Shown: piece by piece, positions 1 through 63,757 of the stretch
How positions within the stretch are numbered: the first letter of the stretch is position 1
How the letters are laid out: the number at the start of each line of letters is the position of its first letter
Assembly (NCBI GenBank): GCA_036480375.1
Contig: JAZGGI010000038.1
Coordinates: 1-63,757 of the forward strand
DNA: 63,757 nt
Source: Candidatus Zixiibacteriota bacterium
GTDB taxonomy: Bacteria > Zixibacteria > MSB-5A5 > GN15 > JAAZOE01
Direction of reading: 5' to 3'
Position numbers and translations under genes: made by a program
Notes under the pieces: model-generated
What the model was told of the DNA's origin: nothing
What the model saw: only the letters and a program-made list of their open reading frames with translations
Databases searched by the model: none

Positions 1-1612
1 CGGTCAGGTTAAATATCCCCGGTCCGCTTAGCAGCACTATTGAAACACTATCGTTGACGTCAGGATCCGATGCCGAGATATCAAAACAGATCGAATCGGG
101 AGCGCATAACATAACCAGCGAATCGAAAGTATGGATAATCGGCTGATTATTCATGTCTATGTTAAAAATAATTGTAGCCGTGTCCGCGCCGCAGTTATCT
201 GAAACTTCAACTTGATATTCATACACTCCTTCAATGTGAGTTGTCAGACACAAAGCTCCGGTTTCCGGATCAATAGTTACATTGATATTCTCGGTATTGA
301 TAGCGGGAATTAATTCATAAATATTCGGATCGTGCATTCCCCCGCCGATTAACATAAAAGTTAACATATCACCATCGGGGTCGGCAGCTTCGACATTGTA
401 ACAAACGGCAACATTAGGATCGCACGACGTTAGGGTAGTATCTCCATCATTAGCAACGGGCGGTTGATTAAATTGGACGTCAATGATCAGGGAATCGAGA
501 GTTTCGTTGCCTTTTGTATCAGTAGCTTTGAAAATAGCAATATATTGCCCGGGGTCGGTAGGAATCCAGGTATAATTGCCGTAAACCGGAGAAGTCCCAG
601 GCGCTGTTGATAACAGCCCCGGACCGGAAATCTGAGTTAGTGTAATGATATCGCCGGGATTGCGGTCGGTGACGGTAATAAATTTAGAAATCTTTTCGCC
701 CGGGCACATGTCCAAATACGATAAATTTCCCAGGGGCGGATCGAAGATTGGCTTATTATTTCCCGAGCAGGATGACACGGAAAATTGCAGGCCGTTGCCT
801 TCGTATACGTAGCTCCCGTTGAATTCACTGCTGGAGGGTAATTCCCCGATTTTATCATAGGTCGCTCCCGGCAGAGGTACCGGCGTATACATCGTCATAT
901 TGGCCCCGCGCCCCGAAGCGGTATCCTGATATTTATCGTAAATTCCGGCGTATGTATCTTCAAAATCGGGAAGATACGAAATCGGGATTCGATCTTTGCC
1001 CAAGAGGAGTTGGTCGGCGTCAAAGGGAGCGAAATGGCCGGTTGCCCAGATATTGAAATCCACCGCGCATCCGTCAAAGCAGATTCCGACGGTGTCGTAA
1101 TTATCGGTAATAGATTCGAGACGGGCAAAATCTATGGTAATGTCCCACCAAATCTCATAAAGATTTTCCGCGATCGAGTCAGAATGTTTGACCCAGCCCC
1201 AGCGGTCGTTTTTGACGTAATCTTCGGAGGTTTCGAAACCTATCGGCCAGACGTTTACATTGGGGGCTGGTTCCCGGTCAAGCTGAACAAGAATCGAGCC
1301 ATGGAGTTGTTCATATCCGATGATGCCAGGAACAATTATTCCGCATACGTACCATTTATTTGTCACGCTATCAAGAAAGACATAATATCCAGTCATTCCG
1401 GGCGTATTTAGCGTCTCAAACGGAGGACCGCCGATTAAGTGTTTGGAATCAAGCAAAGAATAATTCGGTGGAGGGCTGGTAACCTGATTGCCGGTATTGG
1501 GGTCATAGAAGAGTGAGAGATCGCTTTCATATTTATCCGCCGCCGATATCGGAACAGCCAGAATTAAAAATAATAACAGAATTTTGAGGAATCTATTTCC
1601 AGATCTGAACAT
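1..1612 (-). CDS. Partial secreted protein with Ig/cadherin-like repeats
   Basis: This reading frame starts with ATG at 1612 behind GGAGG and runs off the left edge, so the C-terminus is missing. The first 25 or so residues form a signal peptide (MFRSGNRFLKI, a leucine-rich core, then AVPISAA). After a unique N-terminal region of about 270 residues come repeated segments with phrases such as SGPGLLST, AADPDGDMLTF and SASDPDVNDSV, spaced about 90 to 100 residues apart, as in Ig-like or cadherin-like beta-sandwich repeats of bacterial surface proteins. A C-terminal sorting or dockerin domain would be expected beyond the edge. Function is unknown; a secreted or cell-surface role is inferred. Confidence 0.75.
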   Translation of the reverse strand, partial: MFRSGNRFLKILLLFLILAVPISAADKYESDLSLFYDPNTGNQVTSPPPNYSLLDSKHLIGGPPFETLNTPGMTGYYVFLDSVTNKWYVCGIIVPGIIGYEQLHGSILVQLDREPAPNVNVWPIGFETSEDYVKNDRWGWVKHSDSIAENLYEIWWDITIDFARLESITDNYDTVGICFDGCAVDFNIWATGHFAPFDADQLLLGKDRIPISYLPDFEDTYAGIYDKYQDTASGRGANMTMYTPVPLPGATYDKIGELPSSSEFNGSYVYEGNGLQFSVSSCSGNNKPIFDPPLGNLSYLDMCPGEKISKFITVTDRNPGDIITLTQISGPGLLSTAPGTSPVYGNYTWIPTDPGQYIAIFKATDTKGNETLDSLIIDVQFNQPPVANDGDTTLTSCDPNVAVCYNVEAADPDGDMLTFMLIGGGMHDPNIYELIPAINTENINVTIDPETGALCLTTHIEGVYEYQVEVSDNCGADTATIIFNIDMNNQPIIHTFDSLVMLCAPDSICFDISASDPDVNDSVSIVLLSGPGIFNLT

Positions 1613-2135
1613 CGGTCCTCCAGAGTTTATTTACAAAGCGGAATTCCATGGTTTTATGTTTTAATACTAAGGCGTAATGTCACATCTATCAGCTTATTGG
1701 AAATTACTCCTTACCTGACCATGTAGCATACCAGATGCGTAAATTGAAATTTTCTCAAGCAGTAAAAAAGCACTATCAATCGGTGGGGATGAAGTGCCTT
1801 ACTTTAACCAAAATATAAGAGAAACAGAAGATATGTCAAGCGATTTGTGACTTCGACAAACCCCAATACCACATTGATTAACAACAGATTATGAGGATTG
1901 ATGAAATCTACGCTTCACTATTTTAGATTTTGAACATTTTTACAAAATGACTTTATCGAATATAATGTTCCTGTTTGTGAATGTTTGGAGCTTGCGCAAA
2001 ATGTTGCATAATATTTTCCAATTGACCATTAACCGACAATTGATTGATGGGGAAACATTTTAATATTCAAAAAAAACGGCCGCAATAATAAATAAAAACT
2101 CATTGGACTGTGTAAATTTATTCTACTCTTTAATA
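1613..2135. other. Intergenic region, 523 bp, no gene seen
   Basis: This AT-rich stretch separates two minus-strand genes. It must contain the promoter of the partial secreted protein and the 3' end of the LiaI-like transcript. I find no open frame with a ribosome binding site, no tRNA and no strong hairpin followed by a T-run. Confidence 0.5.
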
Positions 2136-3041
2136 CTAATAAAAATCTATCGACAGCTGGGATATATCCGGCGAAAGCTCAAGTTCAATTTTGTTTAATC
2201 GTGAATTATAATCGGGATTAGTATAGGCGTCATCGGTTTCAATAAAGCCGATTCTCTCAAACAAACGGCGTAAATCATCGCCGTATCCGGAAACTTTGAT
2301 ACCGCTGTTTTCAGGGGCGTAAACTGAGAAGTTGGCATCTTCTCCCTCAAGTGATACTTTAATATTTTCCAACATCTCACCCAAATACATATTGATACGG
2401 CCACGTTCTGATCTAACGAAGAGTTCCTGCAAATTCAATGATTTGCAGTCGATTTCCATATCCGATTTACCGCCGTAGAATTTCAGGCTTAACGGCAGGT
2501 GATCGGCGACCCTGATATTCCAGTTATCATAGGAGCTCCGATAATGAGAATCGCCCCATCCCCAGATACGTTTTTCTTCGGCGATATCAATTTTGGCAAT
2601 ACCGTTGGAGACATCATAATCAATATCCGGTTTATATTTACGTCGTTTAAATCGGCCGTTAAATAAATCGCTGGCGGTTTTTTTCAAATTAATATCGACG
2701 TTTTTGACATCAAGGGTCATTTCCACGCTGGAGATTTCCGCGTCTTTTTCAATTTCATATTTGTATGTATCGCCTCGGCGGGAAAAATCCAAATTTGAAT
2801 ATGATGAGCCTATCGCAACCCATAATACGATTCCGGAAAATAACACCGGCGCGAGGTATGAAATGAAAACCGCTTTCGATTTGGCGAAGATTTTTTCTAC
2901 TCCGATAGCGATTAATATAATCGGCCAGAGAGCAACGATATCTTCCCAGACATACCAGTCGACAACTCCAAAGTTATGCAGCAGGATTAGCCCGCCAGCC
3001 AATATGAAATATATGCCCCATCTAAACCTGGCTGGAGTCAT
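2136..3041 (-). CDS. LiaI-like membrane protein with C-terminal toastrack-type domain
   Basis: This is a 301-residue envelope protein. The N-terminal 80 residues contain three or four hydrophobic segments typical of the LiaI/DUF5668 membrane region (FILAGGLILLHNFG, ALWPIILIAIGVEKIF). Residues 90 to 301 are a soluble, beta-rich segment resembling the toastrack or putative adhesin domain of LiaF-type proteins. The start overlaps the end of the upstream PspC-domain gene by 20 bp, so the two are translationally coupled. In Firmicutes, LiaI/LiaF-type proteins act in envelope-stress sensing; a comparable role here is an inference. No enzyme motif is visible. Confidence 0.75.
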   Translation of the reverse strand: MTPARFRWGIYFILAGGLILLHNFGVVDWYVWEDIVALWPIILIAIGVEKIFAKSKAVFISYLAPVLFSGIVLWVAIGSSYSNLDFSRRGDTYKYEIEKDAEISSVEMTLDVKNVDINLKKTASDLFNGRFKRRKYKPDIDYDVSNGIAKIDIAEEKRIWGWGDSHYRSSYDNWNIRVADHLPLSLKFYGGKSDMEIDCKSLNLQELFVRSERGRINMYLGEMLENIKVSLEGEDANFSVYAPENSGIKVSGYGDDLRRLFERIGFIETDDAYTNPDYNSRLNKIELELSPDISQLSIDFY

Positions 3042-3498
3042 GCGGTCCCCCTTTCAACTCCTGATTTTCGGCCTCTTCCCGGCGGCGCCGGTTGCCCCAT
3101 CTAAAGATCAGGAATATACCGACCAATATTAGCAAAGCCGGCCAGAATTGTTCAAAATCCCACCACCAGAAGTTGTTTCTCAATATAAAGAAAACTCCGA
3201 TAGCTATTAAAATAGCACCTGGGACATATTTATTCCAGCCGATATATTCCGTCTTTGGGGGTTTGGGAACCGGAGTTTCTTTGGATTCGGATTGGATTTC
3301 CGCGGCTGATTCTACGGGTACTTGAGGAATAATAATCCAGGCGATAATATAAGCAAGAAGGCCGACACCGTCGGCGAATACTAAAAGCACGGCAAGGATG
3401 CGGATAAAGGTCGGATCGATTCTAAAATATTCGCCCAGACCGCCGCAGACGCCGGCAATGGTACTATCGGTTCGAGAACGATAGAGTTTATTTTCCAA
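3022..3498 (-). CDS. PspC-domain membrane protein
   Basis: This 158-residue protein begins with a PspC domain (about residues 4 to 60: LYRSRTDSTIAGVCGGLGEY, then a helix of alternating hydrophobics ending AWIIIPQVP). A linker leads to a second pair of membrane segments (about residues 90 to 135) of the LiaI/DUF5668 type. The start is ATG at 3498 with an AAGGAGG-like site just upstream. PspC proteins are inner-membrane regulators of phage-shock or envelope-stress responses. The overlap with the next gene supports a two-subunit stress module. No PspA or PspB homologue is present nearby. Confidence 0.85.
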   Translation of the reverse strand: MENKLYRSRTDSTIAGVCGGLGEYFRIDPTFIRILAVLLVFADGVGLLAYIIAWIIIPQVPVESAAEIQSESKETPVPKPPKTEYIGWNKYVPGAILIAIGVFFILRNNFWWWDFEQFWPALLILVGIFLIFRWGNRRRREEAENQELKGGPHDSSQV

Positions 3499-3584
3499 GG
3501 ATACCTCCTTTTCCTCATTTATTTTACCTGTCTTTTATTTACGAGGAACCCATCAAAAAGTTTTCTTATAATAGTTTTTACAAA

Positions 3585-4253
3585 TCAATCATCGCGCCTC
3601 AGAGGGACGAATCTCACCGGATACATATCCTTAATACTGACCTGTCCCCTGATATTTTTTGAGACCAGTTTAAGACTCTGAATATGAACACCAACCGGAA
3701 TAATCAATTTACCTCCCCGGCCGAGGCGGTCAACGAGCGAGTCGGGAAATTTCTCAGGCGCGGCGGTTACGATTATGGCATCGAATTCCTCAGGAGTTTT
3801 TGGTATTTCAAGGCCATCTCCAACGTAGAATTCAATATTCCTATAATCAAGGCTGTCTAACAATTCCCTTGCGTTTTTTGACAGCCTGGCTATGAATTCG
3901 ACTGTATAGACTTTCTTAAATAATCCCGCCAGTACAGCGGTTTGATACCCTGAGCCGGTGCCTATTTCGAGAACTATTTTATCCGGCCCCGGGGCAATAT
4001 TTTCCGTCATCGATGCCACAACATAAGGCTGAGAAATCGTCTGCCCGTATCCGATTGACAAAGGACCGTCCTCATAAGCTAAATTTCTCGATTCATTCGG
4101 GACAAAAAGATGGCGAGGGACTATCCTCATCGCTTCCAGAACCGCTTCGTTTGTTACGTCCCGAGCGACGATTTGTTGAGCAACCATTTTCATGCGGGAG
4201 CGGAGGGAGTCATTTTCTGAACCGCCTGATTTTTTTGAAAATCTCGAAAACAT
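3585..4253 (-). CDS. pcm: Protein-L-isoaspartate O-methyltransferase
   Basis: The enzyme transfers a methyl group from S-adenosylmethionine to L-isoaspartyl residues of damaged proteins, starting their repair in the cytoplasm. The 222-residue length fits the family. Family landmarks include RVPRHLFVP-like (IVPRHLFVP), YEDGPLSIGYGQTISQPY and the SAM-binding loop VLEIGTGSGYQTAVLA. The C-terminal GGKLIIPVG segment is also typical. It ends the cluster that starts with the hypothetical gene at 7455 and passes through holA and the sigma/anti-sigma pair; the gap to the anti-sigma gene is 25 bp. Confidence 0.93.
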   Translation of the reverse strand: MFSRFSKKSGGSENDSLRSRMKMVAQQIVARDVTNEAVLEAMRIVPRHLFVPNESRNLAYEDGPLSIGYGQTISQPYVVASMTENIAPGPDKIVLEIGTGSGYQTAVLAGLFKKVYTVEFIARLSKNARELLDSLDYRNIEFYVGDGLEIPKTPEEFDAIIVTAAPEKFPDSLVDRLGRGGKLIIPVGVHIQSLKLVSKNIRGQVSIKDMYPVRFVPLRRDD

Positions 4254-4278
4254 TTTGCCCCTTCCGAACTCCCAACAT

Positions 4279-5496
4279 TTACTCGATTAAGTCAAAATTA
4301 CTTAATCTATCTTTATATTCAAGCAGATTTTTATTTTCCGGATACAGGACTAATTGTGAATCTATTAGTTTTTTTAATGATTTTAAATTGTCAATCGCAT
4401 CGTCAAAATACTGTTTTTCTCCGGTAATTTGATATAATTCTCTCGCGGCCAGAATTTTCAGGTAATGGTTTTCTATATTTTTTGACGCAAGATCAAATTC
4501 TGGTAGAGCCCTTAGACTATCCAAAAATCGCATTACCGGTTCGTTGAGACTTACATCAGTAAAAGTCTGACTGAGCATCTCTATTTCACCTGCTGACTTT
4601 TTGGATCGGATTTTCTGCGGTGAATAGTTGTTAAAAAACTGATCGAGGCTATCGACTGAAGCAATTGCATATTCGCTTTTTAAATCTTCGGCCGCGAATA
4701 ATCGTTCTCCTTTTCTTTTTTCGATGCCCGGCATTGACACCGCGTCGGTCTTAATTTCAGGCTGAATTAATTGCGGTCTGGCTAATTGTACAGCGACGAA
4801 TTCATCCTTTTTATCCGTTTCCTGCGGCATAATTTTATCGGCTTCTTTTATATCGGGTAAATAATCCTGCTCATCAATTTGGACTATCAGAGTCTCTGAC
4901 ACTGGAGATTTTGCCTCTGCTCCTTCGCCTTCGATTTTTTCCGTTGATTCTTCGGGAATAGGTTCATCGCGTCCAGATGTTTTTTGAGATTCTTCCGGGG
5001 AAAGTGATTTTTCATTTTCAATCGCAGTATCATCTGATCTTTGCCCGCTGATTGCCGAAGAATCAATATCTGGGGCAGACTTAAGATCGCGATCGTATCT
5101 GATTTTATATCTTGCTGGTGATAAAATATCCGTACCGTATTCCTGGTATGCTATCCGTCCCGCCAGAAAAAATACAGCGATTGTTGCGGCGACTGCCAGG
5201 TACTTCCGCCAGACGGGTATGATTTTGGCTGCGTGTTGTTCCTGTGAGGCTTTGCGAGATGGTTTATCTTCGAGATTGGACATAATACTGTTTTCAAGAT
5301 TGTCCAATATCTCATCTTCAAATTCGGGCAGCGATTGAGTAGCTAACTCCTTTAGTTTAACTAATCGGTCAAACTCATCAGCAAGGCGTTTGTCTTTTTC
5401 CAGGGCCGCGACAATTTCGGCCATTTCCCGGGGAGACAATTCGCCGTCGAGATAAGCCGATAATTTTTCCGAGTATTTGGAATAATCGTTTTCCAT
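4279..5496 (-). CDS. Putative transmembrane anti-sigma factor
   Basis: This 405-residue protein lies one base from the upstream ECF sigma gene, the usual position of a cognate anti-sigma factor. The N-terminal 45 residues have the anti-sigma fold signature (KLSAYLDGELSPREMAEI) but lack the Cys/His ligands of zinc-binding ZAS domains. One membrane helix follows at about residues 98 to 116 (YLAVAATIAVFFLAGRIAY). The rest is a long, acidic, low-complexity periplasmic segment and a helical C-terminal region of about 110 residues that may be TPR-like. Sequestration of the sigma factor at the inner membrane is inferred from position and domain order. Confidence 0.7.
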   Translation of the reverse strand: MENDYSKYSEKLSAYLDGELSPREMAEIVAALEKDKRLADEFDRLVKLKELATQSLPEFEDEILDNLENSIMSNLEDKPSRKASQEQHAAKIIPVWRKYLAVAATIAVFFLAGRIAYQEYGTDILSPARYKIRYDRDLKSAPDIDSSAISGQRSDDTAIENEKSLSPEESQKTSGRDEPIPEESTEKIEGEGAEAKSPVSETLIVQIDEQDYLPDIKEADKIMPQETDKKDEFVAVQLARPQLIQPEIKTDAVSMPGIEKRKGERLFAAEDLKSEYAIASVDSLDQFFNNYSPQKIRSKKSAGEIEMLSQTFTDVSLNEPVMRFLDSLRALPEFDLASKNIENHYLKILAARELYQITGEKQYFDDAIDNLKSLKKLIDSQLVLYPENKNLLEYKDRLSNFDLIE

Positions 5497-5497
5497 T

Positions 5498-6079
5498 TTA
5501 TTCCAGTAAATCCTTTAGCTTTTCCACCAATGCTTTTCGGGCTCGATATAACCGGGAATCCACCGTTCCTTGAGAAATTTCGAGGCGTTTCGCGATTTCG
5601 TCATAACTAAGCTCCTCAAAGTGTCTTAAAATAAATACGATTTGATATTGCCCAGGCAGTTCCCGAACTGCTTTCAAAAACCTACGGTCATTTTCAATGA
5701 GCTGCAGCTTTTCCAGAGGGTCGGGACCGGCGTCCAACCGTATATTATGACTCGGTTCCAGACTGGTTTGACGTCCGCTTCTTTTTAAAAAATTTAGTGC
5801 CTGATTGGTAGCGATAGTTGAAAGCCAGGGATAAAACGGACGGGTCTCATCAAATCTATCGAGTGCCTGCCAGCCGCGAATAAAACTATCCTGGACAATA
5901 TCCATGGCGTTATCTAAATCACCGACCATACCGATTACCATGCGCAAAACCCTCTTCTGGTATTTCTTTACCAAATAACCGTAAGATGCCTTATCCCCGT
6001 TTCGCGCCCGAATTATATAAGCGGCATCTTCCGTACTTTGTTCTGTATTAGTTACCGATTTGTTATTACTTTCTTCCAA
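5498..6079 (-). CDS. ECF-type RNA polymerase sigma factor
   Basis: This 193-residue sigma-70 family protein has region 2 at about residues 25 to 95 (DNAMDIVQDSFIRGWQALDR, then FYPWLSTIATNQALNFLKR) and region 4 at about 130 to 185 (LPGQYQIVFILRHFEELSYD, then AKRLEISQGTVDSRLYRARK). It lacks region 3, as ECF (sigma-E class) factors do. It is followed at once by its probable membrane anti-sigma factor. The target promoters cannot be read from the window. Confidence 0.93.
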   Translation of the reverse strand: MEESNNKSVTNTEQSTEDAAYIIRARNGDKASYGYLVKKYQKRVLRMVIGMVGDLDNAMDIVQDSFIRGWQALDRFDETRPFYPWLSTIATNQALNFLKRSGRQTSLEPSHNIRLDAGPDPLEKLQLIENDRRFLKAVRELPGQYQIVFILRHFEELSYDEIAKRLEISQGTVDSRLYRARKALVEKLKDLLE

Positions 6080-6082
6080 AAT

Positions 6083-7048
6083 TTATCGAGAAATTTCGCG
6101 AATTAGATTTTCAACTAAAAGTACCGGTTCCAGACCGCTTTTGCGCACCTTGCGCTCGGTAATCGCGATTTTTGAAATCGCATTTAGAGTGGCGTTTTTA
6201 TCGTACAATGCGGCCTGTTTTTTCAGTTTGGAGATAAAAAAGGGATGGCGGGCGAGCTTTTTCCCGGCGTGAATTTTCAGCAAACTCATCAAATGCCGCG
6301 AGAGCAAAAAAAGCAATCCGGTGGGATTGGAACCCTTTTTTACCATGTCGTTATAAGCAAACAGAGCCCGGTTGCTATCCTTTTCGGCAATCATATCGAT
6401 CAATTCAAATATCCCGAATTCCTCATGCGAACTGCTCAGCGATTTTATTTCATTGATGCCGATATGGGAGCCGGATTCATTTGATATGGCAAGCTTGTCC
6501 AGCTCTCCCGCAAGACCGCCGAAATCACCGTCGGTTAATGAAACGAGCAAATCGACCGCTTCAGCATCGAAAGTAAACCCGAGAGATTCCAGGTGTCTGA
6601 TAATCCTGACCTTGGCACTACCTGCTTTTAGGCGTGTGAATTGCATCGGTTCGGCGATTTTTGTTATGGCTTTGAAGAAGGCGCCTCTTTTATCCGGCGT
6701 ATAAGAACCCGGTGTCGAAAGGATTACCACCGTTTCAGGAGGCGGCGCCGTCAAAAAATTAAAAAGCCATTTATACTGGGTCGGTTTCAGTTTTTGAATA
6801 TTCTCAATAAAGATTAGGCGCCTTTCCCCCAGCATAGGAATCGCCGACAGTTCGCAAATTATCGTTTCGAGGTCGATTTTGTCGGCGGAAAATTTATTGC
6901 TGTTAAGAAGCTTTTGGCGACCGGGGATATAATTGTTCAGAAGGTATTTATAGGCTTCTACTTTCCGATAATCTTCTTCGCCGTAAAAATAATAAACGGG
7001 CCGGTATTTGCCGGCCCCAATTTCTTTTTTCAGGGAATCGGAGTCCAT
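6083..7048 (-). CDS. holA: DNA polymerase III delta subunit
   Basis: The product is the clamp-loader subunit that opens the sliding clamp. Family features are the N-terminal PVYYFYGEEDY segment (a degenerate AAA+ Walker region, as normal for delta), the RRLIFIENIQKL strand and the VILSTPGSYTPDKR region, with the helical collar domain at the C-terminus. I chose ATG at 7048. A TTG at 7084 would add 12 residues but would lie inside the end of the upstream gene without a ribosome binding site. The protein is then about 321 residues, normal for HolA. Confidence 0.9.
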   Translation of the reverse strand: MDSDSLKKEIGAGKYRPVYYFYGEEDYRKVEAYKYLLNNYIPGRQKLLNSNKFSADKIDLETIICELSAIPMLGERRLIFIENIQKLKPTQYKWLFNFLTAPPPETVVILSTPGSYTPDKRGAFFKAITKIAEPMQFTRLKAGSAKVRIIRHLESLGFTFDAEAVDLLVSLTDGDFGGLAGELDKLAISNESGSHIGINEIKSLSSSHEEFGIFELIDMIAEKDSNRALFAYNDMVKKGSNPTGLLFLLSRHLMSLLKIHAGKKLARHPFFISKLKKQAALYDKNATLNAISKIAITERKVRKSGLEPVLLVENLIREISR

Positions 7049-7080
7049 ACATAGAAAGTATGAACCCGGAGAGGTGCTTG

Positions 7081-7455
7081 TCAATCAATTTTGGAGCGCA
7101 AAGCCGGATTATCGGGCCGCGATACCCAGTTCAGCGTATAATTGAGCCTGTCGCGGTATTCCAGAGCTTTTTGCAGATAAGGCGCAAGAGCTGTATTGTC
7201 CACTTTGTTATTATTCACCTGATTTATCAGGTCGAAATTATTTGTGTATAATTCCAGGGCACGATTTGAAAAAAGCTGTGGATTGACTTCCACAAATTCC
7301 AGTAGGGTCAAAAGCGATGCGTAATCGATAACCATTCCTTTGGCCTGATACGGCGCTTTGAATTTGACGCCTATATCCGGGATATCAAAAGTAACCAGAG
7401 TATCAATATCATTGTTGGATTTTTTGAGTTTGAAAGAGCCGAAATACATTTCCAT
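7081..7455 (-). CDS. Conserved-looking hypothetical protein
   Basis: I do not recognise this family. An open frame extends to 7491, but GGAGGA lies eight bases before ATG at 7455, which gives a 124-residue protein starting MEMYFGSFKLKK. It has no signal peptide or membrane segment. Charged and aliphatic residues alternate in the first half and the second half is helical. It ends about 30 bp before holA and is probably cotranscribed with it. Confidence 0.65.
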   Translation of the reverse strand: MEMYFGSFKLKKSNNDIDTLVTFDIPDIGVKFKAPYQAKGMVIDYASLLTLLEFVEVNPQLFSNRALELYTNNFDLINQVNNNKVDNTALAPYLQKALEYRDRLNYTLNWVSRPDNPALRSKID

Positions 7456-7614
7456 GAAAGTTTCCTCCGACGTGTTTAGCGCAAGCGGCATGCCTGAAAT
7501 TGTTTTGGATTTTTGAAATCTAAGTTGTTCCCTGACGGGACATTAAAAAGAACCCGCCCGGGAAGGGGAAACAGTTTTATGATTTATTGCAGACTGTTGC
7601 AAATATTGAAATGC

Positions 7615-8748
7615 TTAGCAATTGCGAACGAATTCATTTTGCGCAAATCTATCGGTCATTCCCGCGATATAATCGACCGTCAAACGCCGGTGAGGAACAT
7701 CGGGAAATCTCTTTCTGAATCCTTCCGGTATCCGGCTTATGTCTTCAAGAAAATAGCTAAATAGAAAAGAAATTATTTCAAATGACTGCTCTTTCATGGC
7801 GTTGAGCTGAGAATGATGGTATATGTTTCGTCTTAGAAATTGCTTTAATTTATTGTTAAATCCGCTTTGCTCATCGGAAAATGATATAATTCTATGAGGA
7901 CATTGCCGCACATCAGATATGGTTTCAATATCATGCTCATTAATTCTTTTTTTGATTTCCGCGGTTAAATCGAGAACATTCATATTTACCAGATGTCGAA
8001 CAAAAGCGTAACGAATCATTTCTTCCGATTTATCGTTCACACCTGCCTTAACTTTGTCCATAACCGGAGCCAGAAAATCAATATCACGCATCATTTCCAA
8101 TGTCAGAAGCCCGCTGCCCAATCCATCATCGACATCGTGGCCGTGATAGGCGATTTCATCGGCAAGATTAACAATTTGTCCCTCCAAAAGAGGGTTTTCA
8201 TCGGGATTAAATTCATCGGGAACGGAAATATCATGATTGGATTCATGCTTGATAACCGCTTCTCGGACCTCATAAGTCAAATTCAATCCAAAGTGATTCG
8301 GGTATCTTTTCTCCAGAAAATCAATGACCCGCAACGATTGTATATTATGATTAAAACCTCCGTCATGGGCCATCATCATATTCAAAACTTCCTCACCGGC
8401 GTGACCGAAAGGAGTATGGCCCAGGTCATGGGCCAGCGCGACCGCCTCGGCGAAATCTTCATTCAATGACAAAACCCTTGCGATGGTACGGCTAATCTGA
8501 GTAACTTCAATAGTGTGGGTCAATCGCGTTCGGTAATGGTCTCCGGTTTTCTCGACCGAATCAAGATTGGCAAAGACCTGTGTTTTATGCTGCAGGCGCC
8601 GGAAGGCAGTTGAATGAATAATCCGATCGCGATCACGCTGAAAAGCCGAACGCCCCGGACCTTCGGCGATTTGATATTTCCTGCCTTGGCTGTCTTCCGC
8701 CCGAGCGGCATACGGGGCCGGCTTACTAATACCATCATGTATTGGCAT
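7615..8748 (-). CDS. dgt: dGTP triphosphohydrolase-like HD-domain protein
   Basis: This 377-residue member of the dGTPase family of HD phosphohydrolases is predicted to hydrolyse deoxynucleoside triphosphates to the nucleoside and tripolyphosphate. The metal-binding HD core is visible: THTIEVTQISR supplies the first His, ALAHDLGHTPFGHAGE the HD pair, and NLADEIAYHGHDVDDG the distal Asp. The N-terminal RDRDRIIHSTAFRRLQHKTQ motif is diagnostic for the family. The short length resembles the type that is often annotated as dGTPase-like and may act on several dNTPs. It stands alone between two clusters. Confidence 0.93.
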   Translation of the reverse strand: MPIHDGISKPAPYAARAEDSQGRKYQIAEGPGRSAFQRDRDRIIHSTAFRRLQHKTQVFANLDSVEKTGDHYRTRLTHTIEVTQISRTIARVLSLNEDFAEAVALAHDLGHTPFGHAGEEVLNMMMAHDGGFNHNIQSLRVIDFLEKRYPNHFGLNLTYEVREAVIKHESNHDISVPDEFNPDENPLLEGQIVNLADEIAYHGHDVDDGLGSGLLTLEMMRDIDFLAPVMDKVKAGVNDKSEEMIRYAFVRHLVNMNVLDLTAEIKKRINEHDIETISDVRQCPHRIISFSDEQSGFNNKLKQFLRRNIYHHSQLNAMKEQSFEIISFLFSYFLEDISRIPEGFRKRFPDVPHRRLTVDYIAGMTDRFAQNEFVRNC

Positions 8749-8785
8749 TGTTATATATCCGTTTCCTTTTCAACGCATATAATAG

Positions 8786-9598
8786 CTATTTTCGCCCAAT
8801 TCCCAATAAAACCGAATGAGTTAATCCCAAAACGGGATGATGCGAAAATTTGTATTCGAAAGTCATCTTTCGATGCTCGAACTTCAGACCGGCTCCGACT
8901 CTTACCGGGGCCAATACCAGAGCCCAATTGATATGGGCGTATTCAACCATTTGGAAATCCTGGGATATTTCCGCGGTCGGCTTTTGGTATTGGATGAATA
9001 AAAACTTAATTTGAGAGTCCAGGCCTGTTTTGTTTTTATATGATGCGCCCAGTTCCGCCTCGGTCGGTATGTCGCGTTTATTGACAATATATGACGGCTT
9101 ATTTATCGCGCGGATCAGCCCATATCCTGAAATATTCTTCACTTTGAACATCAAACCGGAATTTACTATTATGGCCGATTGTGAATTATATTTTTCATTA
9201 AATGATATACGGCTATAGATGAGAGACAGGCCGAATGATATTTCGCGGCATGTATAATTTCCGGCCAGCGACATACCGGTTTGCTGAAAGTAATTTGATT
9301 TTCCGAAATTTGAAAATCCGGCGGCCAATTGATATTTGTTGAATGAATAGGTTAATCCGGCCCGGTTATCGCTTAATTCGCTTAATCCGTAGAGCGAACG
9401 ATACGAGGTTTGCAAAGTTAGTTTTTTACCGGTTAGGGCGAAGGGGTATTGAAAGATATCAAGGGCCCCGGCATTGTGGAAATCGACATAGCCGTGCGAA
9501 AAAACCTGATGATCCAGATAAGACATACCTCCTGCCGTCACAGATTTGCCCAATAGCGTAAGTACAATTCCGAATATAATGATAAAGCGACTCGTCAT
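8786..9598 (-). CDS. Putative outer-membrane beta-barrel protein, PorV/PorQ-like
   Basis: This 270-residue protein has a signal peptide (MTSRFIIIFGIVLTLLG, cleavage near residue 22) followed by alternating amphipathic strands and short polar turns up to a C-terminal aromatic/hydrophobic strand. The start of the mature region (PFALTGKKLTLQTSYRSLYG) and the small single barrel resemble PorV/PorQ-type proteins of Bacteroidetes-related phyla. The four-base overlap with the upstream lamin-tail protein suggests a common function. The PorQ-like assignment is a weak structural guess; outer-membrane location is more secure. Confidence 0.55.
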   Translation of the reverse strand: MTSRFIIIFGIVLTLLGKSVTAGGMSYLDHQVFSHGYVDFHNAGALDIFQYPFALTGKKLTLQTSYRSLYGLSELSDNRAGLTYSFNKYQLAAGFSNFGKSNYFQQTGMSLAGNYTCREISFGLSLIYSRISFNEKYNSQSAIIVNSGLMFKVKNISGYGLIRAINKPSYIVNKRDIPTEAELGASYKNKTGLDSQIKFLFIQYQKPTAEISQDFQMVEYAHINWALVLAPVRVGAGLKFEHRKMTFEYKFSHHPVLGLTHSVLLGIGRK

Positions 9599-10440
9599 GG
9601 CGCGATTACAACTGTCCTCTTAAAATCAAAATCCTCATCCCCATTAACGCGGGCATATAAAATATAAATTCCCACAGCAAGCGTCTGATTATAATCATCT
9701 GTGCCGTCCCATTCGATTTCGCCAGGTATGATCTGCGAGGATTCGAATATTGTTTTCAGTTTTCGCCCGGAGATATCATATATGAATAAATCAAACGAAT
9801 TGCCGGGAGGCATATCATACGATATGACTGCGATATCCTCAAAACCATCGCCGTTGGGTGAGAAGGGATCGGGTGATACTCTGAGTTGAATACCATCGGG
9901 GCGAAAAGGATTAAAATTATTTGCTCTCCCCGGCGACGAACCGGTTGGATCATATGATTGCCCCCAGAATGATACTCCATGCACATCCAAATATCGTTCC
10001 CAGCTCCGGTTGTCGGTAAATACCTTTTCGTAATAAAAGCTGTCAAACGCAAGAGTATCAATAAACCCTAATCTGATTTTGTCTCCTCCCGAATTGTTGA
10101 GAGCCTTCCATCCCGGCGGCTCGATGACAACACCCTCAAAACCAAAATAATAATCAAGAAATGACGCTTTATCCTGGGTCATTATTATAAAAGCAGGACC
10201 TGGAATAATCATAGATGTATCAGAGATTTTTTCCCAACCTAAGGCATCACCGATATAATAATTCGACAAATCAATTGCCGAATCGGCGGCATAATAAAGC
10301 TCAATCCATTCGCTTTCCAAATCGCCGGATGGATTGGGCAGAAATTCATTTATTCTTATTTCTTCCGGCGAATCCTGAGCCGATATGCTTGTTATTAATA
10401 ATACACTAAGAATGCAGCTTAAAAAGATAAACCCGCTCAT
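9595..10440 (-). CDS. Secreted lamin-tail-domain protein with FlgD-like C-terminus
   Basis: I chose ATG at 10440, which overlaps the upstream stop (TAATG) and has GGAGAA four bases upstream; an in-frame GTG at 10464 lacks a site. A signal peptide of about 20 residues is followed by a lamin-tail domain (IRINEFLPNPSGDLESEWIE, then ALNNSGGDKIRLG). The C-terminal 90 residues (FSPNGDGFEDIAVISYDMPP through YNQTLAVGIYILYARVNG) look like the FlgD-Ig/gliding-type domain that ends many surface proteins in this group. It is probably exported and surface-attached, and works with the barrels encoded on either side. Confidence 0.75.
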   Translation of the reverse strand: MSGFIFLSCILSVLLITSISAQDSPEEIRINEFLPNPSGDLESEWIELYYAADSAIDLSNYYIGDALGWEKISDTSMIIPGPAFIIMTQDKASFLDYYFGFEGVVIEPPGWKALNNSGGDKIRLGFIDTLAFDSFYYEKVFTDNRSWERYLDVHGVSFWGQSYDPTGSSPGRANNFNPFRPDGIQLRVSPDPFSPNGDGFEDIAVISYDMPPGNSFDLFIYDISGRKLKTIFESSQIIPGEIEWDGTDDYNQTLAVGIYILYARVNGDEDFDFKRTVVIAP

Positions 10441-12077
10441 TAAATTCTCCAATTTATATCCCACCGCAGAGTCACATACCTTTCGTCGGTATAATCGGCG
10501 CGGTATCGATAACCGTACCTGATGTATGAACTGATATTTTTGCTAATCGTTGTTTCATGCGATACGGTCGCGTATATGTAATTGTTCTTTATATCCGTCA
10601 GCCTTATTCTATCGAGTTTTATCAGGAAATGTAATTTCCCAAAACGATCCTTGACCCGGGTTTCGGCCAGAAGCATACAATCGTTACGATTATAATACCG
10701 ATCAAAATAATACCCGATTACCAACCGGCCGTTTATGGCTGAACGAATTCTATTAACTTCAAACTGGACTCGCCTCTGCGCCTTATCGGTAGAATATAAA
10801 TTATCATACCTCCAATAACAATTGAGTTTTGCGGTATAATTTTCCGATAAATATCGAATAAAGCCCGTTTTTGCCTCCAGCCTGTTATCGTCGGCGGAAC
10901 GTTCGGCATATCCCAGAGATGTTTTAATTTGAATCGACTCTGTCATTGAATATGTTGAGTTAACGGCACCTCCGATTTCTCCGGCGTAACGATCCGAATA
11001 GGAAAAATCCATATCATCCAAATACAGAGTCCTGCTTCGACGTGAAGATGGCCCTCCCGCGAAAAACGAAGGATACCGATTGTCATAATGCCATCCGTTG
11101 ATATTTAATAAAATGGATCCCTTATCCCAGCGAGCTTTTATCGCACTGGCGGTTGTTAATTTATTGTCGTTATAGGCCAGTGCAAATTCGCATTCTTTCA
11201 ACGGTGAATTGGCGGGCATAAATCCCAGTGAAAGATAGGTCGCATCAGTATTGTTATTGTGGCCCCGGTTGACTACTCTTCCATGTGCGCCAGATAAGAA
11301 GGATACGGTTGAAAATAAACTGAGCGGAATTGAAATACCGGTAAAAAATTCCCGAAATGATTCATTGCGATCATAATCGAATATTATTTTTGCAATTCCA
11401 CTTTTTATTGGCCAGCTTAATAAAGCTCCGTTTGACCCGCCGTAATTTGGCAATAAGAACTTTTCCAATTCATCTCTTTCGGATGGTTTGGACAGCAATT
11501 GGCCATGATAACCGTAAATCAGACCCATCGAAAATTTCTCTTTATAATTTCCTAACGTAAGAATGGATTGAGATTCGGTTATACCCGGTATGGTCAGCTT
11601 AGCATACCTCCTCAACCATCTTTGATTGCCGGCATAGCTGTTTTCCCATTCGCCATAAACTTCCAAATTATTTTTTATTCCATAATAGCGAAGCAACCTC
11701 TGATTTTCCTGATTGGGTTCCAGTTTATGATATTGCCGAAATAAAACGCTTTGATTGAGAGTTTTTTCATGCTTGTGTGCTTTGGGCGCATCCCTTTTTG
11801 ATATTTCCGCAGGGATAACTTCAATATATGGGTTTGATGAAAATCCCGCGATAAGGTCGGGATATTGCGCTATGATTTGCGAATCGGCCGAAGTAATATA
11901 TTCTTTTCTAACTATTTCGAGCAGCTCGATATAGTCATTGTATTCCAGAAGATCGTTTTCAAACGCTTCATAAATCTCTTCCGGCGAAGGGATATATATA
12001 TTCGATTCTCCAAACGAAATTGAGCCGAAGATATATAAAATAATTAATAATGTGACAATCTTTAATCTATAATTCAC
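10440..12077 (-). CDS. Large outer-membrane beta-barrel protein of unknown function
   Basis: This 545-residue protein has a signal peptide (residues 1 to 23) and a helical N-terminal domain of about 80 residues (PSPEEIYEAFENDLLEYNDY), which may be helix-hairpin-helix-like. From about residue 120 to the end it has dense alternating strands rich in Tyr, Arg and Asn, as in barrels of 16 or more strands. The last residues (YVTLRWDINWRI) suit a barrel-closing strand. It starts inside the end of the sigma-54 activator gene (11-bp overlap) and couples to the lamin-tail gene, forming a three-gene envelope set. No substrate can be named. Confidence 0.6.
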   Translation of the reverse strand: MNYRLKIVTLLIILYIFGSISFGESNIYIPSPEEIYEAFENDLLEYNDYIELLEIVRKEYITSADSQIIAQYPDLIAGFSSNPYIEVIPAEISKRDAPKAHKHEKTLNQSVLFRQYHKLEPNQENQRLLRYYGIKNNLEVYGEWENSYAGNQRWLRRYAKLTIPGITESQSILTLGNYKEKFSMGLIYGYHGQLLSKPSERDELEKFLLPNYGGSNGALLSWPIKSGIAKIIFDYDRNESFREFFTGISIPLSLFSTVSFLSGAHGRVVNRGHNNNTDATYLSLGFMPANSPLKECEFALAYNDNKLTTASAIKARWDKGSILLNINGWHYDNRYPSFFAGGPSSRRSRTLYLDDMDFSYSDRYAGEIGGAVNSTYSMTESIQIKTSLGYAERSADDNRLEAKTGFIRYLSENYTAKLNCYWRYDNLYSTDKAQRRVQFEVNRIRSAINGRLVIGYYFDRYYNRNDCMLLAETRVKDRFGKLHFLIKLDRIRLTDIKNNYIYATVSHETTISKNISSYIRYGYRYRADYTDERYVTLRWDINWRI

Positions 12078-13491
12078 CGTATTTATTCAGCTTGCGATAT
12101 AATGTTCGTTCGCCAATTCCCAGCTTTTTTGCCGCTTCACGACGATTGCCTCCGGTCGCCTCCAACGTCCGAAGTATCAATTCTTCTTCCATTTCCTCAA
12201 CGGTTTTAATATTCGCTTCTCGGGGAGTTTCCCCGGTAATAACCGTTTCTCCCCGCCCGTGCAAATTTTCGATTATTATATCACGGAGCATACGAATTTC
12301 CTGCCCCAAAGAAAGAAGAGCCTGGTAGATAAGCTGAAATTCCGCCTCCTGAGGAGATTTCCCTGTAACAACCGGCAGGGTTCGCTCGCTATAACCCTGT
12401 TCCTCGATATATTGCATCACCTGCTGTTCCGATATTTCACCCTTTCCGCCGGCGACGATTATACGGCTCACGAAATTACGCAGTTGTCTGACATTCCCCG
12501 GCCAGCCATAATTCAGAAGAAGCTCCATCGCTTTTCGGGACACAAGGCGCGTCGTTCCCGTTTCTTTGAGAAAGAAGTAATGTATCAAGGGCATAATATC
12601 GGCCAGGCGGTTTGCCAGCCCGGCCAAATTTATCCGCATCGCGCCCAGCCGGTAGTACAAGTCTTCCCTGAATTCATTTTCGGCAATGGCATCAAGAAGT
12701 TCGCGATTGGTCGCGGCGACAATACGCACATCGGTATGAACCAAATCGCCGCCACCAACACGATAAAAAGTACCCTCTTCAAGCACCCGCAAAAGTTTGA
12801 CCTGCAAAGCCGGTGATGTTTCTCCGATTTCGTCTAAGAATACCGTGCCGCCGGCGGCGCGCTTGAAAATGCCTTCTCGACGACCGATAGCTCCGGTAAA
12901 AGCCCCTTTCTCGTATCCAAATAGTTCGGATTCCAAAAGAGTTTCAGCGAGCGCCCCGCAGTTAACGGCTACAAACGGTTTTCCTTTTCTGATGGAAAAA
13001 TTATGAAGCGCCCGGGCAACTAATTCTTTACCCGTTCCGGATGGTCCGATAATCAGAGTGGAAATATCCGTTGGCGCTACCTGAGCGATCATTTCCGCGG
13101 TGCGTTTCAGATTAGCGGACTTTCCAAATAGTCCATAGTCTTTCAATTTCCCCCTGATGCGCAGGCATGAATTTACTCGCGCCTCAAAATCAGATACTTC
13201 TGTAATATGTGAGATAACGCTATCGACTATATAATCAGGTAAATGATGTTCGGATGTATCCGAGATAAGCCAGAATTCCGCCTCGGGAATCTTTCGATAC
13301 ACTCTGAATACCAGCGATTCCGAATATTGCGAGTGATTGGCGTCAATCAGGATTATCTCATAAGACTGCTGTTTGACCGCTTCAAAAAGATTTGAAGGCT
13401 CCCACATACGCAATGCCAGTCCGCTATCCAATGTCGATTCAAGAAAATCATGTTCTTCCTCCGAAAACACCAAAAGGTTTGGAATAACCAT
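12067..13491 (-). CDS. Sigma-54-dependent transcriptional activator (NtrC type)
   Basis: The 474-residue protein has a receiver-like N-terminal domain (residues 1 to 120), an AAA+ domain and a Fis-type helix-turn-helix at the C-terminus (ATGGNRREAAKKLGIGERTL). The AAA+ core shows Walker A GPSGTGKE, the sigma-54 contact loop GAFTGA, Walker B GGTVFLDEIGE and the R-finger region FREDLYYRLG. The receiver looks degenerate: the segment IILIDANHS is at the phosphorylation strand but acidic-pocket residues are sparse. It may therefore respond to a partner rather than phosphorylation. It lies directly upstream of and overlaps the outer-membrane cluster. Confidence 0.92.
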   Translation of the reverse strand: MVIPNLLVFSEEEHDFLESTLDSGLALRMWEPSNLFEAVKQQSYEIILIDANHSQYSESLVFRVYRKIPEAEFWLISDTSEHHLPDYIVDSVISHITEVSDFEARVNSCLRIRGKLKDYGLFGKSANLKRTAEMIAQVAPTDISTLIIGPSGTGKELVARALHNFSIRKGKPFVAVNCGALAETLLESELFGYEKGAFTGAIGRREGIFKRAAGGTVFLDEIGETSPALQVKLLRVLEEGTFYRVGGGDLVHTDVRIVAATNRELLDAIAENEFREDLYYRLGAMRINLAGLANRLADIMPLIHYFFLKETGTTRLVSRKAMELLLNYGWPGNVRQLRNFVSRIIVAGGKGEISEQQVMQYIEEQGYSERTLPVVTGKSPQEAEFQLIYQALLSLGQEIRMLRDIIIENLHGRGETVITGETPREANIKTVEEMEEELILRTLEATGGNRREAAKKLGIGERTLYRKLNKYGEL

Positions 13492-13495
13492 AAAT

Positions 13496-15679
13496 CTATT
13501 TCCTTTTTCTCAAGCGTTTTCTTCCATGAGGTTTTTTACTTTGACTGTTTTTCTCTACTACAAACAAATCAATCTCCTTGGCTTCCTTGTCAACTCTCAT
13601 GATCCCGACTCGAATCTTATCCCCCAACCTGAAAACCTGACCCCGCCGCCGCCCCTTTAACAGGTAATTAGCCTCATCGAATTTATAATAATCATCATCC
13701 ATTGTTGAGAGACGAATCATTCCTTCACATTCGGGTCCGATTAGACGAACGAAAAATCCAAAATTCATTACTCCCGAAATAATCCCGTCATACTCCGACC
13801 CGACCTGTCCCGCCATGTAAGCAACCTGTTTAGCCTTGACGGCGCTGCGCTCGGCTTCCATCGCCCGCCTCTCCATGGCCGAGCAATGTGTGCCGGCGTT
13901 GTTCAATATTGTGCCTAACTTCTGGGTCGTCTTAACCGGATACTTGTTTTTCTTCAGCATTTTCAAAAGGCGATGTACGAGTAAATCGGGATACCTGCGA
14001 ATCGGCGATGTAAAATGAAGATATTGCTTAAACGCCAATCCAAAATGTCCAATGTTTTTGGGTTGATAGACCGCTTTAGCCATTGAGCGCAGGAGAAGTT
14101 CATTGATGAATTCCTCTTCCGGCTGGCCCTTAATTTTCTTAAGCAGTCTCCCGAAATCGCCGGTCGGCATAGTCGGCGATACGGGGAAGCGATATCCAAG
14201 CTTGGATATCAAAAACGAAAAAGCCTCCACTTTTTCCATATTGGGTCGATCATGGACGCGGTACAGAGTAGGCAGAGCATGATGAAGAAAATGATAAGCC
14301 ACCTGGCGATTAGCCGCCAGCATGAATTCTTCAACCAGGCGATGCGATTCGCGCCGGACGCGATTTCCGATTTCGATTACATTCCCCTGCTTATCGAGAA
14401 TAATTTTTGCTTCGGGCAAATCGAAATCAAGCGATCCGGCTTTTTGGCGTCGAGCTAAAAGGATTTTCGCCAGCTTTCGCATAGTCGTCAAATCATCGGC
14501 GATACGATCAATGCGCGGGCTGGCTTTCCCGGTATCATAAAAATCCTGTACCTCGCTATAGCTTAATCTGGCGCGCGATCTGATTACCGAAGGAAACAGT
14601 TCATAATCGAGAGCCTTGCCGGTTTTGTCAAAATCAATGATTATGGAGAATGCCAGTCTTTTTCGATTTGGCCTCAGCGAGCAGACGTTATTGGATAATA
14701 TTTCCGGCAGCATTGGAATGACCCGGTCGGGGAGATATACCGATGTTGCCCTGCTATATGCTTCTTTATCAAGTTTGGTATTGGTGGCGACGAAATGCGA
14801 CACATCGGCGATATGAACGCCCAGCCGATAAATATCCCCCTCTTTTTCAATCGATACGGCATCATCATGATCTTTGGCGTCGGACGGATCGATTGTAAAA
14901 GCGCTGAGTCCCGTCAAATCAGGTCGATTGAGAATCTCGCTTTGCCATCCGCTGACCGCGGCTTCTGCCTCACCTATCACATCACCGGAAAATTCTACAG
15001 GGATCTCGTATTCTCTGATAATCGATTGCATATCCACGCCCGGATCGCCGGGAAAACCAAGCCTCTCGGAAATCTCACCCTCCGGATTCAGTGACGGATG
15101 TTCCCACTCGACTAATCTAACGACAACTTTTTCGCCGTTAGTCGCGTCCATTGTTTTTCCCAGAATAATATAGATATCGCGATTGATATTTTTTGCATCG
15201 GGAATAACGTGGGCGTATCCGCGGCCTTTTCGGAATGTCCCGACAATAGTCTGTAATTTCCGTTCGACGACTTTGATAACTATTCCGGTACGTTTGCCCT
15301 TGAAACCAAATCCCGGCTTTAACCTGATTAAAACTTTGTCTCCGCCAAAAGCTGTCAATGTGTCCCCTGCGGCAATATAAATTTCCTCATCAGACCCATC
15401 AGGCGTACAAAAGCCAAATCCGGATTTTGTTATTTGTAATGCGCCCGATACCAGATCCATTGCCTCAGGAAGGCCTATACGATTCCGTTTAAGCTTGACC
15501 AGTTTTCCCTCGTCCAGCAGGTTTTTAATTTTCCTGCGGAATGTTGGATATGCGGAATCTTTGATTCCCATCGCCCTGGCCAATTCGAGAGCTTTCATCG
15601 GGTAATCAGCATTGGAACGGATAAATTGAAGAATCTGGTCAATACTTGTAGAGCGTTTCTTTTTCATATAAGAATCCAT
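13496..15679 (-). CDS. rnr: Ribonuclease R
   Basis: This 3'-to-5' exoribonuclease degrades structured RNA. The 727-residue protein has an N-terminal helix-turn-helix region, OB-fold cold-shock domains, the RNB catalytic domain and a C-terminal S1 domain. The RNB signature is FTIDPSDAKDHDDAVSIE at about residue 260, containing the Asp cluster that binds magnesium. The S1 domain starts near GSEYDGIISGVMNFGFFVRL. The protein ends in a lysine/arginine-rich tail, as in other RNase R enzymes. The sigma-54 activator gene follows after four bases. Confidence 0.95.
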   Translation of the reverse strand: MDSYMKKKRSTSIDQILQFIRSNADYPMKALELARAMGIKDSAYPTFRRKIKNLLDEGKLVKLKRNRIGLPEAMDLVSGALQITKSGFGFCTPDGSDEEIYIAAGDTLTAFGGDKVLIRLKPGFGFKGKRTGIVIKVVERKLQTIVGTFRKGRGYAHVIPDAKNINRDIYIILGKTMDATNGEKVVVRLVEWEHPSLNPEGEISERLGFPGDPGVDMQSIIREYEIPVEFSGDVIGEAEAAVSGWQSEILNRPDLTGLSAFTIDPSDAKDHDDAVSIEKEGDIYRLGVHIADVSHFVATNTKLDKEAYSRATSVYLPDRVIPMLPEILSNNVCSLRPNRKRLAFSIIIDFDKTGKALDYELFPSVIRSRARLSYSEVQDFYDTGKASPRIDRIADDLTTMRKLAKILLARRQKAGSLDFDLPEAKIILDKQGNVIEIGNRVRRESHRLVEEFMLAANRQVAYHFLHHALPTLYRVHDRPNMEKVEAFSFLISKLGYRFPVSPTMPTGDFGRLLKKIKGQPEEEFINELLLRSMAKAVYQPKNIGHFGLAFKQYLHFTSPIRRYPDLLVHRLLKMLKKNKYPVKTTQKLGTILNNAGTHCSAMERRAMEAERSAVKAKQVAYMAGQVGSEYDGIISGVMNFGFFVRLIGPECEGMIRLSTMDDDYYKFDEANYLLKGRRRGQVFRLGDKIRVGIMRVDKEAKEIDLFVVEKNSQSKKPHGRKRLRKRK

Positions 15680-15753
15680 TTTATAAGAATTTGGAGTAAA
15701 TAATCATGTTTGTCAAGTAGATTTTGTCGCACACCTGCCAATTTGGCAGAAAA

Positions 15754-15784
15754 ATAAGGGGTCGGGTAAATCCTGACCCCTTAT
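15754..15784 (-). terminator. Intrinsic terminator after the Spy-like genes
   Basis: Read on the minus strand, ATAAGGGGTC and GACCCCTTAT form a 10-bp stem around a loop of about eleven bases, followed by a short T-run. It lies 30 bp past the stop of the second Spy-like gene and upstream of rnr, so it separates the two transcripts. A second small palindrome (CTGCCAATTTGGCAG at 15734) lies in the rnr leader. Confidence 0.7.
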
Positions 15785-15813
15785 AGATATAACGAGAAAG
15801 GTTCTAATTTATT

Positions 15814-16344
15814 CTAACGACCGCAGCAGCCGTCCTGGTGGCGTATTCCATGACCACCTTTGCCCCGGCCCATCGGCGGACATTTGGTTTTGAGCTTATC
15901 GAGTTTCTTCACTTGCTCCACTGTTAATATTTCACGAATATCAAAGCGATGATTCATTTTCATTTCGGAAACCCTGCCCTTGAGTTCGGCAATATCGGAG
16001 TTTATAGACAATGCTCTGTTTTTATCGGGGGAATCCGAATGCATTTCGTTGTGAAGGTGCAATTCAAGTTTTTTCAAATCCGCCCGCAAATCAATCATTG
16101 CCTCATGGTGAGACAATCGTATTGATTTGATTTTATCAATCTGCCCGTCGGTGAGCTCGAGCGCTTCGGAATGCCTTAGTATATTTCCAGGACGATGCGC
16201 CCGGCCAAAATGCGCGCCTCGTTCGAAATTATCGCATCCTGCTTTTCCTGCTTTTCCCATTTTTCCCATACCGTGTCCCTGCATCTGCGCAGCAGCCACT
16301 CCTGCAAAAATGAAAACCACCAGAAAAAATATAATCCGTTTCAT
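15814..16344 (-). CDS. Spy/CpxP/ZraP-like periplasmic protein
   Basis: I chose ATG at 16344 with AAGGAG eight bases upstream; the open frame extends further, but through the end of the preceding gene. The 176-residue product has a signal peptide (MKRIIFFLVVFIFAGVAAA) and a Gly/His/Met-rich mature N-terminus. The helical region has ELTDGQIDKIKSIRLSHHEA near residue 65 and REILTVEQVKKLDKL near residue 140, the two LTxxQ-type motifs of the LTXXQ/Spy family. The tail has Cys, His and Gly that could bind metal. It is probably a periplasmic chaperone or metal-stress protein controlled by the adjacent ECF sigma factor. Confidence 0.8.
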   Translation of the reverse strand: MKRIIFFLVVFIFAGVAAAQMQGHGMGKMGKAGKAGCDNFERGAHFGRAHRPGNILRHSEALELTDGQIDKIKSIRLSHHEAMIDLRADLKKLELHLHNEMHSDSPDKNRALSINSDIAELKGRVSEMKMNHRFDIREILTVEQVKKLDKLKTKCPPMGRGKGGHGIRHQDGCCGR

Positions 16345-16366
16345 ATCCAATCTCCTTTTTTTAAAA

Positions 16367-16888
16367 TTAAATTCCATCATCTTCATTGGGAGGGAACGTT
16401 CTGCCTCGCTTTCGATAATCAAACAATTTCTTAATAATATCCTTCTCAAAACGTTCCTTGAATAGGATAAACCTCCCCATTTGGTAAACATCAAGGATTT
16501 CGGAAATCTCATTGGCCAATATGAATTTTTCCTCATCCGTTTTTTTCTCGTTATGATTTAAAAGTTCAAATACCCGCCCTATATCTTTCTCCACATTTTC
16601 TTGTTTTAGAAAATGCGACAAAGAATCAAGTAGCGTTATTCTTTCACGTCTTATTTCCCGCATCTTTTTGCGATGCGAAGTAAAGATCGGCAGGAATTTA
16701 TCCGCTTGCTCTTCGGTCAATTCAAGAGTCTCAATTAGCTTCATCTTTCGAAGAGTCTCGAAATTCTCCATTCTACGATGCTTATCCCCCTTGCCCTTAA
16801 ACCCCCGCCCTCGATGCTGGGCATCGGCGGAAAGGCTTAAGGTCAGAACCAATGCAATCAATGCCGCGATTGTAATTATCCGCTTCAT
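16367..16888 (-). CDS. Spy-like periplasmic protein, second copy
   Basis: This 173-residue protein has a signal peptide (MKRIITIAALIALVLTLSLS, then ADAQ) and a charged helical body. It has one LTEEQADKFLPIF motif at about residue 56, which matches the Spy/LTXXQ family. The second LTXXQ motif is not recognisable. It lies 23 bp before the second Spy-like gene and follows the anti-sigma gene after three bases. A role as a periplasmic sensor or chaperone feeding back on the anti-sigma factor, as CpxP does on CpxA, is only a hypothesis. Confidence 0.7.
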   Translation of the reverse strand: MKRIITIAALIALVLTLSLSADAQHRGRGFKGKGDKHRRMENFETLRKMKLIETLELTEEQADKFLPIFTSHRKKMREIRRERITLLDSLSHFLKQENVEKDIGRVFELLNHNEKKTDEEKFILANEISEILDVYQMGRFILFKERFEKDIIKKLFDYRKRGRTFPPNEDDGI

Positions 16889-16891
16889 GAC

Positions 16892-17473
16892 TTATATCTC
16901 CATCGTAAAGTTTTCGCTTAACCAGGCCAACTCTTCTTCGGTCAGACTTTCAAGCAGGTCGTAGGCTTGATCCAACTGTATCTGGGACGTGATATATTCG
17001 GCCGTTGACTCATCGATAAATTCATTCAATATATACTCATCCGATTCAAATATCATTTCAGCCAGCACATCGGAATCGATATTGCCCGGATCAATCTCCG
17101 TCCAGTCGAGAGCTGTAGTAATTTGATTTGGTTCTTCCGGCGAATAAACGAACAAAACAATCAGAGTAACCAATGCGACCGCCGTCACCGTTCGGATCCA
17201 TGATATCATTTTTCGTTCCCGGGGCTGCACCGGTATCGGAGCCGGTTCGTCAATCATTTTTTCTCGGAGGTCCTTTTCGAGCCGCGCCGCCTCGTCTTTG
17301 GCCAACTCGAGATTCGTGAGAGGCGTGAGCATTTCCGACATTTGGGAAAGCTCTTTACAATAGGTCATGCATTCGTCGCAGGATTCGATATGTTTTTGCA
17401 TCGCTTCCGGCAGTTCCATTGGAGAACATTTGAAGAGCTCATCCATTTTCGATTTAAATTCATGACATTTCAT
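16892..17473 (-). CDS. Zinc-finger transmembrane anti-sigma factor
   Basis: The 193-residue protein starts with a ZAS-type anti-sigma domain: Cys3, then HIESCDEC with His28, Cys32 and Cys35 in the HxxxCxxC arrangement. One membrane helix lies at about residues 90 to 110 (TVTAVALVTLIVLFVY), leaving an acidic periplasmic C-terminal half. The gene overlaps the end of the sigma factor gene by 14 bp, so they are coupled. It is expected to hold the sigma factor at the inner membrane until a periplasmic signal releases it. Confidence 0.88.
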   Translation of the reverse strand: MKCHEFKSKMDELFKCSPMELPEAMQKHIESCDECMTYCKELSQMSEMLTPLTNLELAKDEAARLEKDLREKMIDEPAPIPVQPRERKMISWIRTVTAVALVTLIVLFVYSPEEPNQITTALDWTEIDPGNIDSDVLAEMIFESDEYILNEFIDESTAEYITSQIQLDQAYDLLESLTEEELAWLSENFTMEI

Positions 17474-18002
17474 AAAACTTACTCATCGATTTTTTAAGTT
17501 TTTTCAGCGCCTCGGCATAGTTGGTCTTGGCCGCCGATACCGAAATTTCAAGCGCTTCGGCAATTTCATTAAATTTCATTTGTCCGAAATAACGCATATT
17601 GAAAACCATTTTTTGCCGCGGAGGCAAATCCGTTACGGCCTGCAGTATCTTTTGACCGGATTCCTTATTAACGACTCTGCCATGAGGCGAAACATCGCCT
17701 GAAGGCGCGTCAAAATCGTTCGGCAGCGAGATTTCCCGTTTCGCCTTTTTCAAATAATTTTTGGTTTTGTTGGCGGCGATTTGAAAAAGCCAGGACGAAA
17801 ACAGCGCGTCTTTGCGAAAACCATTCAGGTTCTGCCAGGCCGCCAAGAAAGTATCCTGGGTCAAATCGAGAGCCGTTTCTCTGTTTGCCGTCATTCTCAT
17901 AACAAATCCAAAAATCCTGTTTTGATATGTCCGGACGAGTTCGGTAAAGGCGTTTTTGTCGCCCTTTGCCGCTTTTTCTATGAGTTCCTTCTCGCCCGCC
18001 AT
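17460..18002 (-). CDS. ECF-type RNA polymerase sigma factor
   Basis: This 180-residue sigma factor has region 2 (FGFVMRMTANRETALDLTQD, then FLAAWQNLNGFRKDALFSSW) and region 4 (VTDLPPRQKMVFNMRYFGQ, then EIAEALEISVSAAKTNYAEA). It heads a four-gene unit: sigma, ZAS anti-sigma, two Spy-like proteins. This arrangement matches known metal- or envelope-stress ECF systems, but the inducer is not visible in the sequence. Confidence 0.93.
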   Translation of the reverse strand: MAGEKELIEKAAKGDKNAFTELVRTYQNRIFGFVMRMTANRETALDLTQDTFLAAWQNLNGFRKDALFSSWLFQIAANKTKNYLKKAKREISLPNDFDAPSGDVSPHGRVVNKESGQKILQAVTDLPPRQKMVFNMRYFGQMKFNEIAEALEISVSAAKTNYAEALKKLKKSMSKFYEMS

Positions 18003-18122
18003 ATCGTTTTTCTTACTTTCTGTAAATTAGACACCCCAACCCCCAAATAAGACCAAAGGGATCAGAAATAATCAACCATTATTTTTAATTCTGATTAGAT
18101 AAATTAATAATAAAAAGCGGGA

Positions 18123-18689
18123 TCATTTTTGAATATCGATATTAAATCTGGCTGAAATATTATCCAAAATAATTTTGGCTTCGGCTTCGTCAATAGAGGC
18201 ACCGAATCGATAAGTCCTGGCACCGTAATCAAAAGCGATGATTCCACCGCCAAACCCCCAGAATTGGAAAGCTGATTTGGAACTAAAAATATTTCTTGAT
18301 TCCGGTGATATTCTCAAATCCTTTATATGCACTAATTCATATTCTTTTTTCAAACCAACATTAAAAATAGCCCTTTTTATTTTAAGCTGCAATCCATCAA
18401 TCTTTATTATTTCACGTCCAGCAACATTCCAAAACCAAATGAATATTGCAAATATCCCGCCAACCGTCCACATCGCTAGCCAAAAAAGCATAAAGGCCTT
18501 CCCTTGATTTTCGACTTCGCCGCTAAGCAATTGTTTAGTAACCGTAAACTCACCGAAGCACCAACCTGCCAGCCAAAACATCAAAAACAAAATGATAAAC
18601 ACGTTTTTTTTGGATGGAATTGATATTTCCAAAAATGACACATTGTCAATAATTGTCGATCTGGTATTTTGAAGTTTTACTTTTGCCAT
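18123..18689 (-). CDS. Two-helix membrane protein, PH-like C-terminal domain
   Basis: I do not recognise a named family. The 188-residue protein has a short cytoplasmic N-terminus, two membrane helices at about residues 30 to 50 (VFIILFLMFWLAGWCFG) and 67 to 90 (FMLFWLAMWTVGGIFAIFIW), and a soluble beta-rich tail of about 95 residues starting REIIKIDGLQLKIKRAIF. That layout is like the small bacterial PH-domain membrane proteins. It is a single gene between the sigma cluster and mreB. Codon use and base composition look somewhat more AT-rich than in its neighbours. Confidence 0.65.
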   Translation of the reverse strand: MAKVKLQNTRSTIIDNVSFLEISIPSKKNVFIILFLMFWLAGWCFGEFTVTKQLLSGEVENQGKAFMLFWLAMWTVGGIFAIFIWFWNVAGREIIKIDGLQLKIKRAIFNVGLKKEYELVHIKDLRISPESRNIFSSKSAFQFWGFGGGIIAFDYGARTYRFGASIDEAEAKIILDNISARFNIDIQK

Positions 18690-18761
18690 TTATCCAACCT
18701 CTCATGCAAATTTTACTAAGTATTATATGCCTTATTATATAAAATATTCATCGATTTCCAA

Positions 18762-18790
18762 CAAAAAAACGGCTTTAGTGAAAAGTCGTT
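18762..18790 (-). terminator. Probable intrinsic terminator after mreB
   Basis: On the minus strand ACGACTTT and AAAGCCGT pair with one mismatch around a five-base loop and are followed by a run of seven Ts. It lies 31 bp past the mreB stop. Confidence 0.65.
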
Positions 18791-18820
18791 ATTAAAATTC
18801 ATGAGTGTGGCTGTAAAAAA

Positions 18821-19864
<1,044 letters not shown>

Positions 19865-19949
19865 TCATAAGGGCTCAAAATATATAACCTTTGAATATTA
19901 TCGGCAAATTGTGCGAAATCAACAAAAAATAATGCGGCCCGATTAAGAA

Positions 19950-20672
19950 TTATCCGGTCAGTCCCGTTATACTTTTTAGATTATCGATTTCCGCATCGGT
20001 TAATTCGCGCCATCTCCCCTTTTTCAATCCCCGGCAGGTAATTCCTCCAAACGATATTCGCTTTAGCTTAATTACCGGATGGCCTGCCGCCTCGCACAGA
20101 TGTTTGACTTCCCGCTTGCGTCCTTCGGTCAGTTCCAATTCGATCTCGCTCTGGTTCACACTCGTTGAAATTATCGAAACATTGGCTTTTCCCACGGCGC
20201 CATCCGGGAGTTTAATTCCTTTTTGAAATAGACTTAACGTCTCACTCACCATCTTTCCTTTTACACGAGCTCGATAAACCCTTTTGATGCTATAACGGGG
20301 ATGTGTAAGCCGAAAAGCTAATTCACCGTCATTGGTTAAAAGCAAAACGCCTTCGGTATCCAAATCCAAACGCCCGACCGGATTGATCCGCTGGGGTATA
20401 TCTTTGAGAAGATCAATTACCGTTGTTTTGTGGTGGGGATCGTTGCGCGAAGTTAAGTATCCGCTTGGTTTATTTAAAACGATATGGGTGAAATCATCAA
20501 TCGGCGTTACACGTTTGCCATCGACGCAAACAACATCTTTGGCCGCATCGACAATATGGCCGGGAGATTCCAGAACTTTACCATTGACAGTTACTTTTCC
20601 CTTTTGGATAAGCACGTCGGCCTGGCGGCGCGATGACACGCCGCATCGGGTCAGAAATTTATTTATTCTCAT
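19950..20672 (-). CDS. rluB: 23S/16S rRNA pseudouridine synthase, RsuA/RluB family
   Basis: The 240-residue enzyme isomerises a uridine in ribosomal RNA. An S4 RNA-binding domain is at residues 1 to 60 (INKFLTRCGVSSRRQADVLI) and the catalytic domain holds the family signature GRLDLDTEGVLLLTNDG, in which Asp103 is the expected nucleophile. The scpB-rluB order on one strand is common in bacteria and favours RluB (23S U2605) over RsuA. The start is ATG at 20672, 20 bp after the scpB stop. Confidence 0.9.
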   Translation of the reverse strand: MRINKFLTRCGVSSRRQADVLIQKGKVTVNGKVLESPGHIVDAAKDVVCVDGKRVTPIDDFTHIVLNKPSGYLTSRNDPHHKTTVIDLLKDIPQRINPVGRLDLDTEGVLLLTNDGELAFRLTHPRYSIKRVYRARVKGKMVSETLSLFQKGIKLPDGAVGKANVSIISTSVNQSEIELELTEGRKREVKHLCEAAGHPVIKLKRISFGGITCRGLKKGRWRELTDAEIDNLKSITGLTG

Positions 20673-20692
20673 AATTGGAATAAACCGGATGA

Positions 20693-21787
20693 TTAACTGT
20701 CTTGATTATATTCGGCATCATCCGATTCGTTATCGGCAGTTTCTCGTTCATTGAAATATACCGGAGCAGGATTATCAGCGTCATCCGGATTTTCGATGAT
20801 AATCGAGCGGGGGCCGGAATCGGGAGAGATTATTGCAGCTTTTTCATTTGGCTCTTCTTCCCCATCTTCCCGTGTATCCTGACTATCTTCCGGCAATTCG
20901 AATCGATCAACTGGCTCAGGTGAGGTTTCATCTTTGTCAGAAACGGATTTATCTTCCGCATCCAGCGAATCAATTTTGAGTTCGGTGCTGAACATATTTG
21001 TTTCGCTAACTTCGCGCGGCAGTTCGACAATTTCTTCCGGTTTCGAGTCAATATGCTCAATACGAGATTCGACCGATTCGACATTTTGATCGCCTGCAAA
21101 ATCATCAACCGCGATGGAAACACCTTCAGGAATTTCATCCTCATTAGTTTCCATAATTGCCGATTCGTCGCTATCTTTATCGTTTATTTCAAAAGCCTCT
21201 TGCTCTTTTATTTCTTCAAAGGGCAATGCGGTCTGTTCTTTGGGCTCTTCGGCCAGCTTAATCATTTCCTCGATTTCGTCCATGCGAGGTAAATCTGATA
21301 TTCTATTCAGACCGAAGAATTTCAAAAATTCGGATGACGTTTTATAAAGCAACGGTCGTCCGGGCGTTTCGGCGCGACCGGCGATTAAGATTAACTTATG
21401 ATTAAGGAGATTATGCAAAACTCCATCGGAAGCGACTCCGCGAATATGTTCAATCTCAGTTTTGGTAACGGGTTGTTTGTAGGCAATAATCGCCAGGGCC
21501 TCCAGTGCGGCCCGGGTCAGGCGAACAGTACGTTCTTTGGTCAATAGCTTCTTTATCAGGCCTTCAAAATCTGGTAATATATGAAATTGATAACCGTTGG
21601 CCACTTCCCTGATACGAAACGACGAACCACATCCCATATAGACATTATTGAGATCACCGACGGCCTGCCTGATTCTTGGCGGAGTAATGTCTCCGATGAC
21701 ATCGCATAATTTTCGGGCGGACACCGGCTCGGGAGAGGCCAGAATTAACGCTTCAATGGTACAATTTATATTTTCATCTTTAATCAT
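20693..21787 (-). CDS. scpB: Chromosome segregation protein ScpB with long acidic tail
   Basis: ScpB is a winged-helix (kite) subunit that binds ScpA in the SMC condensin complex. The normal ScpB core is at residues 1 to about 175 (NCTIEALILASPEPVSARKL, then RAALEALAIIAYKQPVTKTE and RGVASDGVLHNLLNHKLI). About 190 further residues are strongly acidic, low in complexity and probably disordered (NDKDSDESAIMETNEDEIPE and similar). Typical ScpB is about 180 to 200 residues, so this one is nearly doubled. The gene starts at the base where the scpA stop begins. Confidence 0.93.
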   Translation of the reverse strand: MIKDENINCTIEALILASPEPVSARKLCDVIGDITPPRIRQAVGDLNNVYMGCGSSFRIREVANGYQFHILPDFEGLIKKLLTKERTVRLTRAALEALAIIAYKQPVTKTEIEHIRGVASDGVLHNLLNHKLILIAGRAETPGRPLLYKTSSEFLKFFGLNRISDLPRMDEIEEMIKLAEEPKEQTALPFEEIKEQEAFEINDKDSDESAIMETNEDEIPEGVSIAVDDFAGDQNVESVESRIEHIDSKPEEIVELPREVSETNMFSTELKIDSLDAEDKSVSDKDETSPEPVDRFELPEDSQDTREDGEEEPNEKAAIISPDSGPRSIIIENPDDADNPAPVYFNERETADNESDDAEYNQDS

Positions 21788-22593
21788 CAGTCAATAGTCA
21801 CCTTTTCTTTATCAACGGCGGATCGGATGTTTATGGTTCCTATGGTCGGCAGTGGGTTTATTGCCTGCAAGAGACGGTCGGTTCTATAAACCCGGATTTC
21901 CGAAAACAGTCGCGCCTGCCGAATCATAATACGATGGTTCTTAGCCATTTCGAGAATAGCGAGAAAAGTCAAAATCGCTATTATTTTCACCTTGATATCA
22001 GTGAATAATTCTTCGAGAGACACAAATTCGCTTTTGGATAATTTCTCGACAATGATTTCAATCCTGTCCTCAACCGTCACATCCTGATGATCCACAAGGT
22101 ATGAGCCATCATCCTTATAAGCTGACATAATTTCATGAAATACGGTCAGCAATTCATACAGGGAATTGTTTTCGACAAGCACGGGGCGATCCGGTTTGAA
22201 ACCGTTCGTTCTTCCGGCCACGGCGGTTAACCTCGATTCGAGTTCGCGTTTTTCGCGCAGAATCTCGCCAGCCTCTTTGAATTTCCCATATTCCAAAAGG
22301 GCCAGGGTCAGTTCTTCTCGGGGATCAAACTCCTCGTTATTGATCGATTCCCGCGGAAGCAGCATCTGGGCTTTAATACGAATCAAGGTCGCGGCCATGA
22401 GAATATAATCGCCGGCATTTTCCAGATTAAGCAGTCTCAGCATCTCGACGTATTCCATATACTGACCGGTAATACGGGCAATTGGAATATCATAGATATC
22501 GATTTCATCTTTCCCGATTAAATACAGAAGCAGGTCCATCGGCCCCTGAAAAATATCAATGTCAACCAAATAGTTTTTGATATCAGCCGTCAT
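21787..22593 (-). CDS. scpA: Segregation and condensation protein ScpA (kleisin)
   Basis: This 268-residue kleisin bridges the SMC heads. The N-terminal signature DIFQGPMDLLLYLIGKDEID is present, followed by IARITGQYMEYVEMLRLLNL and the C-terminal winged helix (IIAILTFLAILEMAKNHRIM). It overlaps trpS by four bases and scpB by one, so trpS-scpA-scpB form one transcript. Confidence 0.95.
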   Translation of the reverse strand: MTADIKNYLVDIDIFQGPMDLLLYLIGKDEIDIYDIPIARITGQYMEYVEMLRLLNLENAGDYILMAATLIRIKAQMLLPRESINNEEFDPREELTLALLEYGKFKEAGEILREKRELESRLTAVAGRTNGFKPDRPVLVENNSLYELLTVFHEIMSAYKDDGSYLVDHQDVTVEDRIEIIVEKLSKSEFVSLEELFTDIKVKIIAILTFLAILEMAKNHRIMIRQARLFSEIRVYRTDRLLQAINPLPTIGTINIRSAVDKEKVTID

Positions 22594-23564
22594 TTAAAAT
22601 AATCCATCTTCATGTTGCTTCGCACGCTATCCATTACCTCGGCGGCCCGTTTACGTGCTTTTTGGCCGCCTTCCCTTAAAACATTAAAAACAAAGTCAGG
22701 TTTTTCAACTAATTTTTTTCTTTTTTCTCGTATCGGCGCCAGGGTTGAATTCATATTTTCGGTCAGTTTTTTCTTGCAGTCAACACAACCCAGTTCGCCG
22801 CTTTTACAGGGCGCGATGATATCGGCATGGTTGGGAGTGTAAATTTGATGGAGTAGATAGACAGGGCATATCGTCGGCCGACCGGGATCGCCTCTGCGCA
22901 GTTTTTTCGGATCGGTAAAAAACCTCTTTAATTTCCCGGCCGTTTCCTCTTCGCTGTCAGCCAGGGCGATATGATTGTTCAGGGATTTTGACATCTTATT
23001 ACCGTCCGAACCGGGAATGGTTGGAAATTTGGTTAAAAGAGCTTCGGGTTCGTTGAAAGTCTGCCCGTAAAGATTGTTAAATTTTTTGGCCAGGTCGTTT
23101 GCCAGCCAAATATGTTTTACCTGGTCTTTTCCCACCGGAACTTTATTGGCGTTATAAACAAGGATATCGGCCGCCTGGAGGACGGGATATCCCAAAAATC
23201 CGTAACTATCAAGACCGCCTTCTTCCTTTTTTTCAAGATAAGTCGGCAACCGGGTCAAAGTCGGAACGGTCGTTATCATCGATAATAGAAGATGAAGTTC
23301 GGCGTGTTCTTTGACATCGGATTGAACGAAAATCGCGCATTTTTGGGGATCCAATCCCCCCGCCATGAAATCAACGGCCATTTGAAAGATCTTTTCCTTA
23401 AGCTCATCGGTCTGATCGTATTCGGCGGTTAGGGCGTGCCAGTCAACGATACACAAGTACATTTGATATGAATCCTGGAGAGCGACCCAGTTTTTCAAAG
23501 CGCCCTCATAGTTTCCCAAATGCAAATGACCGGTCGGTTGCATGCCGGATAAAATTGTTTCCAT
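22590..23564 (-). CDS. trpS: Tryptophanyl-tRNA synthetase, probable Fe-S type
   Basis: The class I synthetase charges tRNA-Trp. HLGN at residues 15 to 18 is the HIGH motif and KMSKS lies at 190 to 194. The C-terminal domain has the cysteines C-x19-C-x6-C-x2-C (in CPVYLLHQIY and CKSGELGCVDC), close to the [4Fe-4S] cluster motif known from the Thermotoga maritima enzyme (C-x22-C-x6-C-x2-C). The cluster near the anticodon-binding surface is therefore likely here. The 324-residue length fits. Confidence 0.95.
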   Translation of the reverse strand: METILSGMQPTGHLHLGNYEGALKNWVALQDSYQMYLCIVDWHALTAEYDQTDELKEKIFQMAVDFMAGGLDPQKCAIFVQSDVKEHAELHLLLSMITTVPTLTRLPTYLEKKEEGGLDSYGFLGYPVLQAADILVYNANKVPVGKDQVKHIWLANDLAKKFNNLYGQTFNEPEALLTKFPTIPGSDGNKMSKSLNNHIALADSEEETAGKLKRFFTDPKKLRRGDPGRPTICPVYLLHQIYTPNHADIIAPCKSGELGCVDCKKKLTENMNSTLAPIREKRKKLVEKPDFVFNVLREGGQKARKRAAEVMDSVRSNMKMDYFK

Positions 23565-23576
23565 AATTACTCCGGG

Positions 23577-24086
23577 TTAATCCAAAAACAGGTACGGCCT
23601 CCAGCGTTTATCGGAGATGCCGATGAAACTTTGAATATATGTTATATGGCTGGGGCGGTGAGGCTTCCTGAGCAGTTTCATTCCGGCTTGTTCCGGAAAA
23701 CGGTCGCCTTTGCGATTATTACATTTTTCGCAGGCACAGACCATATTTTCCCAGGTATCGCTGCCGCCGAAACATTTCGGAATGACATGATCGACCGTCA
23801 TCGGACCTCGCGAATCTCGGCAATACTGGCAAACATGACGATCGCGTTTGATGATGTTCTTCCGGGTCAGCAAAATTTTCTTATAAGGGACGCGGATATA
23901 CCCACCCAGGCGCACGACCGAAGGCAGAGGTATCGATGAATTCACGGAATGAACTCGAACGCCGTCATAGGCTTCCACGATCTCAACCTTTCCCAGAATC
24001 TGCATTATTATAGCTCGCTTAGCCGAACAAACCGACAACGGCTCATAATTTTGATTAAGCACTAACACTCTGTTACTGGTAATCAC
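23577..24086 (-). CDS. HNH endonuclease family protein
   Basis: The 169-residue protein starts at GTG with GGGAG nine bases upstream. The N-terminal half (RVLVLNQNYEPLSVCSAKRA) is the standard leader of the stand-alone HNH family found throughout bacteria. The HNH core shows CQYCRDSRG, then TVDHVIPKCFGGSDTWENMV and CEKCNNRKGDR: two CxxC zinc pairs around the catalytic DH and Asn/His positions. It is widespread as a housekeeping-type gene and its biological role is not settled. It lies 12 bp before trpS and may belong to that transcript. Confidence 0.9.
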   Translation of the reverse strand: MITSNRVLVLNQNYEPLSVCSAKRAIIMQILGKVEIVEAYDGVRVHSVNSSIPLPSVVRLGGYIRVPYKKILLTRKNIIKRDRHVCQYCRDSRGPMTVDHVIPKCFGGSDTWENMVCACEKCNNRKGDRFPEQAGMKLLRKPHRPSHITYIQSFIGISDKRWRPYLFLD

Positions 24087-24115
24087 GATGCTAACTCCCG
24101 CTAACGGCCGGTAAA

Positions 24116-24223
24116 TTATTCATTATGGACAACTTTACCCGGTGTGTCAACCTCAAAATTATCTTTAACGCCAATAAAATCGGCATTTGACGGACAATTG
24201 AATTGGCCCATCATATAGTCCAT
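24116..24223 (-). CDS. Small ORF of 35 codons with strong ribosome binding site
   Basis: AAGGAG lies seven bases before ATG at 24223, and the frame runs 35 codons (starting MDYMMGQFNCPSNADFIGVK) to TAA at 24116. The product is acidic, has one Cys and no membrane helix. It ends 29 bp before the GTG of the HNH gene, so it could be a leader peptide or a separate small protein in that transcript. I do not recognise it. The only support is the start site and position. Confidence 0.5.
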   Translation of the reverse strand: MDYMMGQFNCPSNADFIGVKDNFEVDTPGKVVHNE

Positions 24224-24323
24224 TTTACGCTCCTTAAATATAATCGCCCGAAATTATTTTTGCATTTGATTTCTGCCGTTTTCAATCGTCTTTAAAGTAT
24301 CTGGATATAAAGAAAATGGGAGC

Positions 24324-24351
24324 TTTACAGATTTACAAATTATCGTATATT
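24324..24351 (+). promoter_or_regulatory. Candidate sigma-70-type promoter of the M28 peptidase gene
   Basis: TTTACA (24324 to 24329) and TATATT (24346 to 24351) are separated by 16 bases, and lie about 40 bp before the GTG start. The fit to the E. coli consensus is fair; the consensus of this phylum is not known to me. Confidence 0.35.
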
Positions 24352-24390
24352 ATGAGGCCATTTTTTTATAAATAAACAGGAGAGTTGATT

Positions 24391-27315
24391 GTGAAAGTAT
24401 ATATTTACCTATTAGCGATTATGATGGTTTTGTCTGGATTCGCGACGGCCGATGATATGTACCGGGTTAGCCTGCAAAATCATCAGGACGCGGAAAAATT
24501 AATCAATTCCAGAGCTGATCCGGTGATTAGAATTAACGGAGATTATTTAATACTGGCCAATAATAGCGCCTTCGAAATATTGAGTCACTCCGGCCTTCCC
24601 ATGTATCGTGTCGCCTCCAATATCAGCCTTGACGAATTATTTCTTGAATTTGAGGCGGGTGTCAAAGATGAATCCAATTACAAATCGCTTTTTGAAATTA
24701 ACAACATTAAACTATATCAAACGACCAAAGCCAAACTGGCCCAATCAGAAATATCCCCCGAAATGCTTCCGGTCAAAGGCAATCAACCTCGAATTTATTT
24801 CAGGCGTCCGGCGGTATTCAACCCATCATTTTCAATAGTAAACGCCGAAATCGATCTGGATTCGCTTATAAATCTCGTCAGTCAGGATACTATCATGGAG
24901 TATTCCGATACTCTTCAGGCTTTCAACGGTCGATTAACGGGGACACCTTCGATTTTTGCCGCCCGCGATTGGGTCGAGGCGAAATTTACAGCCTTTGGTT
25001 ACGATTCGGTTGTCGTTGATTCATTTGGCGGCATTCAGCACGATACTCGAGATAATGTCCCGGCCTATAACGTCATGGCCTATAAAATTGGCACCGTTTA
25101 TCCGGATAAACATATTGTTATCGGCGCTCACTATGACGCTGTCGCAGGTTCTCCCGGAGCCGACGACAACGGTTCGGGCACCGTTGGTGTTATTGAGTTC
25201 GCGCGCATACTTTCAAATCTGGATACATATATGACGTTGGTATTCGTCGTTTTCGATTCGGAAGAGTCAGGACTTTACGGATCGCATCATTACGTCAATA
25301 ACGCCGAAACCCAGGGAGAAGATATAGTCTATATGCTGAATATGGACATGATCGCGCATATCGATAATGACAGTTTTGCCAAGCTGTTTCATGGCGATCA
25401 GATCGCCTATTCCCAATTATGGGGAAATCTCGCGGACAGCCTGTTCAATATAACCGGTGTGTTATCCGGCACATCGGCGAGCTCGGATCATTATCCGTTT
25501 CAGCTCAAGGGCTACGATGTAACTTTTGTCCATGAACATGAATTATCAACGGTATACCACTCTCCTCAGGATAGCACTACCTATATGAGTTTTGATTATA
25601 TGACAAAAATGATAAAATCCTCATTGGCGACCGCGTATGTTGTCGATTATTCGCCTCCCCCGGCGATTATATCCAATATAAGCGATATTGGCGATGGGCA
25701 ATCTTTGAGAGTAGAATGGACGCAATTAGACCCGATTTATATAAGCCATTATTACCTCCACTATAATGAAGTTCCGGTCTCGATGCCGGATTCGATTTTG
25801 ATTCCGAGTGATAGTAATAGTTATGTAGTCAATGGATTAATAGAGGGACAGAAATATAGTTTTTATTTGATATCCTACGATAATATAGGCCGCTCATCGA
25901 TCGCAATTACACAGGTAGAAGCAACTCCTCTGGCGATTCCTCATAATCCGGCAGGCTTATCCGTTCTGCCCGTCTTAGGCGCGATTAACCTGACCTGGCA
26001 CAAAAACAATATCGAACTTGATTTCAGTCATTATCAGATCATTCGCGATGGTGTTCTCCTGCCCGATATAATTACTGATACGACCTATAATGATAACGAC
26101 CCTTCGCTCGGTTCAGATTTGCACGACTATTGGGTAGTCGCCTTTGACGATAGCGATAACATGTCCGACACGACCGGGGTCGATCCGGTTCAAATGAAAG
26201 CTGCTACGCTCGAAGCGGATCGGATTCTTGCTCTCAATCGCTCATCGGATCAATTTTTTGCCAATGTCAATGAGCAGGTTACCGGCGAATTTATGCGCCA
26301 GGCGCTGGAGAGTATGAATTATGATTATTTTTCCGATAGCTCAACTGCCAATGCCGCTCGCGCCCAATTAATTTCATTATTGGATTACGGCATTGTAGTG
26401 ATCGGAGCCGAATCAGGTAATAGTACCGATGATATTGGTGGATTCCCCGGAGATTTTCTGAACGATCTTTCTTATTATTTATCCATCGGTGGGAAAGTCG
26501 TCGCCTTTGGCCGCTGGGGTACGTTGACTGCTCCTCCGTCTCGCATGGATACCGTTTTTTATAATCCAAACGCCTATAACGGGAATTATTATAATTATTT
26601 CAACACTGCCTTCAGAGTAAGGCCGACAACGGAAATCATTACTCCCGGGCCGTATCTGGTATCGGATTTTGTGGGCGCAAATAGTCAGATATTAGGATAT
26701 CCATCGCTTGATTGGGATTCAACCGCTACCGTCAATCATATCAGCCCGGTTTTCATCGCGGCAACAGGGATTCCCAGTCCCAGCTTACCGGGATTATTTG
26801 GAACAAATAATGAAGTGATTTATACCTATAATTCCTCGATGGATACGGTTGAAACGGACGGCAAGCCTATCGCCTGGCGGCATATTGACGGCAGCAGGGA
26901 TTATGTTTTCTTTGATATTCCTCTCTCGTTTATGGAGCGAACGGCGGCAGTTTCAACACTGCAGAAAGCAATTAATGATCTGATGTTCCCCGTCGCAACG
27001 GATGAAGAGTTTGATGAAGAGTCTTTACCGACACACTTTACTCTATCTCAAAATTATCCGAATCCTTTTAATCCGCAAACTACGATTGAATTTTTTAATC
27101 CGTATAATTTACCCCATCAGATGTCTTTGAAGGTATTCAATATTATAGGACAGGAAATTAAGCTATTATTCAACGATAACGCTTTACCGGGAATCACTCG
27201 AATAAAATGGGATGGTACCGATAATAGCGGCCGGACCGTGGCCTCGGGAATTTACTTTTATCAATTGAAAACTGATGATTTATCCGAGACCAAAAAGATG
27301 TTATTCTTGAAATAA
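24391..27315 (+). CDS. Secreted M28-family metallopeptidase with sorting domain
   Basis: I chose GTG at 24391, six bases after AGGAGAG; an upstream TTG touches the binding site. The 974-residue protein has a signal peptide (KVYIYLLAIMMVLSGFATA). The M28 catalytic domain is at about residues 155 to 420, with zinc ligands visible in HIVIGAHYDAVAGSPGADDN (His, Asp), FDSEESGLYGSHHY (Glu), MLNMDMIAH (Asp) and EHELSTVYHSPQDS (His). Two fibronectin-III-like modules and an unassigned region follow. The final 90 residues (QNYPNPFNPQTTIEF through ASGIYFYQLKTDD) are the type-A sorting domain recognised by Por-type (type IX) secretion. It is predicted to be an exported aminopeptidase. Confidence 0.92.
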   Translation: MKVYIYLLAIMMVLSGFATADDMYRVSLQNHQDAEKLINSRADPVIRINGDYLILANNSAFEILSHSGLPMYRVASNISLDELFLEFEAGVKDESNYKSLFEINNIKLYQTTKAKLAQSEISPEMLPVKGNQPRIYFRRPAVFNPSFSIVNAEIDLDSLINLVSQDTIMEYSDTLQAFNGRLTGTPSIFAARDWVEAKFTAFGYDSVVVDSFGGIQHDTRDNVPAYNVMAYKIGTVYPDKHIVIGAHYDAVAGSPGADDNGSGTVGVIEFARILSNLDTYMTLVFVVFDSEESGLYGSHHYVNNAETQGEDIVYMLNMDMIAHIDNDSFAKLFHGDQIAYSQLWGNLADSLFNITGVLSGTSASSDHYPFQLKGYDVTFVHEHELSTVYHSPQDSTTYMSFDYMTKMIKSSLATAYVVDYSPPPAIISNISDIGDGQSLRVEWTQLDPIYISHYYLHYNEVPVSMPDSILIPSDSNSYVVNGLIEGQKYSFYLISYDNIGRSSIAITQVEATPLAIPHNPAGLSVLPVLGAINLTWHKNNIELDFSHYQIIRDGVLLPDIITDTTYNDNDPSLGSDLHDYWVVAFDDSDNMSDTTGVDPVQMKAATLEADRILALNRSSDQFFANVNEQVTGEFMRQALESMNYDYFSDSSTANAARAQLISLLDYGIVVIGAESGNSTDDIGGFPGDFLNDLSYYLSIGGKVVAFGRWGTLTAPPSRMDTVFYNPNAYNGNYYNYFNTAFRVRPTTEIITPGPYLVSDFVGANSQILGYPSLDWDSTATVNHISPVFIAATGIPSPSLPGLFGTNNEVIYTYNSSMDTVETDGKPIAWRHIDGSRDYVFFDIPLSFMERTAAVSTLQKAINDLMFPVATDEEFDEESLPTHFTLSQNYPNPFNPQTTIEFFNPYNLPHQMSLKVFNIIGQEIKLLFNDNALPGITRIKWDGTDNSGRTVASGIYFYQLKTDDLSETKKMLFLK

Positions 27316-27336
27316 TCCGGATATTAAAATACACAA

Positions 27337-27369
27337 GGCCGGGCACTGCAAAAGCGTCCGGCTTTTTTT
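27337..27369 (+). terminator. Intrinsic terminator after the M28 peptidase gene
   Basis: GCCGGGC and GCGTCCGGC form a GC-rich stem (with a small bulge) around ACTGCAAAA, followed by seven Ts. It lies 22 bp past the peptidase stop and between convergent genes. Confidence 0.8.
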
Positions 27370-27386
27370 ATTTCGATAATATTTAC

Positions 27387-28520
27387 TTAAGACTCAATTA
27401 ATTCAACATTTGCTCTCGGGACAGTAACGGTTTGACCGTCTTCAAACTCGACCTCCAACACACGCGCCTTGGATTCTGATTCCAAAACCTGGAGCCGCGG
27501 TGGCAATCCCGAAACTTTGCCCAGCTTTCCAAAATATGGATGGCGGATAATACGAATCGGAGATCCGATCTCAAGACCCTGCTGTTCATAGCCGTCCGCC
27601 TCATCTTTTTCACGAGGATCTCCGCCCAAAGGAACAACGACTTCCGGACGAATAACCCCGGCCCGGATCTGAGTCGCGCCGTTGATACAGGCCATCTGCC
27701 CGTTTTTGGATTTGAGCAGATCAAATGTCTTTTGAGCCATATTGATATCGCCGAAACCTTCCGTGATGACCAGGGTAATACCCAAATCCTCGGAACCGGT
27801 AATAGCGACACCGATATCATATCCCAAAAATTCGCGCAAATCCTTATCATCAAAACCGCCGGTGACGACGCCTTTGGCGCCAACTTTTATAGCTTTTTTA
27901 ATGGCGTTAGCCGTAACCCGGGAACCGCCGATGATAATACAATCTTTACAATCCTCGGTAATATATTTTTCCTGCAATTGAGTATAATTATCGGGAACAA
28001 CGACCTTAATCGTTCCGTGAGTTTCTCCGCCGATGCCGAAAATTCCCTGGATAAAAGCGCCCCAGGTGGATACGGCCACGCCTTCTTCCGGGATCACTTC
28101 CATAACTTCACCTTCAAGGTAAGCGGACACTTCAACCGGAATCGGTTTTCCGCGCAGCAGAACCTGACCGGTAACGCCGGAAATTGACTCCACGGTCCCT
28201 GTTAATGTGGAAGCACTGGAAGAGGAAAAAAACTTCAATCCAAAAAGAGGTTTTGTACGAGCGATAATTTCACCCTTTTCGATCGGATCACCGACCTTTT
28301 TGAGCATACAGCCTTCAATATCCTCAGGCGGCAATCCCAGTTGATTGGCGACGTTTATCGGTTCGACATCTCCCGGCAAAAACGTCCGGGCAACCACGGT
28401 ATCGGGAGTGACACGATCCCCCTGAGAAGCGACAACCTCGCCTTTTAAAGGGAGAATCCTGCGCTTGGTTACAAGCAGCTTTTCGCTAACTTTCAATCCG
28501 GGTGTATATGCATGTGCCAT
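27387..28520 (-). CDS. GlmL-associated protein with barrel-sandwich and KOW-like ends
   Basis: The 377-residue protein is soluble. Residues 20 to 90 contain two alternating Gly/Asp-Val segments (KGEVVASQGDRVTPDTVVAR and KKVGDPIEKGEIIARTKPLF) like a barrel-sandwich hybrid of RnfC or lipoyl type, but without a modifiable lysine motif I can identify. A central alpha/beta part has CIIIGGSRVTANAIKKAIKV and GAKGVVTGGFDDKDLREFLG. The C-terminus has a KOW-like segment (RHPYFGKLGKVSGLP). It is the last gene of the operon with the membrane protein and the GlmL-like ATPase. Its biochemical role is unknown. Confidence 0.65.
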   Translation of the reverse strand: MAHAYTPGLKVSEKLLVTKRRILPLKGEVVASQGDRVTPDTVVARTFLPGDVEPINVANQLGLPPEDIEGCMLKKVGDPIEKGEIIARTKPLFGLKFFSSSSASTLTGTVESISGVTGQVLLRGKPIPVEVSAYLEGEVMEVIPEEGVAVSTWGAFIQGIFGIGGETHGTIKVVVPDNYTQLQEKYITEDCKDCIIIGGSRVTANAIKKAIKVGAKGVVTGGFDDKDLREFLGYDIGVAITGSEDLGITLVITEGFGDINMAQKTFDLLKSKNGQMACINGATQIRAGVIRPEVVVPLGGDPREKDEADGYEQQGLEIGSPIRIIRHPYFGKLGKVSGLPPRLQVLESESKARVLEVEFEDGQTVTVPRANVELIES

Positions 28521-28553
28521 ATTATTTCAGCCTTCCTGAATAAACTTCAAATT

Positions 28554-29363
28554 CTAATCGGAATCTTCTTTCGATTTTTTCCTGCGCGGCAGGATGACAA
28601 AATTCCATATTAAACCAATAGCAATTATCACTATTACGCCGGCAAGCATCCAGTTTTTAAATCTCATAACCGGTTCGGCCGCTTCTTCTTCGGAAAGAGA
28701 TGATGAAGGATTATCCAAACTGTCGTATTTGCCGACATCCGTAAATTTTAATTCTTCCTGCGCCGCGGCCTCTTTTAAATTTTCAAATGATAATGAAGCG
28801 ATTACACTGTCAAAAATCGCCTTATCACTTTCAAAGGTAGAATCCGGACTATAACAGTAAAGGGTTACCATACCTATGTCGTTTAATTTCATATGCATCA
28901 TAAGCTTCTTCATTGCTTCCGGACGATAAGCCATTTCCGATATGACCGTAATCGATTTATCATTCAGATCCAGTCGAGGCTGTCCGGGAATCAAATCAGA
29001 CATTTGATCCACTACGCGGCTTTTGTAAATATCCTGTTTGTACGTGTTGGAGATATCTTTTAGCAATGAATCCGCCTCTTGTTTGGATAGTGTACCGATT
29101 GAATCAAAGGCGATCACCACGTAAGCGTCATCAAGATAAGGCGAAGTTTTGGGCGCGAAAACCGCTTCATAATTATAAGTACCGCTGGTACTATCGGTGG
29201 GCAAAAATATTCTATCAACAATGCGGTAATCGACTTTTTCCCAATCATCGGGAAAATTCAGCCAGAAGCCGCCATTCCAATTGACGTAATTACCGGCGTA
29301 AACGCCAGCCGCCAGAATAAGAACAATCAGCAGGAGAAATATTATCACCCGAATTTTCAGCAT
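28554..29363 (-). CDS. Hypothetical membrane-anchored protein
   Basis: I chose ATG at 29363, which has GAGG nine bases upstream, over a TTG at 29381. The 269-residue protein has an N-terminal signal or anchor (MLKIRVIIFLLLIVLILAAG), an extracytoplasmic domain of about 190 residues opening YVNWNGGFWLNFPDDWEKVD, and a second helix near the C-terminus (WMLAGVIVIIAIGLIWNFVI) ending in a lysine-rich cytoplasmic tail. The FPDDWEKVD phrase resembles the start of PsbP-like/DUF1795 lipoprotein domains. It is sandwiched between the GlmL-like ATPase (21-bp gap) and the barrel-sandwich protein. Confidence 0.7.
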   Translation of the reverse strand: MLKIRVIIFLLLIVLILAAGVYAGNYVNWNGGFWLNFPDDWEKVDYRIVDRIFLPTDSTSGTYNYEAVFAPKTSPYLDDAYVVIAFDSIGTLSKQEADSLLKDISNTYKQDIYKSRVVDQMSDLIPGQPRLDLNDKSITVISEMAYRPEAMKKLMMHMKLNDIGMVTLYCYSPDSTFESDKAIFDSVIASLSFENLKEAAAQEELKFTDVGKYDSLDNPSSSLSEEEAAEPVMRFKNWMLAGVIVIIAIGLIWNFVILPRRKKSKEDSD

Positions 29364-29384
29364 GTTAAATCCTCTTTGCAATAT

Positions 29385-31238
29385 TTATTTATTATCCAGA
29401 GCTTTTTCCGGATAAGCGTCAAGTTCTGTCATCCAACTCTTCAAGGAGTTAATTCTTTGCGAATTTTCTTCCGGTAGCACAAACGGACTGCGACCGCGGC
29501 CGTCAAGAATAATGCCAACCACGCCGCCGTGCAATTCTGTTTCCAGTTTTTGACCGCGTCCACGACCAAGATCGAGATGCTTCAACGGCTCCAAAGAGGC
29601 TTTAACTTTTAAAGGCAGGCCATCCTCCCCGAGGCCGACTTTGAGCAGTTTCATCTCGCCAAATTCGAGTTTGCCCGACACGGTTCCGTCGGGAAGATCA
29701 ATCTTATAATTCATGACGTCTCCGCCTTTTTTAACTTCGCCGGTCGGAGCCACGCAACTGCCCAGATGAATCAAACAATCTTTCTCAAAGACTTCGGTGG
29801 CTGCCTGAGGATGCAGTGTTGAAAGGACGCCAAGCTGGGGCATCATAAAGATGGAATCGACGGCAAGGCGGGTTACACCTTCCGGCTGGAAAGCGTCAAT
29901 CAGCATCATGGCCGATTGCTGGCGGCGCGGGGCGTGAGACATAACGCCGCCGGAACCGATTAACATATCCAGCGTCATCATATTGACAATTGACGAACCG
30001 GAACTATCCTGCTCAAAAGCGTCAGCGATGGTTCTTTGTTTCTGGACGCCTTTCAAAACCGTCGCAAAACTTTTATGCTGAATAAAAGCTAATCGCAACG
30101 CTTCCTTTGCGACCGCTTGCTCGAAAACCAATTCTTCCATTGATTGCGGAATTGTTGTCGGGCGGATCATCTTATTTTTAACTCGGTTGCGCAGATCGCG
30201 TTCATCCATGTCGAATGGAACCCAGCGCATAACATTCGGCAAAGTCGCCTCAGCGAAGACATTTGAAATCGAATAACTCATTCCCAAATTGGCCGAAACC
30301 GTCCGGTTAAAGACTCCTTCCCCGCCGTCGGGACGAAAAACAGAAAAAACATCGGTCGTGGCGCCGCCGATATCGACTCCAACCGCTTCCATATTACCCA
30401 GATCGGCGATAGTTTTTATAATCAATCCCACCGCTCCCGGCGTCGGCATAATCGGAGCATCGGCCCATTTCATCAGCTTTGAATAACCCGGAGCCTGAGC
30501 CATGACATGCTCCATAAATAAATCATGAATTTTTTCGCGGGCCGGATGAAGATTTTCGCGCTCCAGAACCGGGCGAAGATTTTCAACGATGCCCAAATCG
30601 ACTTTATTTTCCAACGTGTCTTTGATGGCCCCGCGGGCTTCGATATTTCCAGCGAATATAACGGGGAGATTATATCCCGAGCCCAGACGCGGTTTGGGGT
30701 CGGCCGCGGAGATCAATTCGGCGATTTCCACTACATGCGAGGTGGTTCCGCCATCAATACCTCCCGATAACAAAATCATATCGGGGCGTAGATGACGAAT
30801 TCTTTCAATTTGCTGATGGGGACGACGCTTATCGTTGGATGCGATAACATCCATAACAATAGCGCCCGCGCCCAAAGCCGCGCGTTCGGCCGACTCGGCC
30901 GTCATAGAACGGACTACGCCAGCGACCATCATCTGCAAACCGCCTCCGGCCGAAGATGTTGAAATATAAATATCGCATCCTCGATCGCCGTCAGCCGGTG
31001 AGATGATTTTATCGTTTTCATCAAGTAAAGTTTTATTGGTTAACTCACCCACTTCGGCTACGGCATTAAGAACTCCCATAGTAACGTCCTCAAAAGGAGC
31101 TTCGACAGTCGTTGGCGCTTCGCCGCGGGCTAAAAGGCGAAACTCGCCTTCTCGTTTTTCTATCAGGATTGCTTTGGTAGTTGTCGAACCGCAATCGGTG
31201 GCTAATATCGTATTAATATTTTCCAGATTCTCAAGCAT
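29385..31238 (-). CDS. GlmL/MutL-family actin-like ATPase
   Basis: The 617-residue protein belongs to the GlmL family of the actin/Hsp70 ATPase fold. Phosphate loop 1 is ILATDCGSTTTKAILIEK near residue 11 and phosphate loop 2 is GVDIGGATTDVFSV near residue 285; DMILLSGGIDGGTTSHV is another family block. In Clostridium, GlmL (MutL) is encoded between the two subunits of B12-dependent glutamate mutase. No mutase gene is present here, and the C-terminus extends roughly 150 residues past the usual core (FGEMKLLKVGLGEDGLPLKV and onward). It leads a three-gene operon with a membrane-anchored protein. A mutase role is therefore unlikely. Confidence 0.85.
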   Translation of the reverse strand: MLENLENINTILATDCGSTTTKAILIEKREGEFRLLARGEAPTTVEAPFEDVTMGVLNAVAEVGELTNKTLLDENDKIISPADGDRGCDIYISTSSAGGGLQMMVAGVVRSMTAESAERAALGAGAIVMDVIASNDKRRPHQQIERIRHLRPDMILLSGGIDGGTTSHVVEIAELISAADPKPRLGSGYNLPVIFAGNIEARGAIKDTLENKVDLGIVENLRPVLERENLHPAREKIHDLFMEHVMAQAPGYSKLMKWADAPIMPTPGAVGLIIKTIADLGNMEAVGVDIGGATTDVFSVFRPDGGEGVFNRTVSANLGMSYSISNVFAEATLPNVMRWVPFDMDERDLRNRVKNKMIRPTTIPQSMEELVFEQAVAKEALRLAFIQHKSFATVLKGVQKQRTIADAFEQDSSGSSIVNMMTLDMLIGSGGVMSHAPRRQQSAMMLIDAFQPEGVTRLAVDSIFMMPQLGVLSTLHPQAATEVFEKDCLIHLGSCVAPTGEVKKGGDVMNYKIDLPDGTVSGKLEFGEMKLLKVGLGEDGLPLKVKASLEPLKHLDLGRGRGQKLETELHGGVVGIILDGRGRSPFVLPEENSQRINSLKSWMTELDAYPEKALDNK

Positions 31239-31463
31239 ATTTTCTTTCTCACTGGCTTAATGTAAATTCCCAAAATTGCCTGTCTACTAAATCGTTTTTT
31301 ACTTCCCGACCGCAATTATAGCGGCTCAGAAAAGATTCCAAATATAATCATCAGAGGCGATTTTGTCCACCCCTTTCGAAAGGATTTATTTAAGAGAAAA
31401 AACTGGCGAATCAGCCTTCGGCAACAAAGGTTTTTTGACCTATCAAGGCTGCTACTAGTACAA

Positions 31464-31556
31464 ACTCACAAGATAGGTAACAGATTGGACTCACGACATA
31501 GGTAACAGTTATGTTACGGCATAATCAGAGGAGGAGCGATTATGCCGTGGGTGGGA
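31464..31556 (+). mobile_element. Probable remnant of an IS481-type insertion sequence end
   Basis: Two tandem copies of ACTCACnAnATAGGTAACAG with a 25-bp period (31464 and 31489) precede AGAGGAGGAG and an ATG at 31542 that opens MPWVGYRF. The tandem TGTTACCTAT-type motifs (in reverse complement) followed by a start reading MPW are, as I recall, typical of the left end of IS481-like elements. The reading frame leaves any transposase-like sequence almost at once and runs into the flanking gene, so only a fragment is left. The rest of the 339-bp gap (31239 to 31577) shows no gene. Confidence 0.4.
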
Positions 31557-31577
31557 TACAGATTTGTAGTCTCAACC

Positions 31578-33314
31578 TTATTTACTTTCCTCACATGGTC
31601 CCGGACCGCCTTTAAATACATGATTGATTAAATAAACGGCGTCACCGACATTACACGCGCCATCGCTATTGGCATCGCCCGCTTCGATAGGATAGGGGGC
31701 AGGTCCGCCTTTAAAAACAGTATTGATAATATACACGGCGTCGCCGACATTGACATCACCATCGCCGTTGGCGTCACCACAATTTAATTCAATCATTTCT
31801 ATATATTGATTTATGGCAACGTCAGTTATAACATTGACGACTCCGCTCGGCCATTCTACAATGATGGAATCAATGATGGCGGCGTCACCAAGTCCGAAAT
31901 GGGCGTTTATGGCATGGTGCACGCAGTAACTGGCGGCAGGGGAAATCTCGCGCAGTTGCCAAACCGGACCACCAGAAATATTAGCCTTGATGCGAACCTT
32001 GGCACCAATTGCAGAAGCATTAGAGACCGTTCCGACACACTTCACATTCAGCCAGTTGTTACCATTACCGTCATTTCGAAAGAGAAGGTTATCATTCTGA
32101 GACCTGGTAATAAACACGTCCAGATCACCATCGCGGTCATAATCACCCCAAGCCGGACCAAAAAACTCGCTTTCAAAACTGACCAATGCCCCGGACATGA
32201 TTCGTGTGAACGTACCGTCACCGTTGTTCTCATACAATTGATTAGCCCGGTTTTGTTGATATGCCCATGTTGTCACAAACAAATCCAGGTCGCCATCATT
32301 ATCATAGTCTGCCCAACTACTACAGAAGTTAGGAGATTCGTCGGTAACCATTTCGCCAGTTGTAATCCTGGTAAAAGAGCCATCACCGTTATTACTGTAG
32401 AGAAAATTCGGTAAATCCAAATAGCCATTAGCGACAAATAGATCCTGGTCACCGTCATTGTCATAATCACCTAAACTGGGGCCATACGATATTGCTCTAT
32501 CGGTTACTATTGGCTCTGATACGATCTTTGTGAAATTAAAATCACCTTCGTTTCGATAAAGACAGTTCTCATACATAAAGTCCGCTGGATCCGGTTGAGG
32601 GTTGGCAAAAAATGCATTGGCCACGAACAAATCCATGTCACCATCATTGTCATAATCCGACCAACTCATACCGTGTGCATTGTTGACATCGGTCACAATC
32701 TCCCCGGTCGTAATCTTTACGAAGATCCCGTTATCGTTGCGATACATCGCATTGGCAGCTGACCACGGCAGACTGTTGGTTTCAGTCTGGGTGTAGAGAT
32801 CCAGATCACCATCATTGTCGATATCAATCCATGCATGCGTGTTTGAGCATGCGGCATCTGTCGTGAGATCACCGGCCGTGTCGATCTTGGCGAAAGTCCC
32901 GTCACCATTGTTGGTGTAGAACTGGTTGGTCCTGTAATTATGCCGACCGACATAGACATCCTCATCACCATCGTTGTCGTAATCACCCCAGGCTTGTGTG
33001 TAGGAACGTGCCATAACATTGGCGATCGGGTCGGCAGTGATTCTTGTAAAGGTCCCGTCACCTTCGTTGTGATACAGGAAGTTGTTTTCATTCGTCGCGG
33101 AATTTCCCACATGAATGTCCAACCAGCCGTCGTTATCGTAGTCTATCCAACTTATGCCAAAAGACGATCCCCCATCAGTAACGTGGGGGCCTGTGGTGAT
33201 TCGAGTGAAGTTCGCCGGAGCGGCAATTGTTGTTGATGCGAGAGCGATAGTCAGAATCGCACATACTGCGATGGTGAGGAAATGATGCCAGTGTAAATAC
33301 TGTTGTTGAAACAT
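31578..33314 (-). CDS. Secreted FG-GAP/ASPIC protein with C-terminal dockerin repeats
   Basis: The 578-residue protein begins after AAGGAG with a signal peptide (ending about residue 32, TIAA). Seven or so FG-GAP/VCBS repeats follow, each with an Asp-rich calcium-loop phrase such as YDNDGDLDLFV or YDRDGDLDVFI, which should build a beta-propeller. Next comes an ASPIC/UnbV domain (GAKVRIKANI and SIIVEWPSGVVNVITDV). The last 65 residues hold two dockerin-like duplicated segments (CGDANGDGDVNVGDAVYIIN and GDANSDGACNVGDAVYLINH), calcium-binding and usually taken for surface attachment. It is probably exported. The last 22 bp border the IS-like remnant. Confidence 0.9.
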   Translation of the reverse strand: MFQQQYLHWHHFLTIAVCAILTIALASTTIAAPANFTRITTGPHVTDGGSSFGISWIDYDNDGWLDIHVGNSATNENNFLYHNEGDGTFTRITADPIANVMARSYTQAWGDYDNDGDEDVYVGRHNYRTNQFYTNNGDGTFAKIDTAGDLTTDAACSNTHAWIDIDNDGDLDLYTQTETNSLPWSAANAMYRNDNGIFVKITTGEIVTDVNNAHGMSWSDYDNDGDMDLFVANAFFANPQPDPADFMYENCLYRNEGDFNFTKIVSEPIVTDRAISYGPSLGDYDNDGDQDLFVANGYLDLPNFLYSNNGDGSFTRITTGEMVTDESPNFCSSWADYDNDGDLDLFVTTWAYQQNRANQLYENNGDGTFTRIMSGALVSFESEFFGPAWGDYDRDGDLDVFITRSQNDNLLFRNDGNGNNWLNVKCVGTVSNASAIGAKVRIKANISGGPVWQLREISPAASYCVHHAINAHFGLGDAAIIDSIIVEWPSGVVNVITDVAINQYIEMIELNCGDANGDGDVNVGDAVYIINTVFKGGPAPYPIEAGDANSDGACNVGDAVYLINHVFKGGPGPCEESK

Positions 33315-33362
33315 TCGTCACTCCTTTTGGTTTTTTGTGTCCGCTTGAATAGTCGTGCCACG

Positions 33363-33509
33363 TCAAGCGTCGTTTTCTATCTCAAGAAGGCTATCTCCAT
33401 CATTATCATAATTAACTAAACTGATACCATTGGATGTACCTCCGTCATTAACAATATCCCCGGTCGTTATGGGAGTATAATTGAGAAGAATTGGCGCCAT
33501 TTTTTGCAT
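33363..33509 (-). pseudogene. Decayed fragment of a second FG-GAP protein
   Basis: A 48-codon frame from ATG at 33509 reads YTPITTGDIVNDGGTS then NGISLVNYDNDGDSL before a stop at 33363. It matches the start of the first repeat of the downstream gene (FTRITTGPHVTDGGSS, then FGISWIDYDNDGW), but has no signal peptide and only one repeat. It is best read as a leftover of a duplicated or deleted paralogue. Confidence 0.6.
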
Positions 33510-33883
33510 TGGTGTTATCTTTAAGACATATATCAATAGCTATACCAATGCAGGTCCAAATGTTACACATCTTAACAAGATTATCCCTATTGGACCTTAG
33601 CAAGTTTTCATTCGTTTCCTCCGGATTATTTCACCATTATTGGCATGAAATATGAATTAATGTTTACTTATAGCCTTGTAAGATACGTGTCGCAAAACTC
33701 TCAATAATCTGTCAATATTTTTCAAATATCTAAAATATTGCTAAAATCGAGATTGATCCATATACTTACCATCATGTTCAATTGAATCTCGGGTCCAGGA
33801 GAAACCTATTTTGAGATTATTGCGTATTGTAAGAAAATGTTGTTAATTCCTTCTGAGGAAAGGTGTAAACTGCTGTTTATTGT
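33510..33883. other. Intergenic region with no further gene
   Basis: This AT-rich stretch separates the minus-strand FG-GAP remnant from the plus-strand sigma factor. It holds a 9-bp inverted repeat (TGCATTGGT at about 33505 and ACCAATGCA at about 33543) and a 7-bp one (GGTCCAA/TTGGACC). Neither has a T-run. The promoter of the sigma gene should lie between 33700 and 33880, but I cannot pick it out. Confidence 0.4.
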
Positions 33884-34426
33884 ATGAATATCAATGAATT
33901 ACATTCTCTCGCAATTAATGGAGACAAAAAAGCAGAAGAAAAATTATTCCACCAATTATCTGACAGATTTTACTATTTTATTCGACAAAGGGTAGGTAGT
34001 AAAGATGATAATGAAGAAATAGTCCAGGATGCCTTGACGACGATAGCCGAACAATATAAGAATATTAAATTTCACGTCAGTTTTTCGGCTTGGGCATATC
34101 GAGTACTTGAGAATAAACTTAACAGTTTTTATCGTCGCAAATACGGGTGGTCCGAAAAGAGGGCAGAGTTGCATGAATTGGGCTTAATTAAAGAAAATTG
34201 GATTCCCGATTTGAACATCATTCGTCGATTATTAAAATGTTTGAAGAAAGTCAGTAAGGCGAATATAAAGTATTCAAGAGTACTCAATCTTCATTATCAG
34301 GGTTATACGGTGAAAGAAATCGGTAAAACATTAACGATATCTGACAATGCTGTTTATTTGGTTTTATCAAGAGCAAGAAAGGCATTACTTGAATGTCTGG
34401 CAAAAGAGGAAATGTCTGATGTCTAA
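33884..34426 (+). CDS. Sigma-70 family (ECF-like) RNA polymerase sigma factor
   Basis: This 180-residue protein has a region 2 segment (DNEEIVQDALTTIAEQYKNI, then FSAWAYRVLENKLNSFYRRK) and a region 4 segment (YSRVLNLHYQGYTVKEIGKT, then ISDNAVYLVLSRARKALLEC). It is more AT-rich than the two other ECF genes in the window. The coding end overlaps the next gene by eight bases. The overlap and the HxxxCxxC start of the next product suggest an ECF sigma/anti-sigma pair. Confidence 0.9.
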   Translation: MNINELHSLAINGDKKAEEKLFHQLSDRFYYFIRQRVGSKDDNEEIVQDALTTIAEQYKNIKFHVSFSAWAYRVLENKLNSFYRRKYGWSEKRAELHELGLIKENWIPDLNIIRRLLKCLKKVSKANIKYSRVLNLHYQGYTVKEIGKTLTISDNAVYLVLSRARKALLECLAKEEMSDV

Positions 34427-36722
34427 ATGTATTGAAAAGCGTTTTGAAAATCTCATCCATGCCTATGAAATGGGTATGCTGACGAGTAAGCAACGACGGG
34501 AAGTTGAGCTTCATCTCATGGTTTGTCAGTGTTGTATGAACTCAGTTCTAAAATTTGAAGAATTTACCAATCATCTGGATCATGATGAATCTGTTCGTAA
34601 ACAAATAAAGGAATTATCGCTGGCATCCGAATCGGCATATAAGTCGGAATCCACAAGTACAGGCAAAGAGACCTTGAGTCGAGGCACTTGGAAGCGTGTT
34701 ATTCCGGTGTTTTTGGTCATAGCCATAATCCTATTTTTATTGTTCAAGCCGTGGACTTTAGAATTCCAGCCAACAAAAGAAGCAAAGGCAAGTGACAATT
34801 CTCTGGTAGTACTCTATATCAAAAATATAGCAGAACCGGATGATCCGGAAAATTTAGGCAAAATCGCAATGAATTTGCTGATATCCGATTTAGCCGAGTC
34901 GCAGTACCTGCAGGTAGTTTCCACACAACATTTATCTGAAATATTAACACAAATAGGAAAAAAGGATTCAGAAGCAATTGGAGAAGAATTAGCTGCCGAA
35001 GTGGCAAAAAAAGCTAATTCCAGATGGATGTTAACGGGCAACATTCTCCAAACGGAACCGCAAATAATTATATCGGTGCAAATTGTAGATGCGGAATCAG
35101 GTCATATACTTAGTTCTCGAAAAATCGAGGGATCAATTGACGACGACATATTCAAACTGGTTGATAAACTCACGGCGGTAATTAAAAATGATCTACCATT
35201 ATTACCTGATGCTATCAATGAACCGGATCCTCAGATTGCCAGTATTACTACGAATTCCCAGAAGGCTTACTTTTATTATTTGGAGGGCCAGGAGTATTTG
35301 TCAAAATTCTATTATGGAGATGCCTTTTACAGTTTTAATAAGGCATTAGAATATGATTCGACTCTTGCTCAGGCATATTATTTTTTATCTACTCTTACTG
35401 CTGAACCGGAATATATTGAAAAAGCTGTGCAATATATTGACAATGTCTGTCAAGTTGAAAAGCACTATATATGGGCATCAAGGGCTGTATTAATAGGCGA
35501 CGAATCTCAAGCGGTTACTGAATATGAAAAACTTATTAAACGCTACCCGAATGAAAAGATGGCTTATTATTACTACGGTTTATTGAGGCACCGCATGGAA
35601 CAATATGAAAATGCGATTATTCAATTTAAGGAAGCGATTGCATTGGATCCATATTATAAATTGGCAATTAATAATCTCGCATATTCGTACGACTTGTCGG
35701 GTAATCCTGATTCGGCTTTCGCGGTTATCGACAGATATATTGCTCTATATCCTGATGAAGCCAATCCCTATGACAGTAAGGCCGAGCTAAGTGCAAAGAA
35801 CGGCCTGCTTGATGAAGCCATCAAATCATATCGGAAAGCTTTGGAAATTAAATCCAATTTCCCTAATTCTATTTTAGGACTTGGGGATGTGTATTTATTA
35901 AAAAGAGATTATGCGATGGCAGAAGAGTCATATCGCGAATATATCTCCAAGATAGGTGGACGCGTCGCAGGCAGGCTTCGTCTTACATATATATTAGTAG
36001 CTCAAGGCCGATATGAGAATGCTTTGAATATGCTTGATGATGGCATCGCAGCTGACAGATTGGAATTATCCAAGCCGACACTATATGCAGATTATAATGC
36101 AAAATTTCTATTGAAAGCCGCTTTGTACGCAGAATTATCTCAATATGAAAAGGCAATAATTGAAATTGAGCATTATAGAAATCAACATCAAATAGAACAA
36201 TCCGATACTAACTTTGATTATTTTGATATATACGCATGGCTACTGGCAAAAAACAATCAAGTCACAAAAGCAAAAGAAGTAGCTGAAAATCTGAAAAAGG
36301 TATGTCAGGACTCGCCCTCTCAGTTCATGCATCCATATTGGTGGACACTTGGATACATTGAATTGGCGCAAGATAATAGTGAATTGGCTTGCACATATTT
36401 CGAAAAACTGAGCCCTTCAATAAAGAATTTTGATGTCCAATTTATGCGAGCCAGGGCGTATCTAAAATCGGGGAAATTGGACAAGGCCATAAATTTATTT
36501 GAAGAATTAGAATTGACTTATACTTCGCCACGGATTTTTTGGAGCAATTGGGCAGTAATGATACATTATTATCTGGGTCTCGCATACGAAGAGACCGGCC
36601 GAATAAATGATGCTATTTCTCATTATGAAACATTTCTTGATATCTGGAAAAATGCGGATTCCAATATACCGCTATTGGACGATGCCAGGGAACGTATGAA
36701 TAGACTTAAAGATATTTCTTGA
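34419..36722 (+). CDS. Anti-sigma/FlgO-like/TPR fusion membrane protein
   Basis: I chose ATG at 34419 (GAGGAA eight bases upstream) within the end of the sigma gene. The 767-residue protein has an N-terminal zinc-finger anti-sigma motif (HLMVCQCC, His32, Cys36, Cys39). One membrane helix is at about residues 88 to 106 (VIPVFLVIAIILFLLF). A FlgO/TolB-N-like domain covers about 120 to 270 (SLVVLYIKNIAEPDDPENLG, then SRWMLTGNIL). At least eight TPR repeats run from about 285 to the end (QAYYFLSTLT, AIIQFKEAIALDPYYKLAIN and similar). The layout combines a sigma-factor inhibitor with a large extracytoplasmic interaction scaffold. Confidence 0.85.
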   Translation: MSKCIEKRFENLIHAYEMGMLTSKQRREVELHLMVCQCCMNSVLKFEEFTNHLDHDESVRKQIKELSLASESAYKSESTSTGKETLSRGTWKRVIPVFLVIAIILFLLFKPWTLEFQPTKEAKASDNSLVVLYIKNIAEPDDPENLGKIAMNLLISDLAESQYLQVVSTQHLSEILTQIGKKDSEAIGEELAAEVAKKANSRWMLTGNILQTEPQIIISVQIVDAESGHILSSRKIEGSIDDDIFKLVDKLTAVIKNDLPLLPDAINEPDPQIASITTNSQKAYFYYLEGQEYLSKFYYGDAFYSFNKALEYDSTLAQAYYFLSTLTAEPEYIEKAVQYIDNVCQVEKHYIWASRAVLIGDESQAVTEYEKLIKRYPNEKMAYYYYGLLRHRMEQYENAIIQFKEAIALDPYYKLAINNLAYSYDLSGNPDSAFAVIDRYIALYPDEANPYDSKAELSAKNGLLDEAIKSYRKALEIKSNFPNSILGLGDVYLLKRDYAMAEESYREYISKIGGRVAGRLRLTYILVAQGRYENALNMLDDGIAADRLELSKPTLYADYNAKFLLKAALYAELSQYEKAIIEIEHYRNQHQIEQSDTNFDYFDIYAWLLAKNNQVTKAKEVAENLKKVCQDSPSQFMHPYWWTLGYIELAQDNSELACTYFEKLSPSIKNFDVQFMRARAYLKSGKLDKAINLFEELELTYTSPRIFWSNWAVMIHYYLGLAYEETGRINDAISHYETFLDIWKNADSNIPLLDDARERMNRLKDIS

Positions 36723-36861
36723 AATTCTTTCAATCTACTAAACATCAATAATTCTAAGATATATTTAATGCTCGGCGTATATTGTCGTTATCGAATTGTA
36801 TTCCAGTAAATCCGTATCCCACCCATTGGATAGAGATTTTATATTCTGTCTGCTAATCGTT

Positions 36862-36960
36862 CCCCCACTGGAACCAATCCTTGCGATTTCTGGTATAAAT
36901 TCTTAATCCGCAACAAGCGTTTTTTGTTGAATTAAACACAACGTTTTTCTATCGTTATCA
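36862..36960 (+). repeat. Direct repeat, left copy (about 100 bp)
   Basis: This segment (CCCCCACTGGAACC through TTTTTCTATCGTTATCA) recurs at 38668 to 38765. The last 60 or so bases are identical apart from a three-base indel (CGCAACAAGCG against CGCAAGCG); the first 35 bases are less conserved. Together the two copies enclose the DUF4238/SEC-C gene and its repeat-rich leader. Confidence 0.85.
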
Positions 36961-37100
36961 GATCAGGGCAGGATCCCCGCGATCCTGCCATTTTTCTTTG
37001 GCGGGATCTTTCTCGCAACGACCCTTTTGGGTCTTCGCTCGAAACCTTCGGCAGGAATCCCGAACTACAGGGCTTGTTGATAAACCTCTTTCGGGTGTTG

Positions 37101-37330
37101 CGGCAGGTCTTGATTTTGTGAAAACAAAATTGTGACCTGACGTGTATCAAGAACTTACGATTCGAAATGTTTCCCCATTCTTTAGGCTGAAGATCATTTC
37201 AAGACTTTTTCAACAGGCCCTACAGGCTGGTTCCCCATAGCAAAGAAAGATTAGTGTAGCGACAACTCTCGAGTTGTCGTCCTCGTTGCGGCAGGTCCTG
37301 TTCCCGTTTTACGAGGATGTGACCTGCCGC
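37101..37330. repeat. Cluster of palindromic intergenic repeats
   Basis: Three hairpins lie close together. At 37101 to 37140, CGGCAGGTC and GACCTG surround an inner inverted repeat (GATTTTGT/ACAAAAT). At 37260 to 37279, CGACAACTC-TC-GAGTTGTCG is nearly perfect. At 37288 to 37330, GCGGCAGGTC and GACCTGCCGC are a perfect 10-bp pair 23 bases apart. A hairpin with the same GACAACT/AGTTGTC core recurs at 60624. The rest of 36723 to 37503 shows no gene. Confidence 0.7.
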
Positions 37331-37503
37331 CGAATGGCCAAATAAAATTCGTTGCTATTATCATATAAACAGAGTATTATTGATTTGTGCCCCACAATCT
37401 TGCTGTGGGAAAAAAACCTGGGCATTAAGGCAAATGAATAAAGATTATCCAAATTCAACGAGTGATGGAACGAAATCCACAGCAAGCTGTGGGGCAGCCG
37501 GTC

Positions 37504-38628
37504 ATGAATAATATTCTTGTCAAAAATCAACATTATATCCCGGAAGGATTCCTTAAAGGATTCACCGATTCTGATGGTAAATTGGTTGAAGTCCTTTTGA
37601 GGAACAAGAAAATTTATCGGACTAGCCCTTCTAATTCAATGTCTGAGAAATTTGTATACGAGCATGATAACCTAAGAAGGAATACATTAGAAAAGTATTT
37701 TGCCAAATTAGATAGTAACATTGTACCAAGAATTAAACTTATTAATAAGGAAATCGAAAGGCTAAAAAACAATGATTCATCAATTGAACAAATAAAAGCT
37801 ATGATTGAAGAGTTATTGCCCATCTTTGTAATTTTCTATTACCGAAGTGGAGCGTTATTGACGGAATCGTCATTCTTCGATGCAAGGATGAAAATACCAC
37901 TTCTCACTGAGAAAATACTAAACCATCAATATATTAAAGCACTAAGTCAAACGATTATACTTGGCTACAATTTTGCTCTTATTGAGAGTAATAATGACTT
38001 TTTATTAAGTGATCAATTTATGTCGACAGCAGCTTTGGATATAAAAGGTCAAATCGCGAATATTAGCAATAGGCATATAGGATTTATAGAAACATTAATA
38101 TTGATACCAATATCTTCTATATATTATATAGTGTACTGGAATAGCCAACGAAAATTCGTACTAGAAAATAATACCTTTAAGCTATTAGACAATAATCAAG
38201 TCATTCAGTTTAACTCTATCATAATTAATAATTCGTATATCAAATGTGTTGGCGCTGAGGAAGAGCGAATTAAGGAAGTGACCCATGCATTTCATGAAGA
38301 ATATCCATCACAAATATTCATCGGCGGAGGGAAGTCCGGACGCACTTTTGGGGCAACAAGAAAGAAAGAGGTTTTTTTCTATGATATAGATAAGAAGGCT
38401 TTTGAATTATTTGATCCTGGATATTACTCCATGTTTAAAAAATTAAAGCGTAATGACCCTTGCGCATGCCCCAGTGGTAAAAAGTATAAAAAATGCCATA
38501 TGGATGCATTTGTCAAATTCGAGTCCTTAATCAATAATAAAATAGCAACTGGTAATTATGTTAAGGATATAAGAATAAAAGGCACAATAGCATGTGAATT
38601 ACCGATTGATTCTTGGGGCAGTCAGTAG
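37504..38628 (+). CDS. DUF4238-type protein with C-terminal SEC-C motif
   Basis: I start the protein at ATG 37504 because the 14 preceding codons are encoded by a palindromic repeat (CCACAGC-AA-GCTGTGG). The 374-residue product starts with the DUF4238 landmark KNQHYIPEGFLKGFTDSDGK and is mostly helical. It ends with a zinc-binding SEC-C motif (RNDPCACPSGKKYKKCHM, CxC-x8-CH). Composition is AT-rich compared with flanking core genes and the gene is framed by long direct repeats, so horizontal acquisition is likely. Its function is unknown; SEC-C only says zinc binding and possible protein or nucleic-acid contact. Confidence 0.8.
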   Translation: MNNILVKNQHYIPEGFLKGFTDSDGKLVEVLLRNKKIYRTSPSNSMSEKFVYEHDNLRRNTLEKYFAKLDSNIVPRIKLINKEIERLKNNDSSIEQIKAMIEELLPIFVIFYYRSGALLTESSFFDARMKIPLLTEKILNHQYIKALSQTIILGYNFALIESNNDFLLSDQFMSTAALDIKGQIANISNRHIGFIETLILIPISSIYYIVYWNSQRKFVLENNTFKLLDNNQVIQFNSIIINNSYIKCVGAEEERIKEVTHAFHEEYPSQIFIGGGKSGRTFGATRKKEVFFYDIDKKAFELFDPGYYSMFKKLKRNDPCACPSGKKYKKCHMDAFVKFESLINNKIATGNYVKDIRIKGTIACELPIDSWGSQ

Positions 38629-38667
38629 CCCAGGTACCCCACGTCTTTATACGTAGGATTAGATCAC

Positions 38668-38765
38668 CCCCCCAACTGGAACCTTTTCTTCCGATTTCTT
38701 GTATAAATTCTTAATCCGCAAGCGTTTTTTGTTGAATTAAACACAACGTTTTTCTATCGTTATCA
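38668..38765 (+). repeat. Direct repeat, right copy (about 100 bp)
   Basis: This is the second copy of the 36862 repeat and ends 51 bp before tolQ, so it overlaps or borders the tolQ promoter region. The conserved part is TATAAATTCTTAATCCGCA to TTTCTATCGTTATCA. Identity at the tolQ-proximal end is complete. Confidence 0.85.
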
Positions 38766-38816
38766 ATCTGAAAGATAAATAAAAAACCTTTTTATAGAGA
38801 TTGTGTACAATAGGTT

Positions 38817-39563
38817 ATGACGTCAATTTCAATCATTCTTTTAAGCGCGCAGATTGCTGCACCGCTGGCATTGTTTTCCGGAGGAGTCTGGGAAATTCTG
38901 GCGCATATGTCGTTTTTCGGTTGGATAATCATCAGCGTCCTGGTCATCATGTCTCTGGCTTCCTGGGGCATTATGTTCAACAAATATCGCTTGTTTAAGG
39001 AAGTTGAATCACAGTCGTTTAAGTTTAATAATTTATTTGAAAGGGCGACCGATGTTTCGGATTTGATAAACCAGACAAAAAACTTTCGCCTGACGCCGCT
39101 ATCGGGAGTCTATTCCGCCGGTATCAAGGAAGCCGATTTAATCATGGAAGCCAAAAACAAGGGCGGCGTTCCTGACAATCAACGTAAACTGTCCGAAGAT
39201 GATTTTAGAACCGTAACTTTAATGATGGACAAGGCTATTACTGAACAGGTCGGCGAACTGGAACGATACGTCGTCTTTCTGGCGACGACCGCCAACGCCG
39301 CGCCGTTTCTGGGATTGCTGGGTACGGTAGTCGGTGTCATGGATTCATTCTGGTCAATCGGCGAACGTGGCTCGGCGTCTTTAACAGTTGTCGCGCCGGG
39401 GATCGCCGAAGCCCTTCTGGCGACTATCGTCGGCCTGGCGGCGGCTATCCCGGCTGTAATCGGATATAACTGGGCCAATAATAAACTCAAATATATAACC
39501 GACCGGGCCAATAATTTCAGCTTCTCGTTAATGGCCAACCTCAAGAAAGACAGTTATCAATGA
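38817..39563 (+). CDS. tolQ: TolQ/ExbB-family proton channel subunit
   Basis: The 248-residue inner-membrane protein forms the proton channel with TolR and powers Tol-Pal envelope constriction. Three membrane helices are seen: residues 28 to 50 (FGWIIISVLVIMSLASWGIM), about 158 to 185 (VVFLATTANAAPFLGLLGTV), and about 195 to 225 (IAEALLATIVGLAAAIPAVI). The ExbB/TolQ core motifs ANAAPFLGLLGTVVGVM and EALLATIVGLAAAIPAV are clear. The stop overlaps tolR by four bases. It is first in the tol-pal gene series. Confidence 0.93.
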   Translation: MTSISIILLSAQIAAPLALFSGGVWEILAHMSFFGWIIISVLVIMSLASWGIMFNKYRLFKEVESQSFKFNNLFERATDVSDLINQTKNFRLTPLSGVYSAGIKEADLIMEAKNKGGVPDNQRKLSEDDFRTVTLMMDKAITEQVGELERYVVFLATTANAAPFLGLLGTVVGVMDSFWSIGERGSASLTVVAPGIAEALLATIVGLAAAIPAVIGYNWANNKLKYITDRANNFSFSLMANLKKDSYQ

Positions 39564-39976
39564 TTCAGCGCCGCTACGGACATATGGCCGATATTAACGT
39601 CACCAACCTGGTTGATGTTGTGTTGGTGCTTTTGATTATTTTTATGATTACCGCGCCGATGCTTCAGTCGGGCATCGATGTCAATCTACCCAAAACCAAA
39701 ACGGCCATCAACGAAGATCTGGGCGAAGGCGTCGTCCTTACCATCGATAAAAAAGGCGGTATCTTTATTGATGATATTTGGGTCAGGATACCCGATTTTG
39801 AAAAACGCCTTGATGCCGTTCTCCGGCAGAAAAATACTTCATCGGTTTACGTCAGGGCAGACAGCGCCGTCGTTTACGCCGCCGTCGTTGACGTTATCGC
39901 GAAATTAAAGGATATGGGAATCGATTATCTGGGATTGGTCACCTCGCCGATCAATACTGATAATATACGGAAATAA
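39560..39976 (+). CDS. tolR: TolR/ExbD-family protein
   Basis: This 138-residue single-pass inner-membrane protein couples to TolQ. The membrane helix holds the conserved Asp of the proton path: NVTNLVDVVLVLLIIFMITA at about residues 12 to 31, with the expected Asp18. The periplasmic part (VVLTIDKKGGIFIDDIWV, then VYVRADSAVVYAAVVDVIAK) has the normal ExbD/TolR fold pattern. The ATGA overlap indicates coupling to tolQ. Confidence 0.94.
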   Translation: MIQRRYGHMADINVTNLVDVVLVLLIIFMITAPMLQSGIDVNLPKTKTAINEDLGEGVVLTIDKKGGIFIDDIWVRIPDFEKRLDAVLRQKNTSSVYVRADSAVVYAAVVDVIAKLKDMGIDYLGLVTSPINTDNIRK

Positions 39977-39981
39977 CAGCC

Positions 39982-40701
39982 ATGGATTTTACGGCACGAG
40001 ATATTCTTTACTCTCTCATTTTTCATGTGGGATTAATTATGATAGTTAGCTTTATGAATCCATTTAAAGTCCTCATGAAGCCGGACTTTGAATCGGTGGG
40101 TGTTAATATTATAGAAATGCCGCCGCTGGGCAGTCCCGAACTTATTCAGCCCGATAAGATGCCGGAAATCTCGATTCCCGAAGCAATGGTCGAAGAGGAA
40201 ATCGCCGTGCCGATAGCCACTCCCGAAACTCGCGAGGAGCCGGTTGAAATCGAAAAACCGCCCGAAGAAAAAGTCGAAGAGAAATCAAAAACGGAACGCG
40301 ATACCGGCTACAAAGACCAGGCCACGACAGCGGATAAAAACCAGGAAGGCGGCGCCGATGTCAGTGAACAGATAGGCCCGGGGAGCGCTTTTGGATCGGC
40401 TTTTGTAGATAACGCCAGTTTTAACTATCCTACATATTTCCTTCGCGCTTTTGGAAAAATCCAGAGAGCGTGGTCGAATCCGGTTCGCGCAAATAAACCT
40501 CTATCATGCTTTATATATTTTCAGGTGCTTCGTTCGGGGACTATATTTGATCCGGTAATAAAACAATCTTCAGGAGTCGAAGCTTACGATCGTTCCTGTA
40601 TGCGCGCTCTACAGGCAGCCAACCCGTTACCGCCATTACCTTCCGAATTTCAGGATGATATTATTGGCATAACATTAGAATTTCCTTTTTTGCCGAGATA
40701 A
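39982..40701 (+). CDS. TolA/TonB-like energy-transducing protein
   Basis: This 239-residue protein has one N-terminal membrane helix (ILYSLIFHVGLIMIVSFMNP). A Pro/Glu/Lys-rich spacer follows (residues 50 to 125, PEISIPEAMVEEEIAVPI and EKPPEEKVEEKSKTE), then a compact C-terminal domain with TolA/TonB features (AFGKIQRAWSNPVRANKPLS, VLRSGTIFDPVIKQSSG, AYDRSCMRALQAANPLPPLP). Its position between tolR and tolB makes TolA the likely role: a link from the TolQR motor to TolB/Pal. It is short compared with enterobacterial TolA. Confidence 0.85.
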   Translation: MDFTARDILYSLIFHVGLIMIVSFMNPFKVLMKPDFESVGVNIIEMPPLGSPELIQPDKMPEISIPEAMVEEEIAVPIATPETREEPVEIEKPPEEKVEEKSKTERDTGYKDQATTADKNQEGGADVSEQIGPGSAFGSAFVDNASFNYPTYFLRAFGKIQRAWSNPVRANKPLSCFIYFQVLRSGTIFDPVIKQSSGVEAYDRSCMRALQAANPLPPLPSEFQDDIIGITLEFPFLPR

Positions 40702-40703
40702 AT

Positions 40704-42014
40704 ATGAAAAATATACAATTAGGCCTCACCATTCTGCTTTTATTAATCTGCGCTTCCATTATTCATGCTCAAATCAAGGAGTATGAAGGCCGACTCGATC
40801 CCAAGCGGGGGCATGAACAAATCTCTCTTGCCGTCGAGGATTTTACCGGCGTTGAGAATCAACGATTAACAACCGCCGATTCGGTCATCCTCGTCCGCAT
40901 GGGTGAGATTATCCGCAATGATTTGGACTTCTCACCGTTCTATGAAGTCGTCGAACTTGATTCTTTCTATATGCGTCACATGGAACTGGAAGTGATAACG
41001 CTTCTGGGATGGTCTCACCTGGGAGCCGAATATGTCGTCAAAGGCAAGGCGTCGTTTTCAGGAGAAAACATCAATTTCAGCTACCGGATTTACGCCGCCA
41101 AATCTCAAATGGTTTTCGCTCGCGGACGATTCCAATCAATAACAAGCAATTACCGCCGTTTGTCACATACCATCGCCAACGATATCATCTATTATCTCAC
41201 CGGTGACAGAGGTATCTTTGATACGCGGATATGTTTTATGTCGAAGCGGACCGGCAACAAAGAATTATTCCTGTGCGATTATGACGGGGCTAACATCTAT
41301 CAATTAACCGGAAACGGCTCGATAAACCTCTCCCCGGCTTTCGACCCTGACGGCAGACGAATACTATTCACCTCGTTTATGAATGACAAACCTCAGCTCT
41401 ACGAGTATAATGTCATCGACGGAAATGTCAGCCAGATCGCCGCTTATCCGGGAATTAACTCGGCCGCGCGGGTTTCACCCGACGGCAAACATATAGTGGC
41501 CGCTTTATCCCGCGATGGCAACGCCGAATTATATCTGTTGAGACGGGATGGACGGATTAAGCGCAGACTGACCTACACCAAATCGATTGAATCGAGTCCA
41601 TGCTGGTCACCGACCGGGAAGGAGATTGCCTTCTCTTCGGACAGAACCGGGTCACCCCAGATTTATATAATGGATATTGACGGCGTCAACGTCAGGAGAT
41701 TAACTTATCAGGGTGGCTACAATGACTCCCCCGACTGGTCGCCCAGGGGAGACATAATTGTTTTCTTAAGCCGAGTAAACGGCAAATTTAATATCTGCAC
41801 GATTGATGTTACTGGCGATAATTTTCGTGTTCTTACCGAACGGGGCAATAACGAAAACCCCCACTGGTCGCCGGACGGGAATCATATCGTTTTCTCATCA
41901 ACGCGGACCGGAACGAAAGAAATTTATATCATGGATAGATTCGGATTTGAAGAAAAACGTTTGACCGCCGGAGGGGGTAATTCCAACCCGTATTGGTCCG
42001 GATATGACCGATAG
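40704..42014 (+). CDS. tolB: Tol-Pal system protein TolB
   Basis: The 436-residue periplasmic protein has a signal peptide (residues 1 to 22, ending IIHAQ), the TolB N-terminal domain (LAVEDFTGVENQ through EYVVKGKASFSGENINFSYR), and a six-bladed WD40-like beta-propeller. The blades repeat phrases such as LSPAFDPDGRRILFTS, SSPCWSPTGKEIAFSSDRTG, SPDWSPRGDIIVFLS and NPHWSPDGNHIVFSSTRTG. It starts two bases after the tolA-like stop. Confidence 0.95.
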   Translation: MKNIQLGLTILLLLICASIIHAQIKEYEGRLDPKRGHEQISLAVEDFTGVENQRLTTADSVILVRMGEIIRNDLDFSPFYEVVELDSFYMRHMELEVITLLGWSHLGAEYVVKGKASFSGENINFSYRIYAAKSQMVFARGRFQSITSNYRRLSHTIANDIIYYLTGDRGIFDTRICFMSKRTGNKELFLCDYDGANIYQLTGNGSINLSPAFDPDGRRILFTSFMNDKPQLYEYNVIDGNVSQIAAYPGINSAARVSPDGKHIVAALSRDGNAELYLLRRDGRIKRRLTYTKSIESSPCWSPTGKEIAFSSDRTGSPQIYIMDIDGVNVRRLTYQGGYNDSPDWSPRGDIIVFLSRVNGKFNICTIDVTGDNFRVLTERGNNENPHWSPDGNHIVFSSTRTGTKEIYIMDRFGFEEKRLTAGGGNSNPYWSGYDR

Positions 42015-42132
42015 GTTTTTCTATAATATCGGCAAATATTTGTTGCTTTGAAAATTCCAATTTCGTACAGTTTGAACATAGATTGGAAAACAATGAAACT
42101 GAGTTTGTATAAAGAATTGTAAGGAGGGACTA

Positions 42133-42630
42133 ATGAAAAAATTACTGCTCATTTGCGGGCTATTAATTATCATGTTGGCCGTTTATGGCTGCGGGAGCAA
42201 ACCTCCCCCACCGCCCGAGGAACCGCCGGTCGCGGTAGTTGATACGACACCGCCACCGCCGCCGCCACCACCACCGCCGCCGGAGATTAAAGAATCCGAC
42301 TTTGTCGTTATTTATTTCGATTTTGACAAGTACAATATTCGCGGCGACCAAAAGGCGAATCTCGATAATAACGCCGAGGTGATGAACGAGTTCGCCGACG
42401 CAGTCGTTAAAATCGAAGGGCACTGTGACGAACGAGGTACGGTCGAGTATAACTTGGCGCTGGGCGACAAACGAGGAAATTCGGTCAGGGAATATTTAGT
42501 CGGTCTTGGTATCAGCGCCGACCGCATCGAAATTGTTAGTTATGGCAAAGAACGCCCGGCCATCACGGGAAGCAACGAAGAAGCCTGGGCCAAAAACCGT
42601 CGGGCCGAATTCCGAATCATCTTGAAGTAA
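42133..42630 (+). CDS. pal: Peptidoglycan-associated lipoprotein Pal
   Basis: This 165-residue OmpA-family lipoprotein has a lipobox ending at Cys20 (LAVYGC). A long proline-rich spacer lies at residues 24 to 54, including a run of eleven prolines. The OmpA peptidoglycan-binding domain follows (VIYFDFDKYNIRGDQKANLD, VKIEGHCDERGTVEYNLALG, DKRGNSVREYLVGLGI). A good site (AGGAGGGA) lies upstream. The polyproline run is encoded mainly by CCG and CCA codons and makes the spacer unusually stiff; in E. coli Pal the linker is Ala/Ser-rich. Confidence 0.95.
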   Translation: MKKLLLICGLLIIMLAVYGCGSKPPPPPEEPPVAVVDTTPPPPPPPPPPPEIKESDFVVIYFDFDKYNIRGDQKANLDNNAEVMNEFADAVVKIEGHCDERGTVEYNLALGDKRGNSVREYLVGLGISADRIEIVSYGKERPAITGSNEEAWAKNRRAEFRIILK

Positions 42631-42638
42631 TCGGATTG

Positions 42639-43451
42639 ATGAATATGCGAAAAGAAAAACGCATAAAGGGATACCTCCTCGTGGTATCCCTTTTTAGTCT
42701 GATACTTTTATTCTCGGGATGCGCCACCAAACAGGATGTTTTGCGGGTTGAGGAAAAGGTCAATCAGATCCGCGCCGACCAAAGACTACTGAAAGCCAAG
42801 ATTGATGCCATTGATTCATTGATTGCTTCGAGTGCCGAGCAGGATAATCGTCTCCGGGTCGATATGCGATCTTCGGTTGAGGATTTGAACGAACAACTCA
42901 ATCAATTGCAGAATCAGCTTAACGACCTCAACCAGATGATTTATAACTTCTCTCAACGCGTGGCCATGCAACCGATACAGCCACAGGTTGTTCAGCAACC
43001 CCCACCGGCAGAAGATACGACCTCCCGGGCAGACGACACTACCGAAGTTGAAACGATCTCATCGGTAGATTGTACCGAACTGTGGGATCAGGCCTTCAAG
43101 GATATGCGTCGCGGCCAGTATGATCTGGCTCTTTCGGGATTTTCAGATTATATCAAGTTCTGCCCCGAGGGGAATCTACTTGACAACAGCCAGTATTGGA
43201 TTGCCGAATGCTATTATGAGATGGAAATGAATGAACGGGCTATCGAGGAATATACTAAGCTTATTGACGGTTATCCCGAATCCGAAAAAATATCATCAGC
43301 GTATTTTAAAATTGGCCGCTCTTATGAAAAAATGGACAACAATGAAAAGGCCCTCGAGTATTATATCATAATCCAGGAGCAATTTCCCGGGTCGGTTCAG
43401 CATGAGCAGGTCAAAGATAAGATCGAACGGTGGCAAAAAGAACAAAATTGA
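42639..43451 (+). CDS. cpoB: Tol-Pal accessory TPR protein CpoB (YbgF)
   Basis: The start is ATG at 42639 or ATG at 42645; GGA at 42633 fits the second better. Unlike E. coli CpoB, this one has a lipobox (LLFSGC), so it is probably membrane-attached. Residues 30 to 115 form a coiled coil (VNQIRADQRLLKAKIDAIDS, LNEQLNQLQNQLNDLNQMIY). The C-terminal 120 residues are three TPRs (AFKDMRRGQYDLALSGFSDY, SQYWIAECYYEMEMNERAIE, AYFKIGRSYEKMDNNEKALE). It coordinates Tol-Pal with wall synthesis in E. coli. A hairpin like an intrinsic terminator is embedded in its signal-peptide codons. Confidence 0.9.
   Translation: MNMRKEKRIKGYLLVVSLFSLILLFSGCATKQDVLRVEEKVNQIRADQRLLKAKIDAIDSLIASSAEQDNRLRVDMRSSVEDLNEQLNQLQNQLNDLNQMIYNFSQRVAMQPIQPQVVQQPPPAEDTTSRADDTTEVETISSVDCTELWDQAFKDMRRGQYDLALSGFSDYIKFCPEGNLLDNSQYWIAECYYEMEMNERAIEEYTKLIDGYPESEKISSAYFKIGRSYEKMDNNEKALEYYIIIQEQFPGSVQHEQVKDKIERWQKEQN
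42665..42695 (+). terminator. Terminator-like hairpin inside the start of cpoB
   Basis: AAAGGGATACC (42665) and GGTATCCCTTT (42683) form a perfect 11-bp stem around TCCTCGT and run into five Ts. It lies 35 bp past the pal stop but within cpoB codons 9 to 19. As a terminator it would end most tolQ-pal transcripts before cpoB. Confidence 0.7.
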
Positions 43452-44050
43452 CCGGCGACGATCATATTGAACTAAGTATAAGAATTCCGGCTGATAATAG
43501 ATATTTCTGCCGGGGTTTTTATCAAATTGAAGAAGACGTGTTATACGTCCCGATTTACCCATCGGGACGTTTTTATTCATATTTGGATTCAATCCCGGAT
43601 TCGAGTATTAAAAATAAAAATAATAATAAGCAACCTCTCGCCAATTTAGATATTGATCCCGAAGGACGACTTTTATTCCTGCAAATTAAAACTCCCCGTC
43701 GTCAGTGGGAGATTAATAATTCTCTTAATTATTCATCGCCGTTTGAATTTGCTGATATAAGATTCATTCGTTTCCGCGATAGAATCAGATGTCGAAAAAT
43801 CGAAACCGATAAAGATTTTTCCTGGGCCAGATTGACATTTTTAAAACAAAAGATTAGCTGCTCATATCGCGCCGCGGACAATTTGATATTTGACATAACT
43901 GAAGATAATTTATTGGCGTCGATTTGGATAACATCAATGACCGATGATCGGGCCGCGAAGTTAATGTCACAGTGGCGCAAAGAAATGCGAACATATCATA
44001 AACTCGGAGACACAAAGCTATCTTACAAACGAATTGAGATAAATAAATAA
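43430..44050 (+). CDS. Hypothetical protein downstream of cpoB
   Basis: The reading frame overlaps cpoB; it may start at GTG 43430 or at TTG 43448, which forms TTGA with the cpoB stop. Neither has a strong binding site. The 200 to 206-residue product has no signal peptide or membrane helix and no motif I know; the middle (LDIDPEGRLLFLQIKTPRRQ) and C-terminus (ASIWITSMTDDRAAKLMSQW) look like a real protein. It resembles the small uncharacterised PilZ-like or DUF-type proteins in mixed strand/helix pattern, but I cannot assign one. A terminator-like hairpin sits inside the frame at 43545. Confidence 0.6.
   Translation: MAKRTKLTGDDHIELSIRIPADNRYFCRGFYQIEEDVLYVPIYPSGRFYSYLDSIPDSSIKNKNNNKQPLANLDIDPEGRLLFLQIKTPRRQWEINNSLNYSSPFEFADIRFIRFRDRIRCRKIETDKDFSWARLTFLKQKISCSYRAADNLIFDITEDNLLASIWITSMTDDRAAKLMSQWRKEMRTYHKLGDTKLSYKRIEINK
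43545..43574 (+). terminator. Terminator-like hairpin inside the hypothetical gene
   Basis: ACGTCCCGAT and ATCGGGACGT form a perfect 10-bp stem around TTACCC, followed by TTTTATT. It is 94 bp after the cpoB stop and codes for part of YVPIYPSGRFYS of the next frame. An almost identical hairpin lies after that frame at 44060. Confidence 0.7.
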
Positions 44051-44059
44051 CCTCCTCAA

Positions 44060-44096
44060 AAAAAACGTCCCGATTTATCCATCGGGACGTTTTTTA
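44060..44096. terminator. Bidirectional intrinsic terminator
   Basis: AAAAACGTCCCGAT and ATCGGGACGTTTTT pair around TTATCC, with As on the left and Ts on the right, so it can stop both the plus-strand hypothetical gene and the converging ppdK transcript. It differs from the 43545 hairpin in one loop base and the tail length. Confidence 0.88.
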
Positions 44097-44115
44097 TTAT
44101 ATTTAAGGAACCCTA

Positions 44116-47022
44116 TTATTTTTTCTTTTTGATTCCCGTTTTCTTAGCCGCCGCCTTCTTCAAAGCCGGTTTTTTCGCGCCGCCCTTGATTGTTTTAATC
44201 TTGCTCCTGGCGGTTTTCTTCCTGGAAGCAACTTTTGCGGCAGGTTTCTTTTTGGCCGGAGCTTTTGCCGTGGCCGTTTTCTTTGCCGCCGACTTTTTGG
44301 CTGCTTTCTTTTTACCCGTTGGTTTGGCCAGCGTATCCTTATCTCTCAGGGTCGCCTGAGCAGCTACCAGTCGAGCAATCGGGACTCTGAAAGGAGAACA
44401 GGAAACATAGTCGAGTCCGACTTCATGAAAGAACTGAATCGAGGCCGGGTCGCCTCCGTGCTCACCGCAGATACCGATTTTCAATTCGGGATTGACACCG
44501 CGGCCTTTCTCGAATCCCATCTTCACCAGCTGGCCGACACCGATCGTATCCAATGATACAAACGGATCGACAGGCAATATGCCTTTCTCAACGTAATAAT
44601 TGAGGAACTTACCGGCATCATCTCGAGAGAATCCCATTGACATCTGTGTCAAATCATTGGTTCCGAATGAGAAGAATTGCGCTTCTTCCGCGATTTCATC
44701 AGCGGTTAAAGCCGCTCGCGGAATTTCAATCATTGTTCCAACCAGATAGTTAAGCTTGGATTTCTTACGACTGGTGATTTCGAGAGCGATGCGTTCCACG
44801 ACTTCCTTCTGATTCTTGAATTCATTGATATGACCAATCAACGGAATCATGATTTCCGGGTAGACTTTTTTGCCTTTCTTGGTCAATTCATTAGCCGCTT
44901 CAAGAATCGCTCGGACCTGCATTTCTGTGATCTCAGGATAAACGATACCCAATCGGCAGCCGCGATGACCCAGCATAGGATTCATTTCCCGAAGCTCATC
45001 TATCCGATCCAGCATCTTTTCGATCTTTTCCAGTTTCTCCTCATATTCCTCGTCGGCCTTATCGAGCATTCCAATGCGTGCCTCGACATCTTCCCGACTC
45101 GGAAGGAATTCATGCAATGGCGGATCAAGCGTTCTGATAGTTACCGGATAACCCTGCATGGCCGCAAAGATCTTCTTGAAATCGTCTTTCTGAAATGGAA
45201 GCAGCTTATCAAGGGCGGCCTGCCGCTCTTCGGTGGTCTCGGCAAGAATCATTTCCTGCACGATCGGCAAACGCTCCTCGGAGAAAAACATATGTTCGGT
45301 GCGGCAAAGGCCGATCCCCTCGGCGCCAAATTTAATAGCCTTAACAGAATCAGCCGGCGTATCGGCGTTTGTCCGAACGCCCAATTTCCGATACTTATCG
45401 GCCCATTCCATCAGTTCGGCAAATTCGCCCGATAATTCCGGTTCGATCGTGGACACTTCGCCGATGATTACTTCACCGGTCGAGCCGTTGATGGTGATGA
45501 CTTCGCCTTCTTTTATGATAAGGCGACCAATATGAAATCGCTTTTTGGCTTCGTCAACACGAATCTTTTCGCAACCGGCCACGCACGGTTTACCCATACC
45601 GCGCGCTACAACGGCGGCATGTGATGTCATACCGCCCCGACTGGTCAAAATTCCGGCGGCGGCGTTCATGCCTTCGATATCATCCGGGTTGGTTTCCTGT
45701 CTGACAAGAATACATTTTTTCTTGGTTGAAACATTGACCGCATCCTCGGCAGTAAAGACAACGAAACCAGAACCAGCACCCGGAGAAGCCGCCAAACCGG
45801 TAGCAACTGAAGTATATTTCACCTTGGGATCCAGACGAGGATGCAAAAGATGATCCAACTGAGTCGGCTCGATGCGCATCAAGGCTTCCTCTTCGGATAT
45901 CAAACCTTCTTTGACCATGTCGGTCGCAATTTTAAGGGCTGCCTGAATCGTACGCTTACCGGCTCGGGTCTGAAGCATAAATAGTTTGCCTTCCTGAATG
46001 GTAAACTCAAAATCCTGAACATCGCGATAATGTGCTTCAAGACGATCCGTGATTTCTTTCAATTGTTTATAAACATTCGGCATGTCCGCTTTTAGCTGAC
46101 TAATTGGTGATGGAGTACGAATACCGGCCACAACATCTTCACCCTGGGCATTAAGCAGATACTCACCATAAAAAACTTTTTTGCCGCTGCCCGGATCGCG
46201 GGTAAATCCAACACCGGTACCGGAAGTATTTCCCATATTTCCATAAACCATAACCTGCACGTTTACGGCGGTCCCCAGATTCGATGGAATATTATTCAGA
46301 CGGCGGTAGCTAATCGCCCGGGGATTATTCCAGGAACGAAAAACCGCGTCGCGCGACAGCACCAGTTGTTTATAAGGATCCTCGGGAAAGGGCTCTCCGG
46401 TTTTCTTCAATATGATTTTCTTAAATCTCTTGACAATATCCTGAAGGTCTTTCACCTGCAGCGAACTATCCTGCTTGATCCGTTTGTCTTTTTTCTTCCT
46501 GGTGATTACTCCCTCAAAGACATCTTTATCAATACCAAGAACCACATTTCCAAACATCGACATGAAGCGCCGATAATTATCATAACCAAAACGCTCATCA
46601 CCGGTCTTGGCTATAAAACCCTTCATGGTTTCCTCGTTTAATCCCAGATTCAAAACCGTATCCATCATGCCCGGCATTGAGAATTTGGCTCCCGAACGGA
46701 CCGATACCAAAAGTGGATTTTTGGGATCGCCAAATTTGGCTCCCATTAGTTTCTCGACTTTGGCCATGTATAATTTCATTTCCTTTTCAAATTCAGAAGG
46801 CAGGTTCATATTATTTTCATAATAGGCCAGACAGGCTTCGGTTGTAATTGTAAATCCCGGCGGGACAGGAATTTTAATATTGGTCATTTCGGCCAGGCCG
46901 GCACCTTTTCCGCCGAGGATATCTTTCATATCTCCCTTACCCTCAGCCTTGCCGCCGCCAAAGAAATAGATAAATTTAGGTTTAGTCTTACTGGCCTTTT
47001 TTGTCTGTATTGTCTTCGCCAT
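44116..47022 (-). CDS. ppdK: Pyruvate, phosphate dikinase with H1-like C-terminal tail
   Basis: The enzyme interconverts pyruvate, ATP and phosphate with PEP, AMP and pyrophosphate. The N-terminal ATP-grasp domain (YFFGGGKAEGKGDMKDILGG, MPGMMDTVLNLGLNEETMKG), the phosphohistidine domain with GGMTSHAAVVARGMGKPCVA (catalytic His) and the C-terminal PEP/pyruvate barrel (ICGEHGGDPASIQFFHEVGL, active-site Cys) are all present. The core ends near residue 895. About 72 more residues are almost only Lys and Ala (KKKAAKKSAAKK, KKAAAKKTGIKKKK), as in histone H1-like proteins; normal PPDK has no such tail. It is monocistronic with a terminator 20 bp downstream. Confidence 0.95.
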   Translation of the reverse strand: MAKTIQTKKASKTKPKFIYFFGGGKAEGKGDMKDILGGKGAGLAEMTNIKIPVPPGFTITTEACLAYYENNMNLPSEFEKEMKLYMAKVEKLMGAKFGDPKNPLLVSVRSGAKFSMPGMMDTVLNLGLNEETMKGFIAKTGDERFGYDNYRRFMSMFGNVVLGIDKDVFEGVITRKKKDKRIKQDSSLQVKDLQDIVKRFKKIILKKTGEPFPEDPYKQLVLSRDAVFRSWNNPRAISYRRLNNIPSNLGTAVNVQVMVYGNMGNTSGTGVGFTRDPGSGKKVFYGEYLLNAQGEDVVAGIRTPSPISQLKADMPNVYKQLKEITDRLEAHYRDVQDFEFTIQEGKLFMLQTRAGKRTIQAALKIATDMVKEGLISEEEALMRIEPTQLDHLLHPRLDPKVKYTSVATGLAASPGAGSGFVVFTAEDAVNVSTKKKCILVRQETNPDDIEGMNAAAGILTSRGGMTSHAAVVARGMGKPCVAGCEKIRVDEAKKRFHIGRLIIKEGEVITINGSTGEVIIGEVSTIEPELSGEFAELMEWADKYRKLGVRTNADTPADSVKAIKFGAEGIGLCRTEHMFFSEERLPIVQEMILAETTEERQAALDKLLPFQKDDFKKIFAAMQGYPVTIRTLDPPLHEFLPSREDVEARIGMLDKADEEYEEKLEKIEKMLDRIDELREMNPMLGHRGCRLGIVYPEITEMQVRAILEAANELTKKGKKVYPEIMIPLIGHINEFKNQKEVVERIALEITSRKKSKLNYLVGTMIEIPRAALTADEIAEEAQFFSFGTNDLTQMSMGFSRDDAGKFLNYYVEKGILPVDPFVSLDTIGVGQLVKMGFEKGRGVNPELKIGICGEHGGDPASIQFFHEVGLDYVSCSPFRVPIARLVAAQATLRDKDTLAKPTGKKKAAKKSAAKKTATAKAPAKKKPAAKVASRKKTARSKIKTIKGGAKKPALKKAAAKKTGIKKKK

Positions 47023-47298
47023 TTTCTTAATCTCCGTAAATCGTTTATAGTTTGAGACAGTATTTACAAAAATTATGAGCAGTTTACAAGTCTAAAGGCA
47101 AAAACAAGCCGTAAAAATCCAATTATGGGGTGTAAAAATACAATTTCAGGTATAACTCAACTCAAATTCCCTTCCCGTCCCTTATTTAGTTTTTAATTCA
47201 CACCAGTCCCACCAGCCAATTTAGAGATACTATCCCCTATCAGCTAAAACCACAAGAAATTCCATCCATATAATAAATCGATAAAAGAAGAGTATTAA

Positions 47299-47604
47299 TT
47301 ACATTGTAAAAAGCCGTTCACCGGAGATAATTTTCTCCAGCATCTTAACAGTCTTTTCTACCGGTGAATTCATTAAATCACAGGTGTTAAAGGTCTGGCG
47401 GCTTGCCTCGCGAGGACAGTCAAAATTGGCTTTGCCACGCCCCCCTCTTTTCTTCTTATGGGTCAAATTGTACAACCGCTGATATTCCTTAGCCTTCTCC
47501 TTATGCATCTGATAATAGCGGCGCTGATACTCCCTGCGGGCTTCAGCCGTTGATAATTTACCCTTCATTGTTTTTGTGGTAGAAGAATCAGTCTTCCGTG
47601 CCAT
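47299..47604 (-). CDS. Small basic hypothetical protein
   Basis: This 101-residue protein is rich in Lys, Arg, Tyr and Gln (STAEARREYQRRYYQMHKEK, AKEYQRLYNLTHKKKRGG). The EYxRRYYxxHKEKxKEYxR pattern resembles the short basic helical segment seen in some phage and HNH-linked small proteins. A nucleic-acid-binding role is only suggested by charge. It lies alone between ppdK and the triplicated operon. The start is ATG at 47604; an AAGTGAGG-like site is 10 bases upstream. Confidence 0.6.
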   Translation of the reverse strand: MARKTDSSTTKTMKGKLSTAEARREYQRRYYQMHKEKAKEYQRLYNLTHKKKRGGRGKANFDCPREASRQTFNTCDLMNSPVEKTVKMLEKIISGERLFTM

Positions 47605-48050
47605 TCTTCACCTCACTTTTGCCTTGGTTAGAAAACTCCACATTACTCCTGATAACTCGTAAGTCTTCATATTACAAGGAATTCCCACAGCGACTATATT
47701 AAAAAAATAGACAGCATTTGTCAAGAAATATTTTCGCTTTTTTGAAAAAACTTGTTTCATATCATATTGTGGTCAAATAAGTTAGTTCGCCGAATAAAGC
47801 GAAATCCCTGTAACCAACTCCATTACAACAACTTACGGCCATCACCACAACTCCCGATCCGGCAATTGCTTATCAAATGTTAAAGACACATTCCCTCTGA
47901 TTCTTTTTACAGGATTAAACTTTGAACTCGGAAGGCACAGATGTAAATCTGTCTCCCCGCCTTCGTAGTTTTAATATAATACGTTGTTAAAACACTATTC
48001 AACTATTTTTTTTGGTTTTTTTCGAGAAAAATTCAAAAAAATTATATAAA
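47605..48050. other. Intergenic region, no gene seen
   Basis: This AT-rich stretch (about 450 bp) lies between the small basic gene and the terminator of the twelve-gene operon. I find no RNA gene, no frame with a site, and no repeat shared with other parts of the window. Confidence 0.4.
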
Positions 48051-48079
48051 AAAAAACCCCGCTCGAAAACGGGATTTTT
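48051..48079 (-). terminator. Intrinsic terminator of the twelve-gene membrane operon
   Basis: On the minus strand AAAAATCCCG and CGGGGTTTTT pair (with one T-G pair) around TTTTCGAG, followed by a long T-run. It is 23 bp past the last gene of the operon. Confidence 0.85.
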
Positions 48080-48101
48080 CATATGACCTATTTTTAAGAT
48101 A

Positions 48102-48881
48102 CTATGCCGGCGCCTGTGATGATTTCTTTTGCATGTGGCGAATGATCTCAAGAATAATTAACAATACCAATATCAGGGTCGTTACCCAGACAACGGTTGT
48201 CATGCCTCCTCCGCCTTCGAATCCGGCCGATACCCAGTCACGAATATATTGTACTCTTTGGATAAATAGTGAAATACGTGCCATAACTGTATATCCGAAT
48301 GATGCGCCAAAGCCTATCATTAAAATATAAATTCCGAATTTGGCGACACCTCCGAAGGTACCCTTATGAGCCACTGAGAAAAAGAAGTAAAATAATCCCG
48401 TAACGACTCCGAGGATAATCACAACATCTTCAAATCCTACCCAAAATCCCTGGGCGAAATGTGTCTTGATATCAAAAACAATATTAACAGTATCGGCCAA
48501 TTGACGACTAACCCTGTTTTGCATTTCCGTCGGGATAGCGACACCAGTGGCAATACCGATATAAAAAGCAATCGGGTAGCGAGAAATCCAGGCTTTCTTT
48601 TTGGAGAAACGAAACCACATAAGTAATCCGAGGATTCCCGGAAATATGTACCACCATTGCCCGCCCCAGATCTGCCACCAGGGTTGACCAACCCAGATTT
48701 TATCAAATAGGTTTGGTATTAGATTATTATATACCAGTAGCATCGAAAAATAACCGGCTGATACACCGACAAATAAACTCTCGGAAAATTTATAAAACGG
48801 ATTGTCTCTATAAAGGAATGAAAAAGTGCTTAAAGTGAGACAGACACCGAGAGTAGTCCAAAGATAGGTTCCCCAATCCAT
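48102..48881 (-). CDS. Module 1, subunit A: polytopic membrane protein
   Basis: The 259-residue protein has about seven membrane helices. It shares with its two paralogues (51638 and 55260) the N-terminal block YRDNPFYKFSESLFVGVSAG and the C-terminal block AHKGTFGGVAKFGIYILMIG followed by FGASFGYTVMARISLFIQR. No transporter or enzyme family is recognised. A strong AAAGGAGGG site for its ATG lies within the end of subunit B1, with TGATG overlap. It is the last gene of the operon; its C-terminal tail is longer and Gly-rich compared with the paralogues. Confidence 0.85.
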   Translation of the reverse strand: MDWGTYLWTTLGVCLTLSTFSFLYRDNPFYKFSESLFVGVSAGYFSMLLVYNNLIPNLFDKIWVGQPWWQIWGGQWWYIFPGILGLLMWFRFSKKKAWISRYPIAFYIGIATGVAIPTEMQNRVSRQLADTVNIVFDIKTHFAQGFWVGFEDVVIILGVVTGLFYFFFSVAHKGTFGGVAKFGIYILMIGFGASFGYTVMARISLFIQRVQYIRDWVSAGFEGGGGMTTVVWVTTLILVLLIILEIIRHMQKKSSQAPA

Positions 48882-49738
48882 CAGCGCATCCCTCCTTTCC
48901 TCTTAGAAACAAAGTAGCCAATATTTCCAATCAGAATAAAGATAATGATTGTAATATGGGCCCAAACTTGAACCCGCATGGCCTCCATTGCCGGCCCCGG
49001 TTTGTCTCCCGGTTCACGGAGCAGCGTTTCATATTCCGCGGCGCCGAGCATACCTCCCATAAGACCGAATAACTGGCCTGACCTGAGATAAGGATAATAA
49101 TCAGCCGCGGATACGCCGGTCAGACCGGCCGCAAGTCTGGCATTATATCTTCCGTTGGCATAAGCAAGCCAAAAATCAATGCCGCTGGTTCCCGTGATTA
49201 AAATAATACCTTCAACATTATCGTAATTGATAATGCCATCCATCATAGGAATACTGTCCGTGGACGTATTATAATAATCACTGGGGAAGGATAACCTGTA
49301 ATTTTGCCCCATGCTCAGGATAACGATTCCAGGATATGCCTTATATCCCAGGAAAACAACATCCTCACCATAAATAAGCTCTCGCCCGTATTTTACTCGA
49401 ACCGAATCCATAATTTCAAGCATGGCTGATTCGGCCATTCCCGGACCATTTGGAGATAATGCAGTAATTATTATTTTGACCCCTTTGGCCAAAGTCTGTT
49501 CCATGATAGCGTAAGTCATGGGATGCAGTTCGGCCATGGAACCGGGATCATAATCCATCGCGAAATGAATATACTGATCTTCCTCAAGCCCCTCAACAAA
49601 GTTAAAGATCGAACGAACCTCTGGATTAACTCTGAGAGGTGATTCGAATTTAACCAGAATAGTAATGACAACAACAGCGGCAAGAATCAGATAAATCCAT
49701 CTTCTATCGAGTTTTGCTATTTTTTCAAAAATGTTCAT
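48881..49738 (-). CDS. Module 1, subunit B: membrane-anchored alpha/beta domain protein
   Basis: The 285-residue protein has one N-terminal membrane helix (WIYLILAAVVVITILVKF), an alpha/beta domain of about 190 residues and one C-terminal helix (VWAHITIIIFILIGNIGYFV). The motif MDYDPGSMAELHPM corresponds to SFDYDP in the other copies, and LRSGQLFGLMGGMLGAAEYE is shared by all three. The fold looks Rossmann-like by strand/helix order. It lacks the extra N-terminal helices found in copies 2 and 3. No known family is assigned. Confidence 0.85.
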   Translation of the reverse strand: MNIFEKIAKLDRRWIYLILAAVVVITILVKFESPLRVNPEVRSIFNFVEGLEEDQYIHFAMDYDPGSMAELHPMTYAIMEQTLAKGVKIIITALSPNGPGMAESAMLEIMDSVRVKYGRELIYGEDVVFLGYKAYPGIVILSMGQNYRLSFPSDYYNTSTDSIPMMDGIINYDNVEGIILITGTSGIDFWLAYANGRYNARLAAGLTGVSAADYYPYLRSGQLFGLMGGMLGAAEYETLLREPGDKPGPAMEAMRVQVWAHITIIIFILIGNIGYFVSKRKGGMR

Positions 49739-49751
49739 GCGTCATTCTCCC

Positions 49752-50369
49752 TCAATCACTACCCATATAGGTTCGTTCGATACCAAGGATAACCTTGAGA
49801 GCGGTTCCAACCATGCCCAGACCAATTCCGATAATGATCGCTCGTTTGGCGGCCATATTGGGCACGTTTAGAATCCAGGCGGCCAGATCACCGATCGGTT
49901 CGCCCAAAAATCCCAAAAATGGGTTAAATCTCAGCATAATAATTATGGCGGAAAAAAGTAAAACTGAAGCCAGAAGTGAGTGTGCCCGGAAAGCCCTGAA
50001 TGCCGCCGAGGCGATAAAGAACGCCAAAAGCGAAAACATCGTAGCGTGAAGAGGCATTATTATATAGTTGAAAAAATGCCGCCACATATATGATTCCAAT
50101 CCGCCAGTAAGAGCGAAGATCGGCATACTTATTAATCCGGCTAAGATAATTATCGCATACTGCCAGTTTTCCGCTCTTCTTTTTATTTTATTAGCTGAAA
50201 CTCTTACAATTGACCATATTCCCAGAGCCAGCGCGAAAATACCGATAATGATTGTCCATTCCATCACAAATTCATAAACGAATTCCGACTTGCTATGAGG
50301 AACAAAAAATTGTACCGCCATAAACAGGCCGGTAACAAAGACAATCATTAGAGGAATTTCTCTTTTCAT
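49752..50369 (-). CDS. Module 1, subunit C: six-helix membrane protein
   Basis: The 205-residue protein has about six membrane helices. Shared blocks with its paralogues at 53353 and 56884 are MKREIPLMIVFVTG at the start, TMFSLLAFFIASAAFRAFRA in the middle and KRAIIIGIGLGMVGTALKVI with a final ILGIERTYMGSD. An AGGAGG site lies nine bases before the ATG. The function is unknown; its invariant AFRAFRA and ERTYMGSD motifs face the cytoplasm in a simple topology prediction. Confidence 0.85.
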   Translation of the reverse strand: MKREIPLMIVFVTGLFMAVQFFVPHSKSEFVYEFVMEWTIIIGIFALALGIWSIVRVSANKIKRRAENWQYAIIILAGLISMPIFALTGGLESYMWRHFFNYIIMPLHATMFSLLAFFIASAAFRAFRAHSLLASVLLFSAIIIMLRFNPFLGFLGEPIGDLAAWILNVPNMAAKRAIIIGIGLGMVGTALKVILGIERTYMGSD

Positions 50370-50382
50370 AATTCGTATCCTC

Positions 50383-51597
50383 CTAATTACCGACCGTAAA
50401 AAGGTTCATGAAGCCGTCCCAGTTGAATATAGCCGCGATGACTCCCAGTAATATGCTGATAATAACCAGAGCTTTGCAGTAGTCCTGACCTTTCAGAGAA
50501 CCGAGCAAAATCGGTTCGCGACCGAGATACGCCGAAGCGGCATATAGCTCCTCACCGATAAGAGTATAATCGCAGGCAACGACAAAAAACGGAATCTGGG
50601 TCACTTCATCGGTACCGGCAATTTGAATTGACCCCGTTGCCGATCCGGTTTCGGCCAGGATGAGAGATTCGGCGTAAAACTTGCCGAGATAAAAATTCGT
50701 CGCTGGCTTTTCTCGAATCATGATTCCGTTGACACCGCCAACGTATGCGAACTGCTGATTAGTAACGAAGAAAACATCGTCTTCATGGTAAGCATCGGGG
50801 CGTCCGGCATCATAGTATGCTGTCTTAACCGTTTCCTGCGCGACCGTCATAACGATGGGATCATAACAGGGAACAATCAGAGACGTCTGATATTCGGCGA
50901 CTTTTTTGGCCACACGGCTCAGGATGGTAAACGACGCGATAGTCGCGACGTCAGCGGCAGTACCCAATCCCAAGACATAGAGAATCGGTTTGCCCATTTC
51001 CGTAGCACGACCAATCGCCTCGTCAACAGCATCAATTCCCGCCAGTGGGCGTACATATAATTCCGCGCCGGCCCGTGCTTTCTGGATAAAAAATAACGTA
51101 AAGACTGTAAACAGAATTACAGCGGCGGCAACAGGCGTTTTACCCCAGTTGTAAAGCTGGCCCACGGCCCGTACCGGTCCAAAAACTTCAGATTCAGCAT
51201 TACCGTTTTTATGCAGGGTGACTACTTTATACCAAAAATCTTTTTCTCTTGGGAAATAGTCCTGATTATCGGATTCTTTGACACCGCTATCCCGCTCCGA
51301 CATCGTTCCCCGCGGGATAGAATCTTTTCGAATCTCATAAGGTCCATCCGGTGATTCCGCCCGCAAAATACGATAACCAGCAAAATCTAAATTTCCCTCA
51401 ACATCATCGGCCGACAAATCCCATTGCAACGATATTGAATGACCATTGTCATTGGGAGTATCAAACGCGCTTAAATTAGTGGGCGGCGCCGGAGGTACGG
51501 ATTCGACAACGCCATCGGGCTCCGTTTCATCCTGACCCCATCCGGCGATAGGAATTACCAGAAGCACCATGATAAACAGTAAAAACTTGTTTTTCAT
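50383..51597 (-). CDS. Module 1, subunit D: FN3 and DUF6754-like membrane protein
   Basis: The start is ATG at 51597 or 51600 behind GGAGTT. A signal peptide (KFLLFIMVLLVIPIAGWG) is followed by a fibronectin-III-like domain (about residues 38 to 140, PPAPPTNLSAFDTPN and AGYRILRAESPDGPYE), a membrane helix (TPVAAAVILFTVFTLFFIQ) and a cytoplasmic domain of about 210 residues that matches DUF6754 as I remember it. The last is a C-terminal helix. Blocks shared with copies 2 and 3 include GRATEMGKPILYV, FYAESLILAETGSATGSIQI and CDYTLIGEELYAASAYLG. The cytoplasmic domain has no ATPase motif. Confidence 0.87.
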   Translation of the reverse strand: MKNKFLLFIMVLLVIPIAGWGQDETEPDGVVESVPPAPPTNLSAFDTPNDNGHSISLQWDLSADDVEGNLDFAGYRILRAESPDGPYEIRKDSIPRGTMSERDSGVKESDNQDYFPREKDFWYKVVTLHKNGNAESEVFGPVRAVGQLYNWGKTPVAAAVILFTVFTLFFIQKARAGAELYVRPLAGIDAVDEAIGRATEMGKPILYVLGLGTAADVATIASFTILSRVAKKVAEYQTSLIVPCYDPIVMTVAQETVKTAYYDAGRPDAYHEDDVFFVTNQQFAYVGGVNGIMIREKPATNFYLGKFYAESLILAETGSATGSIQIAGTDEVTQIPFFVVACDYTLIGEELYAASAYLGREPILLGSLKGQDYCKALVIISILLGVIAAIFNWDGFMNLFTVGN

Positions 51598-51637
51598 CAT
51601 AACTCCACTCATTATCTATCTTATCTTAATTTGTCTT

Positions 51638-52450
51638 CTATTGAATCAGTCCCAGCCAGTCATCGAGCAAAAACGTCAGGCGTCCGACCAGTAGCGAAAT
51701 TCGTCCCATCACCGTATATCCGAAAGAAGCGCCAAAGGTTACCATCAGAATCCATATCCCAAAACGAGAACCAACACCAAAAGCCCCTTTATGCTCTTTG
51801 CTGAAGTAGAAATATATTATTCCACAGAATACACCCACGAAAATCACGAGATTGCTTAGCATTCCCACTAATTGACCGGACGCCGAGAGAGAAAGATTTG
51901 AGAAGAAATGACCAAAGCCCTGCCACTGGACAAACAATGGCATAAAGGTCGATGAAATCTGTGATATAAAATCCGATCTTAAAAATCGCGGCAAATTCAA
52001 ACCGGCCGTAGTGCCAACGATAAAGGCCAGGGCCCATCTTGATATCCAGCCGCCTTTGGGAGACAATCGCATCAGCAGGATAATTCCCAGCGCCGGCGGA
52101 ATTAAATAATGCGGATGAAATCCCGCGTACGGAACCTCAAACCAATTACTCAATGTCTCCGATACGCGCGGAAATAAATTCCCTACCAGAGTCGTCCAGA
52201 AACCGAGACACATCCAATAAGCGGCCGAAACGCCAACATAAAGATGCTCCGCGAATTTATAAAAGGGATTGTCCTTATAAAGAAATGACATCACTGCCAG
52301 TGTCAAAAATGCCGCAAAGGTTACCCAGAATGCCGACGCCAACGATTCAAATGTCGATGTCCCCTCCGGTACGCCGGACATCCTGGAAATCAGGCTGATA
52401 ATAAATAATACCGCCACAACCGCGACTACAATAACAGGTCCTTTACGCAT
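51638..52450 (-). CDS. Module 2, subunit A: polytopic membrane protein
   Basis: The 270-residue protein is a paralogue of the 48102 and 55260 products. It has an extra N-terminal membrane segment (MRKGPVIVVAVVAVLFIISL) before the common block YKDNPFYKFAEHLYVGVSAA. The common end is EHKGAFGVGSRFGIWILMVT and FGASFGYTVMGRISLLVGR. It overlaps the stop of subunit B2 by eight bases. Copy 2 begins here in the reverse direction. Confidence 0.85.
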   Translation of the reverse strand: MRKGPVIVVAVVAVLFIISLISRMSGVPEGTSTFESLASAFWVTFAAFLTLAVMSFLYKDNPFYKFAEHLYVGVSAAYWMCLGFWTTLVGNLFPRVSETLSNWFEVPYAGFHPHYLIPPALGIILLMRLSPKGGWISRWALAFIVGTTAGLNLPRFLRSDFISQISSTFMPLFVQWQGFGHFFSNLSLSASGQLVGMLSNLVIFVGVFCGIIYFYFSKEHKGAFGVGSRFGIWILMVTFGASFGYTVMGRISLLVGRLTFLLDDWLGLIQ

Positions 52451-53360
52451 CGATATTTTTCCTTCGGCTGCGGAAGTATGAAATATTTCCTATTATGATA
52501 AAAGCCATGACAACTATATGCGCCATCGTCTGCGGCCCCATCATTTTCAAAGCGGTCGCTTCGGAATCCTGAAATTGAGGATACCTTTGTCTTAACTCCG
52601 ATTCATATTCGGCGGCTCCCTTAACTCCTCCCAAAAGTCCGATCGCTTGTTTGGGATAATAAGGATATATCTGCGGAGCCACAACTGCCGCTAATCCCGG
52701 CGCTACCGGAACATTTCCGGGATCACCGATAAATAATATCCATTCTTTTGGCCCCGGAAAACCGCCTCCGATAGGTAAAATCAAATCCATGTTGGTCGCT
52801 GACTTAACACCTTCAAAGATTGGCAATTCAGATAATTCGGTATTATTGTCATCGGTCGGATACATTTTCTGGAAATCGGTAACGATGACATTCAACACGC
52901 CGACTCCACCGGCCTTAAAACTGAGCGACGTATAATCGGTGCCGTAAACCGCATCGGGAAATTCCGGTTTTAAAACTTCCTCAATGCTCTCGATCATAAG
53001 AGCATGTCCGGTAGCCCAGAGCGTCATCAAATATAGTTTATGGCCTTTGGCCATACAATGCCTGACAAACGAGTTCGCCATCGGGCCTACTTCAGGTTTC
53101 ATCGCCGGATCATAATCAAAAGACAGCAAAACTCTTGATCCCGGCGGCATATTTTCTATTTTATCAAAAACAGCCCTGACGATTGGTGTGGGACTTTCCT
53201 TAAATTCAATATTGAAAAGGATCGCGAAGGCGACGGATAAAAATATAAACAGGAAAATTACACGTCGGTCTATATCTCGACCCTTAAGGGAATAAATCAG
53301 GATGATCAATAAACCAATCAGAACTCCGACTATGGATATTATCGAGCCGATATTAGTCAT
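52443..53360 (-). CDS. Module 2, subunit B: membrane-anchored alpha/beta domain protein
   Basis: I chose ATG at 53360 with GGGAG five bases upstream; a GTG at 53366 is less likely. The 305-residue protein has two N-terminal helices (ISIVGVLIGLLIILIYSL and VIFLFIFLSVAFAILFNI), the alpha/beta domain with LLSFDYDPAMKPEVGPM, and a C-terminal helix ending in basic residues. The block PKQAIGLLGGVKGAAEYESE corresponds to GQLxGLMGGMxGAAE in the others. It overlaps the subunit C2 stop by eight bases. Confidence 0.85.
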   Translation of the reverse strand: MTNIGSIISIVGVLIGLLIILIYSLKGRDIDRRVIFLFIFLSVAFAILFNIEFKESPTPIVRAVFDKIENMPPGSRVLLSFDYDPAMKPEVGPMANSFVRHCMAKGHKLYLMTLWATGHALMIESIEEVLKPEFPDAVYGTDYTSLSFKAGGVGVLNVIVTDFQKMYPTDDNNTELSELPIFEGVKSATNMDLILPIGGGFPGPKEWILFIGDPGNVPVAPGLAAVVAPQIYPYYPKQAIGLLGGVKGAAEYESELRQRYPQFQDSEATALKMMGPQTMAHIVVMAFIIIGNISYFRSRRKNIDA

Positions 53361-54027
53361 TATCACTCCCGAGATAGGTTCGTTCCATTCCTAATATCAA
53401 CCTGAGTGACATCGACACTACGCCCAGTCCAACACCGATTAAGATCGCCCTCTGCCCGGCCAAATTTGGACCGTTCATGATCCAAACGGCCAAATTTGGA
53501 ATTTGCAGAACGGAAAACGACTCGGGAATCCAGCCGGTAAGAGCCATCCCCAGGGGTGTTCGTCCCAATAGAATTATAAATGCCGCAATGAGAAGTATTG
53601 TGGCTTCTCGATTCTTGGCGCGAAATGCCCGATAAGAGGCCGATGCGACAAAAAACGCCAGGAGAGAGTACATTGTAGCCGATAGCGGAGCAATAACATT
53701 ATCAAAAATAATTTTTAATACCGTTCCTTCGGCAATAACCGAAGTGGCGATGTTTTCGCCGCCGACTTTTAGCATGCCGAAAACTAAAGTCAGGAAAAAA
53801 CCGGTCAGGGTTACGATTGAAAACCCCCAGTCGGGGCGTTTACGATACACTTTTATTATATGAATGCGAACCAAATTACCGCCGCCGAGAAAAAACGCGA
53901 AAACCGCTATTATATCAAAGAAAAGTGAGAAATCTTCGCCTATGGTCTGGGCCATAGGGAAAAAGACCGAAAGGATCAAAACAATTCCAACGACAGATGT
54001 TATAATGACCGGTATTATGCGTTTCAT
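53353..54027 (-). CDS. Module 2, subunit C: six-helix membrane protein
   Basis: This 224-residue paralogue of the 49752 and 56884 products starts MKRIIPVIITSVVG and carries ATMYSLLAFFVASASYRAFR in the middle and GQRAILIGVGLGVVSMSLRL plus ILGMERTYLGSD near the end. It has about six hydrophobic helices. The spacing to subunit D2 is 18 bp. Confidence 0.85.
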   Translation of the reverse strand: MKRIIPVIITSVVGIVLILSVFFPMAQTIGEDFSLFFDIIAVFAFFLGGGNLVRIHIIKVYRKRPDWGFSIVTLTGFFLTLVFGMLKVGGENIATSVIAEGTVLKIIFDNVIAPLSATMYSLLAFFVASASYRAFRAKNREATILLIAAFIILLGRTPLGMALTGWIPESFSVLQIPNLAVWIMNGPNLAGQRAILIGVGLGVVSMSLRLILGMERTYLGSDND

Positions 54028-54045
54028 TTGTTAATACTTACTCCG

Positions 54046-55260
54046 CTAATTAGTGGCAAATATCGCGTCTAACACATCCAGAAGCCATTGCATTGATTCA
54101 AGATCCCAGGCGTTAGCTAAAGTAATCGCCATTGTCCCCAGTAATATGCCGCACATTGCTACAATTTTTCCAATATCCTGACCTTTTAAAGATCCTAATT
54201 GCTTGGGATCTCCGGATAGATAGGCCGATGCGGCGAATAATTCCTCGCCAATTAGAGTATAATCGCAAGCTGCGACAAAAAACGGCAACTGGGCCGGACG
54301 AGCGGTTCCGGCGATTTGAATCGCTCCAATACTATTCCCGGTTTCAGCCAGAATCAAAGATTCGGCAAAAAAGGCTCCCAGATATAAACAGGTGGCCGGC
54401 TTTTCCCGAACCATAATTCCATTAACCGCAGCGACATAACCAAACTGTTCATCAGTAATATACTGAACCATGTCGTCGCTATAACCGTCGGGACGACCGG
54501 CAGACGTATACGCCTCTTTGATAGTCTCTCTTGCCGAAGTCATCACCAGCGAGCGAGAGACAGGCATCCTGATTTTGCTATCGTAGTCGGCAACAACTCG
54601 GGCAACTCGCCCCAAAATAGTTATCCCCGCCAACGTCTGGACATCATCCATATCCTGAATGCCGGCTATGAACAGAATCGGGCGTCCCATTTCGGTCGCG
54701 CGACCAACCGCCTCTTCTATAGCTTCCAAACCACCGATTTTTCTGATAAACAGTTTACGGCCGCTTTTAACTGACATAATAAAACCGATGACCGCCCCGC
54801 ATACGACAATGGCCATAATAAAAATATTCAATTGATTAAAATTGAAAAATTCCCACGCCGCCGCGGCGGGTTGTGACGCTTCCGAAAAAACTTCACCGGC
54901 AGAATTATACGCGGCTACTTTATATTGATAAAGGATATCGTTTTCTAATTCCTCATCGGCATAAGATGTTTGGCCGGGTATTAAATCGGAAACATGCTCA
55001 AAATCAGTGTTCGCTCGTGAACGATAGAGTTTATAACCGAGGATATTGGCCGGATCATCCGGGGATTTAACCCAGGTTATGTTTAATATTCCTCCGGCGT
55101 CATATACAGCGTTTTGGGCAGATACATTAGTCGCAGGCATTGGCAAAGCAACAGCCGTTGAATCAGAGGACTCATCAACAACCGTCACTTCTTCGGCGAA
55201 AATCGCGGAAGAGGTAAAGATGAATAATACAATTGCCAGTGCGATTAAGATTTTATTCAT
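54046..55260 (-). CDS. Module 2, subunit D: FN3 and DUF6754-like membrane protein
   Basis: I start at ATG 55260, which overlaps the stop of subunit A3 (TAATG) and opens a signal peptide (NKILIALAIVLFIFTSSAIF). The 404-residue protein has one FN3-like domain (NVSAQNAVYDAGGILNITWV through ILGYKLYRSRANTDFEHVSD), a membrane helix (NIFIMAIVVCGAVIGFIMSV), the DUF6754-like domain and a final helix. GRATEMGRPILFIAGIQDMD and TGNSIGAIQIAGTARPAQLP are nearly identical to copy 3, showing that copies 2 and 3 are closer to each other than to copy 1. Confidence 0.87.
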   Translation of the reverse strand: MNKILIALAIVLFIFTSSAIFAEEVTVVDESSDSTAVALPMPATNVSAQNAVYDAGGILNITWVKSPDDPANILGYKLYRSRANTDFEHVSDLIPGQTSYADEELENDILYQYKVAAYNSAGEVFSEASQPAAAAWEFFNFNQLNIFIMAIVVCGAVIGFIMSVKSGRKLFIRKIGGLEAIEEAVGRATEMGRPILFIAGIQDMDDVQTLAGITILGRVARVVADYDSKIRMPVSRSLVMTSARETIKEAYTSAGRPDGYSDDMVQYITDEQFGYVAAVNGIMVREKPATCLYLGAFFAESLILAETGNSIGAIQIAGTARPAQLPFFVAACDYTLIGEELFAASAYLSGDPKQLGSLKGQDIGKIVAMCGILLGTMAITLANAWDLESMQWLLDVLDAIFATN

Positions 55261-55889
55261 TACGGAAGCATTCCAAGCCATCTATCAAATAGAAAATCAA
55301 GTCTTCCCAACATCAACGACATACGGCTCATAACCGTATATCCGAATGAAGCGCCGAAGGTGACCATCAAAAACCAGATACCGACTTTCGCGGTCACTCC
55401 AAACAATCCTTTATGCTCTTTACTGAAGAAAAAGTAAACCAGGCCGGAACAGACTCCGACAATAATTATCAAATTGTTTATAAAGAGACCTGCCCCGCCG
55501 CCAAAAAGAGGTACAATTGTTGCTGAAACCTGCTGCATAGCGTTAGAGACAAAGTACATCATCATATATAAACCGGCCGTCGCTCCGACTATGAAGGCAA
55601 GGGGCCAGCGGGCTACCCAGCCAATTTTGTCAAAAAGGCGGGCCAGCATAAGGACTCCCAGAATAAGGCCAAACCAGGGATAAATCAAAGGATCTGCCGC
55701 AAAAATGGTTTGTTCAAGAAATTTCTTATACATCATATCCCAAAAATAGACGGCAAACCAATAACCCGCCGATGCGCCAACAAATATCGCCTCACTAACT
55801 TTGTAGAATACGTTGTCCTTATATAGGAAAGAGATTATGCCCAAAGTCAAAAGCGCAGCCACCCAAACACCAAATATCTCCCAGCTCAT
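55260..55889 (-). CDS. Module 3, subunit A: polytopic membrane protein
   Basis: At 209 residues this is the shortest of the three A subunits. It has YKDNVFYKVSEAIFVGASAG near the start and EHKGLFGVTAKVGIWFLMVT with FGASFGYTVMSRMSLMLGR at the end. It overlaps subunit B3 by four bases (ATGA). The minimal length suggests that this is close to the conserved core of the family. Confidence 0.85.
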   Translation of the reverse strand: MSWEIFGVWVAALLTLGIISFLYKDNVFYKVSEAIFVGASAGYWFAVYFWDMMYKKFLEQTIFAADPLIYPWFGLILGVLMLARLFDKIGWVARWPLAFIVGATAGLYMMMYFVSNAMQQVSATIVPLFGGGAGLFINNLIIIVGVCSGLVYFFFSKEHKGLFGVTAKVGIWFLMVTFGASFGYTVMSRMSLMLGRLDFLFDRWLGMLP

Positions 55890-56884
55890 GACCTTTTCTC
55901 CTTCTTTTTCTTATCGCGAAGATAGGCAACATTACCAATTATTATAAAGCCGATCACCACGACATGCGCAAACGATTGAGACAATAAGAACGTAGTTGCC
56001 TTACCCGTATATTCGGTTAACAATTCAAATTCAGCCGCACCGGACATACCTCCCATTAATCCGACTAATTGGCCGGAATTGACATAAGGATAAGCCATTG
56101 GAGCCTGAACCGCCGTATTCCCGGCTCCCATTGTCAGATTAAACCGATCAACCGCCAATTGGACCCACTCAATCGTCCCCGGTTTTCCGGCTGAAAGATT
56201 GATCGAATAATCTATATTTGTAAAATTCGAGACGTTACGCACTAATGGAATCGAATCGTAGGCGTGTCCATTGATATCGCGAGGGAATGTTGCCCGAATC
56301 GATTCCCCCATGCGCAGAATAACGAATTCATTCCCGGATTGAAAACCGAGATTGCAATAATCAATACCATCAATTTTCTGTTCTCGCCAATCGGGGTTTT
56401 CTAAAAATGCAGCCTCAATCGCAAGCTGTGCCTGCTGCGGACCCATTGGCCATAACCCCATGATAATCAACTTCAGATCATGCTCGAAAGCATATTTCAT
56501 CAAGGATTCCGCCATCGGTTGTAATTCGGGCGCGGAAGGGGGATCATAATCAAAAGAGACCAGCACGGTCGAACCAGGCTGTAAGGCGGCAAGTCCATCA
56601 AAAACGCCCCGAACTTCATCTGAAACCTGAATGGGAAGGTCAAATTGCATAAAAAACGGCACAAGCAACGCAATTCCAATCAATAAAAATACTATCCGAC
56701 GTTGAACATATTTCCCCTGTAAAGTTCTGATAAGCATCAAAACAAAAATCAATACCATCACGATCATTATGATGTATGTGACCGTGGGCGAAAACTGAAT
56801 CGGTTCCTTTATTACAAAGTAACAGACAAGAAAAAAGATAGCGATCAGAACCGTTGCAATAATTTCTTTCATCCTGATATTCAT
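55886..56884 (-). CDS. Module 3, subunit B: membrane-anchored alpha/beta domain protein
   Basis: The 332-residue protein has three N-terminal hydrophobic segments (IIATVLIAIFFLVCYFVI, TYIIMIVMVLIFVLMLI, IVFLLIGIALLVPFF), the alpha/beta domain with VLVSFDYDPPSAPELQPM, the shared block VNSGQLVGLMGGMSGAAEFE, and a C-terminal helix (FAHVVVIGFIIIGNVAYL). It starts where subunit C3 stops. B subunits differ mainly by the number of leading helices. Confidence 0.85.
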   Translation of the reverse strand: MNIRMKEIIATVLIAIFFLVCYFVIKEPIQFSPTVTYIIMIVMVLIFVLMLIRTLQGKYVQRRIVFLLIGIALLVPFFMQFDLPIQVSDEVRGVFDGLAALQPGSTVLVSFDYDPPSAPELQPMAESLMKYAFEHDLKLIIMGLWPMGPQQAQLAIEAAFLENPDWREQKIDGIDYCNLGFQSGNEFVILRMGESIRATFPRDINGHAYDSIPLVRNVSNFTNIDYSINLSAGKPGTIEWVQLAVDRFNLTMGAGNTAVQAPMAYPYVNSGQLVGLMGGMSGAAEFELLTEYTGKATTFLLSQSFAHVVVIGFIIIGNVAYLRDKKKKEKRS

Positions 56885-57531
56885 CAGTCACCCCCCAGAT
56901 ACGATCGTTCAAGCCCGATAATAATCCGCAGAGAGTTGGAAATCAATCCGAGGGCAATACCTATCATAATTGCCCGCTGTCCGGCGGTATTAAGAACATT
57001 CATAGTCCAGTTAGCCCATTGAGACATTTGATATTCATAAGGAAGCCATGACGTAATAAGATCCCCGACCGGAACCCGTCCAAGCATCACAAAAAACGCG
57101 GCCAAAAGTAATAAAGTCGCTTCAAAATTACGAGCCCTGAAAGCCCGATAAGATGCTGAAGCCACAAAAAACGCCAGCAGAGCAAACATTGTTGATGACA
57201 ACGGGGTATAAACATTGATATAAAGCCAGTCAAAAGCCGTACCGGAATTTCGGAATTCTATCCCGCCCGCAAATCCGGCAATAGCGACAATCAAAAACGA
57301 GATTATAATTATGACGGAGTAAGGCCAATCAGGACGCTTTCGGAAAATTTTTATAGTCGAAATCTTAAGCAGATTCAGCGCACCCAACCAGATTGCAAAA
57401 GCGGCCACAATTAAGAACCAATCGGTAAACCATTTCTCAAACTCATAAAATGGCCAATGCGGTATGAAATATGATATAACATACGCAACACCGACTACAA
57501 AGGTTATTATCAGGGGTATTTCTCGTCTCAT
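56884..57531 (-). CDS. Module 3, subunit C: six-helix membrane protein
   Basis: I use ATG at 57531 rather than the adjacent TTG at 57534; AAGGGA lies upstream. The 215-residue product starts MRREIPLIITFVVG and has STMFALLAFFVASASYRAFR and GQRAIMIGIALGLISNSLRI with a final IIGLERSYLGGD. About six helices. Its closest relative in the window is copy 2. Confidence 0.85.
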   Translation of the reverse strand: MRREIPLIITFVVGVAYVISYFIPHWPFYEFEKWFTDWFLIVAAFAIWLGALNLLKISTIKIFRKRPDWPYSVIIIISFLIVAIAGFAGGIEFRNSGTAFDWLYINVYTPLSSTMFALLAFFVASASYRAFRARNFEATLLLLAAFFVMLGRVPVGDLITSWLPYEYQMSQWANWTMNVLNTAGQRAIMIGIALGLISNSLRIIIGLERSYLGGD

Positions 57532-57558
57532 CAAAAATCCCTTATATTTTCTATTTCG

Positions 57559-58818
57559 TTAATGGGCGGCAAACCACCCTGAGATATTCCATTCCGGATT
57601 AAGCGCCAACAGGATCACACCAACTATAATCGCTGTCAGACATAGCACCTTGCCCACATCCTGACCTTTAAGCGATCCCAGCAGTTTTGGCTCACCGGTC
57701 AGATATGCCGATGCCGCAAAAAGCTCCTCACCTATCAAAGTGTAGTCGCAGGCAGCAACAAAAAACGGTAATTGTGCCGGCATAGCCGTACCCGCTATTT
57801 GAATAGCGCCAATACTATTGCCGGTTTCAGCCATAATAAGCGATTCCGCGAAGAAAGTGCCGATCAGGAAAATAGTCGCCGGTTTTTCACGCACAAAAAG
57901 CCCGTCAATAGCGGCAGCATATCCAAACTGATCGTCGGTAAGATATCTGACCTGATCTTCAATAAAGGAATCCGGGCGACCGGCTTTGCTGTATGCTTCT
58001 TTGACGACCTCTTTGGCCGTGACCATAACCATAGAACGGCAAACCGGTACGTCGATACGGGTATCATTTTCGGCGGCAATCGTCGCAACCCTTCCCAAAA
58101 TTGACATACTGGCAAGGGTTTGAACATCATCCATATCATGAATGCCCGGAACATAATATATTGAACGCCCCATTTCTGTGGCACGCCCGACAGCATTCTC
58201 CACTTCTTCAATACCGGCAATTTTTCGGATATAAAATTTCTTTCCGCTTTTGGCCGCAAAGATAAAATAGATGATTGAGGATGACAGCAATATCGTACCG
58301 ATGAAAATTACCAGCCGGCTCATATTGAACCATTGAGAAACAGATTTCACCGGACCGATCACCGCTGATTCACTCGCCGTTGTCCATAAAACGTTCCCAT
58401 CTGATTTGACAAAATTCACGGCAACGATCTTGTAATAATATTCCGTAGCAGTAGGCGCCTGAAAATCAGTAAACGTAGTATTCCCTTGCGGAGTACTGCC
58501 AAGCTCGGAGAATTCTCCATCCGGCGACGTACTGCGTAATATCTTGTATTCCATGACATTGCCGCCTTCATAGTCATCCGGCGACTTTTCCCAGTTGACT
58601 ACGATGGCATCGCCCTTATCATTTTCATTGTCATAGGCATTAATTTCAAAAGCGGGTTGCGGTGTCCGTTCCCTCAAAAACAGTGAATCATATGCCGGTT
58701 GCGTGAGAGTATCTGTAACTGATTCAGTTGATTCGGATTGCGCTAAAATTTTGGGTGAAAAAAGTAAGATTGAGAACAGAACCGCATATAAAGAAAAAAC
58801 ACTAAGTCGTTTAAGCAT
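57559..58818 (-). CDS. Module 3, subunit D: FN3 and DUF6754-like membrane protein
   Basis: This is the first gene of the twelve-gene operon. AAGGAA lies before ATG at 58818. The 419-residue protein has a signal peptide (VFSLYAVLFSILLFSPKILA), an FN3-like domain (DDYEGGNVMEYKILRS, then FTDFQAPTATEYYYKIVAVN), a membrane helix (LVIFIGTILLSSSIIYFIFA), the DUF6754-like domain with GRATEMGRSIYYVPGIHDMD, TGNSIGAIQIAGTAMPAQLP and ACDYTLIGEELFAASAYLTG, and a final helix. Confidence 0.87.
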   Translation of the reverse strand: MLKRLSVFSLYAVLFSILLFSPKILAQSESTESVTDTLTQPAYDSLFLRERTPQPAFEINAYDNENDKGDAIVVNWEKSPDDYEGGNVMEYKILRSTSPDGEFSELGSTPQGNTTFTDFQAPTATEYYYKIVAVNFVKSDGNVLWTTASESAVIGPVKSVSQWFNMSRLVIFIGTILLSSSIIYFIFAAKSGKKFYIRKIAGIEEVENAVGRATEMGRSIYYVPGIHDMDDVQTLASMSILGRVATIAAENDTRIDVPVCRSMVMVTAKEVVKEAYSKAGRPDSFIEDQVRYLTDDQFGYAAAIDGLFVREKPATIFLIGTFFAESLIMAETGNSIGAIQIAGTAMPAQLPFFVAACDYTLIGEELFAASAYLTGEPKLLGSLKGQDVGKVLCLTAIIVGVILLALNPEWNISGWFAAH

Positions 58819-59125
58819 AACGATTCCTTATTATTGTGCCGCCTAAAATACCCCTTATGATACGGGTCATGTGAAAATCTGGCTCTATACTAAGACGATT
58901 GACACACAATTGCGTTCAATCGTTTTGGATTAGATTCACACCATTTTAGTGCGTCAGACATTGCGGATAATGTACACCCGACTTAAATTCAAGTCAAGCC
59001 AAATATGTGCGAAAGTAGATAGTCAAATTTCTCGGTATAAAACCAATACGAAATTAATCTTTGGTATTATGCAAAACACCAATCCCATCGGTGTGAACAG
59101 TAATTAGAATCGGCTCAATTAAAAT
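58819..59125. other. Upstream region of the twelve-gene operon with an inverted repeat
   Basis: This 307-bp gap must hold the promoter of the membrane operon. An 8-bp perfect inverted repeat (ACGATTGA at 58895 and TCAATCGT at 58916, 13 bases apart) lies about 80 bp before the first start. It has no T-run on the minus strand, so an operator is as plausible as a terminator. I cannot name a promoter with confidence. Confidence 0.45.
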
Positions 59126-59899
59126 TTATCTATAAACCTTTCCCTCAACGTTGGTAATATGACGGCTTCCCGATGAATCATCCTCGACGTCAACATCCTG
59201 AGTGACATCATCAATTCTGATATCGCCCGATCCGTCGCTGACGGTGACACTGCCGTCAACTCTTCGCACGCGAATATCTCCCGAGCCGTCATCAATTTCG
59301 ATGTCGCCCGTGACGACATTTATCCTGATATCCCCGGAACCATCGTCAAGGTCAATATCCCCGGTTATATCCTCCATCTCAATTTCACCCGAACCGTCAT
59401 TGATACGAATGTTGCCGCCAATATCAAAAAGACCAATCTCGCCGGAACCGTCTTCAATATCTACATCGCCGTTTACTTTTTGAATCGCGATTAATCCCGA
59501 ACCGTCTTCAATATCCAACTCCATTTCGATCGGTACCTGAATCGTTAAGTCAATTAAAGCGCGGGTGGCAATCCGTCTGAAAAATCCACCGCCGTCATAA
59601 TCAAAATGGCTGGTTAACTTCGCGTAATTACCTTTGTCTTCCAATTCCAAATCCATATAATCATCGATAAATTCATCAATATCTTCGTCGTCAATGCCCT
59701 TGATTACAATCCGAGCCTCGACTTCAATCGTTTTCAATCCTTCCACGCCTTTGATTTCAAGATATCCGGCTCCGCAATTAATGCGCAGACGTTCGATCTT
59801 ACTCGCGTCCAGAGACAGCGTTTGAGTATCTTTGTAAATGGCCAATGCGGGAACCGATAACAGAATCAGAACGATGACTAAAAATGAAATTGCCCTCAT
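59126..59899 (-). CDS. Putative adhesin (DUF4097-like) with 18-residue beta-helix repeats
   Basis: The 257-residue protein has a signal peptide (MRAISFLVIVLILLSVPALA), an N-terminal beta-rich domain, and from residue 132 to the end seven tandem 18-residue repeats of the form DGSGDIRIxxVxGDIxIx. One turn per repeat suits a right-handed beta-helix of the DUF4097/toastrack type. Periplasmic or surface location is inferred. It ends 307 bp before the first gene of the membrane operon, on the same strand. Confidence 0.8.
   Translation of the reverse strand: MRAISFLVIVLILLSVPALAIYKDTQTLSLDASKIERLRINCGAGYLEIKGVEGLKTIEVEARIVIKGIDDEDIDEFIDDYMDLELEDKGNYAKLTSHFDYDGGGFFRRIATRALIDLTIQVPIEMELDIEDGSGLIAIQKVNGDVDIEDGSGEIGLFDIGGNIRINDGSGEIEMEDITGDIDLDDGSGDIRINVVTGDIEIDDGSGDIRVRRVDGSVTVSDGSGDIRIDDVTQDVDVEDDSSGSRHITNVEGKVYR
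59129..59506 (-). repeat. 54-bp coding tandem repeat in the adhesin gene
   Basis: Seven units of 54 bp encode the 18-residue DGSG motif repeats. On the plus strand the recurring phrase is TCTCCCGAGCCGTC or similar (GAACCGTC with variants). The last unit is degenerate. Units differ at many third positions, so the array is old or under protein-level selection. Confidence 0.8.
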
Positions 59900-60070
59900 G
59901 ACACCTCCCTATTTTATTTTCAATTATCTTTATTCCTTTACGATACAGGCGCCGGATAAGTTTCCGAATAACTATAAAATCTCTAAATCAATTTTCACAA
60001 TCAGTCTTTTGTTTCCCCTTTGAATTGATTATAATGACTGCAGGCCAATCAAATCGACCGGGATCGCTAA

Positions 60071-60541
60071 ATGTCAGAAAAATCATGTCTCCTGAAAGAA
60101 GAACAAATCGAGCTGTGGCGCAAATATATCAGACCCAATATTAATGAATCTTTGCGATTAACTCCTGACGACAGGCTCGATTGGGCGCCGGCCGAAGGGA
60201 TGATGACTCTGGGCCAGGTTTTCGTTCATATTGCCGAAACGTCCGACTGGTGGTACGATGAAGTGATGAAGAAAAACATCAGCGTCGAGTTGACCAACAA
60301 GACAATAGAGGATAAAAAAGAAGTCTCGACGCATCTCGAGGCGCACTGGAATCGGATGGAACGTTTTTTCTCTGAGCCCCGGGAAGCCCTGGAGAAACTA
60401 TACAGCTTCACCCACAAAGGCAAAACCTTTACCTTTTCAGGCAACTGGATTTTTACGCATTTACTGGAGCACGACAGCCATCACCGCAGCCAGATCCATC
60501 AATACCTGCGCATCCTGGACATCACCCCACCGAAGGTGTGA
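60071..60541 (+). CDS. DinB-family protein
   Basis: The 156-residue four-helix-bundle protein has three histidines placed as in DinB/DUF664 metal sites: VFVHIAETSDWW near residue 52 and HLLEHDSHHRSQIHQYL near residue 140. The product is cytoplasmic and is often linked to thiol transferase or stress functions; the substrate is unknown. It is transcribed alone, divergent from the adhesin gene. Confidence 0.88.
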   Translation: MSEKSCLLKEEQIELWRKYIRPNINESLRLTPDDRLDWAPAEGMMTLGQVFVHIAETSDWWYDEVMKKNISVELTNKTIEDKKEVSTHLEAHWNRMERFFSEPREALEKLYSFTHKGKTFTFSGNWIFTHLLEHDSHHRSQIHQYLRILDITPPKV

Positions 60542-60617
60542 GGAAATTGGTTTTGTAGCAGTAGGTCAATTCCGTCCTACTTTTTGTATGACAAACGGGC
60601 TCATGCCAAAATCACTA

Positions 60618-60656
60618 TTGTAGGGACAACTCGATAGTTGTCCTGACATAGCTACA
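60618..60656. repeat. Palindromic repeat, GACAACT/AGTTGTC type
   Basis: The inner GGACAACT/AGTTGTCC stem (60624 to 60643) is extended by an outer TGTAG/CTACA. The core matches the 37260 hairpin, so this is a dispersed palindromic family rather than a single terminator. No T-run follows. Confidence 0.7.
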
Positions 60657-60994
60657 ACCGTCATCATTGACCTCAAAATGGGTTTGTTTCCTCAGAATAA
60701 CGTTTTGGGTCATATCAAACCGGTGTTAATTACGACATAACAAATCCATATTCATTGTCTTTCCAGCGAAAGCTGGAATCCATGCCCAACAGACCAGTAG
60801 GTCGAAACCCCTGCGGTTTCGACAAAAACAGGCCCCCGCCTGTCTTGAGAGGGCAGGCTTGCCTGGTTGTGCCCAGCGTAACCGGACGGGGTGTGTTCCA
60901 TTTAATAGATTTCTCCAAATCATCTTACATATGCGGATAATTTCGGAAATTACGTCAGATTAGTTGAATAAATGTAAATGCTCATTGCGGCAAT

Positions 60995-61030
60995 CCACCC
61001 GAAAAATCGCTCCGCTTATTTTTCGGGTGG
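60995..61030. repeat. Long perfect hairpin
   Basis: CCACCCGAAAAAT and ATTTTTCGGGTGG are a perfect 13-bp inverted pair around CGCTCCGCTT. A terminator function is unlikely because neither arm is followed by a T-run and no gene ends just upstream. It is probably another dispersed palindromic element. Confidence 0.7.
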
Positions 61031-61175
61031 GCCACAGGGCCGATAAAATAGCCAAAACGATATTGATTTCTTATTACTTATTTTATATATTGATACTGGT
61101 TAAACATTTTTTAGAGAATGTTGGTCGGTAAGAATCGATCGTAATATTTATTAGTTCTATAAAACACGAGAAAAT

Positions 61176-62321
61176 ATGGAAAATAATTTATATAATCGTC
61201 TTCTAAAGGCCAAAGAAAATAGTTCATTGCCCACAGTGATTGCATATAATCGTATTGATGGTCCAGGATCAAGTTTAGATTTATGGGAATTTCAGCACGC
61301 ATTTGGATCCATCCCGATAATCCCGAAAGATTTTGAATCAAACAAGGCAATGATATGGACGAAAATACTCCCTCGAACAATTGGCATTACAATAAATACT
61401 GGGACAAGAATACATGCTGAGCCCTTGGAATCAGGTCGAATTGGTGTACAATCCATAGAATACGGTACAGATGTCTTCGGCCGCCAAGGGGAAATTATCC
61501 CGGTAAGGGAAAATTGGCTTCTAAAAATAATTGAGCATTTTAATATTTCTGGCGTTAAATTTGTTTTACACAATCTGCGTCCGGGTATAAAATCTGCTGG
61601 TCTGGGAGGGTCCGCTACTGCCACGACCGGAGTGTGTATATTAGCCAATGAATTGGCATGCAGGCCTCTTAGTGATATTCAAATTATTTCCATGGCATCA
61701 AGGATTGAACAGGAATATGGGGTGAGTATTACCGGTACGCAAGAGCAGTCGAATGTAATATTTGGAGGAATTACCGATTATGTATGGTTTCCCTGGGGCA
61801 TACCTGGTCATTCCGAAAGCGGATATGGAATATCGTTGAGAACAAAACTGTTATCCGCCGAAGATTTTCCATTGTTGAAAAAGAGGATGGCAATATTCCA
61901 TTCAGGGACAACTAGGGCAAGTTCTAATATTAATTCCATCTGGCTAAAAGCACTTTTAACCAATAAAGGATATAGCCTACACCGCTCAAAAATAGAGATA
62001 GCCTATGAGTTTAGAGAAGCTATCAGATTAAAAAAATGGGATGAGATAGCTCTATGTATCAAAAGATATCAGCAAATCCGCACGAAACTCTCGCCGGATT
62101 ATTTAAATGGTGCACGGGAAATACACGGTTTTGCGGAAAAAAATAATTGCGTTATTTTCCCTTTAGGAGCTGGCGGAGGGGGAAGCGTTCTCGTATATGG
62201 CCCTAATCCTAATTCATTGAAAAAACTCCGAGGGGAATTTAATGGTGTATATCGTGAAATTGATTTTGAAATACTCGAAAAAGGGCACGAATTGATAAAT
62301 CTACCCCTTGTGGAGGAATAA
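61176..62321 (+). CDS. GHMP-family kinase
   Basis: The 381-residue enzyme belongs to the GHMP small-molecule kinase superfamily. Motif 1 is seen in RIDGPGSSLDLWE near residue 27, the ATP-binding motif 2 in SAGLGGSATATTGVCI near residue 145 and motif 3 in FPLGAGGGGSVLVYG near residue 330. The pattern is close to the sugar-kinase branch (heptose 7-phosphate or fucose kinase), but the substrate is not clear. The gene is AT-rich, lies beside palindromic repeats and an IS3 fragment, and is followed after one base by the EEP gene, so the two are probably one acquired unit. Confidence 0.85.
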   Translation: MENNLYNRLLKAKENSSLPTVIAYNRIDGPGSSLDLWEFQHAFGSIPIIPKDFESNKAMIWTKILPRTIGITINTGTRIHAEPLESGRIGVQSIEYGTDVFGRQGEIIPVRENWLLKIIEHFNISGVKFVLHNLRPGIKSAGLGGSATATTGVCILANELACRPLSDIQIISMASRIEQEYGVSITGTQEQSNVIFGGITDYVWFPWGIPGHSESGYGISLRTKLLSAEDFPLLKKRMAIFHSGTTRASSNINSIWLKALLTNKGYSLHRSKIEIAYEFREAIRLKKWDEIALCIKRYQQIRTKLSPDYLNGAREIHGFAEKNNCVIFPLGAGGGGSVLVYGPNPNSLKKLRGEFNGVYREIDFEILEKGHELINLPLVEE

Positions 62322-62322
62322 A

Positions 62323-63462
62323 ATGGAATTCAAAGTTCTCGATTGGAATGTGGGTGGTGCGAAGTTTCTCGAAGAAAAAAAACGGAACAAACGGGAAGAA
62401 TATAGAAATAAACTAAATGCCGCCTTAAGAACATTGATTTCCCGACCCAGGCAAGCTTTAGAACCAGACGTGATTACATTACAGGAAATTGTGCGATACA
62501 AAGAACCTGATTCAAAAAAAGCAAATGCGGTTCCAGATCCCAATAGTGTCGCCATTGATCTGATAGACCCGCCAAAAGGATATAATTATTTTCCCTCTAT
62601 ATTAATTGATTCTTATCTTTTATCCCCAAAAGCAAAATGGAATAAAATTTTAAAGGATAGTGACTGGCACAAGAATACGTATTTTGCCCAAGGGAATGCC
62701 ATGTTGATAAAAAAGGGAACACCGATGTTTCCAATATGGGATTTATCAAATCTGATCCAATTAAAGAAAAATAAATCTGAAGCGAGATTTATTGAGAAAG
62801 TTCACTTGGAATCGGGATTGTACTTCGGCGATCGAAACACGGAGCCAAGAGCCGCTTTGGTAATGCATTTGATATATGATCCTGAAGTTGAAAATGGAGT
62901 TAGTATTAAGGATCGTAAGCCATTAGATATTTTTGTAATCAACATGCACTTAACAACACTAATGATGGAAAGGGAGGGGATTCCTGAAATAGATTCTCTT
63001 GCCAGAGATATTAGAATTGGCCAACTCGAAATTATATTTAATGGCATTATATCAAGATATAATGTTTGGAGACAACAAGGATTTCCAGAGCGAGGCGAAC
63101 GTCGTAAGGAGAGTACATGGGAAACTTTTGATAGATATTCCCCCCTATGGATACTTTCTGGGGATTTTAACTTTACAGAAGAATCTGAGGAATATCAATA
63201 TATTAAAAGAAGGAATTTTATCGATACAGTTAGGGCAGAGAGGAAAAAATCTAGATTCGGAAATGGTACAAAGGCAAAGGGATTTGGTGTCGATCCGACC
63301 TTAACTTTGGATTATATATTTGCCGGGCCCAAATTTATTTCATTGCATCCATTAATTGCCGATATGGAGTTTTATGACAACCGTATAATCCATGACCATG
63401 ATGTTAGGGTATCTGATCATTATCCAACAGTATCATATATACCATTAACTTCGCCCCTATAA
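62323..63462 (+). CDS. Endonuclease/exonuclease/phosphatase (EEP) family protein
   Basis: I chose ATG at 62323, three bases after GGAGGAAT, giving a 379-residue protein. EEP signatures are present: VLDWNVGGAKF (Asn), PDVITLQEIV (catalytic Glu), FVINMHLTT, LSGDFNFTEESEEY (Asp/Asn pair), LDYIFAGPKF and the terminal VSDHYPTVSYI (Asp-His). The superfamily hydrolyses phosphodiesters or phosphomonoesters of nucleic acids, lipids or small molecules. There is no signal peptide. The tight coupling with a GHMP kinase suggests a kinase/phosphatase or kinase/hydrolase pair on one metabolite. Confidence 0.88.
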   Translation: MEFKVLDWNVGGAKFLEEKKRNKREEYRNKLNAALRTLISRPRQALEPDVITLQEIVRYKEPDSKKANAVPDPNSVAIDLIDPPKGYNYFPSILIDSYLLSPKAKWNKILKDSDWHKNTYFAQGNAMLIKKGTPMFPIWDLSNLIQLKKNKSEARFIEKVHLESGLYFGDRNTEPRAALVMHLIYDPEVENGVSIKDRKPLDIFVINMHLTTLMMEREGIPEIDSLARDIRIGQLEIIFNGIISRYNVWRQQGFPERGERRKESTWETFDRYSPLWILSGDFNFTEESEEYQYIKRRNFIDTVRAERKKSRFGNGTKAKGFGVDPTLTLDYIFAGPKFISLHPLIADMEFYDNRIIHDHDVRVSDHYPTVSYIPLTSPL

Positions 63463-63473
63463 AATAATTTTGA

Positions 63474-63499
63474 CTAACTCACAGCTTGGTGTGAGTTAG
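63474..63499. repeat. Perfect hairpin after the EEP gene
   Basis: CTAACTCACA and TGTGAGTTAG form a 10-bp stem around GCTTGG, 11 bp past the EEP stop. The T-run is missing on the plus strand, so it is either a weak terminator or an unrelated palindrome. Confidence 0.55.
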
Positions 63500-63694
63500 C
63501 CAAAAATTACTTCTATAGTTTATATTATGCAACAAATATAATCAATCTTCATTCCCACCACAAAATCACCATTGATTCCTGTAACAACCATTTAGATGAA
63601 AACAAGTAAACACTTAACCGGAGAGGCATCAAGAGGTGGTCCTGGTTTGTTGGACAGTTTGACGGCTGATTTAAGGTGTATTCGGTTTGGTTGA

Positions 63695-63757
63695 TTATGC
63701 CGCCATGTTGTCAAGATATACCTCCATCGGTGTTTTGTCATCAAAAAAGGAATGCGG
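63695..63757 (-). CDS. Partial IS3-type transposase, C-terminal end
   Basis: The last 20 codons of a transposase read PHSFFDDKTPMEVYLDNM before two alanines and TAA; the 5' part lies beyond the right edge. The H-x2-x2-DDKTPxEVY end is typical of the OrfB/rve-core transposases of IS3 and related IS families. The following plus-strand sequence from about 63600 to 63694 should contain the element's end (with GGAGAGGCATCAAGAGGTGG as a candidate inverted-repeat end). Confidence 0.7.
   Translation of the reverse strand, partial: PHSFFDDKTPMEVYLDNMAA

Follow-up and report, generated by a model that had tools for sequence, protein, structure and literature searches.

What kind of membrane system is encoded by three consecutive sets of the same four genes, and are these sets recent copies or long-separated versions of it? 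The locus that raises this question lies in a 63,757-nucleotide stretch of a Candidatus Zixiibacteriota genome (assembly GCA_036480375.1, contig JAZGGI010000038.1), hereafter called the window. A first-pass annotation of its sequence had described twelve minus-strand genes at 48102-58818 as three successive D-C-B-A sets coding for an inner-membrane machine.

Results

Organization of the array

The ORF list confirmed this layout to the base: the following twelve genes overlap by 1-22 bp or are separated by no more than 25 bp.

57559..58818, minus strand: D1, module 1; signal peptide, FN3 domain, transmembrane (TM) helix, cytoplasmic DUF6754 alpha/beta domain, C-terminal TM helix (PF20539, 397.7 bits)
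56884..57534, minus strand: C1, module 1; six-TM protein, N-in/C-in (ORF list, copy alignment, positive-inside statistics)
55886..56884, minus strand: B1, module 1; periplasmic Rossmann-like domain between TM anchors, extra N-terminal TM helices (ORF list, copy alignment, positive-inside statistics)
55260..55889, minus strand: A1, module 1; six-TM protein, N-out/C-out (positive-inside rule)
54046..55281, minus strand: D2, module 2; DUF6754 subunit, modelled with a mean pLDDT of 91 (PF20539, 402.7 bits)
53353..54027, minus strand: C2, module 2 (ORF list, copy alignment)
52443..53366, minus strand: B2, module 2 (ORF list, copy alignment)
51638..52450, minus strand: A2, module 2 (ORF list, copy alignment)
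50383..51612, minus strand: D3, module 3; DUF6754 subunit (PF20539, 399.7 bits)
49752..50369, minus strand: C3, module 3 (ORF list, copy alignment)
48881..49738, minus strand: B3, module 3; six-stranded Rossmann-like domain, modelled with a mean pLDDT of 95.6 (AlphaFold2)
48102..48881, minus strand: A3, module 3 (ORF list, copy alignment)

Relative to the first copy, the other two copies in the window share 45-51% identity for D, 39-51% for C, 36-38% for B and 40-52% for A. The diagnostic blocks that had been attributed to each subunit were recovered: GRATEMG and CDYTLIGEEL in D, DYDP and GAAE in B and FGASFGYTVM in A are invariant, and those of C are kept in type across the three copies (FRAFRA/YRAFRA and ER.Y.G). 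In addition, a fourth complete D-C-B-A set (module 4) was found on another contig of the same genome, with a D subunit devoid of the FN3 domain.

In order to assign the subunits to families, they were compared with Pfam and NCBIfam profiles. The three D subunits match the 257-residue PF20539 (DUF6754) profile over nearly its whole length at about 400 bits, for a curated Pfam cut-off of 27. They are thus members of this family, which is itself only a domain of unknown function. No Pfam family was matched by A, B or C above its curated cut-off. The earlier statement that no known transporter, secretion or respiratory family can be recognised was therefore upheld for all subunits, and no HMM hit placed them in separate known systems.

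History of the modules

The relationships between modules were examined on 79 complete modules from 50 loci, comprising sets fetched from named genomes, those of the window and the fourth set. The D-C-B-A order is kept in all 79. The four subunit trees, which the first-pass annotation had expected to share one history, agree with each other: pairwise distance correlations are 0.83-0.86, against 0.11 at most in 500 permutations. Moreover, most of the strongly supported splits of each subunit tree are also present in the concatenated tree (36/38 for D, 29/32 for C, 40/42 for B and 35/36 for A). This concordance shows that the modules were inherited as units; taken alone, it falls short of a physical interaction.

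The nearest relatives of the subunits of modules 1-3 hold the same position in the arrays of related Zixibacteria (for example, position 1 of the window and position 1 of locus L007 are 72-80% identical), and no mixing between copies was seen among the nearest neighbours of any subunit of the window modules. Positions 1, 2 and 3 are orthologous across Zixibacteria, so that the duplication is ancient. Recent duplication, which the first-pass annotation had also dismissed, was rejected on this ground, the copies being 36-52% identical. The position-3 modules group in one clan (support 0.993) together with modules from a few further lineages. In the deep branching, modules of positions 1 and 2 are interspersed with single modules belonging to other phyla. 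The duplications thus look older than the phylum, or shared by transfer.

Topology and predicted folds

The orientation of the subunits was deduced from positive-inside statistics over 88-107 homologues, which bore out the earlier proposal of a cytoplasmic DUF6754 face and of extracytoplasmic FN3 and B alpha/beta faces. In D, the FN3 part is outside, the DUF6754 domain inside (100% and 90% of sequences at its flanking helices) and the C-terminus outside. In B, both termini are inside and the alpha/beta domain outside (99% of sequences at one of its membrane helices and 85% at the other). Subunits C and A both have six helices, with an N-in/C-in topology for C and an N-out/C-out topology for A, the N-terminus of A being short and its last helix left undecided by these statistics. 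Profile comparison detected no homology between A and C.

Confident AlphaFold2 models were obtained for B3 (pLDDT 95.6) and D2 (pLDDT 91.2). The FN3 domain ascribed to D was recovered as residues 43-146 of the model, which match FN3 structures at Z 13-14; such matches filled the fold-search list for D. Among the D copies, only D2 matched the fn3 profile, with a score of 24.1 bits, just below the cut-off of 25. When solved structures were searched by sequence, D returned solely FN3 and B nothing useful.

In both models, the first membrane helix leads into the same succession of elements: a helix comes before six strands that alternate with helices, and one last helix then precedes a long membrane helix. 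The two domains face opposite sides of the membrane. Homology between B and D at the sequence level was rejected, as the profile comparison gave short, insignificant alignments (probability under 8%). The shared architecture thus rests on the order of predicted elements, and a common ancestry of B and D is put forward as a suggestion only. The predicted domain of B resembles Rossmann-type nucleotide-binding folds over about 145 residues (Z 8-9.4). Unrelated models reach Z 7-8, so that the matches to the epsilon subunit of CODH/ACS (Z 9.4, 3.2 Å over 145 residues) and to transhydrogenase domain III (Z about 8) stand only slightly above this background. Unlike these two proteins, with which it shares about 10% identity, B is periplasmic and membrane-anchored.

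In Rossmann-like folds, the region following the strands usually forms the ligand edge. Positions whose residues are fixed within modules 1, 2 and 3 and differ between them were enriched there: 12 of 25 lie in the seven residues after strands of B and D, against 84 of 369 positions (p = 0.004), in a test devised once the models had been seen. The same enrichment was obtained at other thresholds (p = 0.0004-0.03), and none was observed before the strands. Overall conservation showed no enrichment at this edge in D (p = 1.0), where a clustering of all conserved residues was looked for and not found, and only a weak one in B (p = 0.10). From the predicted fold and the module-specific positions, we infer that the complexes may handle a ligand and that this ligand would differ between modules.

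Predicted soluble partners of the modules

About 17 kb from the array, at 27387-31238, the window holds three further genes.

29385..31238, minus strand: MutL/GlmL-like ASKHA ATPase of 617 aa, predicted soluble partner (PF13941, 432.7 bits; neighbourhoods; ATPase motifs)
28554..29381, minus strand: exported protein of 275 aa with a C-terminal TM helix, between the ATPase and P375 (homologues in 7 other loci)
27387..28520, minus strand: P375, 375 residues (51-70% identity across phyla; fusion with the ATPase; co-occurrence with DUF6754)

A small protein, P151, is encoded on another contig. In many loci of several phyla, these genes adjoin the membrane module in the order P151 - MutL-like ATPase - P375 - D - C - B - A, which is also found on a 7.4 Mb contig of Planctomycetota (L113). 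Furthermore, immediately ahead of D-C-B-A in two loci of Neomarinimicrobiota (L076 and L084), the ATPase and P375 are fused into a single protein. In several Cloacimonadota, a second, distant P375-like match is present inside a long reading frame, which in L108 is an ATPase relative adjoining D.

In Planctomycetota, the 14 genomes in which P375 was detected all carry DUF6754, and none of the 42 DUF6754-free genomes has P375 (p = 5e-11). P151 was detected in 14 of the 17 DUF6754 genomes versus 1 of the 42 others (p = 7e-10). P375 and P151 occur as one copy each in the same 15 genomes, which hold 1-6 modules. Since both remain single-copy in the presence of up to six modules, several membrane modules appear to share one soluble set. 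Together, these data support the existence of one system combining a multi-version membrane module with a single-copy ATPase set.

Searches of solved structures by sequence gave no match for the ATPase and only weak ones for P375, to RNA polymerase beta' and the SPT5 KOW domain (E 0.13-0.25). A homologue of the 275-aa protein gave only a weak PsbP match (E 0.024). A role as a defence system was rejected, as A3, B3, C3, D3, P375, the ATPase and P151 had no PADLOC match at E 0.01.

The first-pass annotation had missed the single-copy soluble partners, two of which lie within the window, as well as the fourth module and the architecture that B and D share in opposite orientations.

The PF13941 match and the two ASKHA phosphate motifs, both kept (DCGSTTT at 15 and DIGGATT at 289), liken the ATPase to the MutL/GlmL accessory proteins of adenosylcobalamin mutases. 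Identity with the GlmL equivalog was rejected (227.1 bits for an NCBIfam cut-off of 475), and the score is also below the GlmL subfamily cut-off (165 versus 204, NCBIfam). Two further differences from GlmL are the C-terminal extension of the ATPase and its pairing with P375. This kinship raises the idea of a membrane-bound enzyme complex with its active site in the cytoplasmic D domain, for instance for cofactor or lipid chemistry, the GlmL-like ATPase being a reactivating factor. Such an enzyme would account for the high conservation of the D domain between phyla, which includes numerous invariant polar residues (R, E, D, Q, T, K) and a strongly conserved CDYTLIGEEL block, and would fit the accessory roles of the ATPase family with cobalamin mutases. 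However, D matches no enzyme family outside DUF6754, the ATPase is under the GlmL cut-offs and the periplasmic Rossmann-like domain of B is left unexplained. We therefore regard an enzyme complex as improbable.

Neighbouring genes

The genes flanking the modules vary from one module to another and include MetK/AhcY, a sugar ABC transporter and glycine cleavage genes. In several families, module 4 is followed by a nucleotidyltransferase, MetK and AhcY, and a more divergent module adjoins an ABC exporter and is divergent to a sugar ABC transporter, these genes being named by eye from sequence. As they differ between modules, these neighbours do not point to one substrate class.

The proton-channel genes of the Tol-Pal and TonB-ExbBD systems recur beside the present system in several phyla. 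Unlike the components of Tol-Pal and TonB-ExbBD, none of A, B, C and D matches the Pfam profiles of MotA/TolQ/ExbB, TolR/ExbD or TonB. TolQ/ExbB genes were counted in 13 of 79 loci (raw count over 1.17 Mb), belonging to Zixibacteria, WOR-3/Stahlbacteria and Fermentibacteria/Aegiribacteria, and one also adjoins the P151-ATPase-P375-D-C-B-A set of L113. In WOR-3 and Fermentibacteria, the order D-C-B-A ... ExbB-ExbD-TonB is recurrent, often with a TonB-dependent receptor. Thus, D-C-B-A could form, with an adjacent proton-driven TolQ/ExbB-TolR/ExbD motor, a trans-envelope machine coupling energy to or organising the envelope, in which FN3 would point toward the outer membrane and the ATPase set would regulate assembly. 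The extracytoplasmic region of about 700 residues with FN3-like repeats in the D subunits of Cloacimonadota agrees with this picture. Nevertheless, most modules, including the three of the window, are not adjacent to a TolQ/ExbB-type motor, and in Zixibacteria the motor genes adjoin P375 and not D-C-B-A (L008, L017, L052). A motor-coupled machine is considered rather unlikely.

Distribution

The first-pass annotation had called for a survey of the modules per genome across the phylum. DUF6754 was found in all of 132 genomes of the phylum, mostly in 4-6 copies. It was also present in 39/40 Cloacimonadota, in 36/40 genomes of the WOR-3 phylum (defined as the phylum of a WOR-3 record), in 5/5 genomes of a small group with a record labelled Gemmatimonadetes and, in a patchy manner, in 17/59 Planctomycetota; it was found in none of 14 named control genomes. 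Titles of DUF6754 records include Latescibacterota, Eisenbacteria, Fermentibacteria, Neomarinimicrobiota, Coatesbacteria and others, single MAG labels of this kind being possibly wrong.

This distribution bears on a further explanation, a membrane signalling complex in which the periplasmic domain of B would sense, A and C relay and the cytoplasmic domain of D report, with the ATPase and P375 as output. Domains on both sides of the membrane and numerous paralogues suit a sensor, as does a weak match of C2 to 7TMR-DISM (E 0.0092; 16.4 bits for a cut-off of 29). A near-universal, multi-copy presence in the phylum would be unusual for a sensor, however, and the subunits neither carry nor consistently adjoin an output domain (kinase, cyclase, HTH or other). 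Signalling is accordingly a quite remote prospect.

Discussion

The reading that we favour, with a probability of about 0.4, is a membrane complex that handles ligands, with one ATPase set serving modules of different specificities. According to this scheme, D, C, B and A would make up one inner-membrane complex, of which the window would encode three parallel, long-separated versions. Each complex would possess two Rossmann-like domains that end in a membrane helix, that of D in the cytoplasm and that of B in the periplasm; the six-helix subunits C and A would join D and B, and the FN3 part of D would reach into the periplasm. A small ligand could be bound by both Rossmann-like domains, on either side of the membrane, and coupled or moved by A and C, so that the complex would be a ligand-handling transporter or a trans-membrane relay. 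The single-copy cytosolic set (MutL/GlmL-like ASKHA ATPase, P375 and P151) would be shared by all modules and would probably act as an assembly or activation factor that is driven by ATP and docks on the conserved cytoplasmic surfaces.

A wider proposal, which we hold tentatively and with some doubt, is that the system may be an energised membrane machine of a class not described before, present in nearly all Zixibacteria, Cloacimonadota and WOR-3. Its halves would be oppositely oriented, D and B through their matching Rossmann-membrane architecture and C and A through their six helices of opposite topology, and a single-copy GlmL-like ATPase set, serving several substrate-specific modules, would drive or maintain it. 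Our literature search found no paper on DUF6754 or PF13941, and no published description of A, B, C, the module structure or the soluble partners was found in the literature searched.

The system lends itself to direct testing, through its phylum-wide orthologous positions, its defined soluble partners and its patchy presence in Planctomycetota, a phylum with cultured members. Its near-universal presence in three phyla suggests a core role for D-C-B-A: entire phyla of uncultured bacteria seem to rely on a multi-gene membrane system left unmentioned in the searched literature.

Genes surrounding the array

Three genes flanking the array of three consecutive D-C-B-A sets were delineated in the window.

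44116-47022, 968-aa protein resembling pyruvate phosphate dikinase
47299-47604, basic protein, 101 aa, encoded in the interval that separates the dikinase-like gene from the array
59126-59899, DUF4097 'toastrack' protein (Pfam), just upstream of the array

The dikinase-like protein carries a long, lysine/alanine-rich, histone-H1-like C-terminal tail, and its homologues were found in 6 other fetched loci, in several of which the gene is placed after the array. Homologues of the basic protein were present in 5 other loci. Repeated DGSG motifs were observed in the DUF4097 protein.

Related loci outside the window

In L042 (13584-15454), two D-C-B-A modules are separated by NfeD-like, stomatin-like and CBS-domain genes, which were named by eye from the sequence. 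In the WOR-3/Stahlbacteria loci L035, L036, L039 and L060, D-C-B-A is followed by a DUF4388 protein and two unassigned soluble proteins, past which two small membrane proteins and then ExbB-ExbD-ExbD-TonB are encoded. The D subunits of the Cloacimonadota loci L106, L107 and L108 measure 930-1150 aa, and their extracytoplasmic part, which precedes the DUF6754 domain, is very large and includes FN3-like repeats.

In L055 (15679-17394), a single 571-aa frame spans B and A, and an ATG with a Shine-Dalgarno-like stretch lies ahead of the A part. As a true B-A fusion would conflict with the N-out topology of A, this joint frame may reflect an error in the sequence or the loss of a stop codon.

Finally, module 4, the fourth complete D-C-B-A set of the genome, located on another contig, is linked to nucleotidyltransferase, MetK and AhcY genes in several families of the phylum (L005, 4693-11447; also L086, L088, L090, L091 and L093).
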